A stretch of 64,000 nt of DNA from assembly GCF_006349365.1 (NCBI RefSeq), contig NZ_CP040899.1, positions 124,001 to 188,000 of the forward strand. The letters are read 5' to 3'. The stretch comes from Georgenia wutianyii. Lineage in GTDB: Bacteria > Actinomycetota > Actinomycetes > Actinomycetales > Actinomycetaceae. Under the pieces are notes generated by a model that was not told the origin of the DNA, searched no databases, and was given only the letters and a program-made list of their open reading frames with translations. Shown piece after piece: positions 1-64,000 of this stretch; the first letter of the stretch is position 1; the number at the start of each line of letters is the position of its first letter. A program made the position numbers and the translations under genes.

Positions 1-2
1 TC

Positions 3-74
3 CCGCTCATCGTGTTCCTCTCCCTGCAGAAGTACTTCGTGCGCGGCCTGCTGGCCGGCTCGGTCAAGGGCTGA
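3..74 (+). CDS. Sugar ABC transporter permease, C-terminal fragment
   Basis: Only the last 23 codons lie in the window, reading in the frame that starts at base 3 and ending with TGA. The tail QKYFVRGLLAGSVKG is the typical C-terminus of MalG-type (binding-protein-dependent sugar) permeases, which end with a last transmembrane helix followed by 'YFVxGLxxGAVKG'. It would sit in the membrane as half of a sugar importer. A strong hairpin follows directly, so it is the last gene of its transport operon or is separated from the isomerase by an attenuator. The substrate cannot be read from this fragment. Confidence 0.75.
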   Translation, partial: PLIVFLSLQKYFVRGLLAGSVKG

Positions 75-81
75 GATCGGT

Positions 82-112
82 GGCGCGCCGCCCCTCCCCG
101 GGGCGGCGCGCC
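82..112 (+). terminator. Hairpin after the permease gene
   Basis: A perfect 13-bp stem (82-94 with 100-112; loop 95-99) made only of G and C, 7 bases after the permease stop. It has no U-tract, so it may be an intrinsic terminator of the high-GC type or an mRNA-stabilising hairpin within an operon that continues into the isomerase gene. Confidence 0.55.
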
Positions 113-178
113 GCTGTGCGGGCGGCCCCTGGGCGGCCGGTAACCTGACGGTCCGGCAAACCCAGGAGGACGACGACG

Positions 179-1423
179 ATGACGTGGCTCGGCACCGCTG
201 CCCATGCCCGCTGGCTCGAGACCGAGTCACGCGCACTGCTCGACTTCGCCCGCGCCGCGGCCGTCCCCCAGGGCTTCGGCTACCTCGACGCCGAGGGGCG
301 GCTGGACCCCTCACGCCCGGTCGAGCTGTGGGTCACCTGCCGGATGACGCACTGCTTCTCCCTCGGCTCCCTGCTCGGCGTCCCCGGCACCGCCCCGCTC
401 GCCGACCACGGCGTGCGTGCGCTCTCCGGTGCGCTGCGCGACGCCGAGCACGGCGGCTGGTTCTCCGCCGTCGGGCCCGACGGCCCGGTGAACGACGCCA
501 AGGAGGCCTACGCGCACGCGTTCGTCGTCCTCGCGACCTCCTCCGCGACGGCGGCCGGGCGCCCCGGCGCCCGCGAGCTGCTCACCGAGGCGCTGCGGGT
601 GAGCGAGGAGCGGTTCTGGCGTGAGGACGAGGGCGCGGTCCTGGAGTCCTGGGACCGCGGCTTCACGACGGCCGAGGAGTACCGCGGCGTCAACGCGAAC
701 ATGCACACCGTCGAGGCCTACCTCGCGGCCGCCGACGTCACCGGTGAGGACGTGTGGCTCGACCGGGCGGTGCGCATCCTGCGCCGCGTGCTCGACGGGT
801 ACGCCCGCGACCACGACTGGCGCATCCCCGAGCACTTCACGCGGACGTGGGAGCCGGTCCCGGACTACAACGCCGACGACCCCGCCCACCCGTTCCGGCC
901 CTTCGGGGTGACGGTCGGGCACGGGCTGGAGTGGGCGCGGCTCGCGCTCCACGCCCGTGAAGGGCTCGTCGCCCGCGGCCGGGAGACCGAGGGGTGGCTG
1001 CTCGAGGCCGCCCAGGGTCTGTTCGACCGGGCGACCGGCGACGGCTGGGCGGCCGACGGCGCGGACGGCTTCGTCTACACCGTCGACTTCACCGGGCAGC
1101 CGGTGGTCCACGAGCGGATGCACTGGGTGGTGTGCGAGGCGATCGGCGCCGCGGCCGCGCTCGAGGCGGTCACCGGGGAGGAGCGGTACGCCCAGTGGTA
1201 CCAGCGGGCCTGGGACTACGCGGCGACCCACCTCATCGAGCGGCCCGGCGCCTGGCGCCACGAGCTCGACGAGCACAACGCCCCGAGCGCGCGCACGTGG
1301 CCCGGCAAGCCGGACACCTACCACGCGCTGCAGGCGACGCTCGTCCCGCGCCTGCCCCTCGCCCCCGCCTTCGCCCCGGCGCTCGCCGCCGGCCTGCTCG
1401 ACGTCCGCCACCCCCTCCGCTGA
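179..1423 (+). CDS. AGE-family sugar isomerase, YihS-like (sulfoquinovose or mannose/fructose isomerase)
   Basis: A 414-residue member of the N-acylglucosamine 2-epimerase (AGE) superfamily with an (alpha/alpha)6 barrel, about the length of E. coli YihS (413). From memory of that family the alignment is nearly gap-free: WVTCRM places Arg55, NANMH places His176, VGHGLEW places His248 and Glu251, and DTYH places His382. These are the catalytic arginine, histidines and glutamate of YihS and related aldose-ketose isomerases. It would interconvert an aldose and a ketose (mannose/fructose or sulfoquinovose/sulfofructose) in the cytoplasm. The start has a clear AGGAGG at 164-169. It follows the end of a sugar ABC transporter, so the operon likely imports its substrate. 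Family: sure. Substrate: not settled. Confidence 0.87.
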   Translation: MTWLGTAAHARWLETESRALLDFARAAAVPQGFGYLDAEGRLDPSRPVELWVTCRMTHCFSLGSLLGVPGTAPLADHGVRALSGALRDAEHGGWFSAVGPDGPVNDAKEAYAHAFVVLATSSATAAGRPGARELLTEALRVSEERFWREDEGAVLESWDRGFTTAEEYRGVNANMHTVEAYLAAADVTGEDVWLDRAVRILRRVLDGYARDHDWRIPEHFTRTWEPVPDYNADDPAHPFRPFGVTVGHGLEWARLALHAREGLVARGRETEGWLLEAAQGLFDRATGDGWAADGADGFVYTVDFTGQPVVHERMHWVVCEAIGAAAALEAVTGEERYAQWYQRAWDYAATHLIERPGAWRHELDEHNAPSARTWPGKPDTYHALQATLVPRLPLAPAFAPALAAGLLDVRHPLR

Positions 1424-1473
1424 CCCGCCGGGTCGCAACCCCACCCCACCCGCCGCCCTCCCTGCCCTTCCCC

Positions 1474-1653
1474 GCGACAGCCGACTTCCGCCCGACAGCC
1501 GACTTCCGCGCGAGAGCCGAGTTCCGCGCGACAGCCGAGTTCCGCGCGACAGCCGACTTGCGCGCGAGAGCGGAGTTGTGTGCGAGAGCCGACTTGCGCG
1601 CGAGAGCAGAGTTGTGTGCGAGAGCCGACTTTCGCGCGAGAGCAGAGTTCTGG
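1474..1653. repeat. Ten tandem copies of an 18-bp minisatellite
   Basis: Ten head-to-tail 18-bp units begin at 1474, 1492, 1510, 1528, 1546, 1564, 1582, 1600, 1618 and 1636. The consensus is GCGASAGCCGASTTSYGC. Units 6 to 9 alternate between two variants (GCGAGAGCSGAGTTGTGT-like and GCGAGAGCCGACTTGCGC-like), as if a 36-bp dimer had been copied again. The length is a multiple of three, so frames stay open through it, but it lies between two convergent genes and codes for nothing recognisable. The rest of the 1424-1690 gap is C-rich linker with no gene. Confidence 0.95.
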
Positions 1654-1690
1654 GCCGTGACGGACGTCGTCGCGCGCGTCGTCGGTGCGG

Positions 1691-2662
1691 TCAGGCCGTG
1701 TCGGTGATGAGGAGGAGCTTTCCGAACACCTCGCCGGAGTCGAGCAGCGCGTGGGCGCGCTCGGCCTCGGCGAGCGGCAGGCGCTCGTGGACGACGGCGC
1801 GCAGCCGGCCGTCGGCGACCATCGGCCAGACCCGCTCCCGCACGGCGGCGACGATGCGCGCCTTGTCCTCCAGGGGGCGGGAGCGCAGCGTCGTCCCGTG
1901 GACCGAGGCCCGCTTCTGCATGAGGGTGAGCAGGTTGACCTCCGCGCGCGAGCCGCGCTGGGTCCCGATGACGATGAGCCGCCCACCGGTGGCGAGCATC
2001 GCGACGTTGTCGGCCAGCGCCCCCGCCCCGAGGACGTCGAGGATGACGTCCACGCCCCGGCCGCCGGTCGCGGCGGTGACGGCGGCGGGCACGTCATCGT
2101 GGTGGTCGACGGCGACGTCGGCGCCGAGGTCCTCGCACCGCGCCGCGCGAGCCGGGCTGCCCGCCGTCGTGAGGACGCGGGCGCCCAGCGCCCGGCCGAG
2201 CTGGACCGCAACCGACCCCACCCCGCCCGAGCCTCCGTGGACGAGGAGTGTCTCCCCGGGAGCCAGCCGGCCGACGTCGACGAGGTTGGACCACGCCGTG
2301 CACACCGCCTCGGGCAGCGCTGCGGCGTCGACGAGCTCCCAGTCCTGCGGGACCGGGAGCAGCTGACCGGCGGGGACGACCGCCCGCGTCGCGTACCCGC
2401 CGCCGGCGAGCACCGCGCACACGCGGTCGCCCACCCGCCAGCCGGTCACGCCCTCGCCCAGCTCGCGGACGGTGCCGGACACCTCGAGCCCGATGACGTC
2501 GCTCGCCCCGGGCGGCGGCGGGTAGTGCCCCGCCCGCTGCAGCAGGTCGGCCCGGTTGACCCCGGCCGCCGCGACGTCGAGGAGGACCTCACCGGGGCCC
2601 GGTGAGGGGTCGGGCACCTCGGTGAGGACGAGCCGGTCGTCGGACACGGTGATGGCGCGCAT
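1691..2662 (-). CDS. NAD(P)H-quinone oxidoreductase (zinc-free MDR, PIG3-like)
   Basis: A 323-residue medium-chain dehydrogenase/reductase. It has an N-terminal GroES-like domain (AAGVNRADLLQRAGHYPPPP near residues 34-53, the PIG3/quinone-oxidoreductase signature) and a Rossmann domain with the nucleotide-binding motif HGGSGGVGSVAVQL near 142-155. Cysteine ligands for catalytic or structural zinc are absent, as expected for the zeta-crystallin/PIG3 branch. It should reduce quinones or related enones in the cytoplasm with NAD(P)H. The gene stands alone, with the minisatellite downstream and tRNA-Ser upstream, so no pathway context is visible. The start ATG at 2662 matches the family's usual N-terminus (MRAI). 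Confidence 0.88.
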   Translation of the reverse strand: MRAITVSDDRLVLTEVPDPSPGPGEVLLDVAAAGVNRADLLQRAGHYPPPPGASDVIGLEVSGTVRELGEGVTGWRVGDRVCAVLAGGGYATRAVVPAGQLLPVPQDWELVDAAALPEAVCTAWSNLVDVGRLAPGETLLVHGGSGGVGSVAVQLGRALGARVLTTAGSPARAARCEDLGADVAVDHHDDVPAAVTAATGGRGVDVILDVLGAGALADNVAMLATGGRLIVIGTQRGSRAEVNLLTLMQKRASVHGTTLRSRPLEDKARIVAAVRERVWPMVADGRLRAVVHERLPLAEAERAHALLDSGEVFGKLLLITDTA

Positions 2663-2739
2663 GTCCCATCAGTACCCCAAACCCACCCGCGGCGCTGCGT
2701 AGACTGGGCGGCGCCGTGGCGCCGAGAGGCCAGCGGCAG

Positions 2740-2827
2740 GGAGGGCTGACAGAGCGGCCGAATGTGACGGTCTTGAAAACCGTTGTGCGGTAACCCCGCA
2801 CCAAGGGTTCGAATCCCTTGCCCTCCG
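2740..2827 (+). tRNA. tRNA-Ser (anticodon UGA)
   Basis: An 88-nt tRNA with a long variable arm, as in serine tRNAs. The acceptor stem GGAGGGC (2740-2746) pairs with GCCCTCC (2820-2826). The anticodon loop CTTGAAA gives TGA, and the T arm carries GGGTTCGAATCCC. No CCA is encoded. A possible -10 element, TAGACT, lies near 2700. Confidence 0.96.
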
Positions 2828-2842
2828 CAGCGCCCAGTGGCC

Positions 2843-4174
2843 TCAGCGGCCCGTGGTCGAGAAGTGCTGGTAGTCCTTGGGGCTGCGCCAGTCCCCGCCC
2901 CAGCTCCACCCGCGGGCCGCGAAGGCGCGGACCACCGCGTCGCTGGGGTGGATGGTGCCGGGGGCGTGGTGCGAGCGGTCGGCGTACGGGGCGCCGGCGG
3001 GCGGCAGCACCGTGCTCCCGACGACGTAGGGGTTGACCAGCGGGTTGACGTCGATCGCCCGGCCGTACGCGTGCTCGGAGAACGACGTGCCCCCGGTGAC
3101 CGCCCGGCAGTTGAACGCGCTCGTGTTGTTCGCCGCCATGCTCGCGGCGTCGCTCCCGCCGTACTGCGCCACCGGCACCATCCGCTGGACCGGGAACCGG
3201 GCGCGGTAGAGGTCCTCGAGGATCGCGGTCACGTCGCGGGCGAGCCCGGCGGCGACGACGACGCGGCCCGTGCGCAGCCGGCCCTCGGCATCCCAGTGGC
3301 TCGCCACGACCGTGCGCAGGTCCGCGGGTGCCACCGGGCAGCCGGGGCGCCAGGAGGAGCCGATGTCCGCCGCCGAAACCGCGACGACCGCGGAGCGGAA
3401 CGGCGGCAGCCGGCGCACCCCCAGGGTGTCGGTGCCGTCACCGTCCCAGTCGCCCACGAACACCTCGTCGTCGGGGCGCCCGTACACGAGGGTGCGGTCG
3501 GCGGCCCCGGGCGCGATCGCGTCCCGCACGAGGTACTGCGCCCCGCGGCGCACCGCGAGGGAGTCGTCGCCGTCACCGTCCCAGTCGCCCGCGAGGGTGA
3601 CGTCCTGCGCCCGACCGTAGACGACGGCGCGGTCGGCTGCGCCCGGACCGATGGAGTTCCGCACGAAGTACGTCGCGCCGCGGCGCACCGCGAGCGTGTC
3701 GGCCCCGTCGCCGTCCCAGTCCCCGACGAGCACCTCGTCGCCCGCGCGCCCGTAGACCACCACGCGGCCGGCCGGGCCGGGCCCGAGGTCGTCGCGCAGG
3801 TGGTACTCCGCCCCGCGCCGCACGGCGAGGGTGTCGCGGCCGTCCCCGTCCCAGTCCCCGACGAGGACGACGTCACCGGCGCGCCCGTAGCGGAACACCC
3901 GCTCCGCGGGCCCGCCGCGCGGCTCGTTCGACACGTGGAAGGTGTCCCCGCGGCGTACGAGCACGGTGTCGCGGCCGTCCCCGTCCCAGTCACCGACGAG
4001 GACGTCGTCGGTGAACCGCCCGTACACGAACACGTGGTCGGCCGAGGTGTCCCACGAGTCGTCGAGGAAGAAGCCTGCGTCCTGCGCGGTGGCGCCGCCG
4101 GCGAGCGGTCCCGCCACGAGGGCGGCAGTCGCGGCGACGACGGCCAGGCCGCGGGCCGGTCCTCGTGGCCCCAT
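2843..4174 (-). CDS. Secreted M15-family peptidase with five DxDGDG repeats
   Basis: 443 residues. A signal peptide (about 1-30, ending ATA-QD) is followed by five near-identical ~42-residue repeats (about 48-255), each holding VYGR...GDWDGDG.DTLAVRRG. The DxDGDG loops resemble calcium-binding FG-GAP/integrin-type blades. The C-terminal third (about 265-443) is an M15C-type D-Ala-D-Ala carboxypeptidase or endopeptidase domain. SEHAYGRAIDVNP supplies zinc ligands His368 and Asp375, and DYQHF supplies His437. It should cleave peptidoglycan stem peptides outside the membrane, while the repeats may bind the wall or a glycan. It converges on the tRNA-Ser gene and is followed upstream by another secreted-protein gene. 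Confidence 0.9.
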   Translation of the reverse strand: MGPRGPARGLAVVAATAALVAGPLAGGATAQDAGFFLDDSWDTSADHVFVYGRFTDDVLVGDWDGDGRDTVLVRRGDTFHVSNEPRGGPAERVFRYGRAGDVVLVGDWDGDGRDTLAVRRGAEYHLRDDLGPGPAGRVVVYGRAGDEVLVGDWDGDGADTLAVRRGATYFVRNSIGPGAADRAVVYGRAQDVTLAGDWDGDGDDSLAVRRGAQYLVRDAIAPGAADRTLVYGRPDDEVFVGDWDGDGTDTLGVRRLPPFRSAVVAVSAADIGSSWRPGCPVAPADLRTVVASHWDAEGRLRTGRVVVAAGLARDVTAILEDLYRARFPVQRMVPVAQYGGSDAASMAANNTSAFNCRAVTGGTSFSEHAYGRAIDVNPLVNPYVVGSTVLPPAGAPYADRSHHAPGTIHPSDAVVRAFAARGWSWGGDWRSPKDYQHFSTTGR

Positions 4175-4210
4175 CGCCGTCCCCCCAGCTCGTCCGGAGC
4201 AGCAGTGCGT

Positions 4211-4792
4211 CTAGAGCAGCTCGCCGCTCACCGCGTCGACCCGCGCCTCGGTGGTCGCGCCGTCGGTGGTGCGCAGCTCGATCTCCCACACGAGCACGCC
4301 ACGTTCCTCGCTGAGGTCGACGTCCTCGACCGTCGCGCCGAGCTCGCGCACGGCCGTGGTCGCGGCCTCGGAGGCCGTCACCGTCGCCTCCTGCAGGCGG
4401 CGCCGGTCCTCGGCGTCCAGCGGCTCACGTTCCCCCTCGCGCACGAGGGCGTTGCCGTCGGCAGAGACATAGGCCTCGACCTTCTCGTCCCCGACGGCGA
4501 CCGAGACCTCCCACAGCTCCTCGCCGGCGTCGTCGGTGCGGTCGATCTCGAACGCCTGGCCATCGAGCTCCTCTGCGGCGGTGCTCAGGGCGCGCACGGC
4601 GCCGTCCTCACCGGAGATCGGGTCGGGGGAGGCGTCGTCGCCGGGGGTCATCTCGGGGTTGTCCGGCTCACGGTCGGTGACGACCTCGCTCGCGGACACG
4701 CTGGGTTCGGCGGGCTCCTCGCTGCTCGTGCACCCGACCACCAGTCCGGCGGTCAGGCCGGCGATCGCGGCCACACGTCCGGGATGTCTCAT
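4211..4792 (-). CDS. PepSY-domain lipoprotein
   Basis: 193 residues. The signal sequence ends in the lipobox LVVG-C (Cys21), so the mature protein should be lipid-anchored outside the membrane. An acidic Ser/Glu/Asp-rich linker follows. Two PepSY-like units then appear: one around 75-125 (WEVSVAVGDEKVEAYVSADG) and one at the C-terminus (about 140-193, VWEIELRTTDG...VDAVSGELL). PepSY domains are often inhibitors or regulators of secreted proteases. The neighbouring M15 peptidase gene, 36 bp downstream on the same strand, makes a functional link tempting, but this is only inference. Confidence 0.82.
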   Translation of the reverse strand: MRHPGRVAAIAGLTAGLVVGCTSSEEPAEPSVSASEVVTDREPDNPEMTPGDDASPDPISGEDGAVRALSTAAEELDGQAFEIDRTDDAGEELWEVSVAVGDEKVEAYVSADGNALVREGEREPLDAEDRRRLQEATVTASEAATTAVRELGATVEDVDLSEERGVLVWEIELRTTDGATTEARVDAVSGELL

Positions 4793-4851
4793 CCCCCATG
4801 CCTACCAACGGCCGGGGACGTGCGCACCCGGGGAGGTCCGCCCCCGGGGGG

Positions 4852-5028
4852 TCAGTCGCGCTTGCGCAACCAGGAGCGCACGGCGAGGTAGAGCACCGCG
4901 GCGACGACGAGGACGACGACGAGCCGAAAGAGGAACCACACGGCGCTGAACAGCGCACCGACGAGCCACCACGCGACGACCACGGCGAGGACGACGAGCA
5001 GGACGGTGAGGAGGTCGTTACGGCGCAT
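4852..5028 (-). CDS. Small membrane protein, function unknown
   Basis: 58 residues from ATG at 5028. The sequence begins MRRNDLL, has one long or two short hydrophobic helices (roughly residues 6-48, rich in Val, Leu, Trp and Phe) and ends in the basic tail RSWLRKRD. A longer reading from 5094 would add an Arg/Gly-rich stretch without family character and would overlap the divergent exporter gene, so the short start is preferred. It is divergent from the ThrE-like gene (64-bp gap). I do not recognise a family. The topology suggests a small bacterial membrane peptide. Confidence 0.55.
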   Translation of the reverse strand: MRRNDLLTVLLVVLAVVVAWWLVGALFSAVWFLFRLVVVLVVAAVLYLAVRSWLRKRD

Positions 5029-5092
5029 GGGGAGCAGTTTCCCACGGGAGGCCCGGCCCGGACGGCCCGGGGTGGCGGCCTCCGGGCAGGGC

Positions 5093-6358
5093 ATGATGGT
5101 CCTCGTGGAGGACGACCGTGTGACCCAGTCGCTCGTCCGGAGGTCGGCGGCGGTGCTCCGCCTCGGCTCGCTCCTGCTGGGAGCGGGAGCCGGGTCCTAC
5201 CGGGTCAAGGACTCGATGCGGCGGGCCGCCGAGGCGCTGGACCTGCACGAGCACCGCGCCCAGGTGACGCTCACCGAGATCACGACGACGGCGCGCGACG
5301 GCGACCACGTGCGCACCGAGGTCATCGAGCAGCGCGACGTCGGTGTCAACGCCGACCGGATCGACGCGATCGCCGGCGTCGTCGAGCGGCTCGGCCCGCG
5401 CACGGACGTCGCCGCACTGGAGAGCGCGCTCGACGACGTGGAGCGGGCGCCGCGGCACTACGGGCCGGTGGCGAGCGTGCTCGCCGTCGCCCTCGCGTGC
5501 GCCGCGTTCGCCTTCCTCAACAACGGCGGGCCGATCGTCTGCTCGGCCGTGCTCCTCGCCGCCGGCCTGGGCCAGACGGTGCGCCGCCGGCTCCAGCACG
5601 CCCGGCTCAACAAGTTCGCCGTCACCGCGCTCGCGGCCGCGGTCTCCAGCACCCTCTACGTGGGCGTCGTCCTCGGGCTCGAGAGCCTCGACTTCGCCGA
5701 CACCTCCCACGAGGCCGGGCTCGTCTCCGCCGTCCTCTACCTCGTCCCCGGCTTCCCGCTCGTCACCGCCGTCCTCGACTTCGTGCGGATGGACCTCTCG
5801 GCCGGCCTCACCCGCCTCGCCTACGTCACGGTGACGCTCCTGTCGGCCGGGATGAGCGTGTGGGCGGTGTCGTGGCTCGCGGGGCTCGAGCTCGACGGGC
5901 CCGCCTCCGCCGTCCTCGACGGCCCGCTGCTGCTCGTCATGCGGGTGGTGGCCAGCGCTGTCGCCGCCGCCGGGTTCGCGATGCTCTTCAACTCCTCCCC
6001 GAAGGCGGTCGCGGTCGCGGCCCTCATCGGCGGGATCGCCAACCCGGCCCGGATCTACCTCGTCGAGTCCGGCGTCGCGCCCCAGGCCGCCTCGCTCGTC
6101 GCGGCCTGCGTCGTCGGACTCCTCGCGGCGCTCGCGGCCTCCCGCGGCCGGCCCTCGCGGGTCACGCTCTCGGTGCCCGCGGTGGTCATCATGGTGCCCG
6201 GCGTCATGGTCTACCGCTCGCTCGTCCACCTCAACGAGGGCGAGGTCTCCGCCGCCCTGGCCAACGGCGTCGAGGCGTCCTTCGTCATCATGGGCATCGG
6301 CGTCGGGCTGGCCGTCTCCCGCATGCTCACCGACCGGAACTGGGCCTTCGAGCGGTGA
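5093..6358 (+). CDS. Threonine/serine exporter family protein (ThrE-like)
   Basis: 421 residues from ATG 5093; the ATG at 5096 is equally possible. The N-terminal cytoplasmic domain (about 1-125) includes LLLGAGAGSYRVKDSM and a conserved ITTTARDG stretch, typical of the DUF1212 half of ThrE. The remainder (about 130-420) holds some ten hydrophobic helices, covering the DUF1212 C-terminus and the DUF3815-like second half, so both halves are fused as in Corynebacterium ThrE. It should export threonine or serine, or another small solute, across the plasma membrane using the proton gradient. The gene stands alone, followed at about 70 bp by tRNA-Ser. Confidence 0.85.
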   Translation: MMVLVEDDRVTQSLVRRSAAVLRLGSLLLGAGAGSYRVKDSMRRAAEALDLHEHRAQVTLTEITTTARDGDHVRTEVIEQRDVGVNADRIDAIAGVVERLGPRTDVAALESALDDVERAPRHYGPVASVLAVALACAAFAFLNNGGPIVCSAVLLAAGLGQTVRRRLQHARLNKFAVTALAAAVSSTLYVGVVLGLESLDFADTSHEAGLVSAVLYLVPGFPLVTAVLDFVRMDLSAGLTRLAYVTVTLLSAGMSVWAVSWLAGLELDGPASAVLDGPLLLVMRVVASAVAAAGFAMLFNSSPKAVAVAALIGGIANPARIYLVESGVAPQAASLVAACVVGLLAALAASRGRPSRVTLSVPAVVIMVPGVMVYRSLVHLNEGEVSAALANGVEASFVIMGIGVGLAVSRMLTDRNWAFER

Positions 6359-6427
6359 GGACGTGGCCTCTCCCACAGCGCTTTGGTTCGGCAGGCCCGA
6401 CCCGGTAACCTGAGCGCGCAGGACCTT

Positions 6428-6516
6428 GGAGACGTCGCATAGTCAGGTCTAGTGCGCGGCCCTGCTAAGGCCGTGACCGGGCAACCGGTCCGTGGGTTCA
6501 AATCCCACCGTCTCCG
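6428..6516 (+). tRNA. tRNA-Ser (anticodon GCU)
   Basis: An 89-nt class II tRNA. GGAGACG (6428-6434) pairs with CGTCTCC (6509-6515). The anticodon loop CTGCTAA gives GCT, a long variable arm (GACCGGGCAACCGGTC) is present, and the T arm is GGGTTCAAATCCC. No CCA is encoded. A likely -10 element, TAACCT, sits near 6406. Confidence 0.96.
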
Positions 6517-6524
6517 CTCGCTGC

Positions 6525-6553
6525 GAAGGGGCCCGTCCACGACGGGCCCCTTC
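6525..6553 (+). terminator. Terminator of tRNA-Ser(GCU), probably shared with the MFS gene
   Basis: A perfect 13-bp stem (6525-6537 and 6541-6553) with a CAC loop, starting 8 bases after the tRNA. It lies in the short gap to the convergent MFS gene (stop at 6562) and reads as a hairpin on both strands. Confidence 0.85.
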
Positions 6554-6561
6554 CGCGTCTC

Positions 6562-7770
6562 TCAGCGGCCGCGCGCCGCCCCGCCCGTCGCGGTAGCACC
6601 GACCGTCGCGAGGGCCGCCCCGCGCGGGCGCAGTCCCAGCCCCGCGAACCCGGCCACCGCGAGGAGCGCCGGGACGAGCGCGAGCAGGGGCAGCGCGTCG
6701 ACCGTCCAGCGCTCGACGGCGCCGCTGCCCGCCGCGGCGCCCAGGGCGATACCGAGGTTCATCGCGACCGGCATGAGCGTGCCCGCCGTCGTCCGGTGTG
6801 CGACGCCGGCGGCGCGCATGAGCGCGGCCTGCACCGCCGGGCCGATCGCGCCCGTGGCCAGGCCCCAGACGAGGACGAGCGTGAGGTCCAGCCAGGCGGT
6901 CCCGCCGACCGCCGTGACCCCGAGGAGCCCGAGCGTCATGACGAGCGCGGCGGTGACGGGCACGGCGCGTGGGAAGCGGTCGCTCGTCGCGCCGACGGCG
7001 CCCACCCCGAGCACGCCGACCAGCCCGAAGACGAGCAGCAGCGCGGGCGTCGGCACGGCGCTCGGGGTGAGCAGCTCGGCGACGAACGTGAAGACCATGA
7101 AGTGCGCGACGAGCATGAGCCCGCCGAGTCCCGCCAGCGCGAGCAGCGGACGGACCGAGCGGGAGGGGACCGGAGCGTCCCCGGCCGCGCCCCCGGAGGC
7201 GAGGACCGGTGCCCGCCGGAGCACGACGGCGACGGCGACGGCCGCGACCAGCCCGAGCAGCCCGACGGCGAGGAACGGGGTGCGCCAGCCGGCGGCGCCC
7301 GCGAGCGCGTTGCCCGCCGGGACGGCCACGACGGCCCCCGCCGTGCCGCCGGCGAGGACGACCGCCGTCGCCCGCGCGATGCGCTGCTCGGGGACGATCG
7401 AGGCTGCGTGGGCGTTGACGGTCGACCACAGCAGCCCGGTGGCCGCGGCGGCGACGAGCCGGGTGGCCATCGCGACGCCGTAGGTGCTCGCCGCCGCCGT
7501 CCCGAGCGTCGCGAGCCCGAAGACGACGAGTGCCACCGCGATGACGGCGGGCCGGTCGAGGCGCGCGGTGAGCCGCGCGAGGGGGAAGGTCGCGACCACG
7601 ACGGTCGCGGCCCACGCCGAGACGAGCAGCCCGGCGCTCGCCAGCGTCACGTCGAGGTCGGCGGCGAGCGCGGGGAGCACCGCCGTCGGCATCATCTCGC
7701 CGCTCACGACGACGAGGACGGTGAGTGCCATCGCCGTCAGAGCCGGCCACGGGAGCCTGTTCTCATCCAT
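6562..7770 (-). CDS. MFS transporter, DHA1-type drug or metabolite efflux
   Basis: 402 residues with about twelve hydrophobic helices. GEMMPTAVLPALAADLDVT in helix 1 and the loop LARLTARLDRP (motif A position) are typical of the DHA1/AraJ-like efflux branch of the major facilitator superfamily. Start: ATG at 7770, which sits just downstream of a promoter overlapped by a perfect palindrome. The longer reading frame from 7851 would run through that operator and into the divergent regulator, so it is rejected. It probably pumps a toxic compound sensed by the divergent MerR protein out of the cell. Substrate unknown. Confidence 0.88.
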   Translation of the reverse strand: MDENRLPWPALTAMALTVLVVVSGEMMPTAVLPALAADLDVTLASAGLLVSAWAATVVVATFPLARLTARLDRPAVIAVALVVFGLATLGTAAASTYGVAMATRLVAAAATGLLWSTVNAHAASIVPEQRIARATAVVLAGGTAGAVVAVPAGNALAGAAGWRTPFLAVGLLGLVAAVAVAVVLRRAPVLASGGAAGDAPVPSRSVRPLLALAGLGGLMLVAHFMVFTFVAELLTPSAVPTPALLLVFGLVGVLGVGAVGATSDRFPRAVPVTAALVMTLGLLGVTAVGGTAWLDLTLVLVWGLATGAIGPAVQAALMRAAGVAHRTTAGTLMPVAMNLGIALGAAAGSGAVERWTVDALPLLALVPALLAVAGFAGLGLRPRGAALATVGATATGGAARGR

Positions 7771-7786
7771 GCGACGACGGTAGAGT

Positions 7787-7808
7787 TTGACATTGATGTC
7801 AATGTCAA
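7787..7808 (-). promoter_or_regulatory. MerR-type operator within a long-spacer promoter
   Basis: TTGACAT-TG-ATGTCAA is a perfect 7-bp inverted repeat (7787-7802). Read toward the MFS gene, a -35 TTGACA (7807-7802) is followed by a 19-20-bp spacer that contains this palindrome and then a weak -10 (TACCGT or CTCTAC). An over-long spacer filled by the operator is the hallmark of promoters activated by MerR-family DNA distortion. The merR-like gene starts 15 bp to the right, so it likely also controls itself. Confidence 0.75.
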
Positions 7809-7822
7809 GGGGGATTCCGGAG

Positions 7823-8203
7823 ATGAAGATCGGGGAGCTCGCCGAGCGCACCGGCGTCGCGCCGCGGCTGCTGCGCTACTACGAGCAGCAGGGCCTCATC
7901 GCCGCCGGCCGCGCGAGCAACGGCTACCGGACCTACTCGCAGGACGACGTCGAGCGGGTGCAGCGGGTCGCGGGGCTCGTCCGCTCCGGCGTCCCCACGC
8001 GACTCGTCCGCGCGATCCTCGACCTCGAGGGGATCGAGGCCCCCGAGCGCGCTGCCACGTGCAGCCGCGGCGTGGCCGAGCAGCTCGCCGCCGAGCTCGC
8101 CGACCTCGAGGATCGGATCGCCTGCCTCACGCGCAGCCGCGACACGATCCGCCGCTTCCTCGAGCAGACCGAGCACGGCGCGGTCCTCACCGGCACCTCC
8201 TGA
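7823..8203 (+). CDS. MerR-family transcriptional regulator
   Basis: 126 residues. The N-terminal winged helix-turn-helix (MKIGELAERTGVAPRLLRYY, about 1-20, continuing with GYRTYSQDDVERVQ near 35-50) is a classic MerR DNA-binding domain. A coiled-coil dimerisation helix follows (about 85-120, AEQLAAELADLEDRIACL). No metal-binding cysteine cluster is seen at the end, so it is more like the drug- or redox-sensing members than mercury or copper sensors. Start ATG 7823 has AAGGGGG about 10 bases upstream. It is divergent from the MFS efflux gene, with a palindromic operator between them, so it is the probable activator of that pump. Confidence 0.9.
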   Translation: MKIGELAERTGVAPRLLRYYEQQGLIAAGRASNGYRTYSQDDVERVQRVAGLVRSGVPTRLVRAILDLEGIEAPERAATCSRGVAEQLAAELADLEDRIACLTRSRDTIRRFLEQTEHGAVLTGTS

Positions 8204-8228
8204 GCGGCGGCCAGGGCCCGGCTTCCTG

Positions 8229-8257
8229 TTGACCGGGGCCGGGTGCTCCTCTACGGT
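8229..8257 (+). promoter_or_regulatory. Candidate promoter of the first GH43 gene
   Basis: TTGACC (8229-8234) and TACGGT (8252-8257) are separated by exactly 17 bp, about 75 bp before the GH43 start. They match sigma-70-type actinobacterial elements. Confidence 0.5.
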
Positions 8258-8272
8258 GAGTTCGACGCCTGA

Positions 8273-8286
8273 TGTGCGCGCTAACA
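8273..8286. promoter_or_regulatory. LacI-type operator candidate
   Basis: TGTGCGCGCTAACA differs at two positions from the common actinobacterial LacI-family palindrome TGTTAGCGCTAACA. It lies about 16 bp downstream of the -10 element, the right place for a repressor of the GH43 gene. No lacI-like gene is present in the window. Confidence 0.45.
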
Positions 8287-8331
8287 CAGCGCCGCGACGA
8301 CGCGGGCGGCCGACCAGCGAAGGAGCTCGTC

Positions 8332-11295
8332 ATGCGCAAGCGCCACCCCGCGGGCGGAGCCCGCCCACGCTCCCGGACGGCACGTGCTGCGGGCGCCCTC
8401 GTGGCCACCCTCGGGCTCGCCGCCTCCCTCCTCGCCCCGAGCGCCTCGGCGCAGGGGGAGACGCCGGCGTGGGACCCCGCGCCGTCGTTCACCTCGACGG
8501 ACCAGGGCGACGGCACGTACACCGTCCCGCTGTTCAACGCCGACGTCCCGGACATCAGCGTGGCCCGCGTGCCCGCCGCCGAGAGCGGTGAGGGCCGCGA
8601 CGTCTACTACATGATCAGCACGACGATGCACCTGAGCCCGGGCGCCCCGATCATGCGGTCCTACGACCTCGTCAACTGGGAGATCGTCAACTACGTCTTC
8701 GACCGCGGCAGCATCAACGACTCCTTCTCGCTGCGCAACGGGGAGAACTCCTACGGGCAGGGCCAGTGGGCCTCCTCGCTGAGGTACCACGAGGGCCGGT
8801 TCTACGTCTTCTTCAACACGAACAACCTCGGCGGCGCCTACATCTACAGCACCGACGACGTCGAGAACGGCAGCTGGGACAAGATCGCCCTCGGCCGCGG
8901 CCTGCACGACGGCTCCCTGTTCTTCGACGAGTCCGACGGCGGCACGCCCTACGTCTTCTACGGCAGCGGCGCGGTGCACGCCGTGCGGCTGAGCGAGGAC
9001 CTCACGCAGATCGTCGCCGAGTACCCGAACATCGTGCGGCCCGCGGACTACCCCGGCCAGCCGTTCGTCGGCGGCCTCTTCGAGGGCACCCAGGTCTTCG
9101 AGATCGACGGGTACTACTACCTCGTGCTCATCACCTGGCCATCGGGCCAGGGCCGCCAGGTCGTGCTCTTCCGCGCCGAGGAGCTGCTCGGCCGCCACGC
9201 GACGGCCGACGGGTCCAACCCCTACGTCGCGCGCAGCGGGCTCAACTCCAACGGCTTCGCCCAGGGCAGCCTCGTGCCGATCGCCGGGGAGGACGGGCAG
9301 GACACCTGGCACGGCATGTTCTTCCGCGACACCTTCCCCATCGGCCGCATCCCCGCGCTCATCCCGGCGACCTGGTCCGACGGGTGGCCGGTGTTCGGCA
9401 ACGCGGGCGTCGTGCCGGTGGGCGGCGCCTTCCCCCGCCCCATCGAGCTGAGCGAGGCGGAGCACCGCCTCGAGCGCCAGCGCGCGATCGTCGCCTCGGA
9501 CGACTTCGACAACGACGCCCCGCACCGGCCGTGGATGGACGAGGAGTGGGACATCCCCGCGGCGCCCGACGTCGACGAGTCGCTCCTCGGCGTCGAGCTC
9601 CTCACCAACGGCGGGTTCGAGGACGGCACCACCGGCTGGCAGGTCAACGGCACCGCCCAGCTCGCGGCGAGCGAGGACGCCTACTCCGGGGACCAGGCCC
9701 TGCGCGTCACCGGCCGCGTCGACACCGGCTCGGGGCCGATCCAGGACGTCACCGCCAAGGTGCAGCCGGGGATCACCTACGACGTCTCCGCGATGATCCG
9801 GTACGACGACCCGGCCAGCCCGGCGACGAAGCAGTTCTTCATCACCTCCCACAACGGCGGCAGCTCCTACACCAATCGCGCCACGGTCACCGCCCGGCGC
9901 GGGGAGTGGGCCCGCATAGAGGGCAGCTTCACCGTCCCGGCCGGACAGCCGCCGACGACGATGCGTCTGTTCGTCGAGACCCCCTGGGTCAACAGCGCCA
10001 CCGTCGCCGCCGACCCCGCCGCGCACGTCATGGACCTCCTCGTCGACGACGTCTCCCTCGTCGGGCGGCCCACCGTCACCGAGCTCCCCCACCCGGACGA
10101 GATCGCCTTCAACGGCTCGCGCCTGGACGAGGTGTGGCAGTGGAACCACGCGCCCGACAACCGCTACTGGTCCCTCACCGACCGGGACGGCTGGCTGCGG
10201 CTGACCACGGGCAAGGCCGTCACCGGTGACTACGTCTTCACCAAGCTCGGCGACCGGCCCGGCCTCACCTACCTCGAGGAGGCCCGCAACACCCTGTCCC
10301 AGCGGACCTTCGGGCCGCGCTCCTCGGCCGAGACCACCCTGGACTTCTCGGGCATGCGCGACGGTGACACGGCCGGCCTGGCCGTCTACAACCGCGGCTT
10401 CTCCTACGTCGCGGTCCGCCGCGACGGCGGGGAGACGACGCTCGGTGTCGTCAACCGGGTCCAGCCCTTCCCCGTCGTCGTCGACCAGGAGGCGACCGAG
10501 GCGTTCCTGCCCGGCACCACCGTCGACCTCGGCGAGGCCACCGAGGTGCACCTCAAGGCCGACGCCGACTTCGCCTCGCCCACCGGCCAGCTGTGGACGA
10601 CCTTCTACTACAGCCTCGACGGCGAGACCTGGAGCCCGCTCGGGCAGCGCGTGGGTCCGCAGACGCTCGACGGCACCCTCGCGCACTTCATGGGCCACCG
10701 GTTCGGCCTGTTCAACTACGCGACCGAGGAGACCGGCGGGCACGTCGACTTCGACCACTTCCTCCTCAGTGACACGCTCACCGCGCAGGGCGCGGGGATC
10801 GACACCGCACCCCTGGAGGCGGCGATCGCCCACGCGCACACCCTCGACGCCGCCGACCACCCCGCGCCGGAGTGGGCGGCCATGCAGCGCGAGCTGGCCA
10901 AGGCCGAGGCTGCCTGGGAGCGCGGCTTCTCCACCCAGAACCAGGTCGACGCGCCGGAGCGCGCGCTCAGCCTGGAGCTCGCGCGTCTCGGCGTGCTCAC
11001 CGCGCAGCAGCCGCTGGACGTCACCGTCACCGCCGACACCCGCTGTGTGGTCGGCCGGGCGGTCCTCGCCGTCCGGGCGCACAACGGGGAGGAGGTGCCG
11101 GTGACCGTGCGGGCCGACTCGGCCCACGGGTCGCGGACCTTCGCCGACCTCGCGCCCGGACGCAGCGCCGCGCACGCCTTCACCACCCGACAGGTGGTCC
11201 TGCCCCCGGGCGAGGTGTCCGTCACGGTCACGCCCGAGGGCGGCTCACCGCTCGAGCTCACCGTCCCCCACGTCGCGCAGAGCTGCGGCGCCTGA
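8332..11295 (+). CDS. Secreted modular glycoside hydrolase family 43 (beta-xylosidase/arabinofuranosidase type)
   Basis: 987 residues; ATG 8332 is preceded by AAGGAG. A signal peptide runs about 1-40 (cut near SASA-QG). The GH43 five-bladed propeller spans about 60-380, with likely catalytic base Asp74 (VPDISV), pKa-tuning Asp193 (LHDGSLFF) and acid Glu251 (LFEGTQVF). About 420-580 is a CBM4/CBM22-like jelly-roll (LLTNGGFEDGTTGWQ...MDLLVDDVSLVG). About 585-835 is the concanavalin-like C-terminal domain of beta-xylosidases (FNGSRLDEVWQWNH). A helical linker and a ~95-residue cysteine-bounded module (about 893-987, RCVVGR...QSCG) close the chain. It should trim xylosyl or arabinosyl residues from xylan outside the cell. 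The next gene codes for a second GH43 protein that shares two of its modules. Confidence 0.88.
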   Translation: MRKRHPAGGARPRSRTARAAGALVATLGLAASLLAPSASAQGETPAWDPAPSFTSTDQGDGTYTVPLFNADVPDISVARVPAAESGEGRDVYYMISTTMHLSPGAPIMRSYDLVNWEIVNYVFDRGSINDSFSLRNGENSYGQGQWASSLRYHEGRFYVFFNTNNLGGAYIYSTDDVENGSWDKIALGRGLHDGSLFFDESDGGTPYVFYGSGAVHAVRLSEDLTQIVAEYPNIVRPADYPGQPFVGGLFEGTQVFEIDGYYYLVLITWPSGQGRQVVLFRAEELLGRHATADGSNPYVARSGLNSNGFAQGSLVPIAGEDGQDTWHGMFFRDTFPIGRIPALIPATWSDGWPVFGNAGVVPVGGAFPRPIELSEAEHRLERQRAIVASDDFDNDAPHRPWMDEEWDIPAAPDVDESLLGVELLTNGGFEDGTTGWQVNGTAQLAASEDAYSGDQALRVTGRVDTGSGPIQDVTAKVQPGITYDVSAMIRYDDPASPATKQFFITSHNGGSSYTNRATVTARRGEWARIEGSFTVPAGQPPTTMRLFVETPWVNSATVAADPAAHVMDLLVDDVSLVGRPTVTELPHPDEIAFNGSRLDEVWQWNHAPDNRYWSLTDRDGWLRLTTGKAVTGDYVFTKLGDRPGLTYLEEARNTLSQRTFGPRSSAETTLDFSGMRDGDTAGLAVYNRGFSYVAVRRDGGETTLGVVNRVQPFPVVVDQEATEAFLPGTTVDLGEATEVHLKADADFASPTGQLWTTFYYSLDGETWSPLGQRVGPQTLDGTLAHFMGHRFGLFNYATEETGGHVDFDHFLLSDTLTAQGAGIDTAPLEAAIAHAHTLDAADHPAPEWAAMQRELAKAEAAWERGFSTQNQVDAPERALSLELARLGVLTAQQPLDVTVTADTRCVVGRAVLAVRAHNGEEVPVTVRADSAHGSRTFADLAPGRSAAHAFTTRQVVLPPGEVSVTVTPEGGSPLELTVPHVAQSCGA

Positions 11296-11434
11296 TCCTC
11301 GGGCGGAGAGAGGAGGAGGCGAGGGCGCCCCACCCCGACCGGCCCCCGTGAGGCGAGAGCCCGCGGCCCAGCCGAGCACGCAGGTCCGTCCCCGCGGACC
11401 ACGACCAGCACGTAGCACCTGAGGAGGACAGTTC

Positions 11435-13849
11435 GTGGCACTAGAACGACGGCACGACAGACGCGCAGCAATGTCCCTCATCGCCATCGGCGCGCTCCTG
11501 TCGGCGGGCCTGGCGGTGGCGACATCACCGGTCCAGGCCGACGAGGCGCCGAGCGAGGAGCTCATCGTCAACGGTGGGTTCGAGGACGGCCTGAGCGGAT
11601 GGTTCGTCAACAACGGCAACCCGACCGACGGCGCGTCCCTCGCCGTCACCGACGACGCGTTCAGCGGCGACGCGGCGGCGCAGACCACCGGCCGACAGAC
11701 CACCGGCTCGGGCCCGATGCAGGACCTCAGCGGCAAGCTGCAGGCCGGCTCGACCTACACGGTCCAGGCCCGGATCAAGTACGACAACCCGGCCAGCCCG
11801 GCGACCAAGCAGTTCTTCGCGACGATGCACTACGGCGGCGGGACCTACACCAACGTCGGTGACGTCGTGGCGACCCGCGGCCAGTGGGCCCACATCAACA
11901 GCACCTTCACCGTCCCCGCCGGCCAGGGCGTGACGACGGCGCGCCTCTTCCTCGAGACCCCGTGGACGAGCGAACCCGGCGCCGACCCGGACCTGCACCT
12001 CATGGACTTCGTCGTCGACGACGTCTCCCTCGTCGGTGCCCCGCCCCCGCCGCCGCCCTCGCGGACCGTCGAGGTCGCCGGCAAGCTGCCCGGCGACCAC
12101 AACCCGCTCCTCGGCCACAAGTTCGGCGCCGACGGCTTCGGCATGGTCCACGACGGCCGGGTGTACATGTACATGACCAACGACACCCAGGGCTACGCGC
12201 CCGACCCGGTCACCGGCATCTCCCCGCAGATCAACTACGGGGACATCAACCAGATCACGGTGATCTCCTCGACCGACCTCGTCAACTGGGTCGACCACGG
12301 CGAGATCCAGGTGGCCGGACCGAACGGCGTCGCGCCCTTCACGAACAACTCGTGGGCCCCGGGCGCCGTCACGCAGACGGTCGACGGCGTGGAGAAGACC
12401 TTCCTCTACTACGCCAACGGCGGCGGCTCGAGCAACGTCATCACCGGCGAGAGCCCGCTCGGCCCCTGGTCCAGCGAGCGCACGAGTACGCTCATCAACG
12501 CCTCGACGCCGGGCACCGAGGACGTGGCGTGGCGCTTCGACCCGGCCCCGTTCGTCGACGACGACGGCGAGCCGTACCTGTACTTCGGCGGCGGCCCGGC
12601 GGCGACCTCGATGCCGCCGGCGGAGCGGTACAACAACCCGAAGAACCTGCGCGGGATCCGCCTCGCGGACGACCTCGTCACGACCGAGGGCTCGGCGTTC
12701 GTCGTCGACGCGCCGGTGGCGTTCGAGGCCGCGCACGTCTTCAAGCGCGACGACCTGTACTACCTCACCTACTCCTCCCACTTCGGTGGCTCGGACTTCG
12801 GCGGCAACCAGACGCCCCTGCCCGGCTACCCCGGCGGCGGCCAGATCGGCTACATGATCTCCGACGACCCGACGGTGTGGGACAAGGACACCTACGCCGG
12901 GGTGATCTTCCCGAACCAGGCGGAGTTCTTCGGGACGGGCACCGGCGGCAACAACCACCAGTCGGTCTTCGAGTACGAGGGGAAGTTCTACTTCACCTAC
13001 CACGCCCCGACCCTCAACAAGCGGATCAACGGCAACCAGACGCAGGGCTACCGCAGCCCTCACATCCAGGAGCTGACGTTCAACGAGGACGGCACCGCCG
13101 TCCAGGTCGTCGGCACCTACGCCGGGGTCGAGCAGGTCCGGGACTTCGACCCGTACCGCGTGTTCGAGGCCGAGACGCTGGGCTGGACCAAGGGCATCAC
13201 GACCGCCCGCACGGACCTGCCGTCCGCGGAGTTCGGCACGGACGTGCCCAACCTCGTCGTCACCGACGTCGACAACGGGGACTGGACCGCGCTGTCCTCC
13301 GTCGCCTTCGGTGACTCCGGGGCGGCCTCGGTGACCGCGCACGTGCGCCCGCTCCAGGAGGACGTGCGGATCCAGGTGCGCGCCGGCAGCGAGACGGGCC
13401 CGGTGCTCGGGACGGTCGACGTCGACGGCACCGTCGGGGAGTGGACCGAGGTGACGGCCGAGCTCACCGGCGCGACCGGCACGCACGACGTCTTCTTCAC
13501 CTACGCCGGCGCCGCGGGCGACCTCCTCGAGATCGACACGTGGGAGTTCACCGAGGCGGGCGGCGAGCCCACGCTCGACGTCACGGTGACGACCGACGCG
13601 CGGTGCGTCGTCGGACGTTCCGTCCTCACCCTGCGGGTGACCAACGGGGAGGACCACCCGGTGACGGTGCAGGCTGACACCGCGTTCGGGTCCAAGGTCC
13701 TCACCGACCTCGGTGCCGGGCGCAGTGCGCTCCACGCCTTCACCACGAGGCAGGTCTCCGTGCCTGCCGGTGAGGTGGACGTGACCCTGTCGGCGGACGG
13801 GGTGACGGTCCCGCTGACCGTCCCCTACGCCGCCCACTCCTGCGGCTGA
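11435..13849 (+). CDS. Secreted GH43 enzyme with CBM4-like, CBM6-like and C-terminal Cys modules
   Basis: 804 residues from GTG 11435, with GAGGAGGA upstream. A signal peptide occupies about 1-35. A CBM4/22-like module (about 42-202) is very close to the one in the preceding enzyme (GSGPMQDLSGKLQ, NPASPATKQFF). A proline linker (PPPPPPSR) leads to a GH43 domain at about 215-570, with likely catalytic Asp233 (GADGF), Asp369 (FDPAPFVDDDG) and Glu431 (AFEAAHVFK). A CBM6-like module (about 575-708, VFEAETLGW...WEFTEA) and the same ~95-residue module ending AHSCG follow. CBM6-bearing GH43 proteins of this type are often arabinoxylan arabinofuranohydrolases. It sits 139 bp behind the first GH43 gene and may share its promoter. 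The 11296-11434 gap holds only a weak hairpin near 11383-11400. Confidence 0.88.
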   Translation: MALERRHDRRAAMSLIAIGALLSAGLAVATSPVQADEAPSEELIVNGGFEDGLSGWFVNNGNPTDGASLAVTDDAFSGDAAAQTTGRQTTGSGPMQDLSGKLQAGSTYTVQARIKYDNPASPATKQFFATMHYGGGTYTNVGDVVATRGQWAHINSTFTVPAGQGVTTARLFLETPWTSEPGADPDLHLMDFVVDDVSLVGAPPPPPPSRTVEVAGKLPGDHNPLLGHKFGADGFGMVHDGRVYMYMTNDTQGYAPDPVTGISPQINYGDINQITVISSTDLVNWVDHGEIQVAGPNGVAPFTNNSWAPGAVTQTVDGVEKTFLYYANGGGSSNVITGESPLGPWSSERTSTLINASTPGTEDVAWRFDPAPFVDDDGEPYLYFGGGPAATSMPPAERYNNPKNLRGIRLADDLVTTEGSAFVVDAPVAFEAAHVFKRDDLYYLTYSSHFGGSDFGGNQTPLPGYPGGGQIGYMISDDPTVWDKDTYAGVIFPNQAEFFGTGTGGNNHQSVFEYEGKFYFTYHAPTLNKRINGNQTQGYRSPHIQELTFNEDGTAVQVVGTYAGVEQVRDFDPYRVFEAETLGWTKGITTARTDLPSAEFGTDVPNLVVTDVDNGDWTALSSVAFGDSGAASVTAHVRPLQEDVRIQVRAGSETGPVLGTVDVDGTVGEWTEVTAELTGATGTHDVFFTYAGAAGDLLEIDTWEFTEAGGEPTLDVTVTTDARCVVGRSVLTLRVTNGEDHPVTVQADTAFGSKVLTDLGAGRSALHAFTTRQVSVPAGEVDVTLSADGVTVPLTVPYAAHSCG

Positions 13850-13857
13850 CGACCCAC

Positions 13858-13892
13858 GGCGGCCCGGTCCTCACCTCGAGGGCCGGGCCGCC
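13858..13892 (+). terminator. Terminator after the GH43 pair
   Basis: GGCGGCCCGG (13858-13867) pairs with CCGGGCCGCC (13883-13892) nine bases after the stop. It separates the GH43 genes from tRNA-Arg. From here to 14010 there is only the tRNA promoter region (possible -10 TATGCT near 13982). Confidence 0.75.
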
Positions 13893-14010
13893 TCCGCACG
13901 TCCGGGCCCCTCACCGTCGTGCGTGGCGGAACTCACGTGCTCGAGGGGCTCCTGGGATTTTCCCCGCCGCCCTCCTGCGGCTATGCTCGACTACGGCCCC
14001 ACGGGGTCAT

Positions 14011-14083
14011 GCGCCCGTAGCTCAATGGATAGAGCATCTGACTACGGATCAGAAGGTTGGGGGTTCGAGTCCCTCCGGGCGCG
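14011..14083 (+). tRNA. tRNA-Arg (anticodon ACG)
   Basis: A 73-nt class I tRNA. GCGCCCG (14011-14017) pairs with CGGGCGC (14076-14082). The D arm contains AGCTCAATGGATAGAGC, the anticodon loop CTACGGA gives ACG (first base read as inosine after TadA editing; tadA lies at 52757), and the T arm is GGGTTCGAGTCCC. No CCA is encoded. Confidence 0.96.
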
Positions 14084-14095
14084 CAGGAAGAGAAA

Positions 14096-14136
14096 GCGAG
14101 AGCCCCGCCGGTCACCGGCGGGGCTCTCGCTCTTTT
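14096..14136 (+). terminator. Terminator of tRNA-Arg
   Basis: A perfect 16-bp stem (14096-14111 with 14115-14130), 3-nt loop, followed by TCTTTT (14131-14136). This is a canonical intrinsic terminator, unusually good for this GC content. It may also serve the convergent DUF916 gene, whose stop is at 14162. Confidence 0.92.
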
Positions 14137-14161
14137 CGGCGGAATGGCGCCGGAGGGCGGG

Positions 14162-15310
14162 TCACCGCCGGCTCGGGACCGAGTCCGGGAGCCCTGGATC
14201 CGTGTCCTCGGGTACGTCGGCGGCGGCCGCGGAGCCCGTTGCCGCAGCGACGGCCGCGGCGATGCGGTCCTGCACCTTCTGCGCTGCACGTCGCCGATGC
14301 CTGCGGAAGAGCAGCAGGGCGCCGCAGATCAGGGCGAGCAGGGCGAGCTGGGACCACGGGACTGCCCAGACGCTCACGGTGCTGGTGGCCGCCGCCAGAG
14401 GGACGTCGACGACGTCCTCGCCCACGATGCCCGGGGTGCTGGTGAGAGACCCGCGCGCGTGCACGGTCGGCCACGTGGGGACCGCGACGGTGTGGCTGAC
14501 GGGGTCTCCGGGGAGGATCTCGCGGTCCTCGGTGAGGCTCTCGGCGTCGAACAGGCCGAACGGGCCGCTGACGGTGGCGGCGGAGTCGGCTCCGAGGCGG
14601 ACGTTCCCCGAGTTCACCACGGTGTAGGTGATCGTCGTGGTGCCGGGTGCGAACGGGTTCCACGACGGTGCGTACGTCGCGCTGACCTGCTCGTGGGTGA
14701 GCTGGGCCAGGATGTCCCCCGTGACCCGCAGGTGGGCGCGCACCCCGACCCGTGAGGTCATCCGCACGCTGGTCGTCCCGGTGTCGGCCAGCTCGGCGAC
14801 GATGCCCGCGGGGTGGTCACCCGGGGTCGCGTCCGCAGGAACCCGGATCTCGACAGGGATGGCGACGGTGGTCTGGCCGGGCACCTCGAGCATGAGCCCA
14901 CCGCCGTCGCGGGCCTCGGAGCCGCCCGCGGGCAGGACGGTGATCCAGGACCCGCCTCCGGTCGGCTCCTGGTCCGAGGGGGCGAGGTCGAAGCTCCCGT
15001 CCGGCGACAGCGTCCCGTCCCCGCCGTAGACCGCGAACGTCGCCGGTTCCGTTCCGAAGTTGGTGAGGGCCACCTCGTCGGAGAGCTCTGTGCCGCCCTC
15101 CACGGAGTGGCGGAGGGAGACACGGCCGTCCGGCTCTCCGTCCGTCGAGGGATGGAGTCCCCAGGTGGTCAGGGAGTCGGCGGACGCCTCCGACACCGGT
15201 CGGGTGGTCGCCGCTGTGCCGGGCGATGCCGCGACGGAGGGTGCGAGGAACGCGGTGGCGGTCACCAGGACCGCCGCCACGCCGAGTGGACGTGCATAGG
15301 TGCGTGACAT
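14162..15310 (-). CDS. DUF916-type WxL-interacting surface protein
   Basis: 382 residues from ATG 15310. A signal peptide (about 1-30) is followed by DUF916-like beta-sandwich domains: WGLHPSTDGEPDGRVSLRHS and EVALTNFGTEPATFAVYGGD at the start, VPADATPGDHPAGIVAEL in the middle, and a DUF3324-like part (VVNSGNVRLGADSAATVSGP) after it. One transmembrane helix (about 320-340) precedes an Arg-rich cytoplasmic tail. This is the layout of the membrane-anchored partner that holds WxL-domain proteins at the cell wall in Firmicutes. The gene lies 63 bp downstream of the esterase gene, whose C-terminus looks like a WxL domain, so the two are a likely complex. Confidence 0.78.
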   Translation of the reverse strand: MSRTYARPLGVAAVLVTATAFLAPSVAASPGTAATTRPVSEASADSLTTWGLHPSTDGEPDGRVSLRHSVEGGTELSDEVALTNFGTEPATFAVYGGDGTLSPDGSFDLAPSDQEPTGGGSWITVLPAGGSEARDGGGLMLEVPGQTTVAIPVEIRVPADATPGDHPAGIVAELADTGTTSVRMTSRVGVRAHLRVTGDILAQLTHEQVSATYAPSWNPFAPGTTTITYTVVNSGNVRLGADSAATVSGPFGLFDAESLTEDREILPGDPVSHTVAVPTWPTVHARGSLTSTPGIVGEDVVDVPLAAATSTVSVWAVPWSQLALLALICGALLLFRRHRRRAAQKVQDRIAAAVAAATGSAAAADVPEDTDPGLPDSVPSRR

Positions 15311-15373
15311 GGTGCCCCCAGAGGTGGGGTCGCGGCCGGCCGGCTCCCACCACCGGCCGGCCGCTCCCACGTG

Positions 15374-17209
15374 TCAGTCGGTCGGGAAGAGCGAGACCGA
15401 GAGGTTGGCGGTGTACTCGCCGAAGGCGGCGTCGACGGGGAACTCCAGCAGGAGGTCCGCCGTCATCTGTGCCTGACCGCGCCGACCGGCCTGGTCGGCG
15501 GCGGCCAGCGTCGCCGGGGCGGCGAGGCCTCGTCCCCCGGAGATGATGCTGGCGACCGTCGGACCGGGTGTCACCCCGGGCTTCGGGTTGACGAGCAGCG
15601 GCTTCCAGCCGAGGTGCCCGGCGTCGAGCTCGTGCGAGCCGCTACGGAACACGCTCGACTGGCCGGTGACGGACCATCCGCCCCCGGCTGCCTGGTTCGC
15701 GCTGCGCGAGTCGGTGACCGTCACCGTCGGCAGCGTGCCCCGGAAGGTGAGCCGGTCCGCGAGCCGCCTCTCGTCGCCCAGCTCGACGGCGTCGCCGTAG
15801 CTGGCCACCGAGAGCGTGAGCGCTCCGGAGGTCTCGGTGACGTTCGCCTTGAGCGGGATGCCGCTGCGGTCCGCCGGGTCCTGGAACACGACGTTGCGGA
15901 CGTAGAAGTTCAGCAGCGGACGCCAGGAGTGCCACGTGTGCCCGCCGGGGACGTTGTGCTCGATGAGGTCGATGCCGGCGGCCCGGTGAGCAGCAGCTCT
16001 TGCGACGGAGTTCACCGCGATGTTGCCCAGGCGGTCCTGCAGCCCTGTGCCCCACATGATGGCTCCGGAGACGTTCTTCATCCGCTCGACCTGCTCGGCG
16101 GAGGCCGGTCCTCCGCCGATGCTCCACACGCCGTGGTAGCCGAAGAGGTCGGTGTAGTCGTAGGCGAGGGTCTGCGCCCGGCTGCCTCCGGCGGAGAAGC
16201 CGGCGAACGCGCGGTCGGCAGGGTCGGTGGAGACGTTGAAGCTCTCCTCGACGAACGGGAAGATGTTGTTCCGCAGCTCGTCGACGAAGCCGACGTTCCC
16301 GCCCGGCAGGCCGTTGAAGTCGGTCGCGACGACGACCATCTCCTCCGCCGCCCCCTCGTTGATGGCGTTCTGGACGATGTAGTGGGCGACGCCCTGCATG
16401 AACCACGCGGTGGAGTGGTCCCCGCCTCCGTGGCTCAGGTAGAGGGTGGGGTACGGCTCGGCGCGGTCGGCGTCGTAGCCGTGCGGCGTGTAGACCAGCA
16501 GGTCGTGGACGCCGGCGGGGTTGGTGGACAGTGGCGAGTCGTAGCGCAGCGACTGCAGCTCACCCATCTGGTCCGCCGGCAGCGGCCGCTGGTAGTCCGT
16601 CGCGTAGGTCGGGAAGTCGGGGTGGGTGGGTACCCAGAAGGTGCTCCGCACGGCACCGGGCGCCCCGGGGTACTGCGGGAAGATCTCCCACGGGTTGGCC
16701 GGGTCGTAGTGCAGCGTGCAGCCTGTGGCCACGTCGCTGGCGCAGTCGTGGGTGAAGGCGTAGCGGAACGTGCCCGCGGGCAGGGGGGTCGTGGCCTCCC
16801 AGACGCCGTCGGCGCCCTTGACCATCGGGATGGTGCGCCACTGCGTCGCGGCGACGTCCCCCGGGCGCCACTGGGAGGGCAGCCGGTGCTCACCGCAGCC
16901 GTCGCAGGTGATGGTCTCGGGCTGGGCGTAGGTCCAGTCGCCGTAGAGGTGGACCTGCTCGACCCCGGGTGGGGCCTCGTAGCGGAACTTCACGGAGTAC
17001 CCCGTGGGTGCGACGTCGGTCTTGACGAGCGTCGGGCCGAGGTCTGCCTCCGTGTCGGCGGCGGCCGGCGCGGCGCCGGCGATGCCGAGCGCGAGGGCTC
17101 CGACGGCGGATGCCGCGATCAGGACCTCTCGGGAACGTCGTCTGCGCGACGAGGCGGTCGGTGGCGAGCCAGGACCGCCCCGGAACAGGCGGAAAGACGA
17201 GATCTTCAT
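15374..17209 (-). CDS. Secreted feruloyl-esterase-like (CE1/esterase D) protein with WxL-like C-terminus
   Basis: 611 residues with GAGGAG before ATG 17209. A long signal peptide (about 1-51, ending APAAA-DT) leads to an early-set/CBM48-like domain (about 65-160, VKFRYEAPPGVEQVHLYGDW). The alpha/beta hydrolase domain spans about 190-430: nucleophile Ser near 338 in AGFSAGGSRA, and the catalytic His in GGHTWHSW. This is the arrangement of CE1 feruloyl or acetyl-xylan esterases. The last ~150 residues resemble a WxL cell-wall domain: GGGWSVTGQSSVF, LGWKPLLV, a LAAADQAGRRGQAQMTADLL block and the end YTANLSVSLFP. It probably clips ferulate from arabinoxylan at the cell surface. The DUF916 gene follows as the second gene of the operon. 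Confidence 0.8.
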   Translation of the reverse strand: MKISSFRLFRGGPGSPPTASSRRRRSREVLIAASAVGALALGIAGAAPAAADTEADLGPTLVKTDVAPTGYSVKFRYEAPPGVEQVHLYGDWTYAQPETITCDGCGEHRLPSQWRPGDVAATQWRTIPMVKGADGVWEATTPLPAGTFRYAFTHDCASDVATGCTLHYDPANPWEIFPQYPGAPGAVRSTFWVPTHPDFPTYATDYQRPLPADQMGELQSLRYDSPLSTNPAGVHDLLVYTPHGYDADRAEPYPTLYLSHGGGDHSTAWFMQGVAHYIVQNAINEGAAEEMVVVATDFNGLPGGNVGFVDELRNNIFPFVEESFNVSTDPADRAFAGFSAGGSRAQTLAYDYTDLFGYHGVWSIGGGPASAEQVERMKNVSGAIMWGTGLQDRLGNIAVNSVARAAAHRAAGIDLIEHNVPGGHTWHSWRPLLNFYVRNVVFQDPADRSGIPLKANVTETSGALTLSVASYGDAVELGDERRLADRLTFRGTLPTVTVTDSRSANQAAGGGWSVTGQSSVFRSGSHELDAGHLGWKPLLVNPKPGVTPGPTVASIISGGRGLAAPATLAAADQAGRRGQAQMTADLLLEFPVDAAFGEYTANLSVSLFPTD

Positions 17210-17424
17210 GCCAGTCTCCTCGAATCTTGGACGTGGGTCAGCGTCGTGAGGAGCGCTCGCCGGAACTGCGCACGGCGACGATGCGGGTTGCGCGTGTCGT
17301 CGTCACCGACGACGGATGGTCGCCGTGTCGGCACTCCGCCGTGCGGGCGATGCGTTCGAGTCTTCCCTGAGTCGAAACGTCGAGGTGAGCCCCCCTGGAC
17401 ACCTATCCGCGGCGCCTGTGGCGC

Positions 17425-17497
17425 CGTTGCGCTGAGGATGGTGGCGGCAGGAAAGGCATGTCAACAGAGTGTTGCGCTATGCGCACCACGGGTTGCG
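17425..17497. promoter_or_regulatory. GTTGC-box cluster upstream of the esterase operon
   Basis: The 295-bp gap between the IclR gene and the esterase gene contains repeated GTTGCGC boxes (17425-17432, 17471-17477) and GTTGCGG (about 17492), plus a further GGTTGCGCG near 17287. TGTTGCGCTATGC at 17470 closely matches TGTTGCGCATGC at 18318 in the IclR operator region. Near 17460 the minus strand carries TTGACA, a possible -35. IclR control of the esterase operon is therefore plausible but unproven. No gene is seen in the gap. Confidence 0.45.
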
Positions 17498-17504
17498 GAT
17501 CTGG

Positions 17505-18254
17505 CTAGTGGGCGTGCCCGAGCTCAGCGGAGACGACGCGGGCTGTCGCGAACAGGAGCGGGAGGTGCTCCTCCAGCTGCGGGAGCGAGGCCACGACCTC
17601 GACCGAGCTGATCGAGATGGCGGCGACGACCTTGCCCCGGGAGTCGCGGACCGGCACGGCGGCGCACACGACGTAGGAGTCGCGCTCGCCGTTGTCCGCG
17701 GCCCAGCCCCGGTGACGCACGGTCGCGAGCTCGACCTCGAAGGAGTCCCGGTCGGTGATGGTCGTCGGGGTGTGGCGCTCGAGGGTCACGTAGGACAGGA
17801 GCCGTTCCCGGTCGGCACGTGGCAGGTGGGCGAGGATCACCTTGCCCACCGCGCTCGCGTGGATCGAGACCGCGTGCCCCACCCGGGACGGGAGCTGCAC
17901 GGTGGGATGGGCGGGGCTGTCGACCTTGTCGATGTAGATGATCTCGTCGCCGGTCAGCTGGGCCAGGTGCACCGTGTGGCCGGTGCGGCGCTGGAGGTCG
18001 CGCAGCGGCCGGCCGGCGAGCTGACGCAGGTCCATCGAGCCCAGGGTGAGCTCGGAGAGCTCGATGAGGCCCCCGCCGAAGACGTAGGTCCCCGCGCCCG
18101 TCCGCCGGACGAACCGTGCGGACTCCAGGGTCTGCAGCAGGCGCAGCGCCGTGGACTTGTGGACGTCGAGCAGGGTAGCCGCCTCGGTGAGCGAGAGCGG
18201 GCCCTGGGCCGAGCGCTGGATCAGCGTGATCGCACGCTGGACCGACTGGGACAT
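17505..18254 (-). CDS. IclR-family transcriptional regulator
   Basis: 249 residues from ATG 18254 (MSQSVQRAI; the upstream alternative at 18284 lies in the operator). The N-terminal winged HTH (about 5-62) contains LSLTEAATLLDVHKSTALRL and FVRRTGAGTYVFGG. The C-terminal IclR effector domain (about 75-249) contains TGHTVHLAQLTGDEIIYIDK, HASAVGKVILAHL and GERDSYVVCAAVPVRD. IclR proteins usually repress catabolic operons until an acid or sugar-derived ligand binds. It is divergent from the sugar-acid transport and degradation operon and separated from it by a perfect inverted repeat, so it is very likely that operon's regulator. Confidence 0.93.
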   Translation of the reverse strand: MSQSVQRAITLIQRSAQGPLSLTEAATLLDVHKSTALRLLQTLESARFVRRTGAGTYVFGGGLIELSELTLGSMDLRQLAGRPLRDLQRRTGHTVHLAQLTGDEIIYIDKVDSPAHPTVQLPSRVGHAVSIHASAVGKVILAHLPRADRERLLSYVTLERHTPTTITDRDSFEVELATVRHRGWAADNGERDSYVVCAAVPVRDSRGKVVAAISISSVEVVASLPQLEEHLPLLFATARVVSAELGHAH

Positions 18255-18267
18255 AACGCAGAACCTC

Positions 18268-18346
18268 CGTTGCAATCTCTGCAACGCATGCTAGGACCTA
18301 TTGCAACGCGTGGCTACTGTTGCGCATGCTGCGGGTCGCGTTGCGC
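18268..18346. promoter_or_regulatory. IclR operator region of the sugar-acid operon
   Basis: A perfect inverted repeat CGTTGCA-N5-TGCAACG lies at 18268-18286, directly before the regulator start. Further half-sites follow toward the transport operon: TTGCAACG (18301-18308), GTTGCGC (18319-18325) and GTTGCGC (18340-18346). The array is what a dimer/tetramer-binding IclR protein would use to control both directions. Confidence 0.7.
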
Positions 18347-18381
18347 GTCCGCGACGTCCGTCTCATTACAAGGGAGTAATC

Positions 18382-19644
18382 ATGAGAACGAATCACTCGC
18401 GCCGGACGGCGGTGACGGCAACGGCTTCTGCCCTCGCTCTGGCGCTCGTCGGATGCAGCAGTGGGGGCGACGAGGACGCCGCCGACCCCGAGGGCAGTGG
18501 TGGCGTGACGACGGTGACGTTCGCGGCCTCGACATTCGGTGACCCGGGTCGCGGGCCGCTGCTGCTCGAGCTCGTCGACGAGTTCAACTCCAGCCAGGAC
18601 GAGATCCGTGTGTCGGCTGCGGCGGTCCCCTACCCGACGTTCGGGCAGACCGTGCTCACCCAGATGGGCAGCGGCCTGGGCCCGGATCTCATCCGCTTCG
18701 ACATGCCTGAGTTCGCCTCGGCCTCCGAGGCCGGCCTCATCACCCCGCTGGACGACTACATCGACCTCGAGGAGTACGACCTGCTCCAGCAGCCCGACCA
18801 GTTCATGGTCCACGACGGCGTCCGTCACGGAGTCATCTTCGAGGCCTCGAACTACGGCATGTTCTACAACGCCGACCTCATCCCCGAGCCTCCGACGACG
18901 TTCGAGGAGTTCGTCCAGACCGCTGAGGAGCTGACGGAGGGCGACACCTTCGGTCTGGCCTTCCGGCAGACCCAGGAGGAGGAGGCCGGTGTCTGGCAGG
19001 ACATCTTCAACTACGTCTACGGCTTCGGGGGCGCCTGGTCGGACGGCGAGGAGCTGACGATCAACCGGGCCGAGAACGTCGAGGGGCTCGAGGCCTACCA
19101 GTCCCTCTACGACGCCGAGGTCATCCCCCGTGGCGCGGACGCGGCCACGTTCCGCCGCATGTTCGCCGAGGGCAAGGTCGGCATGGAGCTGAACAACGGC
19201 GGCTACGTCTCGGCCACACAGGGTCAGGCACCAGACCTCAACTTCAGCGTGGCACCCATCCCGTTCCCGGTCCGGGCCCAGGGCACGATCCTCGCGCCCA
19301 TCGTCATCAACGAGGCGAGCCCGGCGAAGGAGGCGGCGGCGACCTTCATCGAGTGGGTGCTGCAGCCGGAGAACCAGGTCAAGCTCCAGGAGATCCTCGG
19401 CGCGAGCAGTGTCGCCACCGTCACCGAGCGCAGCCCGGAGACCCTCGAGGAGACGCCGTTCCTCACGGTGTTCGACGAGCTCACGGACACCAGCCTTCCG
19501 CACGTCGTCCTCGGCTTCGAGTCACGGACTCCCGACATTCGCAAGATCGTCGTGGAGAACGTGCTCGCCTCACTCCAGGGCGAGGTCAGCATGCAGGAGG
19601 CCCTCGACCGGGCGCAGGAGGAGGCGGTCAGTCTCGTCGGATGA
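18382..19644 (+). CDS. Extracellular sugar-acid/sugar-binding lipoprotein of an ABC importer
   Basis: 420 residues. The signal peptide has lipobox ALVG-C (Cys24), so the protein is membrane-anchored outside the cell. The rest is a family 1 solute-binding protein: VTFAASTFGDPGRGPLLLEL at the start, MGSGLGPDLIRFDMPEF (about 95-112), FEASNYGMFYNADLIPEPPT (about 153-172) and FIEWVLQPENQVKLQEIL near 330. It delivers substrate to the two permeases that follow. The downstream catabolic genes suggest a pentonic or related sugar acid, or a pentose. A strong intercistronic hairpin follows, which often keeps binding-protein mRNA in excess. Confidence 0.9.
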   Translation: MRTNHSRRTAVTATASALALALVGCSSGGDEDAADPEGSGGVTTVTFAASTFGDPGRGPLLLELVDEFNSSQDEIRVSAAAVPYPTFGQTVLTQMGSGLGPDLIRFDMPEFASASEAGLITPLDDYIDLEEYDLLQQPDQFMVHDGVRHGVIFEASNYGMFYNADLIPEPPTTFEEFVQTAEELTEGDTFGLAFRQTQEEEAGVWQDIFNYVYGFGGAWSDGEELTINRAENVEGLEAYQSLYDAEVIPRGADAATFRRMFAEGKVGMELNNGGYVSATQGQAPDLNFSVAPIPFPVRAQGTILAPIVINEASPAKEAAATFIEWVLQPENQVKLQEILGASSVATVTERSPETLEETPFLTVFDELTDTSLPHVVLGFESRTPDIRKIVVENVLASLQGEVSMQEALDRAQEEAVSLVG

Positions 19645-19651
19645 CCGGCCC

Positions 19652-19687
19652 GCCGTGGCCGGCGCGCGCCCGCGCGCCGGCCACGGC
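19652..19687 (+). terminator. Intercistronic hairpin after the binding-protein gene
   Basis: A perfect 17-bp inverted repeat (19652-19668 and 19671-19687) sits in the 61-bp gap between binding protein and first permease. Without a U-tract and inside an evident operon, it more likely attenuates read-through or protects the upstream mRNA than ends transcription outright. Confidence 0.7.
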
Positions 19688-19705
19688 CCGTCCCAGGGAG
19701 TCACA

Positions 19706-20641
19706 TTGGCAGTGCAGACTGTGCCGCCCGAGGTGAGAGCCTCGATCCGGCGAAAGAGCCCGCTCGGGAGCCGGTGGACGCCGTACGTGTTCCTCGCGCC
19801 CGCTGCGGTCTACATCCTGCTGTTCCAGGGAGTTCCGCTGGTGCAGCAGGTCTACCTGAGCTTCACCGAGACGACCCTCCTCAACCCCACGCGCAGCGAG
19901 TGGGTGGGACTGGCCAACTACGAGCGCATCTTCGTCGACCCGGAGTTCCACCGCACCCTGCGCACGACGCTCGTCTACACCGTCGCGTGCGTCGTCGGCT
20001 CGGTCGGTGTGGGACTCGCGCTGGCACTGCTCCTCAACAGGTCGTTCCGTGGGCGGGGCGTCGCCCGGGCACTCGTCACCGTCCCGTGGGCGGCACCCGG
20101 GATCGCCGTGGCACTGATCGCCACCTGGATGTTCAACGCGCAGTACGGCATCGTCAACCGGTTCCTCGACGCCATCGGCCTCGGAGTGCCCGGGGGCTCC
20201 ATCCTCGACAGCCAGCAGTACGCGCTGCCGGCGATCCTCGTGACCACGATCTGGCAGCTGTTCCCGTTCACGTCGGTCGTGCTCCTGTCCGCCTTGCAGT
20301 CGGTGTCCCAGGACCTCGTCGAGGCGGCGACGATGGACGGTGCCGGCCGATGGTGGACCTTCCGTGCCGTGACGTGGCAGGTGATCAAGCCGACCGTCGG
20401 GCTGCTCGCCCTCCTCATGACGATCTGGTCCATCCGGCGGTTCGAGCTCATCTGGCTGATGACCAAGGGAGGCCCGGTGGGCACGACGGAGACGATCGTC
20501 ATCGACCTGTACTCCCAGGCCTTCCAGTCCCAGCAGCTCGGCACCGCCGCAGCGATCGGCATGGTCGGCGTCCTCATCTCCCTGGCGGTGATCGGCGCGA
20601 GCACGGCCGTCGCCCGGGTGGCAGAGCGGAGACTGTCGTGA
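19706..20641 (+). CDS. Sugar ABC transporter permease 1 (MalF type)
   Basis: 311 residues from TTG 19706, chosen because AGGGAG (19694-19699) sits correctly before it and no ATG or GTG upstream has a ribosome-binding site. Six hydrophobic helices are visible. The EAA-type loop reads LVEAATMDGAGRWWTFRAVT (about 206-225), the contact site for the ATPase. TPYVFLAPAAVYILLFQGVP opens helix 1. It forms the membrane channel with permease 2. No ATPase gene is nearby; actinobacterial importers of this class commonly borrow a shared MsiK-type ATPase encoded elsewhere. Confidence 0.92.
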   Translation: MAVQTVPPEVRASIRRKSPLGSRWTPYVFLAPAAVYILLFQGVPLVQQVYLSFTETTLLNPTRSEWVGLANYERIFVDPEFHRTLRTTLVYTVACVVGSVGVGLALALLLNRSFRGRGVARALVTVPWAAPGIAVALIATWMFNAQYGIVNRFLDAIGLGVPGGSILDSQQYALPAILVTTIWQLFPFTSVVLLSALQSVSQDLVEAATMDGAGRWWTFRAVTWQVIKPTVGLLALLMTIWSIRRFELIWLMTKGGPVGTTETIVIDLYSQAFQSQQLGTAAAIGMVGVLISLAVIGASTAVARVAERRLS

Positions 20642-21471
20642 ACCGCACCAGCACGGCGGGCCTCGTCCTGCGCGTCATCGCCGTTCTCGTCGCCCTCGGC
20701 ATCGCCGTGTTCCCGCTCTACTGGATGCTCGTCACCGCCCTGTCGACGAATGCCGAGCTCTTCGCGCCGGAGGCACGCCTGTTCCCCGACCTCGGGCAGC
20801 TCGGCGTCTTCGGGACCGCGCTGGCGGACGGCAAGGCGCTGGGATGGCTGGTCAACAGCTTCACCATCGCCACCGGCACGATGGTGCTCTCGATCGGGCT
20901 GGGGATTCCCCTGGGCTACGCGCTGTCGCGGTTCAGCTTCCGCGGCAAGGTCGTCGTCGCCCTCGTCATGCTCTTCACGCAGATGCTCCCCGAGGCGCTC
21001 ATGGTGGTGCCGCTCTTTGCGCTCTTCCGTCGTTTCGACCTGCTGGACTCGCTCGGTGGGCTCGTCCTCGCCAACTCCGCTTTCGTCCTGCCCATCGTCG
21101 GACTCATCCTCAAGGGCGCCATCGACGGTGTCCCCAGGGAGCTCGAGGAAGCCGCGCGTATCGACGGAGCGCGGCCGCTGGCCGTTCTCCTGCGGATCAA
21201 CCTCCCGTTGATCGTGCCGTCGATAGCGGCGACCGCCGTCATCGCCTTCTTCCACGCGTGGAACGAGTACGTCTTCGCCGTGACGTTCATCTTCGACCCG
21301 CAGATCCAGCCCGCGTCGGTGGGGATCGCGAACTTCATCGGCGAGCTCGGGACCCCGCTCCAGACGGTCATGGCAGTGGCGTTGATGTTCACCCTGCCGG
21401 CGGTCGTGTTCTACCTGTTCGCACAGAAGTACGTCGTGGCGGGCATGACCGCAGGCGCAGTGAAGGGATAG
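20638..21471 (+). CDS. Sugar ABC transporter permease 2 (MalG type)
   Basis: 277 residues. GTG 20638 overlaps the previous stop by 4 bases (GTGA), indicating translational coupling. It has six helices, the EAA loop ELEEAARIDGARPLAVLLRI (about 163-182), and the C-terminal signature QKYVVAGMTAGAVKG. It partners permease 1 as the second half of the channel. The stop is followed after 5 bases by the dehydratase start, so transport and catabolism are on one mRNA. Confidence 0.93.
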   Translation: MNRTSTAGLVLRVIAVLVALGIAVFPLYWMLVTALSTNAELFAPEARLFPDLGQLGVFGTALADGKALGWLVNSFTIATGTMVLSIGLGIPLGYALSRFSFRGKVVVALVMLFTQMLPEALMVVPLFALFRRFDLLDSLGGLVLANSAFVLPIVGLILKGAIDGVPRELEEAARIDGARPLAVLLRINLPLIVPSIAATAVIAFFHAWNEYVFAVTFIFDPQIQPASVGIANFIGELGTPLQTVMAVALMFTLPAVVFYLFAQKYVVAGMTAGAVKG

Positions 21472-21476
21472 CCACC

Positions 21477-22655
21477 GTGAAGATCACAGCCGTCGAGCCC
21501 CACACCGTCGACTTCTACCGCACGAACCTCGTCCTCGTGGAGGTCCTGACGGACGAGGGGGTCGTCGGGATCGGTGAGGCGACTCTCGAGGGGCGGGAGC
21601 GCGCCGTGCTCGGTGCGCTGGCGGACATCGCCGACTCGGTCGTCGGACGTGACCCAACTCGGGTCAGCCACATGGTCCACGAGACCGTCCGTGACGGGTA
21701 CTGGCGGGGCGGACCGGTGATGATGACCGCCCTGAGTGCGATCGAGATGGCCCTGTGGGACATCTCTGCCCGCGCGCTCGGGGTGCCGGTCCACCGCTTG
21801 CTCGGTGGACAGACCCGCGACCGGGTGCGCGCCTACGCGAACGGCTGGTTCTCCAAGGCAGCGACGCCTCAGGAGTACGCCGCTGCCGCCCGGCGGACGG
21901 TCGACACCGGCTTCCGGGGGCTCAAGTGGGACCCGTTCGAGAACTACGACCTCGTGGTCACGACCGCACAGCTCGACCGTGCGCTGGCCCAGATCCAGGC
22001 CGTGCGGGACGAGGTCGGCCCGGAGGTCGAGCTGTTCATCGAGGGTCACGGCAGGTTCGACGTCCGGACCGCGACGAAGATCGCCCGCGAGCTGGCACCC
22101 TTCGATCCCGTCTGGTTCGAGGAACCCTGTCCTCCGGACAGCCTCGATGCCCTGGACCAGGTGCGGCGCGCGTCTCCCGTTCCGATCGCAGCGGGAGAGC
22201 GGTGGTTCGGTCGGCAGGCCGTGGCGCCGGCGCTGGCCCGTCACGTCGTGGACTTCGTCCAGCCCGACGTCACCCACGCCGGTGGCATCGCGGAGCTGGT
22301 ATTCCTGTCCGGCCTGGCGGCGATGTCGTACGTCGGCTTCGCGCCACACAACCCGAGCGGGCCGGTCAGTACGGCGGCAACCTTGCAGATCGGCGCGACG
22401 GTCCCGAACTTCCACTACCTGGAGATCATGGCGACCGACGTGCCGTGGCGACCTGACATCTCCTCCGAACGCCTCGCCCTGACACCTGAGGGAGACGTGA
22501 TGATCCCTGACGGCGTCGGTCTGGGAATCACGCTCGACACGGGCGCGATGGAGCGGTACCCGTTCGTCCCTCGGCCCCTGCGGCTCTTCGCGGACGCGAC
22601 GTACGACATCCGGCCTGACGACGAGGCCTCGTTCTTCAACCTGGACGCACGGTGA
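21477..22655 (+). CDS. Enolase-superfamily sugar-acid dehydratase (galactonate dehydratase-like; probable pentonate dehydratase)
   Basis: 392 residues from GTG 21477. An N-terminal capping domain (about 1-125) precedes a TIM barrel. Barrel motifs: FRGLKWDPF (Lys near 160), ELFIEGHGRFD (metal ligand Glu and the His two residues on, about 198-200), VWFEEPCPP (second metal Glu), AAGERWFGR (third metal Glu) and APHNPSGPVS (catalytic His). This pattern matches the D-galactonate dehydratase group of the mandelate racemase branch. It would remove water from an aldonic acid to give a 2-keto-3-deoxy acid. The two following enzymes act on 2-keto-3-deoxypentonates, so a xylonate or arabinonate substrate is inferred. 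Confidence 0.85.
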   Translation: MKITAVEPHTVDFYRTNLVLVEVLTDEGVVGIGEATLEGRERAVLGALADIADSVVGRDPTRVSHMVHETVRDGYWRGGPVMMTALSAIEMALWDISARALGVPVHRLLGGQTRDRVRAYANGWFSKAATPQEYAAAARRTVDTGFRGLKWDPFENYDLVVTTAQLDRALAQIQAVRDEVGPEVELFIEGHGRFDVRTATKIARELAPFDPVWFEEPCPPDSLDALDQVRRASPVPIAAGERWFGRQAVAPALARHVVDFVQPDVTHAGGIAELVFLSGLAAMSYVGFAPHNPSGPVSTAATLQIGATVPNFHYLEIMATDVPWRPDISSERLALTPEGDVMIPDGVGLGITLDTGAMERYPFVPRPLRLFADATYDIRPDDEASFFNLDAR

Positions 22656-23860
22656 GCTCCTCGCGCCACACCGGCGCCGCGGACGAGCCCTGGTTCGGCT
22701 CGCCGTCCGGCGCGCTGCCCGACGACGCCGACGCCGTCCTCGTCGGGCGCGCCTGGAGTCCTGCCGCGCGTGGCCCCAGCGTCGTCGTCGTCCGCGGCGA
22801 CGAGCTCGTCGACGTCACGCAGACCTTTCCCACCGTCCGGGACCTGTGCGAGCAGGAGGACCCTGCCGCCGCGGCGCGGGACGCCTCGGGGCCGGTGCTC
22901 GGTGACGTCGCCGACGTCCTGGCCAACACCGCGACGGTGGTGAGGACGGACGAGCGGCCGTGGCTCCTCGCCCCGGTGGACCTTCAGGTGCTCAAGGCGG
23001 CAGGAGTCACCTTCACGGCGTCCATGGTCGAACGCGTCATCGAGGAGCGCGCCGGAGGTGACCACCGGGAGGCGGCGCGGGTGCGGCGCGAGCTCGCCGC
23101 AGCGGCCCTCGGAGCGGACATCAGCCGAATCGTGCCGGGCTCGGCGGAGGCGACGCGGGTCAAGGAGTACCTCACCGAGCACGGCCTGTGGAGCCAGTAC
23201 CTCGAGGTCGGGATCGGCCCCGACGCAGAGATCTTCACGAAGGGCCCGGTCCTCTCCGCCGTCGGCACGGGGGCGGCGGTCGGTGTGCTGGCGGACTCCT
23301 CGTGGAACAACCCGGAGCCGGAGGTCGCGCTCGTCATCCAGTCGAGCGGTCGCGCCGTCGGCGCCACGCTCGGCAATGACGTCAACCTCCGCGACATCGA
23401 GGGCCGCTCCGCCCTCCTTCTCGGGCGGGCGAAGGACAACAACGCCTCCTGCGCCCTCGGACCGTTCATCAGGCTCTTCGACGACGCCTTCACGATGGAC
23501 GACGTCAGGACCATGAGCGTGCAGCTCGAGATCCGGGGGACGGACGGGTTCCGACTGGAGGGGGTCTCCGCCATGGAGGAGATCGCGCGCGACCCGGAGG
23601 ACCTCGTCTCGCAGCTCGTCGGCAGGCACCACCAGTATCCCGACGGTGTCGTGCTCATGCTCGGGACGATGTTCGCGCCGGTGGTGGACCGGGATCTCGC
23701 GGGGGGAGGCTTCACCCACCGACTCGGTGACGTCGTCACCATCTCGGCCGCGCCGCTCGGTGCCCTCGTCAACGTCGTCGACCACTCCGAGGAGTGCCCG
23801 CCCTGGACATTCGGTGTCCGTGACCTCATGACCGCTCTGGCAGACAGGGGAGTGCTGTGA
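22652..23860 (+). CDS. FAH-family 2-keto-3-deoxy-pentonate dehydratase (XylX/AraD1-like)
   Basis: 402 residues; GTG 22652 overlaps the previous stop. The C-terminal two thirds (about 110-400) are a fumarylacetoacetate-hydrolase fold: EVGIGPDAEIFTKGPVLSAV, SSWNNPEPEVALVI (acidic metal ligands), GATLGNDVNLRDIEGRSALL and KAKDNNASCALGPFIRLFD-like residues (here RAKDNNASCALGPF). This sequence group includes the dehydratases that turn 2-keto-3-deoxy-arabinonate or -xylonate into alpha-ketoglutarate semialdehyde in Weimberg-type pathways. It sits between the aldonate dehydratase and the semialdehyde dehydrogenase genes, exactly the order of reaction steps. Confidence 0.85.
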   Translation: MSSSRHTGAADEPWFGSPSGALPDDADAVLVGRAWSPAARGPSVVVVRGDELVDVTQTFPTVRDLCEQEDPAAAARDASGPVLGDVADVLANTATVVRTDERPWLLAPVDLQVLKAAGVTFTASMVERVIEERAGGDHREAARVRRELAAAALGADISRIVPGSAEATRVKEYLTEHGLWSQYLEVGIGPDAEIFTKGPVLSAVGTGAAVGVLADSSWNNPEPEVALVIQSSGRAVGATLGNDVNLRDIEGRSALLLGRAKDNNASCALGPFIRLFDDAFTMDDVRTMSVQLEIRGTDGFRLEGVSAMEEIARDPEDLVSQLVGRHHQYPDGVVLMLGTMFAPVVDRDLAGGGFTHRLGDVVTISAAPLGALVNVVDHSEECPPWTFGVRDLMTALADRGVL

Positions 23861-25341
23861 CCACCGTCCTCACGACAGATCCGCGCACGGGTCGGACCGT
23901 GCCCACCCACCTCGAGGAGTCCACGCCCGCCGACGTCCATGCAGCGGTCGCCGCGGCGGTGGACGACACCTCGGTGCTGCGCAGAGCCGGCAGAGATGGC
24001 CGGGCTGCCCTGCTCGACCTCCTCGAGGCGCGCGTGCTCGAGGCCAAGGACGCTCTCGTCGAGACCGCGGCCGGTGAGACCGGACTGCCGACGTCGCGGC
24101 TCAGTGGCGAGGTGGACCGGGCAGCCCACCAGTTCGGGCTCTTCGCGGACGTGCTCCGTGACGGCGGGTACCTCGAGGTCATGGTCGACCACGCGGACGG
24201 TCCCCTCCCCGAGGTGCGGAGGATGCTGGTCCCGGTCGGGCCCGTGGTGGTGTTCGGGGCGAGCAACTTCCCGTTCGCGTTCTCGGTCCTCGGGGGCGAC
24301 ACCGCCTCGGCCCTCGGGGCGGGATGTGGCGTCGTGGCGAAGGCGCACCCAGCGCACCCGCTCACCTCCGCGCTCTCCGCCCGTATCGTCACCGAGGCGG
24401 CGCAGGAGGTGCTCGGAGCCGACGGGCTGCACCTGCTCCACGGCTTCCAGGCCGGGCTCGACGCGGTCCGCCATCCGGCGGCCAGGGCGGTCACCCTCAC
24501 CGGGTCGGTGGCCGCGGCCCGCGGGATCCTCGACGTCATCGCCGAGCGTGAGGAGCCCATCCCGTTCTTCGGTGAGCTGTCCAGCCTCAACCCGCTCGTC
24601 GTGCTCCCGGGGGCGGCGGACAGCCGGGCGGACGACATCGCCCACGGTCTGTTCACGTCGTTCACCGGATCGGGGGGACAGCTGTGCACGAAGCCCGGCT
24701 TCGCCTTCGTCCCCGACACGGAGGCCGGTGACCGGCTCGTCCGCGGTCTGCGGGAGATGGTCGGGCAGGCTCCTGCCACCGTCCTCCTGTCGAGCACGAT
24801 CCGCGAGAGCTTCACCGACGGCGTCGAGGCGCAGGTGGCGGCTGGTGCCGTGCGGGTGGCCTCCTCCCGCCCGGACCCCGCCGGGATCGGCGTCGCCGCC
24901 GAGCTGCTGGAGACCGATGCCGAGCGGCTGGACCCGCAGGACGCGCACGAGTGCTTCGGACCGCTCCTCACCGTCGTCCGGTACCGCGCGACAGGTGAGG
25001 TGGTGCGGGCCCTGCGCGACATGGCGCGGTCGCTGACGGTCTCGATCCATGCCGACGACGTGGACCGTGACGCGGTTGCCGAGGTGCTCGCCGTGGCCAC
25101 CGAGCGGGCCGGCAGGATCGTGTTCGACGGCTACCCGACGGGTGTCCGGGTCTCCTGGGCGCAGCACCACGGCGGGCCGTGGCCGAGCACGAACTCCCAG
25201 CACACGTCGGTGGGTGCCACGGCGATCCGCCGGTTCCTGCGTCCGGTCGCGTTCCAGAACGCCCCGGAGTGGGTGCTGCCCGCCGAGATGAGGGACGACA
25301 GCGAGGTGCCCCGGCGGGTGGACGGCGTGCTCAGGTCCTGA
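23857..25341 (+). CDS. Alpha-ketoglutarate (2,5-dioxovalerate) semialdehyde dehydrogenase
   Basis: 494 residues; GTG 23857 overlaps the previous stop by 4 bases. Aldehyde dehydrogenase superfamily: VVVFGASNFPFAFSVLGGDT (about 128-147, cofactor site), LTGSVAAARG, the catalytic Glu in FFGELSSLNPLVVLPG (about 240), the nucleophile Cys in GSGGQLCTKPGF (about 276), and the C-terminal stretch HHGGPWPSTNSQHTSVGATA typical of KGSADH-type enzymes, which oxidise alpha-ketoglutarate semialdehyde with NAD(P)+. This ends the pathway at alpha-ketoglutarate. It is the last gene of the IclR-controlled operon. Confidence 0.9.
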   Translation: MTTVLTTDPRTGRTVPTHLEESTPADVHAAVAAAVDDTSVLRRAGRDGRAALLDLLEARVLEAKDALVETAAGETGLPTSRLSGEVDRAAHQFGLFADVLRDGGYLEVMVDHADGPLPEVRRMLVPVGPVVVFGASNFPFAFSVLGGDTASALGAGCGVVAKAHPAHPLTSALSARIVTEAAQEVLGADGLHLLHGFQAGLDAVRHPAARAVTLTGSVAAARGILDVIAEREEPIPFFGELSSLNPLVVLPGAADSRADDIAHGLFTSFTGSGGQLCTKPGFAFVPDTEAGDRLVRGLREMVGQAPATVLLSSTIRESFTDGVEAQVAAGAVRVASSRPDPAGIGVAAELLETDAERLDPQDAHECFGPLLTVVRYRATGEVVRALRDMARSLTVSIHADDVDRDAVAEVLAVATERAGRIVFDGYPTGVRVSWAQHHGGPWPSTNSQHTSVGATAIRRFLRPVAFQNAPEWVLPAEMRDDSEVPRRVDGVLRS

Positions 25342-25362
25342 CGCCGGGCGCTCGCGGGCGGG

Positions 25363-25896
25363 TCACCCGGGCTGGGCGGTCCCATCGGCGTCACCGGCCC
25401 GGCTGCGGCGGTAGTGGCGCCGCGCCTTGGCGCGGTTGCCGCACAGTGCCATCGAGCACCACCGGGCGGCGTTGGCGTTGCTCCGGTCGAGCAGGAAGCG
25501 GCAGCACTCGGGGTTCGCGCACGGACGCAGCCGCTCGGGGGAGCGCTCGGTCACCGCGGCCCAGGCGAGGAGGGCGCGCGCCGCGAGGGTGCTGCCGTCA
25601 CCGCTCGAGACCTCCCACGTGAGGGCGCCGTCCTGCCAGCGCGGGCGGACGGCGACCTGCGCGAGGAGGGGGGCGAGCGAGGAGGCCTGCGCCTCCCCGG
25701 AGACGACGGCCTGCATGGCGTCGCGGGCCTCGCGGAGGGCGGTCACCTCGGCGGGTGCGCCGGTGCCCCCGTGGTCGGCCGCCCACCGGCCGGCGTCGGG
25801 TCCGAGGAGCTCGTCGACCTGGCTCCCGGCGACGACGGGGGTGGTGTTGAGCAGGTCGAGGAGCAGGTCCTCGTCGGCGCGGGTCACGACGTCCAT
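25363..25896 (-). CDS. CGNR zinc-finger regulator (ABATE domain)
   Basis: 177 residues from ATG 25896 (MDVVTRADED). The upstream ATG at 25914 has no ribosome-binding site, while GGAGG lies nine bases before 25896. The N-terminal ABATE region includes LLDLLNTTPVV. The C-terminal zinc finger reads RPCANPECCRFLLDRS...RWCSMALCGNRAKARRHYRR, with the CxxxxC...CxxxxCGNR pattern. These proteins are thought to be stress- or substrate-responsive transcription factors. It is divergent from an alpha/beta hydrolase gene, and a palindrome lies between them. Confidence 0.88.
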   Translation of the reverse strand: MDVVTRADEDLLLDLLNTTPVVAGSQVDELLGPDAGRWAADHGGTGAPAEVTALREARDAMQAVVSGEAQASSLAPLLAQVAVRPRWQDGALTWEVSSGDGSTLAARALLAWAAVTERSPERLRPCANPECCRFLLDRSNANAARWCSMALCGNRAKARRHYRRSRAGDADGTAQPG

Positions 25897-25920
25897 CAGG
25901 TCTAACCTCCTCATCGGCTG

Positions 25921-25954
25921 TTGACAGGTTACACCTGCGGTGGTTGTCTAACCA
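25921..25954 (+). promoter_or_regulatory. Promoter with palindromic operator for the alpha/beta hydrolase gene
   Basis: TTGACA (25921-25926) is followed after 17 bp by TTGTCT (25944-25949), which is buried in the palindrome TGGTT-GTCT-AACCA (25941-25954). Related half-sites (GGTTACACC at 25927, GGTCTAACC at 25899) surround it. A repressor binding here, probably the CGNR protein, would block the promoter. Confidence 0.5.
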
Positions 25955-25982
25955 CATCAAACATCGAGAAAGGGTTAGAGCA

Positions 25983-26879
25983 ATGAGCGCAGTCCACCAC
26001 CGCCACGCCGTCGTCGACGGGCACCGCGTCTTCTACCGGGAGGCCGGGCCCGTCGACGCCCCGACCGTCGTCCTGCTCCACGGCTACCCGACGAGCTCGC
26101 ACATGTTCCGCGGCCTGATCCCGCTCCTCGCGGACCGCTACCACGTCATCGCGCCCGACCACCTCGGCTTCGGCCTGTCCGACGCGCCCCCGGTCGAGGA
26201 TTTCGACTACACCTTCGACGCCCTCGCCGACATCACCGCCGGCCTGCTCGCCTCCCTCGGGGTCGAGCGGTACGCCGTCTACGTCCAGGACTACGGCGCG
26301 CCGATCGCCTGGCGCCTCGCGCTCGCCGACCCGGACGCGGTCACCGCGGTCATCACCCAGAACGGCAACGCCTACGAGGAGGGCTTCGTCGACGACTTCT
26401 GGGCCGACCTGTGGGCCTACGCCGCGCACCCCGACGCGACGACGGAGGCGCCCGTCCGCCAGGCGCTCACCCGAGAGGCCATCCGCTGGCAGTACCTGAC
26501 CGGCGTCGCCGACCCCTCGCTCGTCGACCCCGGCACCTGGGAGCACGACCACGCCCTCGTCTCCCGGCCCGGCAACGACCTCGTCCAGCTCAGCCTGTTC
26601 CGTGACTACGTCACCAACCGCGCGCTCTACCCGCGGCTGCACGAGTACTTCCGTACCACCGGGGTGCCCCTGCTCGCGGTGTGGGGCGAGGGGGACGAGA
26701 TCTTCGGCCCGGCGGGCGCCGCGGCGTTTACCCGGGACCTGCCCGACGCCCGCGTCGAGCTGCTGCCCGGCGGTCACTTCCTCCTCGAGTCCGCCCTCGA
26801 CGAGGTCGCCGCGATCATCCGTGACTTCCTCGCCACCGCACTCCCGACGCCGGCTCCCGCCGTAGCCGCGCGGGCGTAG
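25983..26879 (+). CDS. Alpha/beta hydrolase (epoxide hydrolase / haloalkane dehalogenase-like)
   Basis: 298 residues from ATG 25983 (MSAVHHRHAVVDG). The oxyanion-hole motif LLHGYPTSSHMFR (about 35-47) and DHLGFGLSD (about 60-68) are typical. The nucleophile is Asp in YVQDYGAPI (about 103) rather than Ser, which places it with epoxide hydrolases and haloalkane dehalogenases. The catalytic His is in GGHFLLES near the end, and the acid is likely the Asp/Glu in WGEGDEIFG. It would act in the cytoplasm on a small hydrophobic ester, epoxide or halide. A regulator gene is divergent. The 26880-27032 gap downstream holds no recognisable gene. Confidence 0.85.
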   Translation: MSAVHHRHAVVDGHRVFYREAGPVDAPTVVLLHGYPTSSHMFRGLIPLLADRYHVIAPDHLGFGLSDAPPVEDFDYTFDALADITAGLLASLGVERYAVYVQDYGAPIAWRLALADPDAVTAVITQNGNAYEEGFVDDFWADLWAYAAHPDATTEAPVRQALTREAIRWQYLTGVADPSLVDPGTWEHDHALVSRPGNDLVQLSLFRDYVTNRALYPRLHEYFRTTGVPLLAVWGEGDEIFGPAGAAAFTRDLPDARVELLPGGHFLLESALDEVAAIIRDFLATALPTPAPAVAARA

Positions 26880-27032
26880 GTCCGGGCGGTCAGTGGAGGA
26901 TCGCGTACGCCCCCGCCTCGACGAGAACGACCGGCTCGAAGAGGTGGTCGACGCCGATCGCCACCGGCGCGGGACCGGTTCGACGCGGAGCGCGACTCGG
27001 TACCCACGCACCAGGACTGTCAGACTGGCCTC

Positions 27033-27578
27033 ATGTCCCGCCAGTACGACGCGATCACCGACGAGCTGCGCACCTTCATCGAGGCGCAGCCGATGTACTT
27101 CGTCGCGACGGCGGCCCGTGAGGGCCGCGTCAACGTCTCGCCCAAGGGCCTGGACAGCCTGCGGGTGCTCGGGCCGAACCGCGTCGTGTGGCTCAACGGC
27201 ACGGGCAGCGGCAACGAGACCGCCGCCCACCTGCTCGACACCCCGCGGATGACGCTGATGTTCTGCGCCTTCGCCGGCAAGCCGCTCATCCTGCGCCTCT
27301 ACGGCACGGCCCGCGCGGTCCACGCCGGGGACGCGGACTGGCCCGAGCTCCTCGGCCTCTTCCCGCCGCTCGAGGGCGCCCGCAACGTCTTCGACCTCGA
27401 GGTCGACCTCGCCATGACCTCGTGCGGGTTCGGCGTCCCGCTCCTCGACTACGTCGACCAGCGCCCCCTCATGGAGTCCTGGGCGCGCAAGCGCGGTCCC
27501 GACGGCGTCAGCGACTACCAGCAGCGCAAGAACCGGGTGAGCCTCGACGGTCTGCCCACCGGTCTGCCGACCCCCTAG
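27033..27578 (+). CDS. Pyridoxamine 5'-phosphate oxidase-like flavin-binding protein
   Basis: 181 residues. The split-barrel FMN-binding fold is recognisable from MYFVATAAREGRVNVSPKGL (about 21-40), VVWLNGTGSGNETAAHL and MTLMFCAFAGKPLILRLYG (about 72-90). Members of this group bind FMN or F420 and reduce unknown small molecules, and some are misnamed PNPOx. The last residues (SLDGLPTGLPTP) form a short proline tail. Its stop codon shares the four bases CTAG with the stop of the convergent SIMPL gene. No operon partner is visible. Confidence 0.85.
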   Translation: MSRQYDAITDELRTFIEAQPMYFVATAAREGRVNVSPKGLDSLRVLGPNRVVWLNGTGSGNETAAHLLDTPRMTLMFCAFAGKPLILRLYGTARAVHAGDADWPELLGLFPPLEGARNVFDLEVDLAMTSCGFGVPLLDYVDQRPLMESWARKRGPDGVSDYQQRKNRVSLDGLPTGLPTP

Positions 27579-28240
27579 GCGGGCGGCCCGGCGGTGAACC
27601 GGGCGTCGACCTCGCAGGAGACCTCGACGTCCTGCGGCACCAGCGCGAGGTCGGGTCCGCCGCCGGCGAGCGCCACCCGCGCGAGGTGGCCCGGCTCCTC
27701 CGGCGGGTGGGGCCCGAGCATGCCCGCGTCGGCGAGCGCGACGACGCGCACCTCGCCCAGCCCGAGGGCGGCGGCGTAGTCCCGCGCCTTGGACCGCGCG
27801 TCGGCGACGGCCCGCGACCGGGCGGTGCGGGTGAGCTCCTCCTCGCGCGCCTCGGTGAGGGTCCACTCGACCTGCTCGACGCCGAAGCCCTCGACCGTCG
27901 ACATCTCGGTGAGCCACGCCCCGAGCGCGACGACGTCGCGGAACGTCACCCGCAGGTCGGTGCGCGCGTGGTGGACGAGCGGCAGCTGCGCACCGTCCTG
28001 GCTCCACGGCCGCGTCGCCCAGGTGCGCACGTCCTGGCCGACCCACGACGTCACCGGTCCGGCCTCCGGGTCGTGCAGGGCGACGACGCTCGTGCGCGCA
28101 AGGTGTGAGTGCTCGACGACGGCGGCGAAGACCCGCGCGGCGTCGTCGCCCTCGACCGAGATGTGGGCGCTCACGGTCCCCCGCTCGGCGGGGTGGGACG
28201 TCCGGCACGCGCCCCGCACGGTGATCTCGACGTCGGTCAC
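27575..28240 (-). CDS. SIMPL-domain protein (DUF541)
   Basis: 221 residues from GTG 28240 (MTDVEITVRGACRTSHPAERG). The SIMPL/DUF541 pattern is visible: a start resembling 'V.GxAExxxxPDxA', a central DLRVTFRDVVALGAWLTE, RAVADARSKARDYAAALGLG (about 146-165) and a beta-rich end EVSCEVDARF. Unlike many relatives it lacks a signal peptide, so it is predicted cytoplasmic. The role of this family is poorly known (one member is linked to interleukin-1 receptor signalling, others to periplasmic stress). It converges on the flavin-protein gene with shared stop bases. Confidence 0.82.
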   Translation of the reverse strand: MTDVEITVRGACRTSHPAERGTVSAHISVEGDDAARVFAAVVEHSHLARTSVVALHDPEAGPVTSWVGQDVRTWATRPWSQDGAQLPLVHHARTDLRVTFRDVVALGAWLTEMSTVEGFGVEQVEWTLTEAREEELTRTARSRAVADARSKARDYAAALGLGEVRVVALADAGMLGPHPPEEPGHLARVALAGGGPDLALVPQDVEVSCEVDARFTAGPPA

Positions 28241-28354
28241 CTGGGCAACGTACCAGCAGGTCAGCGCGGTGCGGAGGGTGATGGCGCGACCTGTGTCGAG
28301 GCGGCCCCCGCGAGCCGGGACACACATGTGCAAAAAGAGATATGCGGCTTTTGC

Positions 28355-28390
28355 TTGACGCGCGACGAAAGGCTCCAATACGTTCTCGAA
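28355..28390 (+). promoter_or_regulatory. Promoter of the 28-42 kb sugar operon
   Basis: TTGACG (28355-28360) with a -10 such as ATACGT (28378-28383) at 17-bp spacing. GTTC-TC-GAAC (28382-28391) is a short palindrome at the start point, and GTTGCGAACG follows just inside the gene, so a regulator may bind here. The promoter lies downstream of ATG 28342, which argues that translation begins at ATG 28393. Confidence 0.45.
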
Positions 28391-28392
28391 CC

Positions 28393-29523
28393 ATGACAGT
28401 TGCGAACGTCACAGTTGACGGGGGGCGCACTGAGGGGTCCGCCACGTCCTACCGCGCCGGGATCATCGGCACAGGCTTCATGGGGGAGGTCCACGCCCGC
28501 GCGATCCGGGTGAACGGCGGCGAGGTCGCCGGGGTCGTCGCCAGCAGCGAGCGGCGGGCCGCCGTCGCGGCCCACACGCTGCTGGCGACCCGCGGGTACG
28601 CCGCCGTCGAGGAGCTGCTCGCCGACGACGCCATCGACGTCGTGCACATCTGCACGCCCAACTACCTGCACTACCCGCTGGCCATGGCCGCCATCGAGGC
28701 CGGCAAGCACGTCGTGTGCGAGAAGCCGCTCGCCACCAACCCGCAGGACGCCGTGCGGATGGCCGAGGCGGTCACCGCCCGGGGCCTGGTCGGCGCCGTC
28801 CCCTTCATCTACCGGTTCCACCCCATGGTCCGGGAGGCGCGCGAGATGGTGCGCTCCGGCGGCCTGGGCCGCGTCGTCCTCGCCCACGGCTCCTACCTGC
28901 AGGACTGGCTCAGCGGCGCCCAGGACGACAACTGGCGGGTCGACGCCCGCCTCGGCGGCGCCAGCCGCGCCTTCGGCGACATCGGCTCCCACTGGTGCGA
29001 CCTCCTCGAGTTCGTCACCGCCGACCCGATCCGCGCCGTCAACGCCCGGAGCGCCACCGTCAACGCCGAGCGTGGGGGGCGCTCCGCCGTCGAGACCGAG
29101 GACGTCGTCGTCCTCCAGTTCGAGACCGAGGGGGGCGTGCTCGGCACCGCGACGGTCTCCCAGGTCTCCCCGGGCCGCAAGAACCGCCTCCTCCTCGAGG
29201 TGTCCGGCTCCGAGGCGAGCATCTCCTTCGACCAGGAGGACCCGGAGAAGCTCTGGGTCGGCGCCCGGCAGGGTTCGCGCCTCCTCGTGCGCGACCCCGA
29301 CGTCCTGTCGGCCGCCGCCGCCCCGTACGCCGGCGTGCCCGCCGGGCACCCGCAGGGCTACCAGGAGTGCTTCGCGAACTTCGTCGCCGACACCGCCCGG
29401 GCCATCGGCGGGCAGACCCCGGACGGGCTGCCCACCTTCGCCGACGGCCTGCGCGCCTGCCGGATCGCCGACGCCGTCCTCCGCTCCGCCGAGACACAGG
29501 CCTGGACCGAGGTCGAGTCGTGA
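28393..29523 (+). CDS. Gfo/Idh/MocA-family sugar dehydrogenase (ThuB/inositol dehydrogenase-like)
   Basis: 376 residues from ATG 28393. The Rossmann fold begins GIIGTGFMGEVHARAI (about 20-35), followed by HICTPNYLHYPLAMAAIE and the family hallmark VCEKPLATNP (about 112-121, Lys of the catalytic dyad). The C-terminal alpha/beta substrate domain includes DIGSHWCDLLEF (about 195-206, catalytic Asp and His). It should oxidise a sugar or cyclitol hydroxyl with NAD(P)+, often at C3. It is the first gene of an operon with an ABC importer, an isomerase and a ThuA-containing protein, a set that recalls ThuA/ThuB 3-keto-sugar metabolism. Confidence 0.9.
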   Translation: MTVANVTVDGGRTEGSATSYRAGIIGTGFMGEVHARAIRVNGGEVAGVVASSERRAAVAAHTLLATRGYAAVEELLADDAIDVVHICTPNYLHYPLAMAAIEAGKHVVCEKPLATNPQDAVRMAEAVTARGLVGAVPFIYRFHPMVREAREMVRSGGLGRVVLAHGSYLQDWLSGAQDDNWRVDARLGGASRAFGDIGSHWCDLLEFVTADPIRAVNARSATVNAERGGRSAVETEDVVVLQFETEGGVLGTATVSQVSPGRKNRLLLEVSGSEASISFDQEDPEKLWVGARQGSRLLVRDPDVLSAAAAPYAGVPAGHPQGYQECFANFVADTARAIGGQTPDGLPTFADGLRACRIADAVLRSAETQAWTEVES

Positions 29524-31031
29524 CCACCGGGGGTCGGGGGGCCCCGCTCCTGCGCATGGAGGGCATCACCAAGTCCTTCTTCGGGGTCCAGGTCCTGTCC
29601 GGGATCGACCTCGAGGTCCGGGCCGGTGAGGTCCACGCCCTCGTCGGTGAGAACGGCGCCGGCAAGTCGACCCTCATGAAGATCCTCGCCGGGGTCCAGC
29701 CCGCCGACAGCGGCACCGTGACCCTGGACGGTGAGCAGGTGAGCTTCGGCCACCCGCTGGAGGCGCAGGCCGCCGGCGTCACCACCGTCTTCCAGGAGTT
29801 CAACCTCCTGCCCGAGCGCACCGTCGCGGAGAACGTCTTCCTCGGCCGGGAGCCGCGGCGCCGAGGCCTCGTCGACCGCGCCCGCATGGTCAAGGACACC
29901 GGTGCGCTCCTCCAGGACCTCGGGGTCGACACGATCTCCCCGCAGGTCAAGGTGCGCAGCCTGTCCGTCGCCGAGCAGCAGGTCGTCGAGATCGTCAAGG
30001 CGATGTCCTTCGACGCCCGCATCATCTCGATGGACGAGCCCACGGCGGCGCTCGCCGACCACGAGGTCGAGCTGCTCTACCGGCTCGTGCGCCGCCTGCG
30101 CGACCGCGGGGTCGCGGTCCTCTACGTCTCCCACCGGCTCAAGGAGATCTTCGACCTGTGCGACCGGATCACGGTCCTCAAGGACGGGAACCTCGTCGCC
30201 ACCGTCGACGCCGCGGACATCACGCCCGACGAGCTCGTCCGCACGATGGTCGGGCGCTCGATCAGCTCGCTGTTCCCCGCGCCCCGCGAGGGCACCTCGC
30301 TCGGCGACGTCCGCCTCACCGTCCGCGGGGCGGGCAACCACATGGTCCGCGACATCGGCTTCGAGGTACGGGCGGGGGAGATCGTCGCGCTCGCCGGGCT
30401 CCAGGGCAGCGGGCGCACCGAGATCGCCCACGGCCTGTTCGGCGTCGACCGCTTCCGCACCGGCGAGATCGAGGTCGACGGCCGCCCCGTCTCCCCGCGC
30501 TCCCCGCGCCAGGCGGTCCGGGCCGGCCTCGCGCTCGTCACCGAGGACCGCAAGGCCGAGGGCCTGGCCCTCAACCAGTCCGTCGTCGCCAACGCCCGCC
30601 TCGTGCTCGACGCCGTCACCCCGCGACGGGCCGCGGAGCGCGCGCGCCGCATCCCCGGGATCCTGTCCTCCCTCGAGCTCACCGCCCGCAGCGGCGGCCA
30701 CGAGGTCCGCTTCCTGTCCGGCGGCAACCAGCAGAAGGTCGTCCTGGCCAAGTGGCTGGTCACCGACCCCCGCGTCATCGTCATGGACGAGCCCACCCGC
30801 GGCATCGACGTCGGGGCCAAGCACGCCGTCTACGAGCTCATGCGCGACCTCGCCGCCGAGGGCGTGGCGATCGTCCTCATCTCCTCCGAGCTGCCCGAGG
30901 TCATCGGCATGGCCGACCGGATCATCGTGCTCCACGACGGCGAGATCAGCGGCGAGCTGCCCGGCGGCTGCGACGAGGAGGCCGTCATGGCCCTGGCCAC
31001 CCGGCACGACACCGTGGAGGAGAGCGCATGA
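29520..31031 (+). CDS. Sugar ABC transporter ATP-binding protein (RbsA type, two ATPase domains)
   Basis: 503 residues; GTG 29520 overlaps the previous stop. The N-terminal ATPase has Walker A GENGAGKST (about 42-50), signature LSVAEQQVVEIVKA and Walker B IISMDEPTAAL. The C-terminal ATPase has a degenerate Walker A (GLQGSGRTE), signature LSGGNQQKVVLAKW and IVMDEPTRGIDVG. The tandem design and the degenerate second site are normal for ribose/xylose/multiple-sugar importers. It energises the two RbsC-like permeases that follow, with a 4-base overlap to the next gene. Confidence 0.95.
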   Translation: MTTGGRGAPLLRMEGITKSFFGVQVLSGIDLEVRAGEVHALVGENGAGKSTLMKILAGVQPADSGTVTLDGEQVSFGHPLEAQAAGVTTVFQEFNLLPERTVAENVFLGREPRRRGLVDRARMVKDTGALLQDLGVDTISPQVKVRSLSVAEQQVVEIVKAMSFDARIISMDEPTAALADHEVELLYRLVRRLRDRGVAVLYVSHRLKEIFDLCDRITVLKDGNLVATVDAADITPDELVRTMVGRSISSLFPAPREGTSLGDVRLTVRGAGNHMVRDIGFEVRAGEIVALAGLQGSGRTEIAHGLFGVDRFRTGEIEVDGRPVSPRSPRQAVRAGLALVTEDRKAEGLALNQSVVANARLVLDAVTPRRAAERARRIPGILSSLELTARSGGHEVRFLSGGNQQKVVLAKWLVTDPRVIVMDEPTRGIDVGAKHAVYELMRDLAAEGVAIVLISSELPEVIGMADRIIVLHDGEISGELPGGCDEEAVMALATRHDTVEESA

Positions 31032-32116
31032 CCGCCCGTCCCGAGGTCGGCACCGCGCCCACCGGCCGACCGCCCGCGCCCCGGCCGATGCCCAGCCGCG
31101 TCTCGGCGCTGCGTCACGTCCCGCTCATCTACGTCGCGCTGCTCATCCTGCTCGTCGTCGCCGCCGTGCTCATGGCGGCCCGCGGTGACAACCTCCTCAG
31201 CGGCGGGTCGATCGTCGACATCCTCACCCGCTCCAGCCTGCTCGGCTTCATCGCGATCGGGCAGACCCTCGTCATCCTGTGCCGCTCCCTCGACCTGTCG
31301 GTCGGGTACGTCGCGGCGCTGAGCAGCCTCGTCGCCGCCGTCGTCATGGACGGGGACCCCTCGCGGATCGTCCTCGGGGTGGCCGCCGCGCTCGGGGTCT
31401 CGGCCGCCGTCGGGCTGTTCAACGGCCTCGTGACGACGAGGCTCGGGGTCCACGCCTTCATCACGACCCTCGGCTCCGGCCTCATCATCAAGGGGTTCCT
31501 CGACACCCGCTACCCCGGCCCGTCCGGGTCGGTCCCCTCCGCCTTCCAGAGCTTCGGGTACACCCGCATCGGGGTGCTGCCGCTGTCGGCGGTCGTCATG
31601 CTCGTCATCGCGGCCGCCGGCGTCGTCCTGCTCCACCGCACCCGCCTGGGGCACTCGATGTTCGCCGTCGGCGGCAACATCGACGTCGCCCGGCTCTCCG
31701 GGATCCGCACCGACCGCACGCTCGTCGTCGCGCACGTCCTGTGCTCCCTCATGGCCGGGCTCGCCGGGCTGCTCCTCGCGGCGCGCTTCAGCACCGGCGT
31801 CGGCGCCCAGATCTACGGCGCCGGGTACGACCTCGACTCCATCGCCGCCGTCGTCCTGGGCGGCACGCTCCTGCTCGGCGGCCGCGGCGGGATCGGTGGC
31901 ACGATCGCCGCCGTCCTCATCCTCGCGGTGCTCGACAGCCTCTTCAACGAGCTGCAGATCAACCCGTTCTTCCGCGACGTCCTGCGGGGAGTCATCATCA
32001 TCGCCGCCGTCGCCCTGTACGCCCGCCGCCAGATCGACCCGAGGAAGGCCAGGGCGCGCTTCCGGGACGTCACCTCCCGGGCAGCCGGGGCAACGAGCCG
32101 AGGAGGCCGCTCATGA
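31028..32116 (+). CDS. Sugar ABC transporter permease (RbsC type) 1
   Basis: 362 residues from ATG 31028, overlapping the ATPase stop. A Pro/Arg-rich cytoplasmic start precedes 8-10 hydrophobic helices. IGQTLVILCRSLDLSVGYVA (about 78-97) and FNGLVTTRLGVHAFITTLGS (about 138-157) are hallmarks of the BPD_transp_2 branch (ribose, xylose, galactose importers). The loop GYDLDSIAAVVLGGTLLLGG near 270-290 is the ATPase contact. It forms a hetero-pair with the next permease. Confidence 0.93.
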   Translation: MTARPEVGTAPTGRPPAPRPMPSRVSALRHVPLIYVALLILLVVAAVLMAARGDNLLSGGSIVDILTRSSLLGFIAIGQTLVILCRSLDLSVGYVAALSSLVAAVVMDGDPSRIVLGVAAALGVSAAVGLFNGLVTTRLGVHAFITTLGSGLIIKGFLDTRYPGPSGSVPSAFQSFGYTRIGVLPLSAVVMLVIAAAGVVLLHRTRLGHSMFAVGGNIDVARLSGIRTDRTLVVAHVLCSLMAGLAGLLLAARFSTGVGAQIYGAGYDLDSIAAVVLGGTLLLGGRGGIGGTIAAVLILAVLDSLFNELQINPFFRDVLRGVIIIAAVALYARRQIDPRKARARFRDVTSRAAGATSRGGRS

Positions 32117-33150
32117 CGACGACGCCGGACCAGGCGGCGCGTCCGTCCGTGCTCGACCGGCTGCGCCGCGCGGGCAGCGGCCCGGTGTTCGTCGTGCTCA
32201 CCGTGCTCGTGCTCGCCATGGCCGTGCTCAACCCCGGCTTCTACGAGCCGCCGTCGCTCATGGCGTTCCTGCGCAACGCGGCCCCGCTCGTCGTCCTCGC
32301 CATCGGCCAGTACTTCGTCATCGTCTCGGGGGAGTTCGACCTGTCCGTCGGCAGCCTCGTCGGGGCGCAGGTCGTCATCGCCGCCCGCCTCATCAACGGC
32401 GAGGAGGACCGCACGTGGCCCGTCATCGCCCTCATGGTGGGCTTCGGGCTCCTCGTCGGCCTCGTCAACGGCCTGGTGACCACCCTCCTGCGGGTCCCCT
32501 CGTTCATCACCACCCTCGGCACGATGCTCGTGCTCTTCGGGGCGATCCGCCTGTGGACCGGCGGCTCGCCCACCGGCGCGCTGTCCGAGGGCTTCCGCCA
32601 GTGGGGCCGGACGGGCATCGACATGCCCGTCCTGCGCCAGCTGCCCTACGCGCTGCTCATCATGGTCGCCCTCGCCGTCGTCGGGATCCTCCTCATGCGG
32701 TCGTCCTACGGCCGGGTGCTCGTCGCGACCGGCGACAACGCCACCGCCGCGACGTACGCGGGCGGACGGGTGTGGCTCGTGCGCACCGGCGCGTTCGTCC
32801 TGTCGGCCCTGTTCGCCACCGTCGCCGGGATCCTCATCGGCGGCTTCGCCGGCGTCTCCGCCCAGGTCGGCCAGGGCCTGGAGTTCACCGCGATCACCGC
32901 GGTGGTCCTCGGCGGGGTGCTCCTCGGCGGTGGCCGCGGCTGGGTCGTCGGCGCGATGGCCGGCGCCCTCACCTACCAGCTGCTCGAGCGGCTGCTCGTC
33001 CAGCTCGACATGCCCTCGACGCTCAACCCGACGATCCAGGGCGTCATCATCATCGCCGCGGTGGCCTTCGCGGCGAACCAGTCGCGCACCCGGCGGGGCA
33101 GGACAGCACCCCAGACGCCTGCCGAGCCGCAGCCCGTGGGAGTCCGATGA
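32113..33150 (+). CDS. Sugar ABC transporter permease (RbsC type) 2
   Basis: 345 residues from ATG 32113, overlapping permease 1 by 4 bases. Hydrophobic helices and BPD_transp_2 motifs: IGQYFVIVSGEFDLSVGSLV (about 65-84), VNGLVTTLLRVPSFITTLGT (about 118-137) and GLEFTAITAVVLGGVLLGGG (about 259-278). It is as close to permease 1 as expected for a heterodimeric channel. The 82 bases after it (33151-33232) contain only the ribosome-binding site of the binding-protein gene. Confidence 0.93.
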   Translation: MTTTPDQAARPSVLDRLRRAGSGPVFVVLTVLVLAMAVLNPGFYEPPSLMAFLRNAAPLVVLAIGQYFVIVSGEFDLSVGSLVGAQVVIAARLINGEEDRTWPVIALMVGFGLLVGLVNGLVTTLLRVPSFITTLGTMLVLFGAIRLWTGGSPTGALSEGFRQWGRTGIDMPVLRQLPYALLIMVALAVVGILLMRSSYGRVLVATGDNATAATYAGGRVWLVRTGAFVLSALFATVAGILIGGFAGVSAQVGQGLEFTAITAVVLGGVLLGGGRGWVVGAMAGALTYQLLERLLVQLDMPSTLNPTIQGVIIIAAVAFAANQSRTRRGRTAPQTPAEPQPVGVR

Positions 33151-33232
33151 CCTGACCCGTGCAGATCTGCGTGCCAGTCCGCCGTCCCGACGACCCGACA
33201 CCCACCACTCATCGCTACCAAGGAGGGTAATG

Positions 33233-34474
33233 ATGCAGCGAACGCTACGCCTGACCGCGGGCCTCCTCGGCCTGGGCCTCGTCCTCACCGCCTGCACGAC
33301 CGACGCACCGACCGAGTCCGCGGACCCCACGCCCGCGGCCACCGAGGCGACCGACGCCCCCACCGACGGCGCCGAGACCACCGGCGGCACCCCCGAGGGG
33401 GAGTTCTTCGTCCGCACCGACTACGAGCGCGAGCTCGCCCAGCGTGACATGACCCCGGAGGGCGACGACGCCACCCCGTGGCTGCAGATGATCGAGCCCG
33501 TCGAGATGGTCGACACCTCCGAGTTCGTCTCCGAGGGCCCCAACACCCTGTGCTTCTCCAACGCCTCGGTCTCCAACCCGTGGCGCGTGACCGGCTGGAC
33601 GACCATGCAGCAGCAGGTCGAGGTCCTCCAGGCCGAGGGCGTCATCGGGGAGTTCCGCGTCGCGGACGCCGCCGACGACGACAACAAGCAGATCTCCGAC
33701 ATCCAGTCCTTCGTCTCCGACGGAGACTGCGACGCGATCGTCATCTCCCCCTCGACGACGGCCACCCTCACCCCGGCCGTCGAGGCGGCCTGCGCGAGCG
33801 GCGCGCCGGTCATCGTCTTCGACCGCGGCGTCAACACCGACTGCGCGGTGACCTTCATCCACCCGATCGGCGGCTACGCCTACGGCGCCTCGGGCGCGGA
33901 GTTCCTCGTGGACAACCTCGAGCCGGGCTCGAGCGTCCTCGCGCTGCGGATCCTGCCCGGCGTCGACGTCCTGGAGCACCGCTGGGGCGCGGCGAACGAC
34001 ATCTTCTCCCAGAGCGACCTCGAGGTCGTCGGGGTGGAGTTCACCGAGGGCGACGCCGCCCGCATCAAGGACGTCGTCACCCAGTACCTCCAGCGCGGGG
34101 ACGTCGACGGCATCTGGATGGACGCCGGTGACGGCGCCGTCGCCGCCGTCGAGGCCTTCGAGGACATGGGCGCGGACTACCCGGTGTTCGTCGGGGAGGA
34201 CGAGCTCAGCTTCATGCGCAAGTGGCAGGAGACCGACATGAACGCCATCGGCCTGAGCTACTCCAACTTCCAGTGGCGCACGCCCGTGCTCGCCGCCCAG
34301 ATGATCTGGGCCGGCGAGGAGGTCCCGGCCGAGTGGGTCCTGCCCCAGCAGCCGGTCACCGAGGACGACCTCGAGGAGTACCTCGAGCGCAACGCCGAGA
34401 TGCCCTCGCTGCACTACGCCAAGTTCGGCGGCGAGGACCTCCCGGGCTACCCGGAGGCGTGGCAGGGCCGGTAG
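33233..34474 (+). CDS. Sugar-binding lipoprotein of the RbsABC-type importer
   Basis: 413 residues from the second of two adjacent ATGs (33233), which is six bases after AGGAGG; the first ATG (33230) is too close. The lipobox LVLTA-C is followed by a Thr/Pro/Ala/Asp-rich linker (about 25-60), then a periplasmic-binding-protein family 4 domain: NTLCFSNASVSNPWRVTGWT (about 103-122), CDAIVISPSTTATLTPAVE (about 164-182), GAPVIVFDRG and DGIWMDAGDGAVAAVEAF. It captures the substrate outside the membrane for the permeases. The long acidic linker is typical of actinobacterial binding proteins crossing the wall. Confidence 0.92.
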   Translation: MQRTLRLTAGLLGLGLVLTACTTDAPTESADPTPAATEATDAPTDGAETTGGTPEGEFFVRTDYERELAQRDMTPEGDDATPWLQMIEPVEMVDTSEFVSEGPNTLCFSNASVSNPWRVTGWTTMQQQVEVLQAEGVIGEFRVADAADDDNKQISDIQSFVSDGDCDAIVISPSTTATLTPAVEAACASGAPVIVFDRGVNTDCAVTFIHPIGGYAYGASGAEFLVDNLEPGSSVLALRILPGVDVLEHRWGAANDIFSQSDLEVVGVEFTEGDAARIKDVVTQYLQRGDVDGIWMDAGDGAVAAVEAFEDMGADYPVFVGEDELSFMRKWQETDMNAIGLSYSNFQWRTPVLAAQMIWAGEEVPAEWVLPQQPVTEDDLEEYLERNAEMPSLHYAKFGGEDLPGYPEAWQGR

Positions 34475-34485
34475 GCCACCGCACC

Positions 34486-34524
34486 CCGCTGCGGGACGCC
34501 CCGGGGGGTGGCGTCCCGCAGCGG
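34486..34524 (+). terminator. Hairpin after the binding-protein gene
   Basis: CCGCTGCGGGACGCC (34486-34500) pairs with GGCGTCCCGCAGCGG (34510-34524), a perfect 15-bp stem with a 9-base loop. A second perfect stem lies at 34529-34548. As in the other transport operon, a strong hairpin directly follows the binding-protein gene and may limit read-through into the isomerase gene. Confidence 0.7.
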
Positions 34525-34570
34525 TCCTGCCGGGCACCGGTGCCCGGCCCGACGACGAAGTGGATGGACG

Positions 34571-35428
34571 ATGACGTCTCGCCCGATCGGCGTGAACACG
34601 TGGGTGTGGACCTCGCCGCTGACCGACGAGTCCCTGCGGCGCCTGGCCCCCAGGGTCCGGGACTGGGGCTTCGACCTCATCGAGCTGCCCGTCGAGCACC
34701 TCGGCGACTGGGACCCGCAGGCCGCCGCGCGGCTGCTCGCCGACCTCGGCCTGGGCGCCACCGTCACCCTCGTCATGGGGGAGGGCAGCGAGCTCGTCGC
34801 CACCGACGCCGAGACCGTGCGCGCCACGCAGGACTACCTGCGGGGCGTCGTCGACGCCGCGCACGCCGTGGGCTCCCCGGTCATCGCCGGGCCGGCCTAC
34901 GCCTCGGTCGGGCGCACGTGGCGGATGGGTGAGGAGGAGCGGCGCCGCTGCTACGCCGAGCTCGCCGAGAACCTCGCGCCCGTCGCCGAGCACGGGCGCC
35001 AGGCCGGGGTGCGGATCGCCGTCGAGCCGCTCAACCGGTACGAGACGTCGCTGCTCAACACCGTGGACCAGGCACTGGAGGCGCTCGCCGCGCTGCCCGA
35101 CGTCGGGCTCCTCCTCGACGTCTACCACCTCAACATCGAGGAGCGGGACGTGCCCGCCGCGATCCGGCGCGCCGGATCGCGCATCGCCCACGTCCAGGTG
35201 TGCGCCAACGACCGCGGCGCCCCCGGCGCCGACCACCTGCCCTGGCCGCAGATCCTCGCGGCCCTCGACGACGCCGGGTACACCGGCCCGCTGTGCATCG
35301 AGTCCTTCACCGGGGAGAACGAGACCATCGCGACGGCCGCCTCCATCTGGAGGCCGCTCGCCGTCACCCAGGACGCCATCGCCGTCGATGGCCTGGCCCA
35401 CCTGAAGGGACTGATGCCGCGGAGCTGA
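34571..35428 (+). CDS. TIM-barrel sugar isomerase/epimerase (D-tagatose/psicose 3-epimerase-like)
   Basis: 285 residues from ATG 34571. AP endonuclease 2-like TIM barrel: IGVNTWVWTSPL (start), IAVEPLNRYETSLLNT (about 155-170, metal-binding Glu), LLLDVYHLNIEERD (about 187-200, Asp and His ligands), HVQVCANDRGAPG (His) and GPLCIESFTG (second Glu). The Glu-Asp-His-Glu metal set fits ketose 3-epimerases and YcjR-like 3-keto-glucoside epimerases. It would shift stereochemistry at C3 of a ketose or keto-glycoside in the cytoplasm, which fits the Gfo/Idh dehydrogenase encoded upstream. Confidence 0.87.
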   Translation: MTSRPIGVNTWVWTSPLTDESLRRLAPRVRDWGFDLIELPVEHLGDWDPQAAARLLADLGLGATVTLVMGEGSELVATDAETVRATQDYLRGVVDAAHAVGSPVIAGPAYASVGRTWRMGEEERRRCYAELAENLAPVAEHGRQAGVRIAVEPLNRYETSLLNTVDQALEALAALPDVGLLLDVYHLNIEERDVPAAIRRAGSRIAHVQVCANDRGAPGADHLPWPQILAALDDAGYTGPLCIESFTGENETIATAASIWRPLAVTQDAIAVDGLAHLKGLMPRS

Positions 35429-35492
35429 CGGGGGGACCGCCCGGCGACGGGCGGCTGGACGCACACAGTCTCGACCAGGAGGAACCACACTC

Positions 35493-38400
35493 ATGAGCAC
35501 TGCACGCCCCGGCTGGGGACGGGCGGTGGCCTCGGTGTCTGCCGGCGCGCTAGGTCTGACCTTGCTCGCCGCGCTACCCGCCGCCGCCGACACCGTCCCG
35601 GCCCTGGACATCATCGACACGCGGGAGGGCGAACGGGCAGACGTCCTCGTCTTCACCGCCACCGCGGCCTGGCGCCACGGTGACACCATCGAGCAGGGCA
35701 CCCCGCTGCTGCTCGACGCCTTCGCCGCCGAGGGCATCGGCTCGGTCTGGACCGAGGACCCGGAGATCTTCACCGACGAGGGGCTCGCGCAGTTCGACGC
35801 CCTCGTCATGTTCCAGACCTCCGGCGACCCGTGGACCGAGGACCAGAAGGCGGCCCTGGAGGCCTACCAGCAGGCGGGCAACGGCATCGTCGCCATCCAC
35901 AACGCCACCGACATGCGCGGCGACTACGCGTGGTGGGACGAGCTCGTCGGCTCCCTCATGCCCGGCCACGCCGCCACCGGCACCGACCCGGGCCTGCCCG
36001 GCACCGTGCGCGTGGAGGACCGCGCCCACCCCTCGACCGAGCACCTGCCCCAGCGCTGGGAGCGCGCGGACGAGTGGTACAACTTCTCCAACAACGTCCG
36101 CGGCACCGCCCACGTCCTGGCGACGATGGACGAGACGACGTACGCGCCGGGTGGCAACGCCATGGGCTACGACCACCCGATCTCCTGGTGCAAGCTCTAC
36201 GACGGCGGACGCGCCTGGGCCACCGGCATGGGCCACTTCCCCTCCCACTTCCAGGAGCCCGAGCTCGTCGGGCACATCCTCGGCGGCGTCGAGTGGGCAG
36301 CGGGCCTGGCCGAGGGTGACTGCGGCGGCACCGACTGGAGCATGTACGAGCGCGTCGCGCTCGACCAGAACACCTCCGCCCCCTTCGGGATGGACATCGC
36401 CGAGGACGGCCGGGTCTTCTTCACCGAGCTCGTCCGCGGCCAGGTGCGGGTCTACGACCCCGCCTCCCACACGACGACGACGGCGCTGGAGCTCGACGTC
36501 TACTCCGGCGGTGAGGACGGGCTGCTCGGCATCGCGCTGGCCAACGACTTCGCCGACAGCGGTCACCTCTACCTGTACTACTCCCCGGCAAGCGAGGACG
36601 ACACCGACCCGGCGAACTTCGTCAACGTCCTGTCCCGCTTCACCATGGACCACTCGACCGGGCTCATCGAGCCGGACACCGAGCGCGTGCTGCTCGAGGT
36701 GCCGGCGCGGCGCCTGCCCGACGAGCCGGGCCACACCGGCGGCGTCGTCGAGATCGACGCGGAGGGCAACCTCTTCCTCGGCGTCGGCGACGACGTCAAC
36801 CCGCACTCCGAGCCGTCGGGCGGCTACGCCCCGATCTCCGAGCGCGACGGGCAGTTCCACGACGCCCGCGCGACGTCGGCCAACACCAACGACCTGCGCG
36901 GCAAGATCCTGCGGATCACGCCGCTGGAGGACATCGCCCCGGACGCCGAGCCGGGCGCAGGCAGCACGTACACGATCCCGGAGGGGAACATGTTCCCCGT
37001 CGGCACCGAGAAGACGCTGCCCGAGATCTACGCGATGGGCTTCCGCAACCCCTTCCAGTTCGCCATCGACCCGGTGACCGGCAACCTGTCGCTCGCCGAC
37101 TACTCCCCGGACAACGGCAACGACAACCCCACGAACCGCGGCCCGGCGGGCATCGCCGAGTGGATGATCGTCGAGGAGCCAGGCTTCTACGGCTGGCCGC
37201 TGTGCATGGGTGACAACGAGCCGTTCCGCGACGTCGACTACCGCACCAACCCGGTGACGGTCGGGGAGTTCTTCGACTGCGACGCACCGGTCAACGACTC
37301 GATCCACAACACCGGTCTCACCGAGCTGCCCCCGGCCGTCGCGCCGGACATGTGGTACGGCTACCAGCGTGCCTCCCACCCCGAGATCGTCACCCAGGGG
37401 GGCGGCCTGGCCCCGATGGGTGGCCCGTTCTACCGGTTCGACCCCGAGCTGGAGTCCGACACCAAGTTCCCCGAGTACTTCGACGGGCAGCCGTTCTTCT
37501 TCGAGTGGGCCCGCAACACGATGTACTCGATGCTCCTCACCGAGGACGGCAGCGGGCTGGAGAAGGTCAACGCCTTCCTGCCCTCCGAGCCGTTCATGGC
37601 GCCCATCGAGGCGAAGTTCGGCCCCGACGGGTCGATGTACGTCCTGGACTGGGGCGGCGGCTTCGGCCGGCACAACCCCGACTCCGGCCTGCACCGGATC
37701 GACTACGTCACCGGCTCCCGCTCCCCGTCCGCGGTGGCCACGGCCACGCCGGACAGCGGCCAGGCGCCGCTCGAGGTGACCTTCGACGGCTCGGGGAGCA
37801 CCGACCCCGAGGGTGAGGACCTCACCTACGCGTGGGACTTCGACGGGGACGGGGAGACCGACTCCACCGAGGTCAGCCCGACGACGACCTACACCGAGAA
37901 CGGCGTGTACGACGCCCGCCTCACCGTCACCGACCCGCACGGCAAGGTCGGCACGACGACCGTCCCGGTCACCGTCGGCAACACCCGCCCCGACATCCGC
38001 TTCACCATGCCGCCGACCGGCGCGTTCTTCGACTTCGGCGACACGATCACGTGGGACATCGAGGCGAGCGACGCAGAGGAGGAGATCGCCGACGCGGACA
38101 TCATCGTCCAGCCGGCCCTCGGCCACGACGGCCACGCCCACCCGGCCGAGCCGTTCACCGGGCGCACCGGCTCGGTGACGACGAGCCTGGGCGGCGGGCA
38201 CAGCGACGACATGAACGTCTTCTACGTGCTCGACGCGCGGTACCAGGACTCCGGCGGCGACGGCGTCCCGAGCCTCGTCGGCCAGGACACCTCGCTGCTC
38301 TTCCCCAAGGCTCGCGAGGCCGAGTTCCACACGGACTCCGAGGGCACCACCACCGCCCCGTCGCGCGACGTCGAGGGCCACGGCACCTCGATCAGCGGCC

Positions 38401-41400
38401 AGGGCGGGGCGTGGGCCTCCTACGACCCGGTCAACCTCGTCGGGGTCGACCGCCTGCTCCTGCGGGTCGCCTCCGCGACCGGCGGGGACGTCGAGCTGCG
38501 GCGCGACGCCCCGGACGGGGAGCTGCTCGCCACCGCGAGCGTCCCGTCGACCGGCGGGCTCGCGCGCTACACCGACGTCCCGGTGGAGCTCGCCGACCCG
38601 GGCGAGTCCTTCACCCTGTACGTCGTCTTCCCCGGTGACGGGGAGATCCGGCTCAACTTCATCGAGGCGGACGGCAAGGGCGTCTCCCCGACGACCAAGC
38701 CGCGCGTCACCATCACCGCCCCGGTCGCCGACGAGTCGCTCGAGCCGGGAACCGTCACCGTCACCGCGGACGCCGAGGACGCCGAGAACGAGATCACCCA
38801 GGTCGAGTTCTTCGTCGACGGGCAGTCCATCGGGGTCGACACCGAGGCGCCCTACGGCGTCACGTGGGACATCACCGAGGAGTCGGTCTTCCAGCTCACC
38901 GCCGTCGCGACCAACGACAACGGCGTCTCGACGACGTCGCGCATCGTGCCCGTGACCGTCGGTGAGCCGTTCGGCGACTTCAGCCAGTTCACCAACGCCC
39001 GCGGCCAGTTCGACCGCGGTGAGGACGGCTCGTTCGTCATCACCTCCGGCGGGGCGAACATGTGGAACGCCGCCGACGAGTACAGCTCGCTGTACCTGCC
39101 GGCCGGCGCGGACGAGAACTGGTCGGCGACCGTGAAGATCGTCAGCCAGGGCAACTCGCACGGCAGCGCCAAGGCCGGGCTCATCGTCCGCAACGACATC
39201 ACCGCGCCCGGGCAGTCCCCCGGCTACGCGGCGCTCGGCATCCGCCCCAGCGGCGGGTTCGAGTGGCTGCGCTCGGCCAACGGCAACGGCCAGCTCAACG
39301 CCTCGACCGGGTCCGGCTCCACCGCCTACCCCGCGTGGGTGCGCATCGTGCGCGACGGGGCGGAGTACACCGCGTTCCACAGCACCGACGGCGTGACGTT
39401 CACGCAGATCGGCGAGCCGGTCACCCTGCCCGGCGCCGCGTCGGTGCAGGACCTCGGGCTGTTCGTCACCGCGCACCACGCCACTGCGACGAGCGAGGTC
39501 GTCTTCAGCGACTTCGTCTTCGACGACGACCCGACCTCGCCCGGACCTGACCCGGAGCCGGGCCCCGGCCCGGTGTGCCCGGTGAGCATGAGCGACGAGT
39601 TCGACGGCGAGCTGGACCCGCGGCGCTGGCCGACGGTCCGGTCCGCCGAGGGCGCGCCGGTCACCGTCGCCGACGGTGCCCTGCACCTGCCGGTGACGGG
39701 CAGCGACATCGACGGCGCCAACGCCGGTGACATCAGCTTCGTCGGCCGGCCGGTGCCGGCCGGGGAGTGGCAGGTCGACACGACGGTCACCCTCGAGCAC
39801 GAGCGTCACTGGCAGTACGCCGGTCTCATGCTCCACACGACCGACGACGACTACACCAAGCTGACGTTCACCAAGCACCAGGACGGCAGCCGGTTCCTCG
39901 AGTACTGGACCGAGGCAGGCGGGTCGCGCACCGAGCACGCCCCGAACCTCACGCTCCCGGCCGACGCGCCGGCCACCGTGCACCTGCGGCTGACCAGCGA
40001 CGGGCAGGACGTGATCGCGGCGTACTCGCTCGACGGGGAGTCCTTCACCGCGCTCGACGGCGCGGCGACGCTCGACCCCGGGGCGAGCATCGGCGTGGTC
40101 GCGGCCGGTGACACGGGCACGCCCGACGCCGTCGCCGTCGTCGACCACGTCCGGTTCACCCCGGACCGGGAGGACGACGGGCAGCGCGAGCCGGACGACG
40201 AGTTCGACGGCGACGCGCTGGACGGGTGCCGCTGGGACGCCACGGTGCGGTACGTGGAGGAGAACCTCTCCGTCTCCGACGGGGAGCTCCACATCACCAC
40301 CGCGCCGGGCGACATCGACAACGCCAACCCCCTCTCGCCGGAGAACTTCGTCCTGCAGACGGCGCCGGAGGGTGACTGGACCGTGGAGACGCGGTTCCAC
40401 GCGCCCCTCGCGCACCGCTGGCAGTACGCCGGCCTGCTCGCCTACGGGAGCGACGACGAGTACGTCAAGCTCGACGTCGTCGCGCGCAACGAGCCGGGGC
40501 AGCCGCTCTCGCTGGGCGCCGAGCTCGTCTCCGAGGTCGGCGGGTCCTTCGGGGCCGGCGGCAACTCGGCGATCGACCTCGCGGGGAACCCCGAGGGCGA
40601 GTACTGGCACCTGCGGCTGAGCCGCACCGGTGACAGCTACGAGGGCTGGGTGAGCGAGGACGGGGAGACCTGGACCTCCCTCGGCAGCCCGGTGACGCAC
40701 GCGGGTGACCTCTCGGCCGTCGGCCTCGTCGCCGTCGGCCCGCAGCAGACCGAGCCGGTGACGGTGAGCTTCGACTGGTTCCGGGTGACCGGCGGCGACG
40801 TCGAGCCGCCCGTGGACGAGGAGGCGCCCACCGTCGAGGGCAACGTCCTGGGCACCTCCCGCGGGGAGTTCCACCCCACGGACCGCACCGACCTGGACAT
40901 CGCCGGCACCGCGACGCTGGTGAAGTCCTCGGGCCGCACCGACGTGTCGGTCCGGGTCACCGGGCTGCCGGGGGGCGCGGAGTACCCCGCGCACCTGCAC
41001 GACGGTGCGTGCCACGACCACGGCGGGCACTACATGCACGACCCGGACGGCCCGATGGCCCCGCCCAACGAGATCTGGGCGACCTCGGGCAGCGACCCGC
41101 GCGGCGGGCTGGTGCCCAACCAGCAGGGCGTGGCGATCGGTTCCGGTGGGGCGACGTGGGTGGCCCGGCAGCAGCCGCTGTCGATCATGATCCACGAGCC
41201 CGAGCTGCCCGGCCTGCCCATCGCGTGCGCCGACTTCTCGGCCTACGAGGCACCGGCTCGCCTGGTCCTCGCGGCCGACGACGGCGAGGGGTCGGGCGTC
41301 GAGACGCTCGAGTACTCCCTCGACGGCGGGGAGTGGGTCGCCTACGCGGGCGCCGTCGAGGTGTCCGCGCCGGGCGAGCACACCGTGGCCTTCCGGGCCA

Positions 41401-41978
41401 CGGACGCGGCCGGCAACACGAGCGAGCAGGGTGAGCTCACCTTCACCGTCGCCGGTGAGGAGCCGGCCGAGGTCACGCCCGCGCCGGTGACGTTCACCGA
41501 CGAGGACGGGACCGCGGACGACACGTACACGATCCCGGCGGTCGAGGGCGTGGAGTACGTCGTCGACGGTCAGGTCGTCGCGGCGGGCACCTACCCGGGC
41601 AGCGGGACGGTCACCGTCACCGCCCGCGCCGCCGAGGGCTACGAGCTCGCCGAGGGCGCGGTCACCGAGTGGAGCCACGCCTTCGCCACGGGCGGCGGGA
41701 CACCCGCGGACCCGACCGAGGCGCTGGCACAGCTCTCCGGGGCGCTCGACCGGCACGTCGCCTCCGGCGCCGTCGCCGGGCCGATCGCCCGCCAGCTGGC
41801 CCACACGCTCGAGCTGGCCGAGCGCCACCTCGAGGCGGGGCGCGAGCAGCAGGCGCGGGGTGCGCTGGACCGGTTCGTCCGGCACCTCGAGCACCCGACG
41901 CGGCCCGACACGCTCCACACCGAGGCGCGTGAGGACCTGCACGCGCGGGTGGAGGTGATCCTCGGCCTCCTCGGCTGA
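35493..41978 (+). CDS. Giant secreted ThuA / PQQ-type sugar dehydrogenase / multi-lectin / SOD-like protein
   Basis: 2161 residues; AGGAGG at 35478-35483. Reading by similarity: signal peptide 1-32; ThuA-like domain about 47-273 (VLVFTATAAWRHGDTIEQG, WCKLYDGGRAWATGMGHF); glucose/sorbosone dehydrogenase propeller about 286-740 (GEDGLLGIALAND, HTGGVVEIDAEGNLFLGVGD, MGFRNPFQFAIDP); PKD about 744-828; CBM6-like about 930-1066; Ig-like about 1070-1158; three concanavalin-like/DUF1349-type domains about 1160-1348, 1362-1558 and 1566-1768; a Cu/Zn-SOD-like domain about 1783-1918 (His1834, His1836, Cys1840, His1901, Cys1912); an OmpL47-like Ig domain about 1921-1988; and a C-terminal FIMAH-like helical domain about 2075-2161. 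It should oxidise and bind a polysaccharide or glycoside outside the cell. It closes the importer/dehydrogenase operon. Confidence 0.87.
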   Translation: MSTARPGWGRAVASVSAGALGLTLLAALPAAADTVPALDIIDTREGERADVLVFTATAAWRHGDTIEQGTPLLLDAFAAEGIGSVWTEDPEIFTDEGLAQFDALVMFQTSGDPWTEDQKAALEAYQQAGNGIVAIHNATDMRGDYAWWDELVGSLMPGHAATGTDPGLPGTVRVEDRAHPSTEHLPQRWERADEWYNFSNNVRGTAHVLATMDETTYAPGGNAMGYDHPISWCKLYDGGRAWATGMGHFPSHFQEPELVGHILGGVEWAAGLAEGDCGGTDWSMYERVALDQNTSAPFGMDIAEDGRVFFTELVRGQVRVYDPASHTTTTALELDVYSGGEDGLLGIALANDFADSGHLYLYYSPASEDDTDPANFVNVLSRFTMDHSTGLIEPDTERVLLEVPARRLPDEPGHTGGVVEIDAEGNLFLGVGDDVNPHSEPSGGYAPISERDGQFHDARATSANTNDLRGKILRITPLEDIAPDAEPGAGSTYTIPEGNMFPVGTEKTLPEIYAMGFRNPFQFAIDPVTGNLSLADYSPDNGNDNPTNRGPAGIAEWMIVEEPGFYGWPLCMGDNEPFRDVDYRTNPVTVGEFFDCDAPVNDSIHNTGLTELPPAVAPDMWYGYQRASHPEIVTQGGGLAPMGGPFYRFDPELESDTKFPEYFDGQPFFFEWARNTMYSMLLTEDGSGLEKVNAFLPSEPFMAPIEAKFGPDGSMYVLDWGGGFGRHNPDSGLHRIDYVTGSRSPSAVATATPDSGQAPLEVTFDGSGSTDPEGEDLTYAWDFDGDGETDSTEVSPTTTYTENGVYDARLTVTDPHGKVGTTTVPVTVGNTRPDIRFTMPPTGAFFDFGDTITWDIEASDAEEEIADADIIVQPALGHDGHAHPAEPFTGRTGSVTTSLGGGHSDDMNVFYVLDARYQDSGGDGVPSLVGQDTSLLFPKAREAEFHTDSEGTTTAPSRDVEGHGTSISGQGGAWASYDPVNLVGVDRLLLRVASATGGDVELRRDAPDGELLATASVPSTGGLARYTDVPVELADPGESFTLYVVFPGDGEIRLNFIEADGKGVSPTTKPRVTITAPVADESLEPGTVTVTADAEDAENEITQVEFFVDGQSIGVDTEAPYGVTWDITEESVFQLTAVATNDNGVSTTSRIVPVTVGEPFGDFSQFTNARGQFDRGEDGSFVITSGGANMWNAADEYSSLYLPAGADENWSATVKIVSQGNSHGSAKAGLIVRNDITAPGQSPGYAALGIRPSGGFEWLRSANGNGQLNASTGSGSTAYPAWVRIVRDGAEYTAFHSTDGVTFTQIGEPVTLPGAASVQDLGLFVTAHHATATSEVVFSDFVFDDDPTSPGPDPEPGPGPVCPVSMSDEFDGELDPRRWPTVRSAEGAPVTVADGALHLPVTGSDIDGANAGDISFVGRPVPAGEWQVDTTVTLEHERHWQYAGLMLHTTDDDYTKLTFTKHQDGSRFLEYWTEAGGSRTEHAPNLTLPADAPATVHLRLTSDGQDVIAAYSLDGESFTALDGAATLDPGASIGVVAAGDTGTPDAVAVVDHVRFTPDREDDGQREPDDEFDGDALDGCRWDATVRYVEENLSVSDGELHITTAPGDIDNANPLSPENFVLQTAPEGDWTVETRFHAPLAHRWQYAGLLAYGSDDEYVKLDVVARNEPGQPLSLGAELVSEVGGSFGAGGNSAIDLAGNPEGEYWHLRLSRTGDSYEGWVSEDGETWTSLGSPVTHAGDLSAVGLVAVGPQQTEPVTVSFDWFRVTGGDVEPPVDEEAPTVEGNVLGTSRGEFHPTDRTDLDIAGTATLVKSSGRTDVSVRVTGLPGGAEYPAHLHDGACHDHGGHYMHDPDGPMAPPNEIWATSGSDPRGGLVPNQQGVAIGSGGATWVARQQPLSIMIHEPELPGLPIACADFSAYEAPARLVLAADDGEGSGVETLEYSLDGGEWVAYAGAVEVSAPGEHTVAFRATDAAGNTSEQGELTFTVAGEEPAEVTPAPVTFTDEDGTADDTYTIPAVEGVEYVVDGQVVAAGTYPGSGTVTVTARAAEGYELAEGAVTEWSHAFATGGGTPADPTEALAQLSGALDRHVASGAVAGPIARQLAHTLELAERHLEAGREQQARGALDRFVRHLEHPTRPDTLHTEAREDLHARVEVILGLLG

Positions 41979-41987
41979 CGCAGAGAC

Positions 41988-42023
41988 GCCGGTGGCCGGG
42001 CTCCGCGGAGCCCGGCCACCGGC
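41988..42023. terminator. Bidirectional terminator
   Basis: A perfect 36-base palindrome (18+18) between the stops of the giant ThuA protein gene (+) and the small membrane protein gene (-). It serves transcripts from either side. Confidence 0.85.
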
Positions 42024-42043
42024 ATGCTTCGGTGCTGCCGGGG

Positions 42044-42274
42044 TCAGCCGGGCAACGGCTCGCCGGCGACCCGCGGCAGCGCCCACGCGAAGAGGTCCTC
42101 CCACACCGCCCCCAGCCCGAGGGCGAGGCCGACCGCGACGAGCCCGGTGCCGAGGAGGAAGAGGAGGAGCCAGGTGAGCGCGCGGCCCCTGCCGGGCGTC
42201 TGCGGCTCGTCGGCGACCGGGCTCCCGGGACGTGGGGCCGCCGCCCAGGCGCCCCGGTCGATCGCGGCGGTCAC
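42044..42274 (-). CDS. Small single-helix membrane protein of the FtsX operon
   Basis: 76 residues from GTG 42274, overlapping the FtsX-like gene's stop by 4 bases (GTGA). A Pro/Ala-rich start (about 1-32) precedes one transmembrane helix (about 33-57, LTWLLLFLLGTGLVAVGLAL) and a short C-terminal part containing EDLFAWALPRV. I do not recognise a family. The tight coupling suggests an accessory subunit of the exporter, or simply a passenger gene. Confidence 0.6.
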   Translation of the reverse strand: MTAAIDRGAWAAAPRPGSPVADEPQTPGRGRALTWLLLFLLGTGLVAVGLALGLGAVWEDLFAWALPRVAGEPLPG

Positions 42275-43644
42275 GACCGTCCCTCCGCGAGCACGCCGCG
42301 CAGCACGGTCCGTGAGGTCGTGACCCCGAGCCGGACGAGGAGCACGCCGGCGACGATGCAGCCCGCCGTGACGAGCACGCTCACCGGCGCGGTGACGACG
42401 GCGATCCCGACGAGCGGCAGCACGAGCGTCGCGGACAGCGCCACGGAGATCCCGGTGATGACGACGAGCGGGGTCATGATCGTGCGTCGCTGCGCCGCGA
42501 CCATCGTCGCCTCGGGCACGCCGAGCTTGTCGAGGCTGCGGTAGAGCTCGCCCCGGTCGAGGACCTCGGCCGCCTGTGTGACGCCGGCCGAGGCGGCGAC
42601 CATGAGGAAGCTCGCGACGACGGTGATGAGGATGCCGGTCTGCACGTCCACGAGGAGGAGCTGGTCCTTGTGGCTGGGCATGTCGTCCGCCATCGCCATG
42701 GTGGCGACGCCGCTGCCGGCGACGACGGCGACGAAGCACGCCATGACGACGCCGCTCACCTGTCGCCACACCGCCTTGGGGGACTGGGCCATGCTCCGTG
42801 CGGCGAGCAGCCGTTCCGGGCGGTCGGCTCGACGCACCTGACGCCGTGCGATGACCGAGACCACCCACGGGCCGAGGAGGTTGAGCACACCGAGCGCCGC
42901 CGCGAACCCGCCGAGGACGACGGCCACGAGGACCGCGAGGTCGGCGTACTCGCCCTGCATCGCCAGGATGACGGTGAGGATGACGACGGCGCTGACGACG
43001 GCACGGGCCCACCCGATCCGCGGGACGTCCTGCCGACGCCGGACCCCGAGCGGGGAGATGCTCACCTGCCGCAGCCCGACGACCGCGCTCACCGCGGCCA
43101 GCAGCACGACCGCGGCGACAGCGGCGGCGACGACCCAGGGCGCGAGCCAGAACGCCCCGCCGATCGGCTCGCCCCGGAAGTGGACGAGCTGGACGAAGGG
43201 CGCGACGAGGACGTAGCCGACGACGCCGACGACGGCACCCACGAGCGCCACCGCGGCGGACTCGAGCACGGTCATCCGCGCGACGGTGGCCGTCGTGGCG
43301 CCGAGCAGCCGCAGCGTGGCGAGCCGGTCGTCCCGGCGACGTGCCGAGAGCCGCGCTGCCGCGCCCCCGAGCGAGGCGAGCGGGACGACGAGGAGGACGA
43401 CGGCCAGCGCCGCGAGCAGCTGGTAGGTCACCGCGAGGTCGTCGTCCCACCGGAGGAAGGACATGGCGCCGGCGAGGACGACGAGGAGCAGCGTCGTCGT
43501 CGTCGCGAAGGCCACGACCGGCAGGACGAGCACTGCCGAGGTGCGGCTGTCGCGGCGGGCGAAGAGCCGGGCGGCCCGGAGGACGACCGGGCCGCGGTCC
43601 CCGGCGGGCGGCGGGGGAGGGGCGGGGGTCGCGGGCGTGCTCAC
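42271..43644 (-). CDS. FtsX-like ABC exporter permease
   Basis: 457 residues from GTG 43644, which overlaps the ATPase stop (GTGA). The open frame continues far upstream, but that part runs antisense to real genes and has no family character. N-terminal helix about 37-60 (VLVLPVVAFATTTTLLLVVL), then an FtsX/MacB-type core: LARLSARRRDDRLATLRLLG-like stretch (here AARLSARRRDDRLATLRLLG, about 99-118), ATTATVARMTVLESAAVALV and a second FtsX half near 310-450 containing ELYRSLDKLGVPEATMVAAQ. About 8-10 helices in all. Works with the ATPase to export or extract a lipophilic peptide, lipoprotein or antibiotic. Confidence 0.85.
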   Translation of the reverse strand: MSTPATPAPPPPPAGDRGPVVLRAARLFARRDSRTSAVLVLPVVAFATTTTLLLVVLAGAMSFLRWDDDLAVTYQLLAALAVVLLVVPLASLGGAAARLSARRRDDRLATLRLLGATTATVARMTVLESAAVALVGAVVGVVGYVLVAPFVQLVHFRGEPIGGAFWLAPWVVAAAVAAVVLLAAVSAVVGLRQVSISPLGVRRRQDVPRIGWARAVVSAVVILTVILAMQGEYADLAVLVAVVLGGFAAALGVLNLLGPWVVSVIARRQVRRADRPERLLAARSMAQSPKAVWRQVSGVVMACFVAVVAGSGVATMAMADDMPSHKDQLLLVDVQTGILITVVASFLMVAASAGVTQAAEVLDRGELYRSLDKLGVPEATMVAAQRRTIMTPLVVITGISVALSATLVLPLVGIAVVTAPVSVLVTAGCIVAGVLLVRLGVTTSRTVLRGVLAEGRS

Positions 43645-44375
43645 GCCTGCTCCAGGGAGTCGGCGACGACCCGGCCGTCGCGCAGCCGCACGACGCGCTG
43701 GCACTGGGCGGCGACCGCGTCGTCGTGGGTGACGACGACGACGGTGCGGCCCCCGCCGACCGTCGCCTGCAGGAGGGCGTGCATGACCTCCCGGGAGGTG
43801 GCGTGGTCGAGGGCGCCGGTGGGCTCGTCGGCGAAGACGACCTCGGCCCCCGTCACCTGGGCGCGCGCGATCGCGACCCGCTGGGCCTGCCCGCCGGAGA
43901 GCTGACCGATGCGACGGTCCTCCATGCCGGCCAGGCCGAGGTGCTGCAGCCACAGCCCGGCGTGGTGCTCGGCCGCGGGCCGGGGCACCCCGCGGAGCAT
44001 GAGCGCGAGGGCGACGTTCTCCACCGCGGTGAGCTCGGGGATGAGCAGGCCCTCCTGGAAGACGAAGCCGAGGCGCTCGCGGCGCAGGCGCGAGCGCTGG
44101 GAGTCGGGCAGGGCGCTCACCTCCACGCTGCCCTGACTCGTGGTGAGGACGACGCTGCCGCTGCTCGGCCGGACGATCCCGGCGAGGCAGTGGAGCAGGG
44201 TGGTCTTCCCGGAGCCGGAGGCGCCCATGACGGCCACCGACTGCCCGGCGAGCAGGTCGAGGTCGACGCCGGCGAGAGCGTGGGTCATCCCGTAGGTCTT
44301 GGTGAGGCCGCGGGCACGCAGCACGGGCACCGCGGCTCGGGTCGGAGGGGGCGAGGCGAAGGCGTGTGCGGTCAT
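43641..44375 (-). CDS. ABC exporter ATP-binding protein (LolD/MacB type)
   Basis: 244 residues from ATG 44375. Walker A GASGSGKTT (about 50-58), Q-loop FVFQEGLLIPELTAVENVAL, signature QLSGGQAQRVAIARAQ (about 158-173), Walker B VVFADEPTGALD (about 179-190) and the switch His in VVVVTHDDAVA. It pairs with the FtsX-like permease in a three-gene operon. No two-component system is adjacent, unlike the bacitracin-sensor versions of this family. The 44376-44547 gap upstream holds the promoter region, with nothing else recognised. Confidence 0.93.
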   Translation of the reverse strand: MTAHAFASPPPTRAAVPVLRARGLTKTYGMTHALAGVDLDLLAGQSVAVMGASGSGKTTLLHCLAGIVRPSSGSVVLTTSQGSVEVSALPDSQRSRLRRERLGFVFQEGLLIPELTAVENVALALMLRGVPRPAAEHHAGLWLQHLGLAGMEDRRIGQLSGGQAQRVAIARAQVTGAEVVFADEPTGALDHATSREVMHALLQATVGGGRTVVVVTHDDAVAAQCQRVVRLRDGRVVADSLEQA

Positions 44376-44547
44376 ACGGCCAGCCTGGGGCGGGGGAGGT
44401 CCTCGCCGCGTCGGGTAGCAGGCTGACCGCAGGACGGCGGCATCCACTCCCGGGTGGAGGCTGCGGGTCCACCCGCGGGTGGACACAGCGGATGCGATCG
44501 CCCGTGCCCCGGCCGATCCTGTTTGTCCCGAGGAGAAGGAGGCGACC

Positions 44548-44820
44548 ATGCCCGCGAAGCAGGACCCCGGCCCGAGCGTCAAGGACGAGGAGCTCTACGA
44601 GGCGCTGCGGGAGGAGGGGAACTCCAAGGAGAAGTCGGCGCGGATCGCCAACGCCGCCGCGAACCGCTCGCGCGGGGAGGTGGGCGCGAAGGGTGGCAGG
44701 TCCGGGTCCTACGAGGACTGGACCGTCGAGGAGCTCCGCCGGCGTGCCCGCGAGCTCGACATCGAGGGCCGGTCGAGCATGACGAAGGACGAGCTCGTCA
44801 CGGCGCTGCGCGACCACTGA
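44548..44820 (+). CDS. Small Rho-N/SAP-like protein (DUF7218-like)
   Basis: 90 residues with a strong AGGAGAAGGAGG-type ribosome-binding site. The first half (SVKDEELYEALREEGNSKEK, SARIANAAANRS, GGRSGSYEDW) is a conserved actinobacterial small-protein motif. The second half (WTVEELRRRARELDIEGRSS...KDELVTALRDH, about 57-90) is a Rho termination factor N-terminal-like/SAP-like helix-extended-loop-helix, expected to touch nucleic acid. Family function is unknown; it is often annotated as plasmid stabilisation or Rho-N protein. It stands alone. Confidence 0.8.
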   Translation: MPAKQDPGPSVKDEELYEALREEGNSKEKSARIANAAANRSRGEVGAKGGRSGSYEDWTVEELRRRARELDIEGRSSMTKDELVTALRDH

Positions 44821-44870
44821 CCGGGCCCGGCGCCCCGGTCCGGAGACGGAGGTCACCCCGTCCGCAGATA

Positions 44871-44898
44871 GATGCATGCAGCATGTAACAGTTAGAAT
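44871..44898 (+). promoter_or_regulatory. Promoter and candidate operator of the marR-like gene
   Basis: TAGAAT (44893-44898) is a good -10 only 9 bases before GTG 44907. There is no ribosome-binding site, so the mRNA is probably leaderless. ATGC-ATGCA-GCAT (44872-44884, containing the palindrome TGCATGCA) overlaps the -35 position and is a likely binding site for the MarR protein itself. Confidence 0.55.
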
Positions 44899-44906
44899 CG
44901 GGCATC

Positions 44907-45362
44907 GTGACCTCTGCTCCGACCGACGCTCTCGAGGGCCTCATCGACGCCCTCGCCGACGTCGCCCGCCGCCACCGCAACCTCACCCTGCGGGTCTACC
45001 GGGAGTCCGGTCTGCCGGCCGCCCAGGTGACCGTGCTCGCCGTCGCCGCACGACTCGGGGAGTCGCGGATGAGCGACCTCGCCGAGGAGCTGCTCGTCGA
45101 CCCGTCGGTGATCAGCCGGCACGTGAGCCAGCTCGAGCAGAGCGGCAACGTCGAGCGGAGGCCCGACCCGGCCGACGGGCGTGCCACCCTCATCCGCCTG
45201 ACGCAGCGCGGTGAGGAGACGCTCGCCGAGGTGCGGCGGCTGCGCCGTCGTCATCTGCAGGAGGCGCTCGCCGGGTGGGACGAGGACGAGGTCGCCGACC
45301 TCAACGCGACGCTCGGGACGGTCTCCCGGTTCCTCGACGCGGCACAGGAGGTGGGCCGCTGA
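44907..45362 (+). CDS. MarR-family transcriptional regulator
   Basis: 151 residues from GTG 44907. The winged helix-turn-helix spans about 35-100: MSDLAEELLVDPSVISRHVS (about 53-72) is the recognition unit, followed by the wing RRPDPADGRATLIRLTQRGE. Flanking helices form the dimer. MarR proteins usually repress drug-efflux or stress genes until a phenolic ligand binds. The efflux gene begins one base inside its stop codon (TGATG), so it regulates its own operon. Confidence 0.92.
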   Translation: MTSAPTDALEGLIDALADVARRHRNLTLRVYRESGLPAAQVTVLAVAARLGESRMSDLAEELLVDPSVISRHVSQLEQSGNVERRPDPADGRATLIRLTQRGEETLAEVRRLRRRHLQEALAGWDEDEVADLNATLGTVSRFLDAAQEVGR

Positions 45363-47233
45363 TGGCGCGTCCGTCCCGCCGCGGGAGGCTCGGCGGCAGC
45401 CGCCGGGGCCCGGCCGAGGAGACCAAGCACCGCGAGGTCATGAAGGTCCTGACCGGCCTGCTCCTCGCGCTGTTCGTCGCCATGCTCTCGGGCACGATCG
45501 TCGGCAACGCGCTGCCGGTGATCATCGCCGACCTCGGTGGCTCCCAGCTGCAGTACACGTGGATCGTCACCGCGGCCCTGCTCGCCTCGACGGCGAGCAC
45601 CCCGATCTTCGGCAAGCTCGCCGACCTCTTCGACAAGAAGAAGCTCCTCCTCATGGCGATCGGGCTGTTCAGCGTGGGCTCGCTGCTCGCCGGGATGGCG
45701 CAGGACCCGAACATGCTCATCGCGTTCCGGGTGGTCCAGGGCGTGGGGATGGGCGCGCAGATGGCGCTCGTCCAGGTGACGATCGCCTCGATCATCTCCC
45801 CGCGGGAGCGCGGCCGGTACAACGGCTACATGGGCGCGGTCATGGCCGTGGCGACCGTGTCCGGGCCGCTCATCGGTGGGGTCATCGTCGACACCCCGTG
45901 GCTCGGCTGGCGCTGGACGTACTGGAGCGCCATCCCGTTCTCGCTCATCGCGATCTGGGTGCTGCACCGGCGCCTGGTCGTGCCGCCGAGCACCCGGCGC
46001 AAGCCGAAGGTCGACTACGCCGGCTCGGCGCTCATCGTCCTGTCGGTCACCCTCCTGCTGCTGTGGCTCTCCTTCGCCGGCACGTACTTCGAGTGGGTGT
46101 CGTGGACGAGCGCGGCGATGATCGGCGGAGCGGTGCTCGGTACGGTCGTGTTCGTCCTCGTCGAGCGGCGTGCGGCGGAGCCGGTCGTGCCGATGTGGAT
46201 CCTCACCGAGCGGACGACGGCGCTGAGCATCGTCGCGAGCTTCTCGGTCGGCGTCATCATGTTCGCCGCGCCGGTGTTCCTCGGCCAGTACTTCCAGATC
46301 GGGCGCGGTTACGGCCCTGCCGCGGCCGGGCTGCTCATGGTGCCGATGATGCTCGGCGTGTTCCTCTCCTCGACGATCGCCGGGCGGCTGGTGAGCCGGA
46401 GGGGGACGTGGAAGCGCTACGTCATCGCGGGGCTCTCGGTGCAGGCGCTGGGTGTGGGCCTCATGGCGACGGTCGGGGCGTCCACGCCGCTGTGGCTCGT
46501 CGGTGCCTACCTCGCGCTCATGGGCATCGGTCAGGGTGCCTCGATGCAGAACCTCGTGCTCGCGGTCCAGAACACGGTGCCCCTCAAGGACATGGGGGCC
46601 GCGAGCTCGGCCGTCGCGTTCTTCCGGTCGCTCGGTGGTGCGATCGGCGTCCAGGTGCTCGGTGCGATCCTCACCGCGCACATCGGCTCGCTGCTCGTCA
46701 GCCGCCTCACCGCCGCCGGCTACGAGTCCGGTGCCGCGAGCGGGACCGGGGACCTCGACATCGGCGCGCTGCCCGCGCCACTCCAGGAGATCGTGCGCAG
46801 TGGCTACGGCGACGGCATGGGTCTCATCTTCCTCATCATGGCGGTCTGCTCGGTCGTGGCGCTGGTGGCCGCGGGCCTCATGCGCGGGTCGACGCTGCGC
46901 GACACCGTCGACCTCGAGGTCAAGCGCGCCGTGGAGAGCGCGAGCATCCCGGCCGGGCCCGCCACGGTGAACGTCGCCGACGAGGCCGTCACCCCGGTCG
47001 GCCCCGCTGTCGACGAGCCGAACGACGACGCCGCCGTCCAGGAGCGCGGGGAGTCCGGTGCCGGCGCTGGTCCGCGAGCCACCGACGCGCCGCGCGACGA
47101 CTCCCGTGCCCACGTGCGACCCCGCGTCACCGACCGGGGGATCTGCCGTCCGGTCCGGCAGACCGCACCGTCGGTCGGCGCCGGGTGCGAGGCGAGGGAG
47201 ACCGAGGAGCCGCGCACCGGCACGTCGCGCTGA
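45362..47233 (+). CDS. DHA2-family MFS multidrug efflux transporter (EmrB/QacA type)
   Basis: 623 residues from ATG 45362, coupled to the marR-like gene. There are about 14 hydrophobic helices between 30 and 530. Motif A is GKLADLFDKKKLL (about 79-91), helix 1 contains SGTIVGNALPVIIADLGGS, and motif C-like AVATVSGPLIGGVI lies near 161-174. These are typical of the 14-helix DHA2 drug:proton antiporters. The long C-terminal tail (about 540-623) is hydrophilic, rich in Asp, Arg and Pro, and not conserved. It probably exports a toxic compound sensed by the MarR protein. Confidence 0.92.
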   Translation: MARPSRRGRLGGSRRGPAEETKHREVMKVLTGLLLALFVAMLSGTIVGNALPVIIADLGGSQLQYTWIVTAALLASTASTPIFGKLADLFDKKKLLLMAIGLFSVGSLLAGMAQDPNMLIAFRVVQGVGMGAQMALVQVTIASIISPRERGRYNGYMGAVMAVATVSGPLIGGVIVDTPWLGWRWTYWSAIPFSLIAIWVLHRRLVVPPSTRRKPKVDYAGSALIVLSVTLLLLWLSFAGTYFEWVSWTSAAMIGGAVLGTVVFVLVERRAAEPVVPMWILTERTTALSIVASFSVGVIMFAAPVFLGQYFQIGRGYGPAAAGLLMVPMMLGVFLSSTIAGRLVSRRGTWKRYVIAGLSVQALGVGLMATVGASTPLWLVGAYLALMGIGQGASMQNLVLAVQNTVPLKDMGAASSAVAFFRSLGGAIGVQVLGAILTAHIGSLLVSRLTAAGYESGAASGTGDLDIGALPAPLQEIVRSGYGDGMGLIFLIMAVCSVVALVAAGLMRGSTLRDTVDLEVKRAVESASIPAGPATVNVADEAVTPVGPAVDEPNDDAAVQERGESGAGAGPRATDAPRDDSRAHVRPRVTDRGICRPVRQTAPSVGAGCEARETEEPRTGTSR

Positions 47234-47317
47234 CCGAACCTCGCGACCTGCGTTCATACCCGCACCCGTGCGCCGCACACCCATGCGCCCCGCACCCGCG
47301 GGCCGCACACCGCCCGC

Positions 47318-47350
47318 ACCCGGCGCCCCGTCCCTGACGGAGCGCCGGGT
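47318..47350. terminator. Bidirectional terminator between efflux and HNH genes
   Basis: ACCCGGCGC (47318-47326) pairs with GCGCCGGGT (47342-47350), with an inner CCGTC/GACGG stem. It lies between convergent genes. The preceding 47240-47315 stretch is a degenerate GC-rich CGCACCC-type repeat without a gene. Confidence 0.7.
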
Positions 47351-47357
47351 CGAGGGG

Positions 47358-49234
47358 TCAGAAGGGCGGGTCCGGCCCCCACAGCGTGGGCGCGGTGGCG
47401 TAGCTCGAGGGGTGACTCGGCTCGGGCGCGCCCCGGCCGGCGGTGGCGGTGCGCCTGGACTTCTCGGTCGGGCCCGGTGGTGGCGGTCTGGCCAGTACGT
47501 CCCCCGTGTGTTGCGTCGTGCCGGCGGTTCTCGCCGGGCGCTGTGCCGTGCCGGCGGCTCTCGCCGTGCGCTGCGTCGTGCCAGCGGCTCTCGCCGGGCG
47601 CTGTGCCGTGTCGGCGGTTCTCGGAGGGCGTCCTGTCTTGTCGGCGACTCTCACCGGGAGCTGCGCCGATCCGGCGCCTCCAGGGAGCTGCGCCGTGCCG
47701 GCGACTCCAGGACGCCGCGCCGATCCGGCGACCGACGGCGGTGACCCGGAGCTGACCAGTGGTGGTGAGGCTCCGCGACCAGAGGTCCTCTCGGCGGCGC
47801 CGGGATCCCGCCCTCCCCGGGTGCGGACGCAGCTGTCCCCTCTCCCGCCGGCCGGTTCAGCTCCGCCGGGTCGAGGATCACCCTCACGCACGGCCGCGAC
47901 GGCCTGCCGGGCGGCTTCGGGGTCCGGGGCGAGCACACCTCCGTCGCCGCGCCGGGTGGTGCCGATGTGCGCTCCGGAGCGGTGGTGGAAGTCGAAGCCG
48001 TCGGCCAGCGGGGTGATGACGGCGTCCGTCTCGTGCACGCGGTGGTGGTGGTAGGAGCACAGCGTGATGCCGTCGACGAGGGTGGTGGTGCCCCCGCGGG
48101 ACCACCACGTGAGGTGGTGGACCTCGCACCACGACGCCCGCTGGTGCAGGCCGGCCACTGGCAGTGCCGGTCGCGGGTGAGCACCGCGCGACGCAGCTCT
48201 TTCGTGTGGTGGCGCTGGGTGCGTCCGACGTCCAGCGGCACCCCGGCGGCGCTCATGACCGCGCGGGTGGTCTCGCAGTCGCACATGAGTCGCTCGAGCT
48301 CCCCGACGGGCACGGGCGTGCCGTCCTCCAGCTGCCCGGCAGGGACGTCCGGCCAGGGCGTGGTCGGCCCGGTGGGGTGGGTGGCCCGACGACGTCGGCG
48401 GATGCCGACCCACGTCTGCTCCGAGACGAGCAGCGCGAGATGAGGTCGCACCTGCGCTCCCGCGCGGTCGGCGCCGACCTGGAGCACCCGGCCCGCCATC
48501 GTCGTGAGGGCGTCGGCCATGCGCTGCTCGCGGGTGCGCTCCTCGGCCGCCGCCGGCCGCCCGGCCACGGCCTCGAGCGCGATGCGCAGCTCCTCACCGG
48601 CGACCGGGTCGAGGAAGAACTCCCCGGCGACCCCGCCGGCCTGCCTGCGGAGGGTGAGCGTGCGGCGCCGCCGCACGGACTCGAACTCGGCCTGGGCGGC
48701 CGCGGCGTCGACGGTGGCCGCCCACGCCTTCGCCGCCCGGCCCAGGTCGGGCGCGGAGAGTCGCTCGCGTGCCGCGCGCTCGAGCAGGCCGTCCAGCCCG
48801 CCCTCCGTGAGCGCCCCGCGGACCGCCGGCGACGCGCCACGCTGAAGACGGGTGAGCGTCCTCGCGTGCTCCAGCGTGAGGTCCCCGCTCTCGACGGCTC
48901 CGGCGACGGCGGGCATCGCCTCGAGCCCTTCGGCCAGCTGCAGGTCCCCGACCGCGGCGCCGCGGCCGATCCCCGTGGACCGCGAACGGTAGTCGGCGAA
49001 GTGGCGGTCGGTCACCGTGCCCCAGCGACCGTCCTGCCGGTGTGCGAGCAACACCTGGCCCCGGTAGACGGTGAGGTCACGGATCGCGGCGTCGAGCTCG
49101 GCGACGACCGCCTCGCGTTCCTCGCCCGTCCAGCCTCCGGCGCCCTCACCCGGAGCGCCGGCGCGCAGGGCGGCGACGCTCACGCCCACCTGGTCGGCCA
49201 GGGGGCGTGGGCCGAGCGGGGTCGTCGTGACCAC
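47358..49234 (-). pseudogene. 13E12/DUF222 HNH endonuclease gene with a frameshift in the HNH domain
   Basis: The reading frame from ATG 49234 codes for a DUF222 domain (about residues 20-330, including LTLEHARTLTRLQRG and MADALTTMAGRVLQVGADRAG) and enters the HNH domain (LRRAVLTRDRHCQWPACT). Right there, near 48143, the expected continuation (QRASWCEVHHLTWWSRGG and LCSYHHHRVHE, the catalytic H-N-H part) lies in the next frame. One missing base would explain it: ACCCAG expected, ACCAG present. The second frame then runs to 47358 through a long Pro/Ala/Gly tail containing a 30-bp VNTR. The family occurs in many copies in actinobacteria and may be mobile. Either a real inactivated gene or a sequencing error. 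Confidence 0.8.
47512..47741. repeat. 30-bp tandem repeat (VNTR) in the HNH gene tail
   Basis: Five 30-bp units (47512, 47542, 47572, 47602, 47632) with a core GCCGGCGGYTCTCGCCGGGC are followed by three shorter units of about 27 bp (47662, 47689, 47716). Read on the minus strand they code for decapeptide repeats such as ARAAGTAQRP and ARAAGTTQRT. All units keep length in multiples of three, so the tail frame survives copy-number changes. Confidence 0.9.
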
Positions 49235-49297
49235 CGGTGCTCACCTCCCTGGTTCGAACGCGTGTTCCAACCATAGGAGGTGCCACTGACATCGGGA

Positions 49298-50284
49298 TCA
49301 GGGCCGAGCAGGACCCCTCGAAAGCCGCGCCGTCGCCCACTCGATGGCCGCCCGCTCGTACTCCTCACGCGCCGGTGCGTCGGTCAGGGCGAGGTCGTGG
49401 ATCCCGCCCTCGACCTGCACGACCGTGACATCGGGCCCGACGAGCGGCGCGCGGGCCACCATGTGCCGCACGTCCAGGACGCAGTCCGTCCCGCGCAGCT
49501 CCTCCGGGGTCGGGTCGCTGGGGGAGCCGGAGCGCGTCGAGCAGCACAGCAGCACGGGCACGTCGACCGCGAGTCCCCGCGCGAGCCGCGCCTGCTCCCG
49601 GCGCACGCTCGCGAACGTCCCGGCACGCATCGGGAACCCGGCGAACGCCTTCCACGCGAGGTCGTAATCCCACGCTCCGCCGGTCGAGGCGTGCAGGTGG
49701 CGCCCGTAGTGCTCGCGCAGGTGCCCGACGACGACGCTCGGCAGCCACCGGGCGAGCAGCCGCACGAGCAGGGTGAGGACGACGCGCTCGACCCAGGGAC
49801 CGTTGTGGTCGAACCACGGGCTGTTGAGCACGATCGCGTCCACCTCGCCCGGGTGCCGGTCGGCCCAGCCGACGGCGACGAGCCCACCGGTCGAGTGCCC
49901 GAGCAGCACGACCTGGTCGTGGCCGTCGGCCCGGATCGCGCGCAGGGCGGCGTCGATCTCCTCGTCGTGGTGGCGCAGGTCCCGCACGTCCCCGGACCGC
50001 GTCCGCTCGCCGACGGCGCGACCGTTCGTGCGCAGGTCGAGGGCGTAGAAGTCGAACCCGGCCGCGACCCAACGCTCGGCGTGGGCGGCCTGGAAGAAGT
50101 AGTCGGTGAACCCGTGGAGGTAGAGCACGGCACGGCGGTTGACCGGCTCCCGCTGGTGGACGAGCACCGCCTCGGCGTGCCCGTCGTAGTCCGCGGAGGG
50201 CCGCAGCGTCATACGGCGCTGGACCCACGGCTCCCCGAGGACGTCGGGGACGGGGGCAGCGAGGTGGACGGCGTCGTCGGGCAT
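49298..50284 (-). CDS. Alpha/beta hydrolase (serine aminopeptidase S33 / lysophospholipase type)
   Basis: 328 residues from ATG 50284 (MPDDAVHLAAP). Oxyanion loop AVLYLHGFTDYFF (about 52-64), nucleophile elbow LLGHSTGGLVAVGWAD (about 126-141, Ser near 130) and the final GGIHDLALTDAP supplying the catalytic His. DLRTNGRAVGE (about 82-92) is typical of the Hydrolase_4 group (monoacylglycerol lipases, lysophospholipases). No signal peptide, so it acts inside the cell on an ester. It stands alone; 50285-50373 holds only the acylphosphatase leader. Confidence 0.87.
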   Translation of the reverse strand: MPDDAVHLAAPVPDVLGEPWVQRRMTLRPSADYDGHAEAVLVHQREPVNRRAVLYLHGFTDYFFQAAHAERWVAAGFDFYALDLRTNGRAVGERTRSGDVRDLRHHDEEIDAALRAIRADGHDQVVLLGHSTGGLVAVGWADRHPGEVDAIVLNSPWFDHNGPWVERVVLTLLVRLLARWLPSVVVGHLREHYGRHLHASTGGAWDYDLAWKAFAGFPMRAGTFASVRREQARLARGLAVDVPVLLCCSTRSGSPSDPTPEELRGTDCVLDVRHMVARAPLVGPDVTVVQVEGGIHDLALTDAPAREEYERAAIEWATARLSRGPARP

Positions 50285-50373
50285 GGGCACATCCTGGCAA
50301 GCGGACCGGCCGGACACGGCCGGGACACGAGCGCAAGGAGGTGGCAGGCTCGCCCGTGACGGAAGGAGCAGGG

Positions 50374-50640
50374 ATGCGGCGCTGCCACGTGACGGTGACC
50401 GGGCGGGTGCAGGGCGTGGGGATGCGCTGGTCGTGCGCGACCGAGGCCCAGCGCGCGGGCGTCGCCGGCTGGGTGCGCAACCTGCCCGACGGTCGGGTCG
50501 AGGCGGTCCTCGAAGGGGAGGACGACGCCGTCGACCGGGTGCTGCGCTGGCTGCGCACCGGCCCGCCCGCGGCGCGCGTGGACGACGTCTCCGTGCGCGT
50601 CACGGAGCCCGAGGGGGAGCAGGGCTTCCGCGTGCGCTGA
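50374..50640 (+). CDS. acyP: Acylphosphatase
   Basis: 88 residues, the usual length. The phosphate-binding loop GRVQGVGMRW carries the catalytic Arg (residue 18), and GWVRNLPDGRVEAVLEG carries the catalytic Asn (about 36). Met replaces the usual Phe before Arg. It hydrolyses acyl phosphates such as 1,3-bisphosphoglycerate or carbamoyl phosphate in the cytoplasm. Start ATG 50374 follows GGAAGGAG. No operon partner. Confidence 0.95.
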   Translation: MRRCHVTVTGRVQGVGMRWSCATEAQRAGVAGWVRNLPDGRVEAVLEGEDDAVDRVLRWLRTGPPAARVDDVSVRVTEPEGEQGFRVR

Positions 50641-50659
50641 GCCTCAACAGCGCCGCGCG

Positions 50660-51826
50660 TCAGTACCGCTGCGCGAGCACCGCCACCGCGTAGGGCGTGC
50701 CCGACTCGCTCCACACGAACCCGTAGCCCACGTGGGTGTACCGCGGGTCGAGCATCGCCTGGTTGTGGGTCGCGGAGTCGACCCACCAGGCGTGCATCCA
50801 GCGCAGCAGCGAGCCGAAGTTCATCTGCGCGCCGCCGGTGTTGCGGATGATGAGCTCGCTGCACCCGCCCCACGTGCCGCCGAAGCAGCCGACCTGGCTG
50901 CGGTAGTACGGGTTGTGCTGGACGGCGTCGATCGTGCGCAGCCGGTTCGCCCAGTTCTGGGCGACGTTCTGCAGGTGGCCGTCGTACTGCAGCGGCGGCA
51001 GGCCGTGGTTGGCGCGGTGGGCGTTGACGAGCCCGAGCAGGGTGCTGCGAGCAGTCGCGGCGTCCCCTGCCGGCTGCGGCTCGGGCGTCGGCTCGGGCGT
51101 CGGCGTCGGCGTCGGCGTGGGCGACGGCGTCGGGCTCGGAGACGGGGTGGGCGACGGCGACGGCGAGGGCTCGGGGGCCGGAGCCGGCGTGGTGGGCGCA
51201 GGTATCGGCGTGGTCTCCGGCTCGGGGGAGGTGCTCGGCGCCGGCTCGGGCTCCGGGGCCTGCGAGGGCTGCGGCGCCGGCTCGCTCGGCACGGGCTCGG
51301 GCTCGGGCTCCGGTTCCGGCGAAGGCTCCGGCTCCGGCGAGGGGACGACGGCGGGGAGCTGCTCCGGCTCGGGGTCCGGCGCCGGGACCGGCTCGGTCGT
51401 CTCCTCCACCTGCGGGACCGTCGCCTCGGCGTCGTCGGGTACGAGGACGGGCGTCTCGCCCTCCGGCGTGGTGACCGGTGCGGGCTCCGCGACGAGCGGG
51501 GCCGGCTCCACCTTCTCGATCGGCGGCTCGGGCGCGACGAGCGGCGCCACCGGGGCCTTGGTCGTCTCCTGCGCGGCCACGTAGTCGGCCAGGTCGATCA
51601 TGACCTCGGCGCGCTCGGGCGGGGCGGTGACGGTCAGCGGGGTGGTGAGGTGGGCGGGCATGCCGCTGGCCTCGAGGGGCAGGAGCAGCCAGCCGGGGAG
51701 CGTCGGGGCAGCGGTCACCGTGCTCGCGAGGACCGTCGCCCCGAGCGTCACGGCGGTGGCTACCGTGCCCAGACGTGCGAGGACGCGACGTGAGCGGCGC
51801 CCTGCCGCCCGGTGTCGATGTGTCAC
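50660..51826 (-). CDS. Secreted CAP-domain (SCP/PR1-like) protein with long Pro/Glu-rich spacer
   Basis: 388 residues from GTG 51826; GGAGGA lies about six bases upstream, while the longer GTG start at 51856 has none. A signal peptide covers about 1-40. About 75-255 is a low-complexity wall-spanning stretch rich in Pro, Glu, Ser and Thr (SPEPEPEPEPV, PSPSPTPSPS). The CAP domain (about 265-388) has LLGLVNAHRANHGLPPLQYD, QNWANRL, WWVDSATHNQAMLDPRYTHV and GTPYAVAVLAQRY; the usual HxxxM/ExxH pieces are partly seen. Cys pairs near GCFGGTWGGCSE may form a disulfide. It is a surface protein of unknown ligand. Possible MtrA sites lie upstream, which would fit a cell-wall role. Confidence 0.88.
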   Translation of the reverse strand: MTHRHRAAGRRSRRVLARLGTVATAVTLGATVLASTVTAAPTLPGWLLLPLEASGMPAHLTTPLTVTAPPERAEVMIDLADYVAAQETTKAPVAPLVAPEPPIEKVEPAPLVAEPAPVTTPEGETPVLVPDDAEATVPQVEETTEPVPAPDPEPEQLPAVVPSPEPEPSPEPEPEPEPVPSEPAPQPSQAPEPEPAPSTSPEPETTPIPAPTTPAPAPEPSPSPSPTPSPSPTPSPTPTPTPTPEPTPEPQPAGDAATARSTLLGLVNAHRANHGLPPLQYDGHLQNVAQNWANRLRTIDAVQHNPYYRSQVGCFGGTWGGCSELIIRNTGGAQMNFGSLLRWMHAWWVDSATHNQAMLDPRYTHVGYGFVWSESGTPYAVAVLAQRY

Positions 51827-51943
51827 GAGGATCCTCCAGCGCCAGTAGGCGCGCACCCTCCACCACCGGGGCCCGGCGGCGGGAGGGTGGAGGGCCGACG
51901 GACCGGTTGGTTGGCGTCAGCGTAGCCACAGCAGTGGACTTCT

Positions 51944-51966
51944 GTCACATTCGTAACATCAGTAAC
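51944..51966. promoter_or_regulatory. Three GTAAC-type direct repeats, possible MtrA binding site
   Basis: GTCAC (51944-51948), GTAAC (51953-51957) and GTAAC (51962-51966) repeat at 9-bp steps, about 120 bp upstream of the CAP-protein start. MtrA, the actinobacterial response regulator of cell-wall hydrolase genes, binds direct GTAAC-like repeats of about this spacing. The rest of the 51827-52071 gap holds a strong GC hairpin in the leader (CACCCTCCACCACC pairing with GGGAGGGTGGAGGG-like bases, about 51854-51896) and no gene. Confidence 0.45.
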
Positions 51967-52071
51967 AGGAGCAGCTGCGCGGGAACGACAGTGCGCCCGC
52001 TCCCGCGACCGTGCGCCCGGCAGAGCGGGCGCGCAGTCGCAGGAACGGGCGCAGAGTGGGAAGCGGCAGGC

Positions 52072-52710
52072 TCAGTCGACGACGCCGTAGAGGCGGTCGC
52101 CGGCGTCGCCGAGGCCCGGCACGATGTAGGCGTTCTCGTCGAGGCGCTCGTCGACGGCGGCGGTGACGATCTTGACCTCACCGCGCTTGCCGACGGTCTG
52201 CTCCACGGTGCGCAGGCCCTCCGGCGCGACGAGCAGGCAGATCGCCGTGACGTCGCGCGCCCCGCGCTCGAGGAGGTACTCGATGGCGGCCACGAGGGTG
52301 TTGCCGGTCGCGAGCATCGGGTCGAGGACGAAGACCTGGCGGCCGCTGATGTCGTCCGGCAGCCGGTTCGCGTAGGTGATCGCCTCGAGGGTGTGGTGGT
52401 CGCGCTGCAGCCCGAGGAAGCCCACCTCGGCCGTCGGCAGCAGGCGGGTCATGCCCTCGAGCATGCCCAGGCCGGCGCGCAGGATCGGCACGACGAGCGG
52501 CCGCGGGGAGGCGAGGTGGGTCCCGGTCGCGGCGGCGACGGGCGTCGTGATCTCCACCTGCGTGGTGCGCACCTCGCGGGTGGCCTCGTAGGCGAGAAGG
52601 GTGACGAGCTCGTCGACGAGCAGCCGGAAGGTCGGCGACTCCGTCCTCTCGTCCCGCAGGACGGTGAGCTTGTGGGCGATGAGCGGATGGTCGGCGACGT
52701 GCAGGCGCAT
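52072..52710 (-). CDS. upp: Uracil phosphoribosyltransferase
   Basis: 212 residues from ATG 52710. [18 protein letters not shown] (about 69-86) and the PRPP-binding loop [18 protein letters not shown] (about 125-142) are diagnostic. The C-terminal uracil-binding [15 protein letters not shown] matches the family. It makes UMP from uracil and PRPP (pyrimidine salvage) in the cytoplasm. It is divergent from tadA with a 46-bp gap, an arrangement common in actinobacteria. Confidence 0.97.
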
Positions 52711-52756
52711 GGGTAGAACGTACCGGGTGAGGGTGGCCGCGGGCAGGATAGAGGTC

Positions 52757-53209
52757 ATGGCAGTGTGGAACGTGGCGATGGACACCGCCCTGGAGCTCGC
52801 GGAACACGCGGCGCGCGACGGTGACGTCCCCGTCGGTGCCGTCGTGCTCGACCCCGCCGGTCGCGTGCTCGCGACGGCGCACAACCGCTGCGAGGTCGAC
52901 AACGACCCGACGGCGCACGCCGAGATGCTCGCCATCCGCGCCGCGGCCGCGGCGGTGGGCTCGGGCCGCCTCGAGGGGTGCACGCTCGTCGTCACCCTCG
53001 AGCCGTGCACGATGTGCGCCGGCGCGATCGTGCTCGCGCGTCTGGAGCGGGTGGTGCTCGGCGCGTGGGACCCGAAGGCCGGGGCGTGCGGGTCGGTGCG
53101 CGACGTCGTGCGCGACTCGCGGCTCAACCACCGTGCCGAGGTCGTCGGCGGGGTGGAGGAGGAGCGCTCCGCGCGGCTGCTGCGTGACTTCTTCGCCGCG
53201 CGCCGGTGA
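52757..53209 (+). CDS. tadA: tRNA-specific adenosine deaminase
   Basis: 150 residues from ATG 52757. Cytidine-deaminase-like fold with zinc/catalytic motif [10 protein letters not shown] (His and Glu near 55-57) and [10 protein letters not shown] (two Cys near 85-88). [16 protein letters not shown] is typical of TadA. It converts A34 to inosine in tRNA-Arg(ACG), a gene for which is present at 14011. It is an essential enzyme. It converges on the sirtuin gene with only 3 bases between. Confidence 0.95.
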
Positions 53210-53212
53210 GCC

Positions 53213-54097
53213 TCAGAGCACCTCGGTGAGGTGGGTGAGCGCGCGGGTCGTGCTCATCTCGACCTTGAGCGTGGCCAGTGCGTCCCCGCGGGTGGGCCCG
53301 CGGTTGATGATGACCACCGGCTTGCCCTCCTTCGCGGCCTGGCGCACGAACCGCAGCCCCGACATCACCGCGAGCGAGGACCCGACGACGAGCAGCGCCT
53401 CGGCCTCCGCGACGATCGCCCGCGCCGCCTCGACGCGGGCGCGCGGCGTCGTGCCGCCGAAGAAGACGACGTCGGGCGTGAGGACGCCGCCGCAGCGCGC
53501 GCACGGGGCGATGCGGAAGTCTGCGGTGCTCTCGAGGGCGGCGTCGGCGTCGGGGGCCAGCTCGACGTCGTCGATGTGGCGCTCGCGCCAGCCCGGGTTG
53601 AGCGCGGTGAGGACGGCGTCGTAGGTCTCGCGCGAGATCACCGTCCCGCACTGGAGGCACACGACCCGGTCGTAGCGGCCGTGGAGGTGGATGACGTTGT
53701 GCGACCCGGCCCGCAGGTGGAGCAGGTCGACGTTCTGGGTGACGACGCCGTTGACGACGCCGGTGTGCTCGAGTCGGGCGAGCGCCCGGTGCCCGGCGTT
53801 GGGCAGGGCGGCGCGCAGGAAGCGCCAGCCGAGGTGGTTGCGCGCCCAGTAGTGGCGCCGCTGGGCGTCGGAGGCGAGGAACTCCTGGTGCGTCATCGGA
53901 CGGCGCGGCGGGGAGCCCGGGCTGCGGTAGTCCGGCACCCCCGAGTCGGTCGAGATGCCGGCGCCGGTGAGGGCCGCCGTCGTCGTCGCGGCGGAGAGGA
54001 TCTCGACGACGGGTGCGAGCGTCGCCGGGACGTCCGCGGGCTCGGGCGTGGCCGTCTCGGCGCCCGGCGCGACGATGATCGGACGGCGGTGCTGCAC
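53213..54097 (-). CDS. NAD-dependent protein deacetylase (Sir2 family)
   Basis: 294 residues from GTG 54097. Sirtuin motifs in order: [18 protein letters not shown] (about 44-61, NAD binding), [12 protein letters not shown] (about 119-130), catalytic His in [12 protein letters not shown] (about 136-147), and a four-Cys zinc module CLQCG...CARCGG (about 147-203). Then VVFFGGTTP and [15 protein letters not shown]. It removes acyl groups from protein lysines using NAD+. The class resembles bacterial SirTM-distinct, SIRT4-like (class II) sirtuins. Length and motifs are complete. Confidence 0.93.
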
Positions 54098-54222
54098 CCC
54101 TCGAGGCTAACCCCGGCCCACCAGCGACGCCCCGGTGGGACAGGCCTGAGGTGAGCGCCACACCGCGGATTCCGGGATCGTTTTGGGTACGGGAGAGGGC
54201 GGCCGGTACACTCGGTCGCCGA

Positions 54223-54307
54223 GGTAGCGTGTCCGAGCGGCCGAAGGTGCAGCACTCGAAATGCTGTGTGGTGCAAGCCACCGTGGGTTCAAATCCCACC
54301 GCTACCG
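54223..54307 (+). tRNA. tRNA-Ser (anticodon CGA)
   Basis: An 85-nt class II tRNA. GGTAGCG (54223-54229) pairs with CGCTACC (54300-54306). The anticodon loop CTCGAAA gives CGA, the variable arm is long, and the T arm is GGGTTCAAATCCC. A -10 element TACACT lies at 54207-54212. It is the third serine isoacceptor gene in the window. Confidence 0.96.
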
Positions 54308-54312
54308 CCACC

Positions 54313-54354
54313 CGAAGGGCCCCGCCCGCAGAATGCTGCGGCCGGGGCCCTTCG
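54313..54354 (+). terminator. Terminator of tRNA-Ser(CGA)
   Basis: CGAAGGGCCCCG (54313-54324) pairs with CGGGGCCCTTCG (54343-54354), a 12-bp perfect stem with an 18-base loop, six bases after the tRNA. Confidence 0.85.
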
Positions 54355-55001
54355 TCGTACCGGCCCGGACGCCTGGAGCTCCGTGAGGATGCGGCAGGAG
54401 CAGTGCCGGCGTCGTCGACCGCAGCCCGGCTGCCGTCTCGCCGCTCCGCGGAGAAGGGGAGACGACGCGCCACGGGAAGCGGCCGAGCCGAGCGCGGACC
54501 GGTGGCCACTCGGGGCGGCGTCCCGACGAGACACATCCGAGGTACGCCGACGTCGTCGTCCAGGCCGCGGCGTCACGGCCGACCGAGCACGCCGGCCCGC
54601 ACAGATGGAGACGTCGGCGCCTATAGACGCCGGCGGTGCGGAGCCGGCCCGACCGACTGGCGCCCAGCGCTCGGCCCCCGCCGTCGGACCCGGGCGACGA
54701 CCGCTCCGCGTCCGTGCGCGTGCGGAGCCGCCCGCACATGGACCCAGCCCGCAGGCCGAAGGAGATCGCCGGCCGACCGAGTGGCCACGGAGCCGGCGGG
54801 GTGGCCGCGGACCGGCGTCCGCGCGGGCGGGCCCAGTACGGCCCCCGGTGCCGGGGGGCGCAGGCGGAGCACCGCTCGGATGTGAACGAGGCCTCACGAA
54901 CAGATTTCCGCCCGCGGCCCCGTGGGCGGCCCGGCTGCGAGTCGTGAACGTGCAGGTCAGAGACGATTCGGCGACGTCGCCGGCGGGGGTGCTCGCGCCG
55001 T
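54355..55001. other. Gene-free stretch before the rRNA operon
   Basis: About 650 bp between the tRNA-Ser terminator and the rRNA promoters. Open frames exist in several phases because of the GC content, but none shows family motifs, a ribosome-binding site or a steady codon pattern. No repeats, tRNA or strong terminator were seen. It may act as upstream promoter context for the rRNA operon. Confidence 0.5.
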
Positions 55002-55030
55002 TTGACGTCGGTGCGGGAAGGCCGTAATGT
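55002..55030 (+). promoter_or_regulatory. rRNA operon promoter P1
   Basis: TTGACG (55002-55007) and TAATGT (55025-55030) with exactly 17 bp between. This is the strongest sigma-70-like match in the leader, about 450 bp before the 16S gene. Confidence 0.75.
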
Positions 55031-55178
55031 TTCACCTCGTTGCCCCCCAGGGAGGCACGGACACGAGGCCGAGAGGCCCGGTGGCCGGTCCCGGGAGAGG
55101 CAGCCCTCATCCTAGCGACTGTGGCTGAGCCGCAGAGTTCGCATGAGGACCCGGAGGCGGGGATCACACCGACTGAAG

Positions 55179-55207
55179 TTGTGTGTGGGAGTCTCCGCGG
55201 GTAAAGT
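55179..55207 (+). promoter_or_regulatory. rRNA operon promoter P2
   Basis: TTGTGT (55179-55184) and TAAAGT (55202-55207), again at 17-bp spacing, about 280 bp before 16S. Confidence 0.55.
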
Positions 55208-55272
55208 TGAACGGCCAGCCCCGGCCGGGATGCGATCTGATGGTCGTGTTCGCGGCGGTGTGTGTCTGTTTC

Positions 55273-55296
55273 TTGAGAACTCAACAGTGTGCCAAG
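55273..55296 (+). other. 16S pre-rRNA processing stem, 5' strand
   Basis: The leader segment beginning TTGAGAACTCAACAGTG and ending GCCAAG is nearly complementary (with G-U pairs) to 57117-57140 behind the 16S gene. The two would form the RNase III processing stalk. The palindrome TTGAGAACTCAA within it is also the conserved actinobacterial leader element linked to antitermination. Confidence 0.75.
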
Positions 55297-55484
55297 TTTT
55301 TTGATGCCATTTAGATCTGATGGTGCCTGGTCTTTCGGGGCTGGGTGTTTGAGGGTCTGTTTGTTTGGTTGCCTGCTCGCGGTTTCCTTTCCGTGGGTGG
55401 GTTTGCCTGGATTGCCTGCCGGCTCTTGTGGTTGGTGGGTGTCTTCGTATGGTTGTTACCCCTTCGGGGGTGGCGCTAGACATT

Positions 55485-57010
<1,526 letters not shown>

Positions 57011-57116
57011 AGCTCACCACATCCTCGCCCGCTTCGTCGGGGCCTACGGGGGTGTCAGGTGCCACGCGGATGCCGAATGAGTGTCCGGTGGTTGCTCATG
57101 GGTGGAACATCGAAGG

Positions 57117-57140
57117 CTTGGCATGCTGTTGGGTCCTGAG
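57117..57140 (+). other. 16S pre-rRNA processing stem, 3' strand
   Basis: CTTGGCATGCTGTTGGG and following bases pair with 55273-55296. The whole 57007-57303 spacer carries no tRNA gene. Confidence 0.7.
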
Positions 57141-57264
57141 GGAACAGGCGCCCGCGCCGGCCGTACGGCTGGTTGTGGGGGTTGTTGTCTCGACCGTGAC
57201 CGCCTTCTGCTCGCCCCTGGTGCCCGTTGTGGTGTGGGGTGGGGGTTGGTCGGTGGGTTGCTTG

Positions 57265-57284
57265 AGAACTGTACAGTGGACGCG
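57265..57284 (+). other. 23S pre-rRNA processing stem, 5' strand
   Basis: AGAACTGTACAGTGGACGCG is complementary, except one G-U-type change, to 60440-60459 behind the 23S gene. It forms the RNase III stalk. TTGAGAACT just before it echoes the leader element at 55273. Confidence 0.85.
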
Positions 57285-57303
57285 AGCATCTTTGATCTTT
57301 TGT

Positions 57304-60418
<3,115 letters not shown>

Positions 60419-60439
60419 AACTATCAGGTCTTGTGATGA

Positions 60440-60459
60440 CGCGTCCACTGTACGGTTCT
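60440..60459 (+). other. 23S pre-rRNA processing stem, 3' strand
   Basis: CGCGTCCACTGTACGGTTCT pairs with 57265-57284 to close the 23S precursor stalk. The rest of 60419-60493 is spacer to 5S. Confidence 0.85.
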
Positions 60460-60493
60460 GGAGCCACCCACACACGGGTGACATCTCCATAGA

Positions 60494-60612
60494 GTTACGG
60501 CGGTCATAGCGAAGGGGAAACGCCCGGTCCCATTCCGAACCCGGAAGCTAAGCCCTTCAGCGCCGATGGTACTGCGTGGGAGACTGCGTGGGAGAGTAGG
60601 ACGCCGCCGAAC
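60494..60612 (+). rRNA. rrf: 5S ribosomal RNA
   Basis: 119 nt. It starts GTTACGGCGGTCATAGCG, has the invariant CCCGGTCCCATTCCGAACCC and GGAAGCTAAGCC, and ends GTAGGACGCCGCCGAAC. The 5' GGCGGT pairs with the 3' CGCCG segment. Helix IV contains an exact 12-base tandem (CTGCGTGGGAGA twice, about 60572-60595), a local peculiarity that still allows the normal fold. Confidence 0.95.
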
Positions 60613-60621
60613 ACCCATTAC

Positions 60622-60657
60622 CGTGTGGGCCGCAACCCTTGGGTTGCGGCCCACACG
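60622..60657 (+). terminator. rRNA operon terminator
   Basis: A perfect 17-bp stem (60622-60638 and 60641-60657) with a 2-base loop, followed by TGTTTCT. Ten bases after 5S. The remaining 60658-60774 holds no gene. Confidence 0.92.
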
Positions 60658-60774
60658 TGTTTCTGGACCCAAGTGGCCGCCCCGTCGACGGCGGCGAGGT
60701 CAGTGCGCTTCGCGGCGCTCGAGCAGCTCGGGGATCTGTGGCGCCCTCCATACTTCGCCTCTACCGTCGCTGAC

Positions 60775-62625
60775 ATGAGCGCGTCATCGCACGTGCGTGG
60801 GGGAGCGTCCGCGCAGTCCGGGAACACGGCAGCGCCCCGGCGCCCCAGGGGCAGCCCGTTGCTCATCGTCCTCATGATCATCGTCGTCGTGCCCTCGGTG
60901 CTGCTCGCCGACTCCTGGGGGGCCGGCGCGGCCGGCATCATCGGCGGCCTCACCGGCATGTTCTCCCTCGTCGCGTTCCTGGGTGGCCCGCTGTGGCCCG
61001 ATCTTCGGGTCGCCCTGATCCTGGGGCCGCTGCTCGTTGTCGCCGCGGCGCTGCCGCGTCTGGTCGCGGAATCCTCCCGCCCGGCGGCGATCGCCCTCGT
61101 CGTCCTTCTCACCTTCGTCGCGGGTCTGCTCCCGCTCATCGGTCCCCGTTTCGCCAACGCCGGCATGGGGCTCGGCATGACGACGATGTTCGGCTACGGC
61201 TATGCGCCCATGGGCGGTGCGGACCACGAGCAGATCATCGCCGCCGCCGTCGCGGGCGTCGTCGTCGCGCTCGTGCTGCGGGTCCTCATGGGGATCTCCG
61301 ACCCGTCCAAGCCCACCCGCGAGCAGGTCGCCGCGGTTCTCGTCGCCGAGGACCCGGCTTCCGCGGCGGCGGGCGCGTTCGGCACCTGGCTCGCCGACCG
61401 CAGACAGCGCTGGCTCGCGGACGCCCTCGAGGGCGGCTCACGCTACCGCCTCGCCGTCCGCGCCGCGGAGCTGTCGGGGCGGGCCGACCCCGACGCCGTC
61501 GCCGCCCTCCGTGCGCGGGCCGAGGACCTCGCGGGGCGGATCAAGGCCAAGCCCGCCCGGGCCAAGGCGGACACCCCGAGCCCGGACCCGGCACGGTCAC
61601 CGGCAGCGGAACCCGCCGACGGTCCCCTCGCCGACGCCGCCCGCGCCCTCGACACCGTCGAGCAGGCGGTCGACGGGCGCGACACCACCCCCGTCCACCT
61701 GGACCGGGACCGGGGCGAGCAGCTCAAGGAGGCGGTGCTCCACCCGTCGGCGCGACTGCGCTCCGTCCAGGTCCGGCACGCGTTCCGCACGGCACTCGCC
61801 GTCCTCCTCATGCTGCTCGTCACCTCGCGGCTCGATCGCGGCGACCCGCTCGTGTCCACCGCGCTGCTCGCGACCTTCAGCATCCTCCAGGCGACCTGGA
61901 GCGAGACCGCGGCCAAGACGCGGAACAAGATCGTCGGCGTCGTCGCCGGCTCGCTCACCGTCGCGGTCGTCCTCCTGCTCGTCCCGTCCGACTACCTCGT
62001 CATGGTCGCCACCGTCTCCCTGTGCCTAGGACTCTGGTACGTCGTCACCCGCCCGGCACTGGGCAGTGCGTTCATGGTCGTCGTCAGCGTCGGCTTCAAC
62101 TCCGTGAGCCGCGACCTCGACCCCGTGAACCTCCTCCTCCAGTACGTCGGCCTCACCGCGTGCGCGGTGCTCCTCGGGGTGGTCCTCGGCTACGTCGTCA
62201 TCCCCGGTTTCCGACCCCCGCCGCTGCGGGAGCGGGTCGAGGCCGCCACCGCGGCCACCGTCGCGGCCCTGCGGGCCTCGGCCACCGGCACGGCATCGCG
62301 GCGGCCGGAGGACATCACCGTGCTCCGCGACGCCGAGCGGCTGCAGGACGAGCTCGTCCCCGACCGGGACCGGCTCGACAGTCGTCAGCTCGCCGACCTC
62401 GACACGCTGCGCACGCGTCTGCGCAACCTCACCGTCCTCGCCGACGCCACCGAGCTCACGAGCGAGGACGTCGACCTCGTCACGGCCGAGCTCGCCCGCC
62501 ACAGCCCGGCGGACGACGCCGCAGGGCCGTCCGGCACCGCGTCCACGGTGCTGTGGGACCTCGCCCACGAGGCCGGCGCGGCCGAGCGGTCCCTGCTCGC
62601 GTCGCTGCCCGCCGAGGGCCGCTGA
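60775..62625 (+). CDS. FUSC-like integral membrane protein (aromatic acid exporter-like)
   Basis: 616 residues from ATG 60775 (MSASSHVRGG). Two blocks of helices are separated by a long hydrophilic region: helices about 30-180 (SPLLIVLMIIVVVPSVLL, LRVALILGPLLVVAAALP), a soluble middle (about 200-370, with Ala/Arg-rich helices and an Asp/Pro linker), and helices about 372-530 (FRTALAVLLMLLVTS, LLLQYVGLTACAVLLGVVLG). A C-terminal soluble helix follows. FRTALAV...LATFSILQATWSETAAKTRN...GVVAG resembles the FUSC/AaeB signature. Such proteins export aromatic acids, or act in membrane stress. The gene stands alone behind the rRNA operon. Confidence 0.8.
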   Translation: MSASSHVRGGASAQSGNTAAPRRPRGSPLLIVLMIIVVVPSVLLADSWGAGAAGIIGGLTGMFSLVAFLGGPLWPDLRVALILGPLLVVAAALPRLVAESSRPAAIALVVLLTFVAGLLPLIGPRFANAGMGLGMTTMFGYGYAPMGGADHEQIIAAAVAGVVVALVLRVLMGISDPSKPTREQVAAVLVAEDPASAAAGAFGTWLADRRQRWLADALEGGSRYRLAVRAAELSGRADPDAVAALRARAEDLAGRIKAKPARAKADTPSPDPARSPAAEPADGPLADAARALDTVEQAVDGRDTTPVHLDRDRGEQLKEAVLHPSARLRSVQVRHAFRTALAVLLMLLVTSRLDRGDPLVSTALLATFSILQATWSETAAKTRNKIVGVVAGSLTVAVVLLLVPSDYLVMVATVSLCLGLWYVVTRPALGSAFMVVVSVGFNSVSRDLDPVNLLLQYVGLTACAVLLGVVLGYVVIPGFRPPPLRERVEAATAATVAALRASATGTASRRPEDITVLRDAERLQDELVPDRDRLDSRQLADLDTLRTRLRNLTVLADATELTSEDVDLVTAELARHSPADDAAGPSGTASTVLWDLAHEAGAAERSLLASLPAEGR

Positions 62626-62634
62626 CCCGGCCGG

Positions 62635-63366
62635 TCAGCTCGCGTAGCGCTCGACGAAGTTGCGCAGCACCCGCCGGGCGTGGCTGACGTCCGCGGCCGA
62701 GACGGCCCGGCGGACCTCCTCGAAGTCCTCGGGCGGGAAGTAGCCCGCGTGCCGGTAGACCGTCATCCGCTCGACGAGCGCGTCCAGGGTGAGCTCGGGG
62801 TGGAACTGGGTGCCGTAGAGGTTGGTGCGCACCCGGAACATCTGCACGGGGCACTGCTCGGAGGAGGCGAGGACGACGGCCGTGTCGGGCAGGTGCGTGC
62901 ACGCCTCCTTGTGTCCGACGAACGCCTCGAACTGCTCGGGAACCCCGGCGAGGAGCGGGTCGGCCTGGCCTGCCTCGGTGAGGGTGATGAGGGGTGCGCT
63001 GATCGGCTCGGAGTAGGTGCCGTCGATGACCCCGCCGATGTGCCGGGCGAGAGTCCCGATGCCGTAGCACGCGCCGAAGAACGGGAAGTCGCGGTCCCAC
63101 ACCTCGTCGAGGAGCGTGCCGAGCTCCGCCTCGACGCGCAGCTGGGTGTCGCTCTTGAACTCGGTGGGCACCGAGCTGGTGAACGGGCTGCCGCCGACGA
63201 TGATGCCCGAGTAGGCGTCGAGGTCGAGGTCCGGCAGCGGCGTCGTCTCCAGCCGGAGGCGGTGCAGGTCGCGCTCCTCCAGCCCGCCGAGGTCGAGGAT
63301 CGAGGCGTACTCGGAGTCGGCTGCGGCGTCCTCGGAACGCGTGGCGATGAGGAGGAAGGGCTTCAC
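62635..63366 (-). CDS. Class I glutamine amidotransferase (GuaA-like domain)
   Basis: 243 residues from ATG 63366. Class I GATase triad: nucleophile Cys in FFGACYGIGTLARHIGG (about 99), and His and Glu in YGTQFHPELTLDAL (about 190-192). IIVGGSPFTSS (about 55-65) is the oxyanion region. A stand-alone GATase of this type is usually annotated as a GMP-synthase-like amidotransferase; it releases ammonia from glutamine or hydrolyses a gamma-glutamyl bond. The partner synthetase is not in the window. It sits next to a membrane-protein gene on the same strand, with no clear link. Confidence 0.88.
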   Translation of the reverse strand: MKPFLLIATRSEDAAADSEYASILDLGGLEERDLHRLRLETTPLPDLDLDAYSGIIVGGSPFTSSVPTEFKSDTQLRVEAELGTLLDEVWDRDFPFFGACYGIGTLARHIGGVIDGTYSEPISAPLITLTEAGQADPLLAGVPEQFEAFVGHKEACTHLPDTAVVLASSEQCPVQMFRVRTNLYGTQFHPELTLDALVERMTVYRHAGYFPPEDFEEVRRAVSAADVSHARRVLRNFVERYAS

Positions 63367-63397
63367 CTCGGCAGCCTAACGCGGGCGGCACCGTGGT

Positions 63398-63862
63398 TCA
63401 GAGCAGCGCCCGGGTGCTGACGTACAGGAGGGCCACCGCCAGCCAGACGGCGGTCGTCGCGTACCCCAGCACGATCCCCGCCACGGCCAGCCCGCGCCCG
63501 CCCTCGTAGGAGCGGCGCAGCCGGTGCCGGGCGTAGTGGCCGCAGGCGATCGCGAGCAGGCACACGCCGGGGACGAGGATCCCGACGACGCCGAGCACCA
63601 TCGACGCGGCGGCGAAGGAGTCGTTGCGGTAGGCGGGCGTCTCGTACCCCTGGCCACCGAGCACCCGGTCGCGGTGCCGGTCGCTCGTCGCGAACGCCAG
63701 CGGCGCCCCGGGCGCCGGCGTGGGGAAGGGCGTGTAGGCCGGTGTGGGCGCGGCGTACGGCGTGGCCGAGGACTGTCCCGCAGCGGGCGCGGACTGGTAC
63801 GGCTCGGGCTCGGGACGGTTGCCGCCCTCGTGCCCCGGTGCCTGCCACCCGCCGTCGCTCAC
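63398..63862 (-). CDS. DUF4190-like small membrane protein
   Basis: 154 residues from GTG 63862 (MSDGGWQAPGHEGG). A Pro/Ala/Gly/Tyr-rich cytoplasmic start (about 1-75, YQSAPAAGQSSATPYAAPTP) precedes two helices, about 85-108 (AASMVLGVVGILVPGVCLLA) and about 125-150 (GLAVAGIVLGYATTAVWLAV), joined by GHYARHRLRRS. This is the DUF4190 pattern common in actinobacteria. Function unknown. A longer reading to 63958 would add non-conserved residues and meet the divergent gene. Confidence 0.78.
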   Translation of the reverse strand: MSDGGWQAPGHEGGNRPEPEPYQSAPAAGQSSATPYAAPTPAYTPFPTPAPGAPLAFATSDRHRDRVLGGQGYETPAYRNDSFAAASMVLGVVGILVPGVCLLAIACGHYARHRLRRSYEGGRGLAVAGIVLGYATTAVWLAVALLYVSTRALL

Positions 63863-63956
63863 GCCGCCCAGGATCCCACGGCCGGACGTCCCGAGGCTGC
63901 CGCCCGTGGAGCGGATATCCTGCGCCGCGGCAAGACACCTGGTGAATGGGAGAGAC

Positions 63957-64000
63957 ATGGCGATCTGGACGGTCCACGGCGACGGCGTTCGAGTCGGTCC
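63957..64000 (+). CDS. 5' end of an unidentified gene
   Basis: ATG 63957 follows GGGAGA. The 14 complete codons that fit in the window read MAIWTVHGDGVRVG. Too short to assign. It is divergent from the DUF4190-like gene. Confidence 0.5.
   Translation, partial: MAIWTVHGDGVRVG

Follow-up and report, generated by a model that had tools for sequence, protein, structure and literature searches.

Seven genes on the forward strand, between positions 28393 and 41978 of a 64,000-nucleotide stretch of the Georgenia wutianyii genome (the window), end with the gene of a 2161-aa protein that joins a ThuA domain to a GSDH propeller. With a probability that we put at roughly 0.6, judging from sequence, this ThuA-GSDH protein would act outside the cell on glycan sugars and oxidize them, probably at C3; secreted enzymes would then cut the glycan, a CUT2 importer would take up the product, and a TIM barrel and a Gfo/Idh enzyme would process it. 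The first-pass annotation had listed the same seven genes, all of which are present on this strand where it had placed them, and had seen in them a cluster for oxidized-sugar metabolism. Oxidized-sugar metabolism with extracellular oxidation appears to be the best reading, because the neighborhood is conserved, active-site residues of the propeller are kept, domains of 3-keto-cleaving type occur in paralogues and some orthologues, and a second cluster encodes a hydratase relative.

Gene Cluster and Importer

The Gfo/Idh, RbsA and two RbsC genes overlap successively by 4 bases each, and gaps of 79, 96, and 64 bases precede the genes of the sugar-binding protein (SBP), the TIM barrel and the ThuA-GSDH protein, respectively (Table 1). 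A double-domain ATPase, BPD_transp_2 permeases and a Peripla_BP_4 SBP place the importer in the CUT2 (ribose-type) class. The ATPase scores 535-495 bits against the AraG, XylG, and RbsA models, each below cut-off. The SBP has the lipobox LTAC (by eye), and its best PDB relative, at 60.6 bits, is too distant for naming a ligand. The Gfo/Idh protein is likely a 3-keto-sugar reductase: its top NCBIfam model is levoglucosan dehydrogenase (177 bits, far below the cut-off of 650), and its PDB relatives include 6a3f (146 bits), which we take to be levoglucosan dehydrogenase.

Table 1. Features of the cluster and of the ThuA-GSDH protein, in window positions.
Feature	Position	Strand	Basis
Conserved promoter/operator element CTTTTG-C-TTGAC...GACGAAAG	28348..28371	+	upstream-DNA comparison
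Gfo/Idh/MocA oxidoreductase, 376 aa	28393..29523	+	PF01408, 101 bits
RbsA/AraG-type double ABC ATPase of CUT2 sugar importer	29520..31031	+	two ABC_tran stretches
RbsC-type permease 1	31028..32116	+	PF02653, 130.7 bits
RbsC-type permease 2	32113..33150	+	PF02653, 117.7 bits
Lipoprotein sugar-binding protein, Peripla_BP_4	33230..34474	+	PF13407, 99.7 bits
TIM barrel, ketose-3-epimerase superfamily	34571..35428	+	PDB D-tagatose 3-epimerase, 123.6 bits
Giant secreted ThuA-GSDH multidomain protein, 2161 aa	35493..41978	+	Pfam
ThuA domain, residues 51-269	35643..36299	+	
GSDH propeller, residues 285-740, predicted sugar oxidase	36345..37712	+	
PKD domain, residues 745-828	37725..37976	+	Pfam
Conserved His-rich stretch, about residues 834-935, GHDxHxH...GGH	37992..38297	+	
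CBM6, residues 942-1051	38316..38645	+	
Two concanavalin-like domains, about residues 1362-1768, GH43 beta-xylosidase accessory-domain type	39576..40796	+	
C-terminal FIMAH domain, residues 2079-2157	41727..41963	+	PF22888, 60.4 bits

The TIM barrel, without a signal peptide by eye, had been called a psicose-epimerase/YcjR-like isomerase. Its epimerase kinship stands, the D-tagatose/D-allulose 3-epimerases being nearest (123.6 bits to D-tagatose 3-epimerase), and the YcjR identity was rejected at 39.6 bits to 6wn6. The metal ligands of D-tagatose/D-allulose 3-epimerases are Glu, Asp, His, and Glu. This set is incomplete in the window barrel, which keeps E152, D183, and E244 and has Gln209 for His; E152, D183, H186, Q209, R215, and E244 are unchanged in all 60 rows of an alignment that includes some duplicates. 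The genome has 16 PF01261 matches, and with TIM barrels so common a cytoplasmic one near the cluster is in itself little evidence.

A second importer cluster at 675 kb encodes TIM9, a relative of 2-hydroxy-3-keto-glucal hydratase (8ro4, 143.5 bits), and a Gfo protein that matches the levoglucosan dehydrogenase model over its length with 371.6 bits, below the cut-off of 650. Such a hydratase relative is found in 17 of 80 named loci and is absent from the window cluster.

Conservation of the Gene Order

Sufficient DNA upstream of the ThuA-GSDH gene was available at 71 named actinobacterial loci, which were examined on this side only. At 51 of them the gene comes immediately after RbsA-RbsC-RbsC-SBP-TIM, always in this order, and 41 of these also have Gfo/Idh. 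None of the importer and TIM genes precede it in the other 20; in at least one of these, from Agromyces, the cluster genes lie downstream. Because the same order recurs in 51 of 71 loci, the shared arrangement exceeds chance, and the search for this gene set in other actinobacterial genomes, which the first-pass annotation had proposed, bears it out.

Counted at E<=1e-60 for both proteins, without correction for kinship and among the matches listed (at most three candidates per genome), 37 of 295 other genomes of the class have both SBP and ThuA-GSDH, 10 SBP only, 30 ThuA-GSDH only, and 218 neither. The SBP matches number 49, counting that of the window itself; 32 of these have a ThuA-GSDH match less than 5 kb away, in 31 cases at a distance of 0.95-1.4 kb. 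This count used 42 ThuA-GSDH matches, part of those listed, and may overstate the SBP genes that are not near.

A Common Operator

The element upstream of the cluster is an imperfect palindrome across a TTGAC -35-like box; it was derived from the DNA upstream of 20 main-cluster loci and two paralogue operons of the same genome, and is not exact in all. The 12-mer CTTTTGNTTGAC has five exact matches in the whole genome, all upstream of operons of this system. In 14 other genomes, eight of them of one genus whose sites were placed by SBP distance (4.8-5.2 kb) and not by gene reading, 31 of 31 exact matches precede system operons, and the reversed control gave 0. Independent sites before GSDH and multicopper-oxidase genes make up three of the five at home and 14 of the 31 elsewhere, the remaining 17 being 12 main-cluster and five second-importer sites. 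With one mismatch allowed, the scan also picked up a site at 662390, which lies ahead of a ThuA-GSDH gene, and two sites that are off target (reversed control, 6). No operator was found at the 1.406-Mb locus, which holds the richest fusion. One operator marks the system, GSDH genes and importer operons alike, and a ROK repressor probably reads it.

The ThuA-GSDH Protein

The giant protein has a Sec-type signal (by eye) and, in Pfam, ThuA (195.6 bits) and GSDH (83 bits) domains beside PKD, CBM6, Big_7, GH43_C2, DUF1349, and FIMAH; both fold and Pfam score assign the first domain to the ThuA family (PF06283). Orthologues in genomes G001-G005 and G007 are 80-85% identical. The protein by itself is already in databases: it has 1485 relatives at E<=1e-30, and the 120 listed either lack a name or have one like "ThuA domain-containing protein," "glucose/arabinose dehydrogenase," or "PKD domain-containing protein." Some JGI names for such relatives contain "cytochrome c." A fused cytochrome c was dismissed, as neither the window protein nor 128 ThuA/GSDH proteins of the loci have a CxxCH motif. 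The His-rich stretch at about residues 834-935 is a possible metal site, its GHD.H.H motif occurring in 12 of 12 aligned window-type proteins and 25 of 33 aligned paralogues. For another His-rich stretch (residues 1777-1905), a Cu/Zn-SOD- or CHRD-like reading was rejected, there being no PDB relative (best E 0.21). Among the Foldseek results for the 1035-residue C-terminal part are complement proteins with low TM-scores, which we attribute to beta-sandwich noise. Two conserved neighbor proteins gave in Pfam no match and a Big_13 match below cut-off, respectively.

The propeller has the sGDH/Asd fold, its nearest folds being the PQQ sugar dehydrogenases 3a9g, 2ism, 3das, and sGDH. In sGDH, a His is catalytic, an Arg-Asn pair contacts PQQ, and a Gly-Pro belongs to the calcium site. 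The first-pass annotation had made its reading depend on PQQ and substrate residues, and the residues aligning with the catalytic His, Arg-Asn, and Gly-Pro are retained, H414, R518, N519, G550, and P551 being identical in 53 of 53 sequences, paralogues included. Lys377, Arg406, and Arg408 of sGDH, presumably the remaining PQQ contacts, fall in a part of the profile that aligned unreliably with the propeller. PqqE gave no match over cut-off in this genome or in the control genomes, and PqqC no match anywhere, so that these searches speak neither for nor against PQQ synthesis. A multicopper oxidase gene (PF07731/PF07732) precedes one GSDH paralogue and a cupredoxin domain is fused to another; both are candidate electron sinks.

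Predicted Cleavage Modules Around the GSDH Family

By Pfam, none of the seven window proteins contains the 3-keto-disaccharide-hydrolase domain PF06439 or an eliminase-like barrel. Such modules occur elsewhere in the genome: six of its seven GSDH-family proteins have PF06439 or an eliminase-type TIM barrel, fused or adjoining, and of five PF06439 domains over cut-off four lie in or beside GSDH proteins, the fifth being fused to an eliminase-like TIM barrel. Where the window protein has FIMAH, orthologues of four congeners (G001-G004) carry a PF06439-type domain, called by a profile built here for G001, G003, and G004 and by Pfam for P0004 (G. satyanarayanai), and the sister-genus orthologue (G007) a TIM barrel. 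Window-type proteins have a fused cleavage domain in five of 81 cases, and eight more have such a gene within 3 kb; among the 12 aligned ones, the window's included, none is fused. Among 46 paralogues, a PF06439-type or eliminase-like TIM domain is fused in 17 and encoded by a gene within 3 kb in a further 12; both counts were made with five duplicate loci (L059, L061, L064, L090, L055) removed, 10 of the 46 being cut by locus ends, one being ThuA-only, and the adjoining gene possibly being another GSDH gene. A domain scan of 33 of them, leaving out the 10 cut, the ThuA-only and two near-duplicates, found GSDH in 33, ThuA in 19, PF06439 in 11, PF01261 in four, and cupredoxin in two.

In the secreted TIM barrels the pattern HxH-D-H-E is conserved, and its D-to-H (26) and H-to-E (44) distances equal those in the beta-eliminase AtOGE (active-site residues from excerpts of PMC10628242). 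PF06439 is no proof of 3-keto chemistry, since the family also includes endo-xanthanase/lichenase (excerpts of PMC9007349). The presence of both modules around the GSDH family is nevertheless evidence that would tie the system to 3-keto-sugar chemistry.

Comparison With Known Systems

Rhizobial thuEFGKAB encodes a small cytoplasmic ThuA and an importer with a MalK-type single-domain ATPase, and 3-keto derivatives have been proposed for it. Both systems have a ThuA domain and a Gfo/Idh enzyme, but in the window ThuA forms the N-terminal part of a giant protein and the ATPase is RbsA-type with two ABC domains; with an RbsA/CUT2-type importer, a direct link to rhizobial ThuA/ThuB and trehalose, as suggested in the first-pass annotation, finds no support. 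Soluble PQQ sugar dehydrogenases (sGDH, Asd, Streptomyces Adh 3das, AA12) have the propeller fold, catalytic His, Arg-Asn, and Gly-Pro in common with the window protein. The structures 8tcs, 8tct, and 8tcd are, we assume, those of Nasseri et al. (Nature 2024), a study cited in excerpted text of PMC13273386.

Carbohydrate biology has only recently come to include pathways for 3-keto-glycosides, and those in the papers cited here depend on NAD or flavin enzymes that are intracellular or periplasmic. In Caulobacter, where the lactose 3-dehydrogenase LacABC works with DUF1080 (PF06439), as proposed here, oxidation and a proposed PF06439 cleavage beyond the cytoplasm are followed by a transporter, epimerases and a sugar reductase; the excerpts describe a membrane-bound dehydrogenase, a Gram-negative periplasm and disaccharides (PMC9007349), whereas the window system has a ThuA-GSDH protein with secretion signal and carbohydrate-binding modules, an actinobacterial host and a CUT2 importer. 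The levoglucosan pathway LgdA-LgdB1-LgdB2-LgdC likewise combines Gfo/Idh and sugar-isomerase-type enzymes with a two-permease ABC importer, but LgdA oxidation is NAD-dependent and the cluster legend names no GSDH oxidase (excerpts of PMC7676230). Agrobacterium AtOGE has the HxH-D-H-E eliminase pattern of the secreted barrels as a TIM-barrel dimer without other domains (excerpts of PMC10628242), whereas here eliminase-like barrels are fused to or lie beside GSDH proteins with secretion signals. By analogy, the window system may work as the LacABC/DUF1080 and levoglucosan pathways do, its novelty being a secreted quinoprotein-type oxidase. A search of open-licence PMC literature found no GSDH propeller reported in fusion with ThuA or with a 3-keto-glycoside-cleaving domain, and no link of ThuA or a GSDH propeller to PF06439.

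Proposed Mechanism and Alternatives

In the proposed route, the CBM6 and concanavalin-like domains would hold the protein on a glycan, to judge from their fold perhaps a xylan- or beta-glucan-like one, and the propeller would take two electrons from a sugar, probably at C3 and presumably onto scavenged PQQ. These electrons may exit through the cupredoxin domain and the multicopper oxidase. PF06439 or eliminase-like TIM domains would then cut the 3-keto-glycoside, here in trans because the window protein has no cleavage domain, and the product would enter through SBP-RbsC-RbsC-RbsA, a sugar-importer family whose ligand would in this case be the oxidized product. Inside the cell, the window TIM barrel and Gfo/Idh may restore a common sugar together with the hydratase-like TIM9 that the second cluster encodes, and the one operator would govern all this, probably through the ROK repressor. 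We propose more tentatively, at somewhat under even odds, that co-regulated giant secreted quinoproteins oxidize polymer sugars at C3 and pass electrons to copper proteins and oxygen, that the same polypeptide or a neighboring one opens the bond through 3-keto hydrolysis or beta-elimination, and that a dedicated importer takes up keto-sugars or keto-glycals.

An intact glycoside or anhydrosugar could instead be imported, oxidized at C3 by Gfo/Idh and subjected to elimination and hydration by TIM enzymes inside the cell, the ThuA-GSDH protein having a separate surface role. The levoglucosan cluster of Bacillus smithii, with SBP, ATPase, two permeases and four Lgd enzymes leading to glucose, offers a precedent (excerpts of PMC7676230), as do the 10 of 295 genomes with SBP and no ThuA-GSDH at E<=1e-60, at least three of which (G255, G280, and G335, among those listed) have TIM and TIM9 adjoining the SBP gene. 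We nevertheless regard it as unlikely, given the 31 of 49 SBP matches at 0.95-1.4 kb from ThuA-GSDH, the operator common to GSDH genes and importer operons, and the secreted cleavage domains in paralogues.

The position of oxidation raises a further alternative. Characterized GSDH enzymes, including sGDH, Asd, and AA12, act at C1 of free sugars, and we know of no C3-oxidizing member. The propeller could turn reducing ends into aldonolactones, with the importer taking up aldonic acids or relatives, as its nearest folds (3a9g, 2ism, 3das, and sGDH) and the existence of a secreted, CBM-bearing fungal PQQ enzyme (excerpts of PMC4133262) would allow; this seems decidedly improbable in view of a seven-gene cluster in which Pfam finds no lactonase or aldonate enzyme and of the recurrence of PF06439, eliminase-like TIM barrels and hydratase-like TIM9 around the GSDH family. 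A GSDH domain without PQQ, serving as a glycan-binding or scaffold module, would resemble human HHIP, a protein of the same fold that has kept the putative catalytic His and lacks several PQQ-binding residues (excerpts of PMC4133262), but five residues constant in 53 of 53 sequences and copper redox partners nearby make such a non-redox role very unlikely.

Implications

If oxidation outside the cell at C3 is the true function, it would add a further route of polysaccharide cutting beside glycoside hydrolases, polysaccharide lyases and LPMOs, one in which polysaccharide feeding begins with oxidation, not hydrolysis. With its regulon element and with cleavage modules that are interchangeable, the proposal lends itself to direct tests. 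It would mean a new regiochemistry for the GSDH fold and many oxidase-plus-eliminase glycan enzymes in actinobacterial genomes, and a large actinobacterial class now known only by names like "ThuA domain-containing" or "PKD domain-containing" would gain a function.

Conservation of the Cluster in Actinobacteria

All seven genes that the first-pass annotation had placed at 28393-41978 are present, on the + strand, and overlap as it described. The last of them encodes the 2161-aa window protein, which carries a signal peptide (recognized by eye), a ThuA domain, a PQQ sugar dehydrogenase-type propeller (GSDH), and PKD, CBM6, Ig-like, concanavalin-like (two by match and another by eye), and FIMAH domains. 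It also contains two His-rich stretches. All 12 window-type proteins of alignment A1 and 25 of the 33 paralogues in alignment A5 share the first; a PDB search with the second returned no relative. The TIM barrel protein (34571-35428) had been described as a psicose-epimerase/YcjR-like isomerase; its kinship with ketose-3-epimerases stands, but in 60/60 aligned rows Gln209 occupies the position at which D-tagatose/D-allulose 3-epimerases have a metal-ligand His. It is not classed as an epimerase. Elsewhere in the window, a separate operon (20844-25341) encodes an enolase-superfamily enzyme, a fumarylacetoacetase-like protein, and an aldehyde dehydrogenase, perhaps for sugar-acid catabolism, and the G+C content drops from about 74% to 57% at 54223-60000, past a tRNA-Ser gene (54223-54310), which marks a possible integrated island.

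A scan with one genome per species provided 80 named loci that encode a relative of the window protein (the best 80 of 275), and gene order was counted, on the upstream side only, at the 71 of these with at least 7.6 kb of upstream DNA. The gene set put forward for comparison with related genomes does recur: RbsA, two RbsC, the sugar-binding lipoprotein (SBP), and the TIM barrel directly precede the ThuA-GSDH gene, in the same order and on the same strand, in 51 of these 71 loci from the best 80, and Gfo/Idh is also present in 41 of the 51. They include Micromonospora, Actinophytocola, Jiangella, Cellulosimicrobium, Oerskovia, Promicromonospora, Microbispora, Motilibacter, Salsipaludibacter, and others. 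No RbsA, RbsC, SBP, or TIM genes lie upstream in the remaining 20 loci, all from Agromyces, Nocardioides, or Solirubrobacter; in at least one (L086) they lie downstream instead. Among 295 other genomes of the class (E ≤ 1e-60), 37 have both SBP and ThuA-GSDH, 10 only SBP, 30 only ThuA-GSDH, and 218 neither of the two (odds ratio 27, Fisher p = 9e-20, kinship ignored). The two matches are less than 5 kb apart for 32 of 49 SBP matches, the window's own counted, and among the SBP-only genomes listed, three (G255, G280, and G335) retain the importer genes, the TIM barrel, and TIM9, a hydratase-like TIM barrel.

Features of the window and of related loci in the G. wutianyii genome
Feature	Position	Strand	Remarks
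Operator	window 28348-28371	+	21 bases upstream of Gfo/Idh start
His-rich stretch GHDxHxH...GGH	window 37992-38297	+	after PKD domain; possible metal site
Second His-rich stretch HLHDGACHDHGGHYMHDP	window 40821-41207	+	in window protein
GSDH protein	650 kb		two TIM barrels fused
GSDH protein	656 kb		one TIM barrel fused
GSDH protein	662 kb		lipoprotein PF06439 gene immediately upstream
Second importer cluster	668-676 kb		ROK regulator, RbsA, permease, SBP, Gfo/Idh, TIM9
GSDH protein	1.406 Mb; L044:5218-9828 (genome 1.403-1.408 Mb)		propeller, two PF06439, and plastocyanin-type cupredoxin in a single polypeptide
GSDH gene	2.340 Mb		adjoining TIM barrel gene, Tat-type signal (by eye)
Multicopper oxidase	L043:7513-8532 (genome 2.6275 Mb)		two-domain, Tat-type by eye; between operator and ThuA-GSDH-PF06439 gene
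GSDH protein	2.629 Mb		PF06439 fused; multicopper oxidase gene upstream

A Shared Operator

Comparison of the DNA upstream of the main cluster across families yielded an operator, CTTTTG-N-TTGAC followed by an inverted half-site, with the 12-mer CTTTTGNTTGAC. This 12-mer has five exact matches in the 3.45-Mb genome, one each ahead of the window operon, the ThuA-GSDH gene at 656 kb, RbsA at 670 kb, the GSDH gene at 2.34 Mb, and the multicopper-oxidase/ThuA-GSDH pair at 2.627 Mb. In 14 other genomes, 31/31 exact matches sit before operons of these kinds: 12 at main clusters (8 of these, from one genus, assigned solely by distance), 5 at second-importer operons, 10 at GSDH genes, and 4 at multicopper-oxidase/ThuA-GSDH pairs. 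The reversed pattern had no matches in these 14 genomes, and the GSDH and multicopper-oxidase sites played no part in deriving the operator. A divergent ROK gene adjoins the 670-kb operon and, in several other genomes, the main cluster, so that the operator is probably read by a ROK repressor.

Paralogues and Predicted Cleavage Partners

The genome encodes six paralogues of the window protein, making a GSDH family of seven, in addition to a ThuA-only protein (724 kb) and GSDH proteins outside the family, two over the cut-off (84.6 kb and 1.528 Mb) and one weak (2.99 Mb). A predicted bond-cleaving partner is fused to or adjoins six of the seven family proteins. RbsA, two permeases, and a distant Gfo/Idh adjoin the 1.406-Mb gene, a locus with no exact operator match; the multicopper-oxidase/ThuA-GSDH pair is also found in the congeneric genomes G001-G004. 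The window protein itself has no fused cleavage domain. At the matching C-terminal position, a PF06439-type domain occurs in its orthologues from G001-G004 (by profile; Pfam was run on P0004, from G. satyanarayanai), an eliminase-like TIM barrel in the G007 orthologue, and a PF01261 barrel in protein P0008; this slot can thus hold either of two unrelated cleavage folds. Over all loci, 17/46 paralogues and 5/81 window-type proteins have a fused PF06439-type or eliminase-like TIM domain, and 12 more paralogues and 8 more window-type proteins have a gene with a cleavage domain within 3 kb.

The propellers differ directly at the catalytic His, which is preceded by two cysteines (CCH) in 26/26 paralogous propellers (L040, L041, L042, L044, L056, L071, and others; alignment A2, rows 28-53) and lies in PGH in all 27 window-type propellers of A2. 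The adjacent cysteines may form a vicinal disulphide at the cofactor.

Three further observations concern related sequences. One protein (L164:4697-9160, genome 612 kb) combines PA14, CBM35, PF06439, TIM barrel, and FIMAH domains without GSDH; an open frame with one internal TAG (L010, genome 2.568 Mb) shows a 55% match to the window protein over residues 1767-1993 of the latter; and at 21 loci (L071, L079, L105, and 18 more) the ThuA-GSDH gene or tandem pair is followed by a conserved, apparently membrane-anchored protein with the His-rich tail GHVHVFLPxRPG, one example of which had no Pfam match.

Proposed Link to 3-Keto Chemistry

PF06439 (DUF1080) is named after 3-keto-disaccharide hydrolases, with the caveat that it also includes an endo-xanthanase/lichenase (PMC9007349). 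The secreted TIM barrels match 8tcs, 8tct, and 8tcd (E about 4e-25) and retain an HxH pair, Asp, His, and Glu. The Agrobacterium beta-eliminase AtOGE, which eliminates 3-keto-glucosides, has D163, H189, and E233, with H134 as base (PMC10628242); on these residues, the Asp-His (26) and His-Glu (44) spacings are identical, whereas HxH-to-Asp is 37 in the secreted barrels vs. 31 in AtOGE. The Gfo/Idh of the second importer cluster gives a full-length match to the levoglucosan dehydrogenase model, with a score of 371.6 bits, below the cut-off of 650. TIM9, which 17 of those 80 named loci (best 80 of 275) also contain, scores 143.5 bits against the 2-hydroxy-3-keto-glucal hydratase 8ro4 and is closer to 2zds (546 bits), deposited as a "putative DNA-binding protein."

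The whole reading draws on sequence, gene context, and predicted structure; oxidation at C3 rather than C1 is its weakest step, followed by the identity of the compound that would be imported.

Comparison With Known Systems

In Caulobacter, periplasmic oxidation by LacABC is followed by cleavage, for which a DUF1080 protein has been proposed, and then by the action of a transporter, epimerases, and a reductase, a logic equal to that proposed for the window system (PMC9007349). The levoglucosan (Lgd) pathway resembles the cytoplasmic part (PMC7676230). The window system would work like both. It is not assigned to either pathway, since its C3 oxidation is a prediction and the window cluster is without a cleavage enzyme. 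Compared with these systems, the new elements are a predicted ThuA-GSDH oxidase with a secretion signal, the CUT2 route, the regulon, and, in relatives, the fusions of ThuA-GSDH to cleavage and copper domains.
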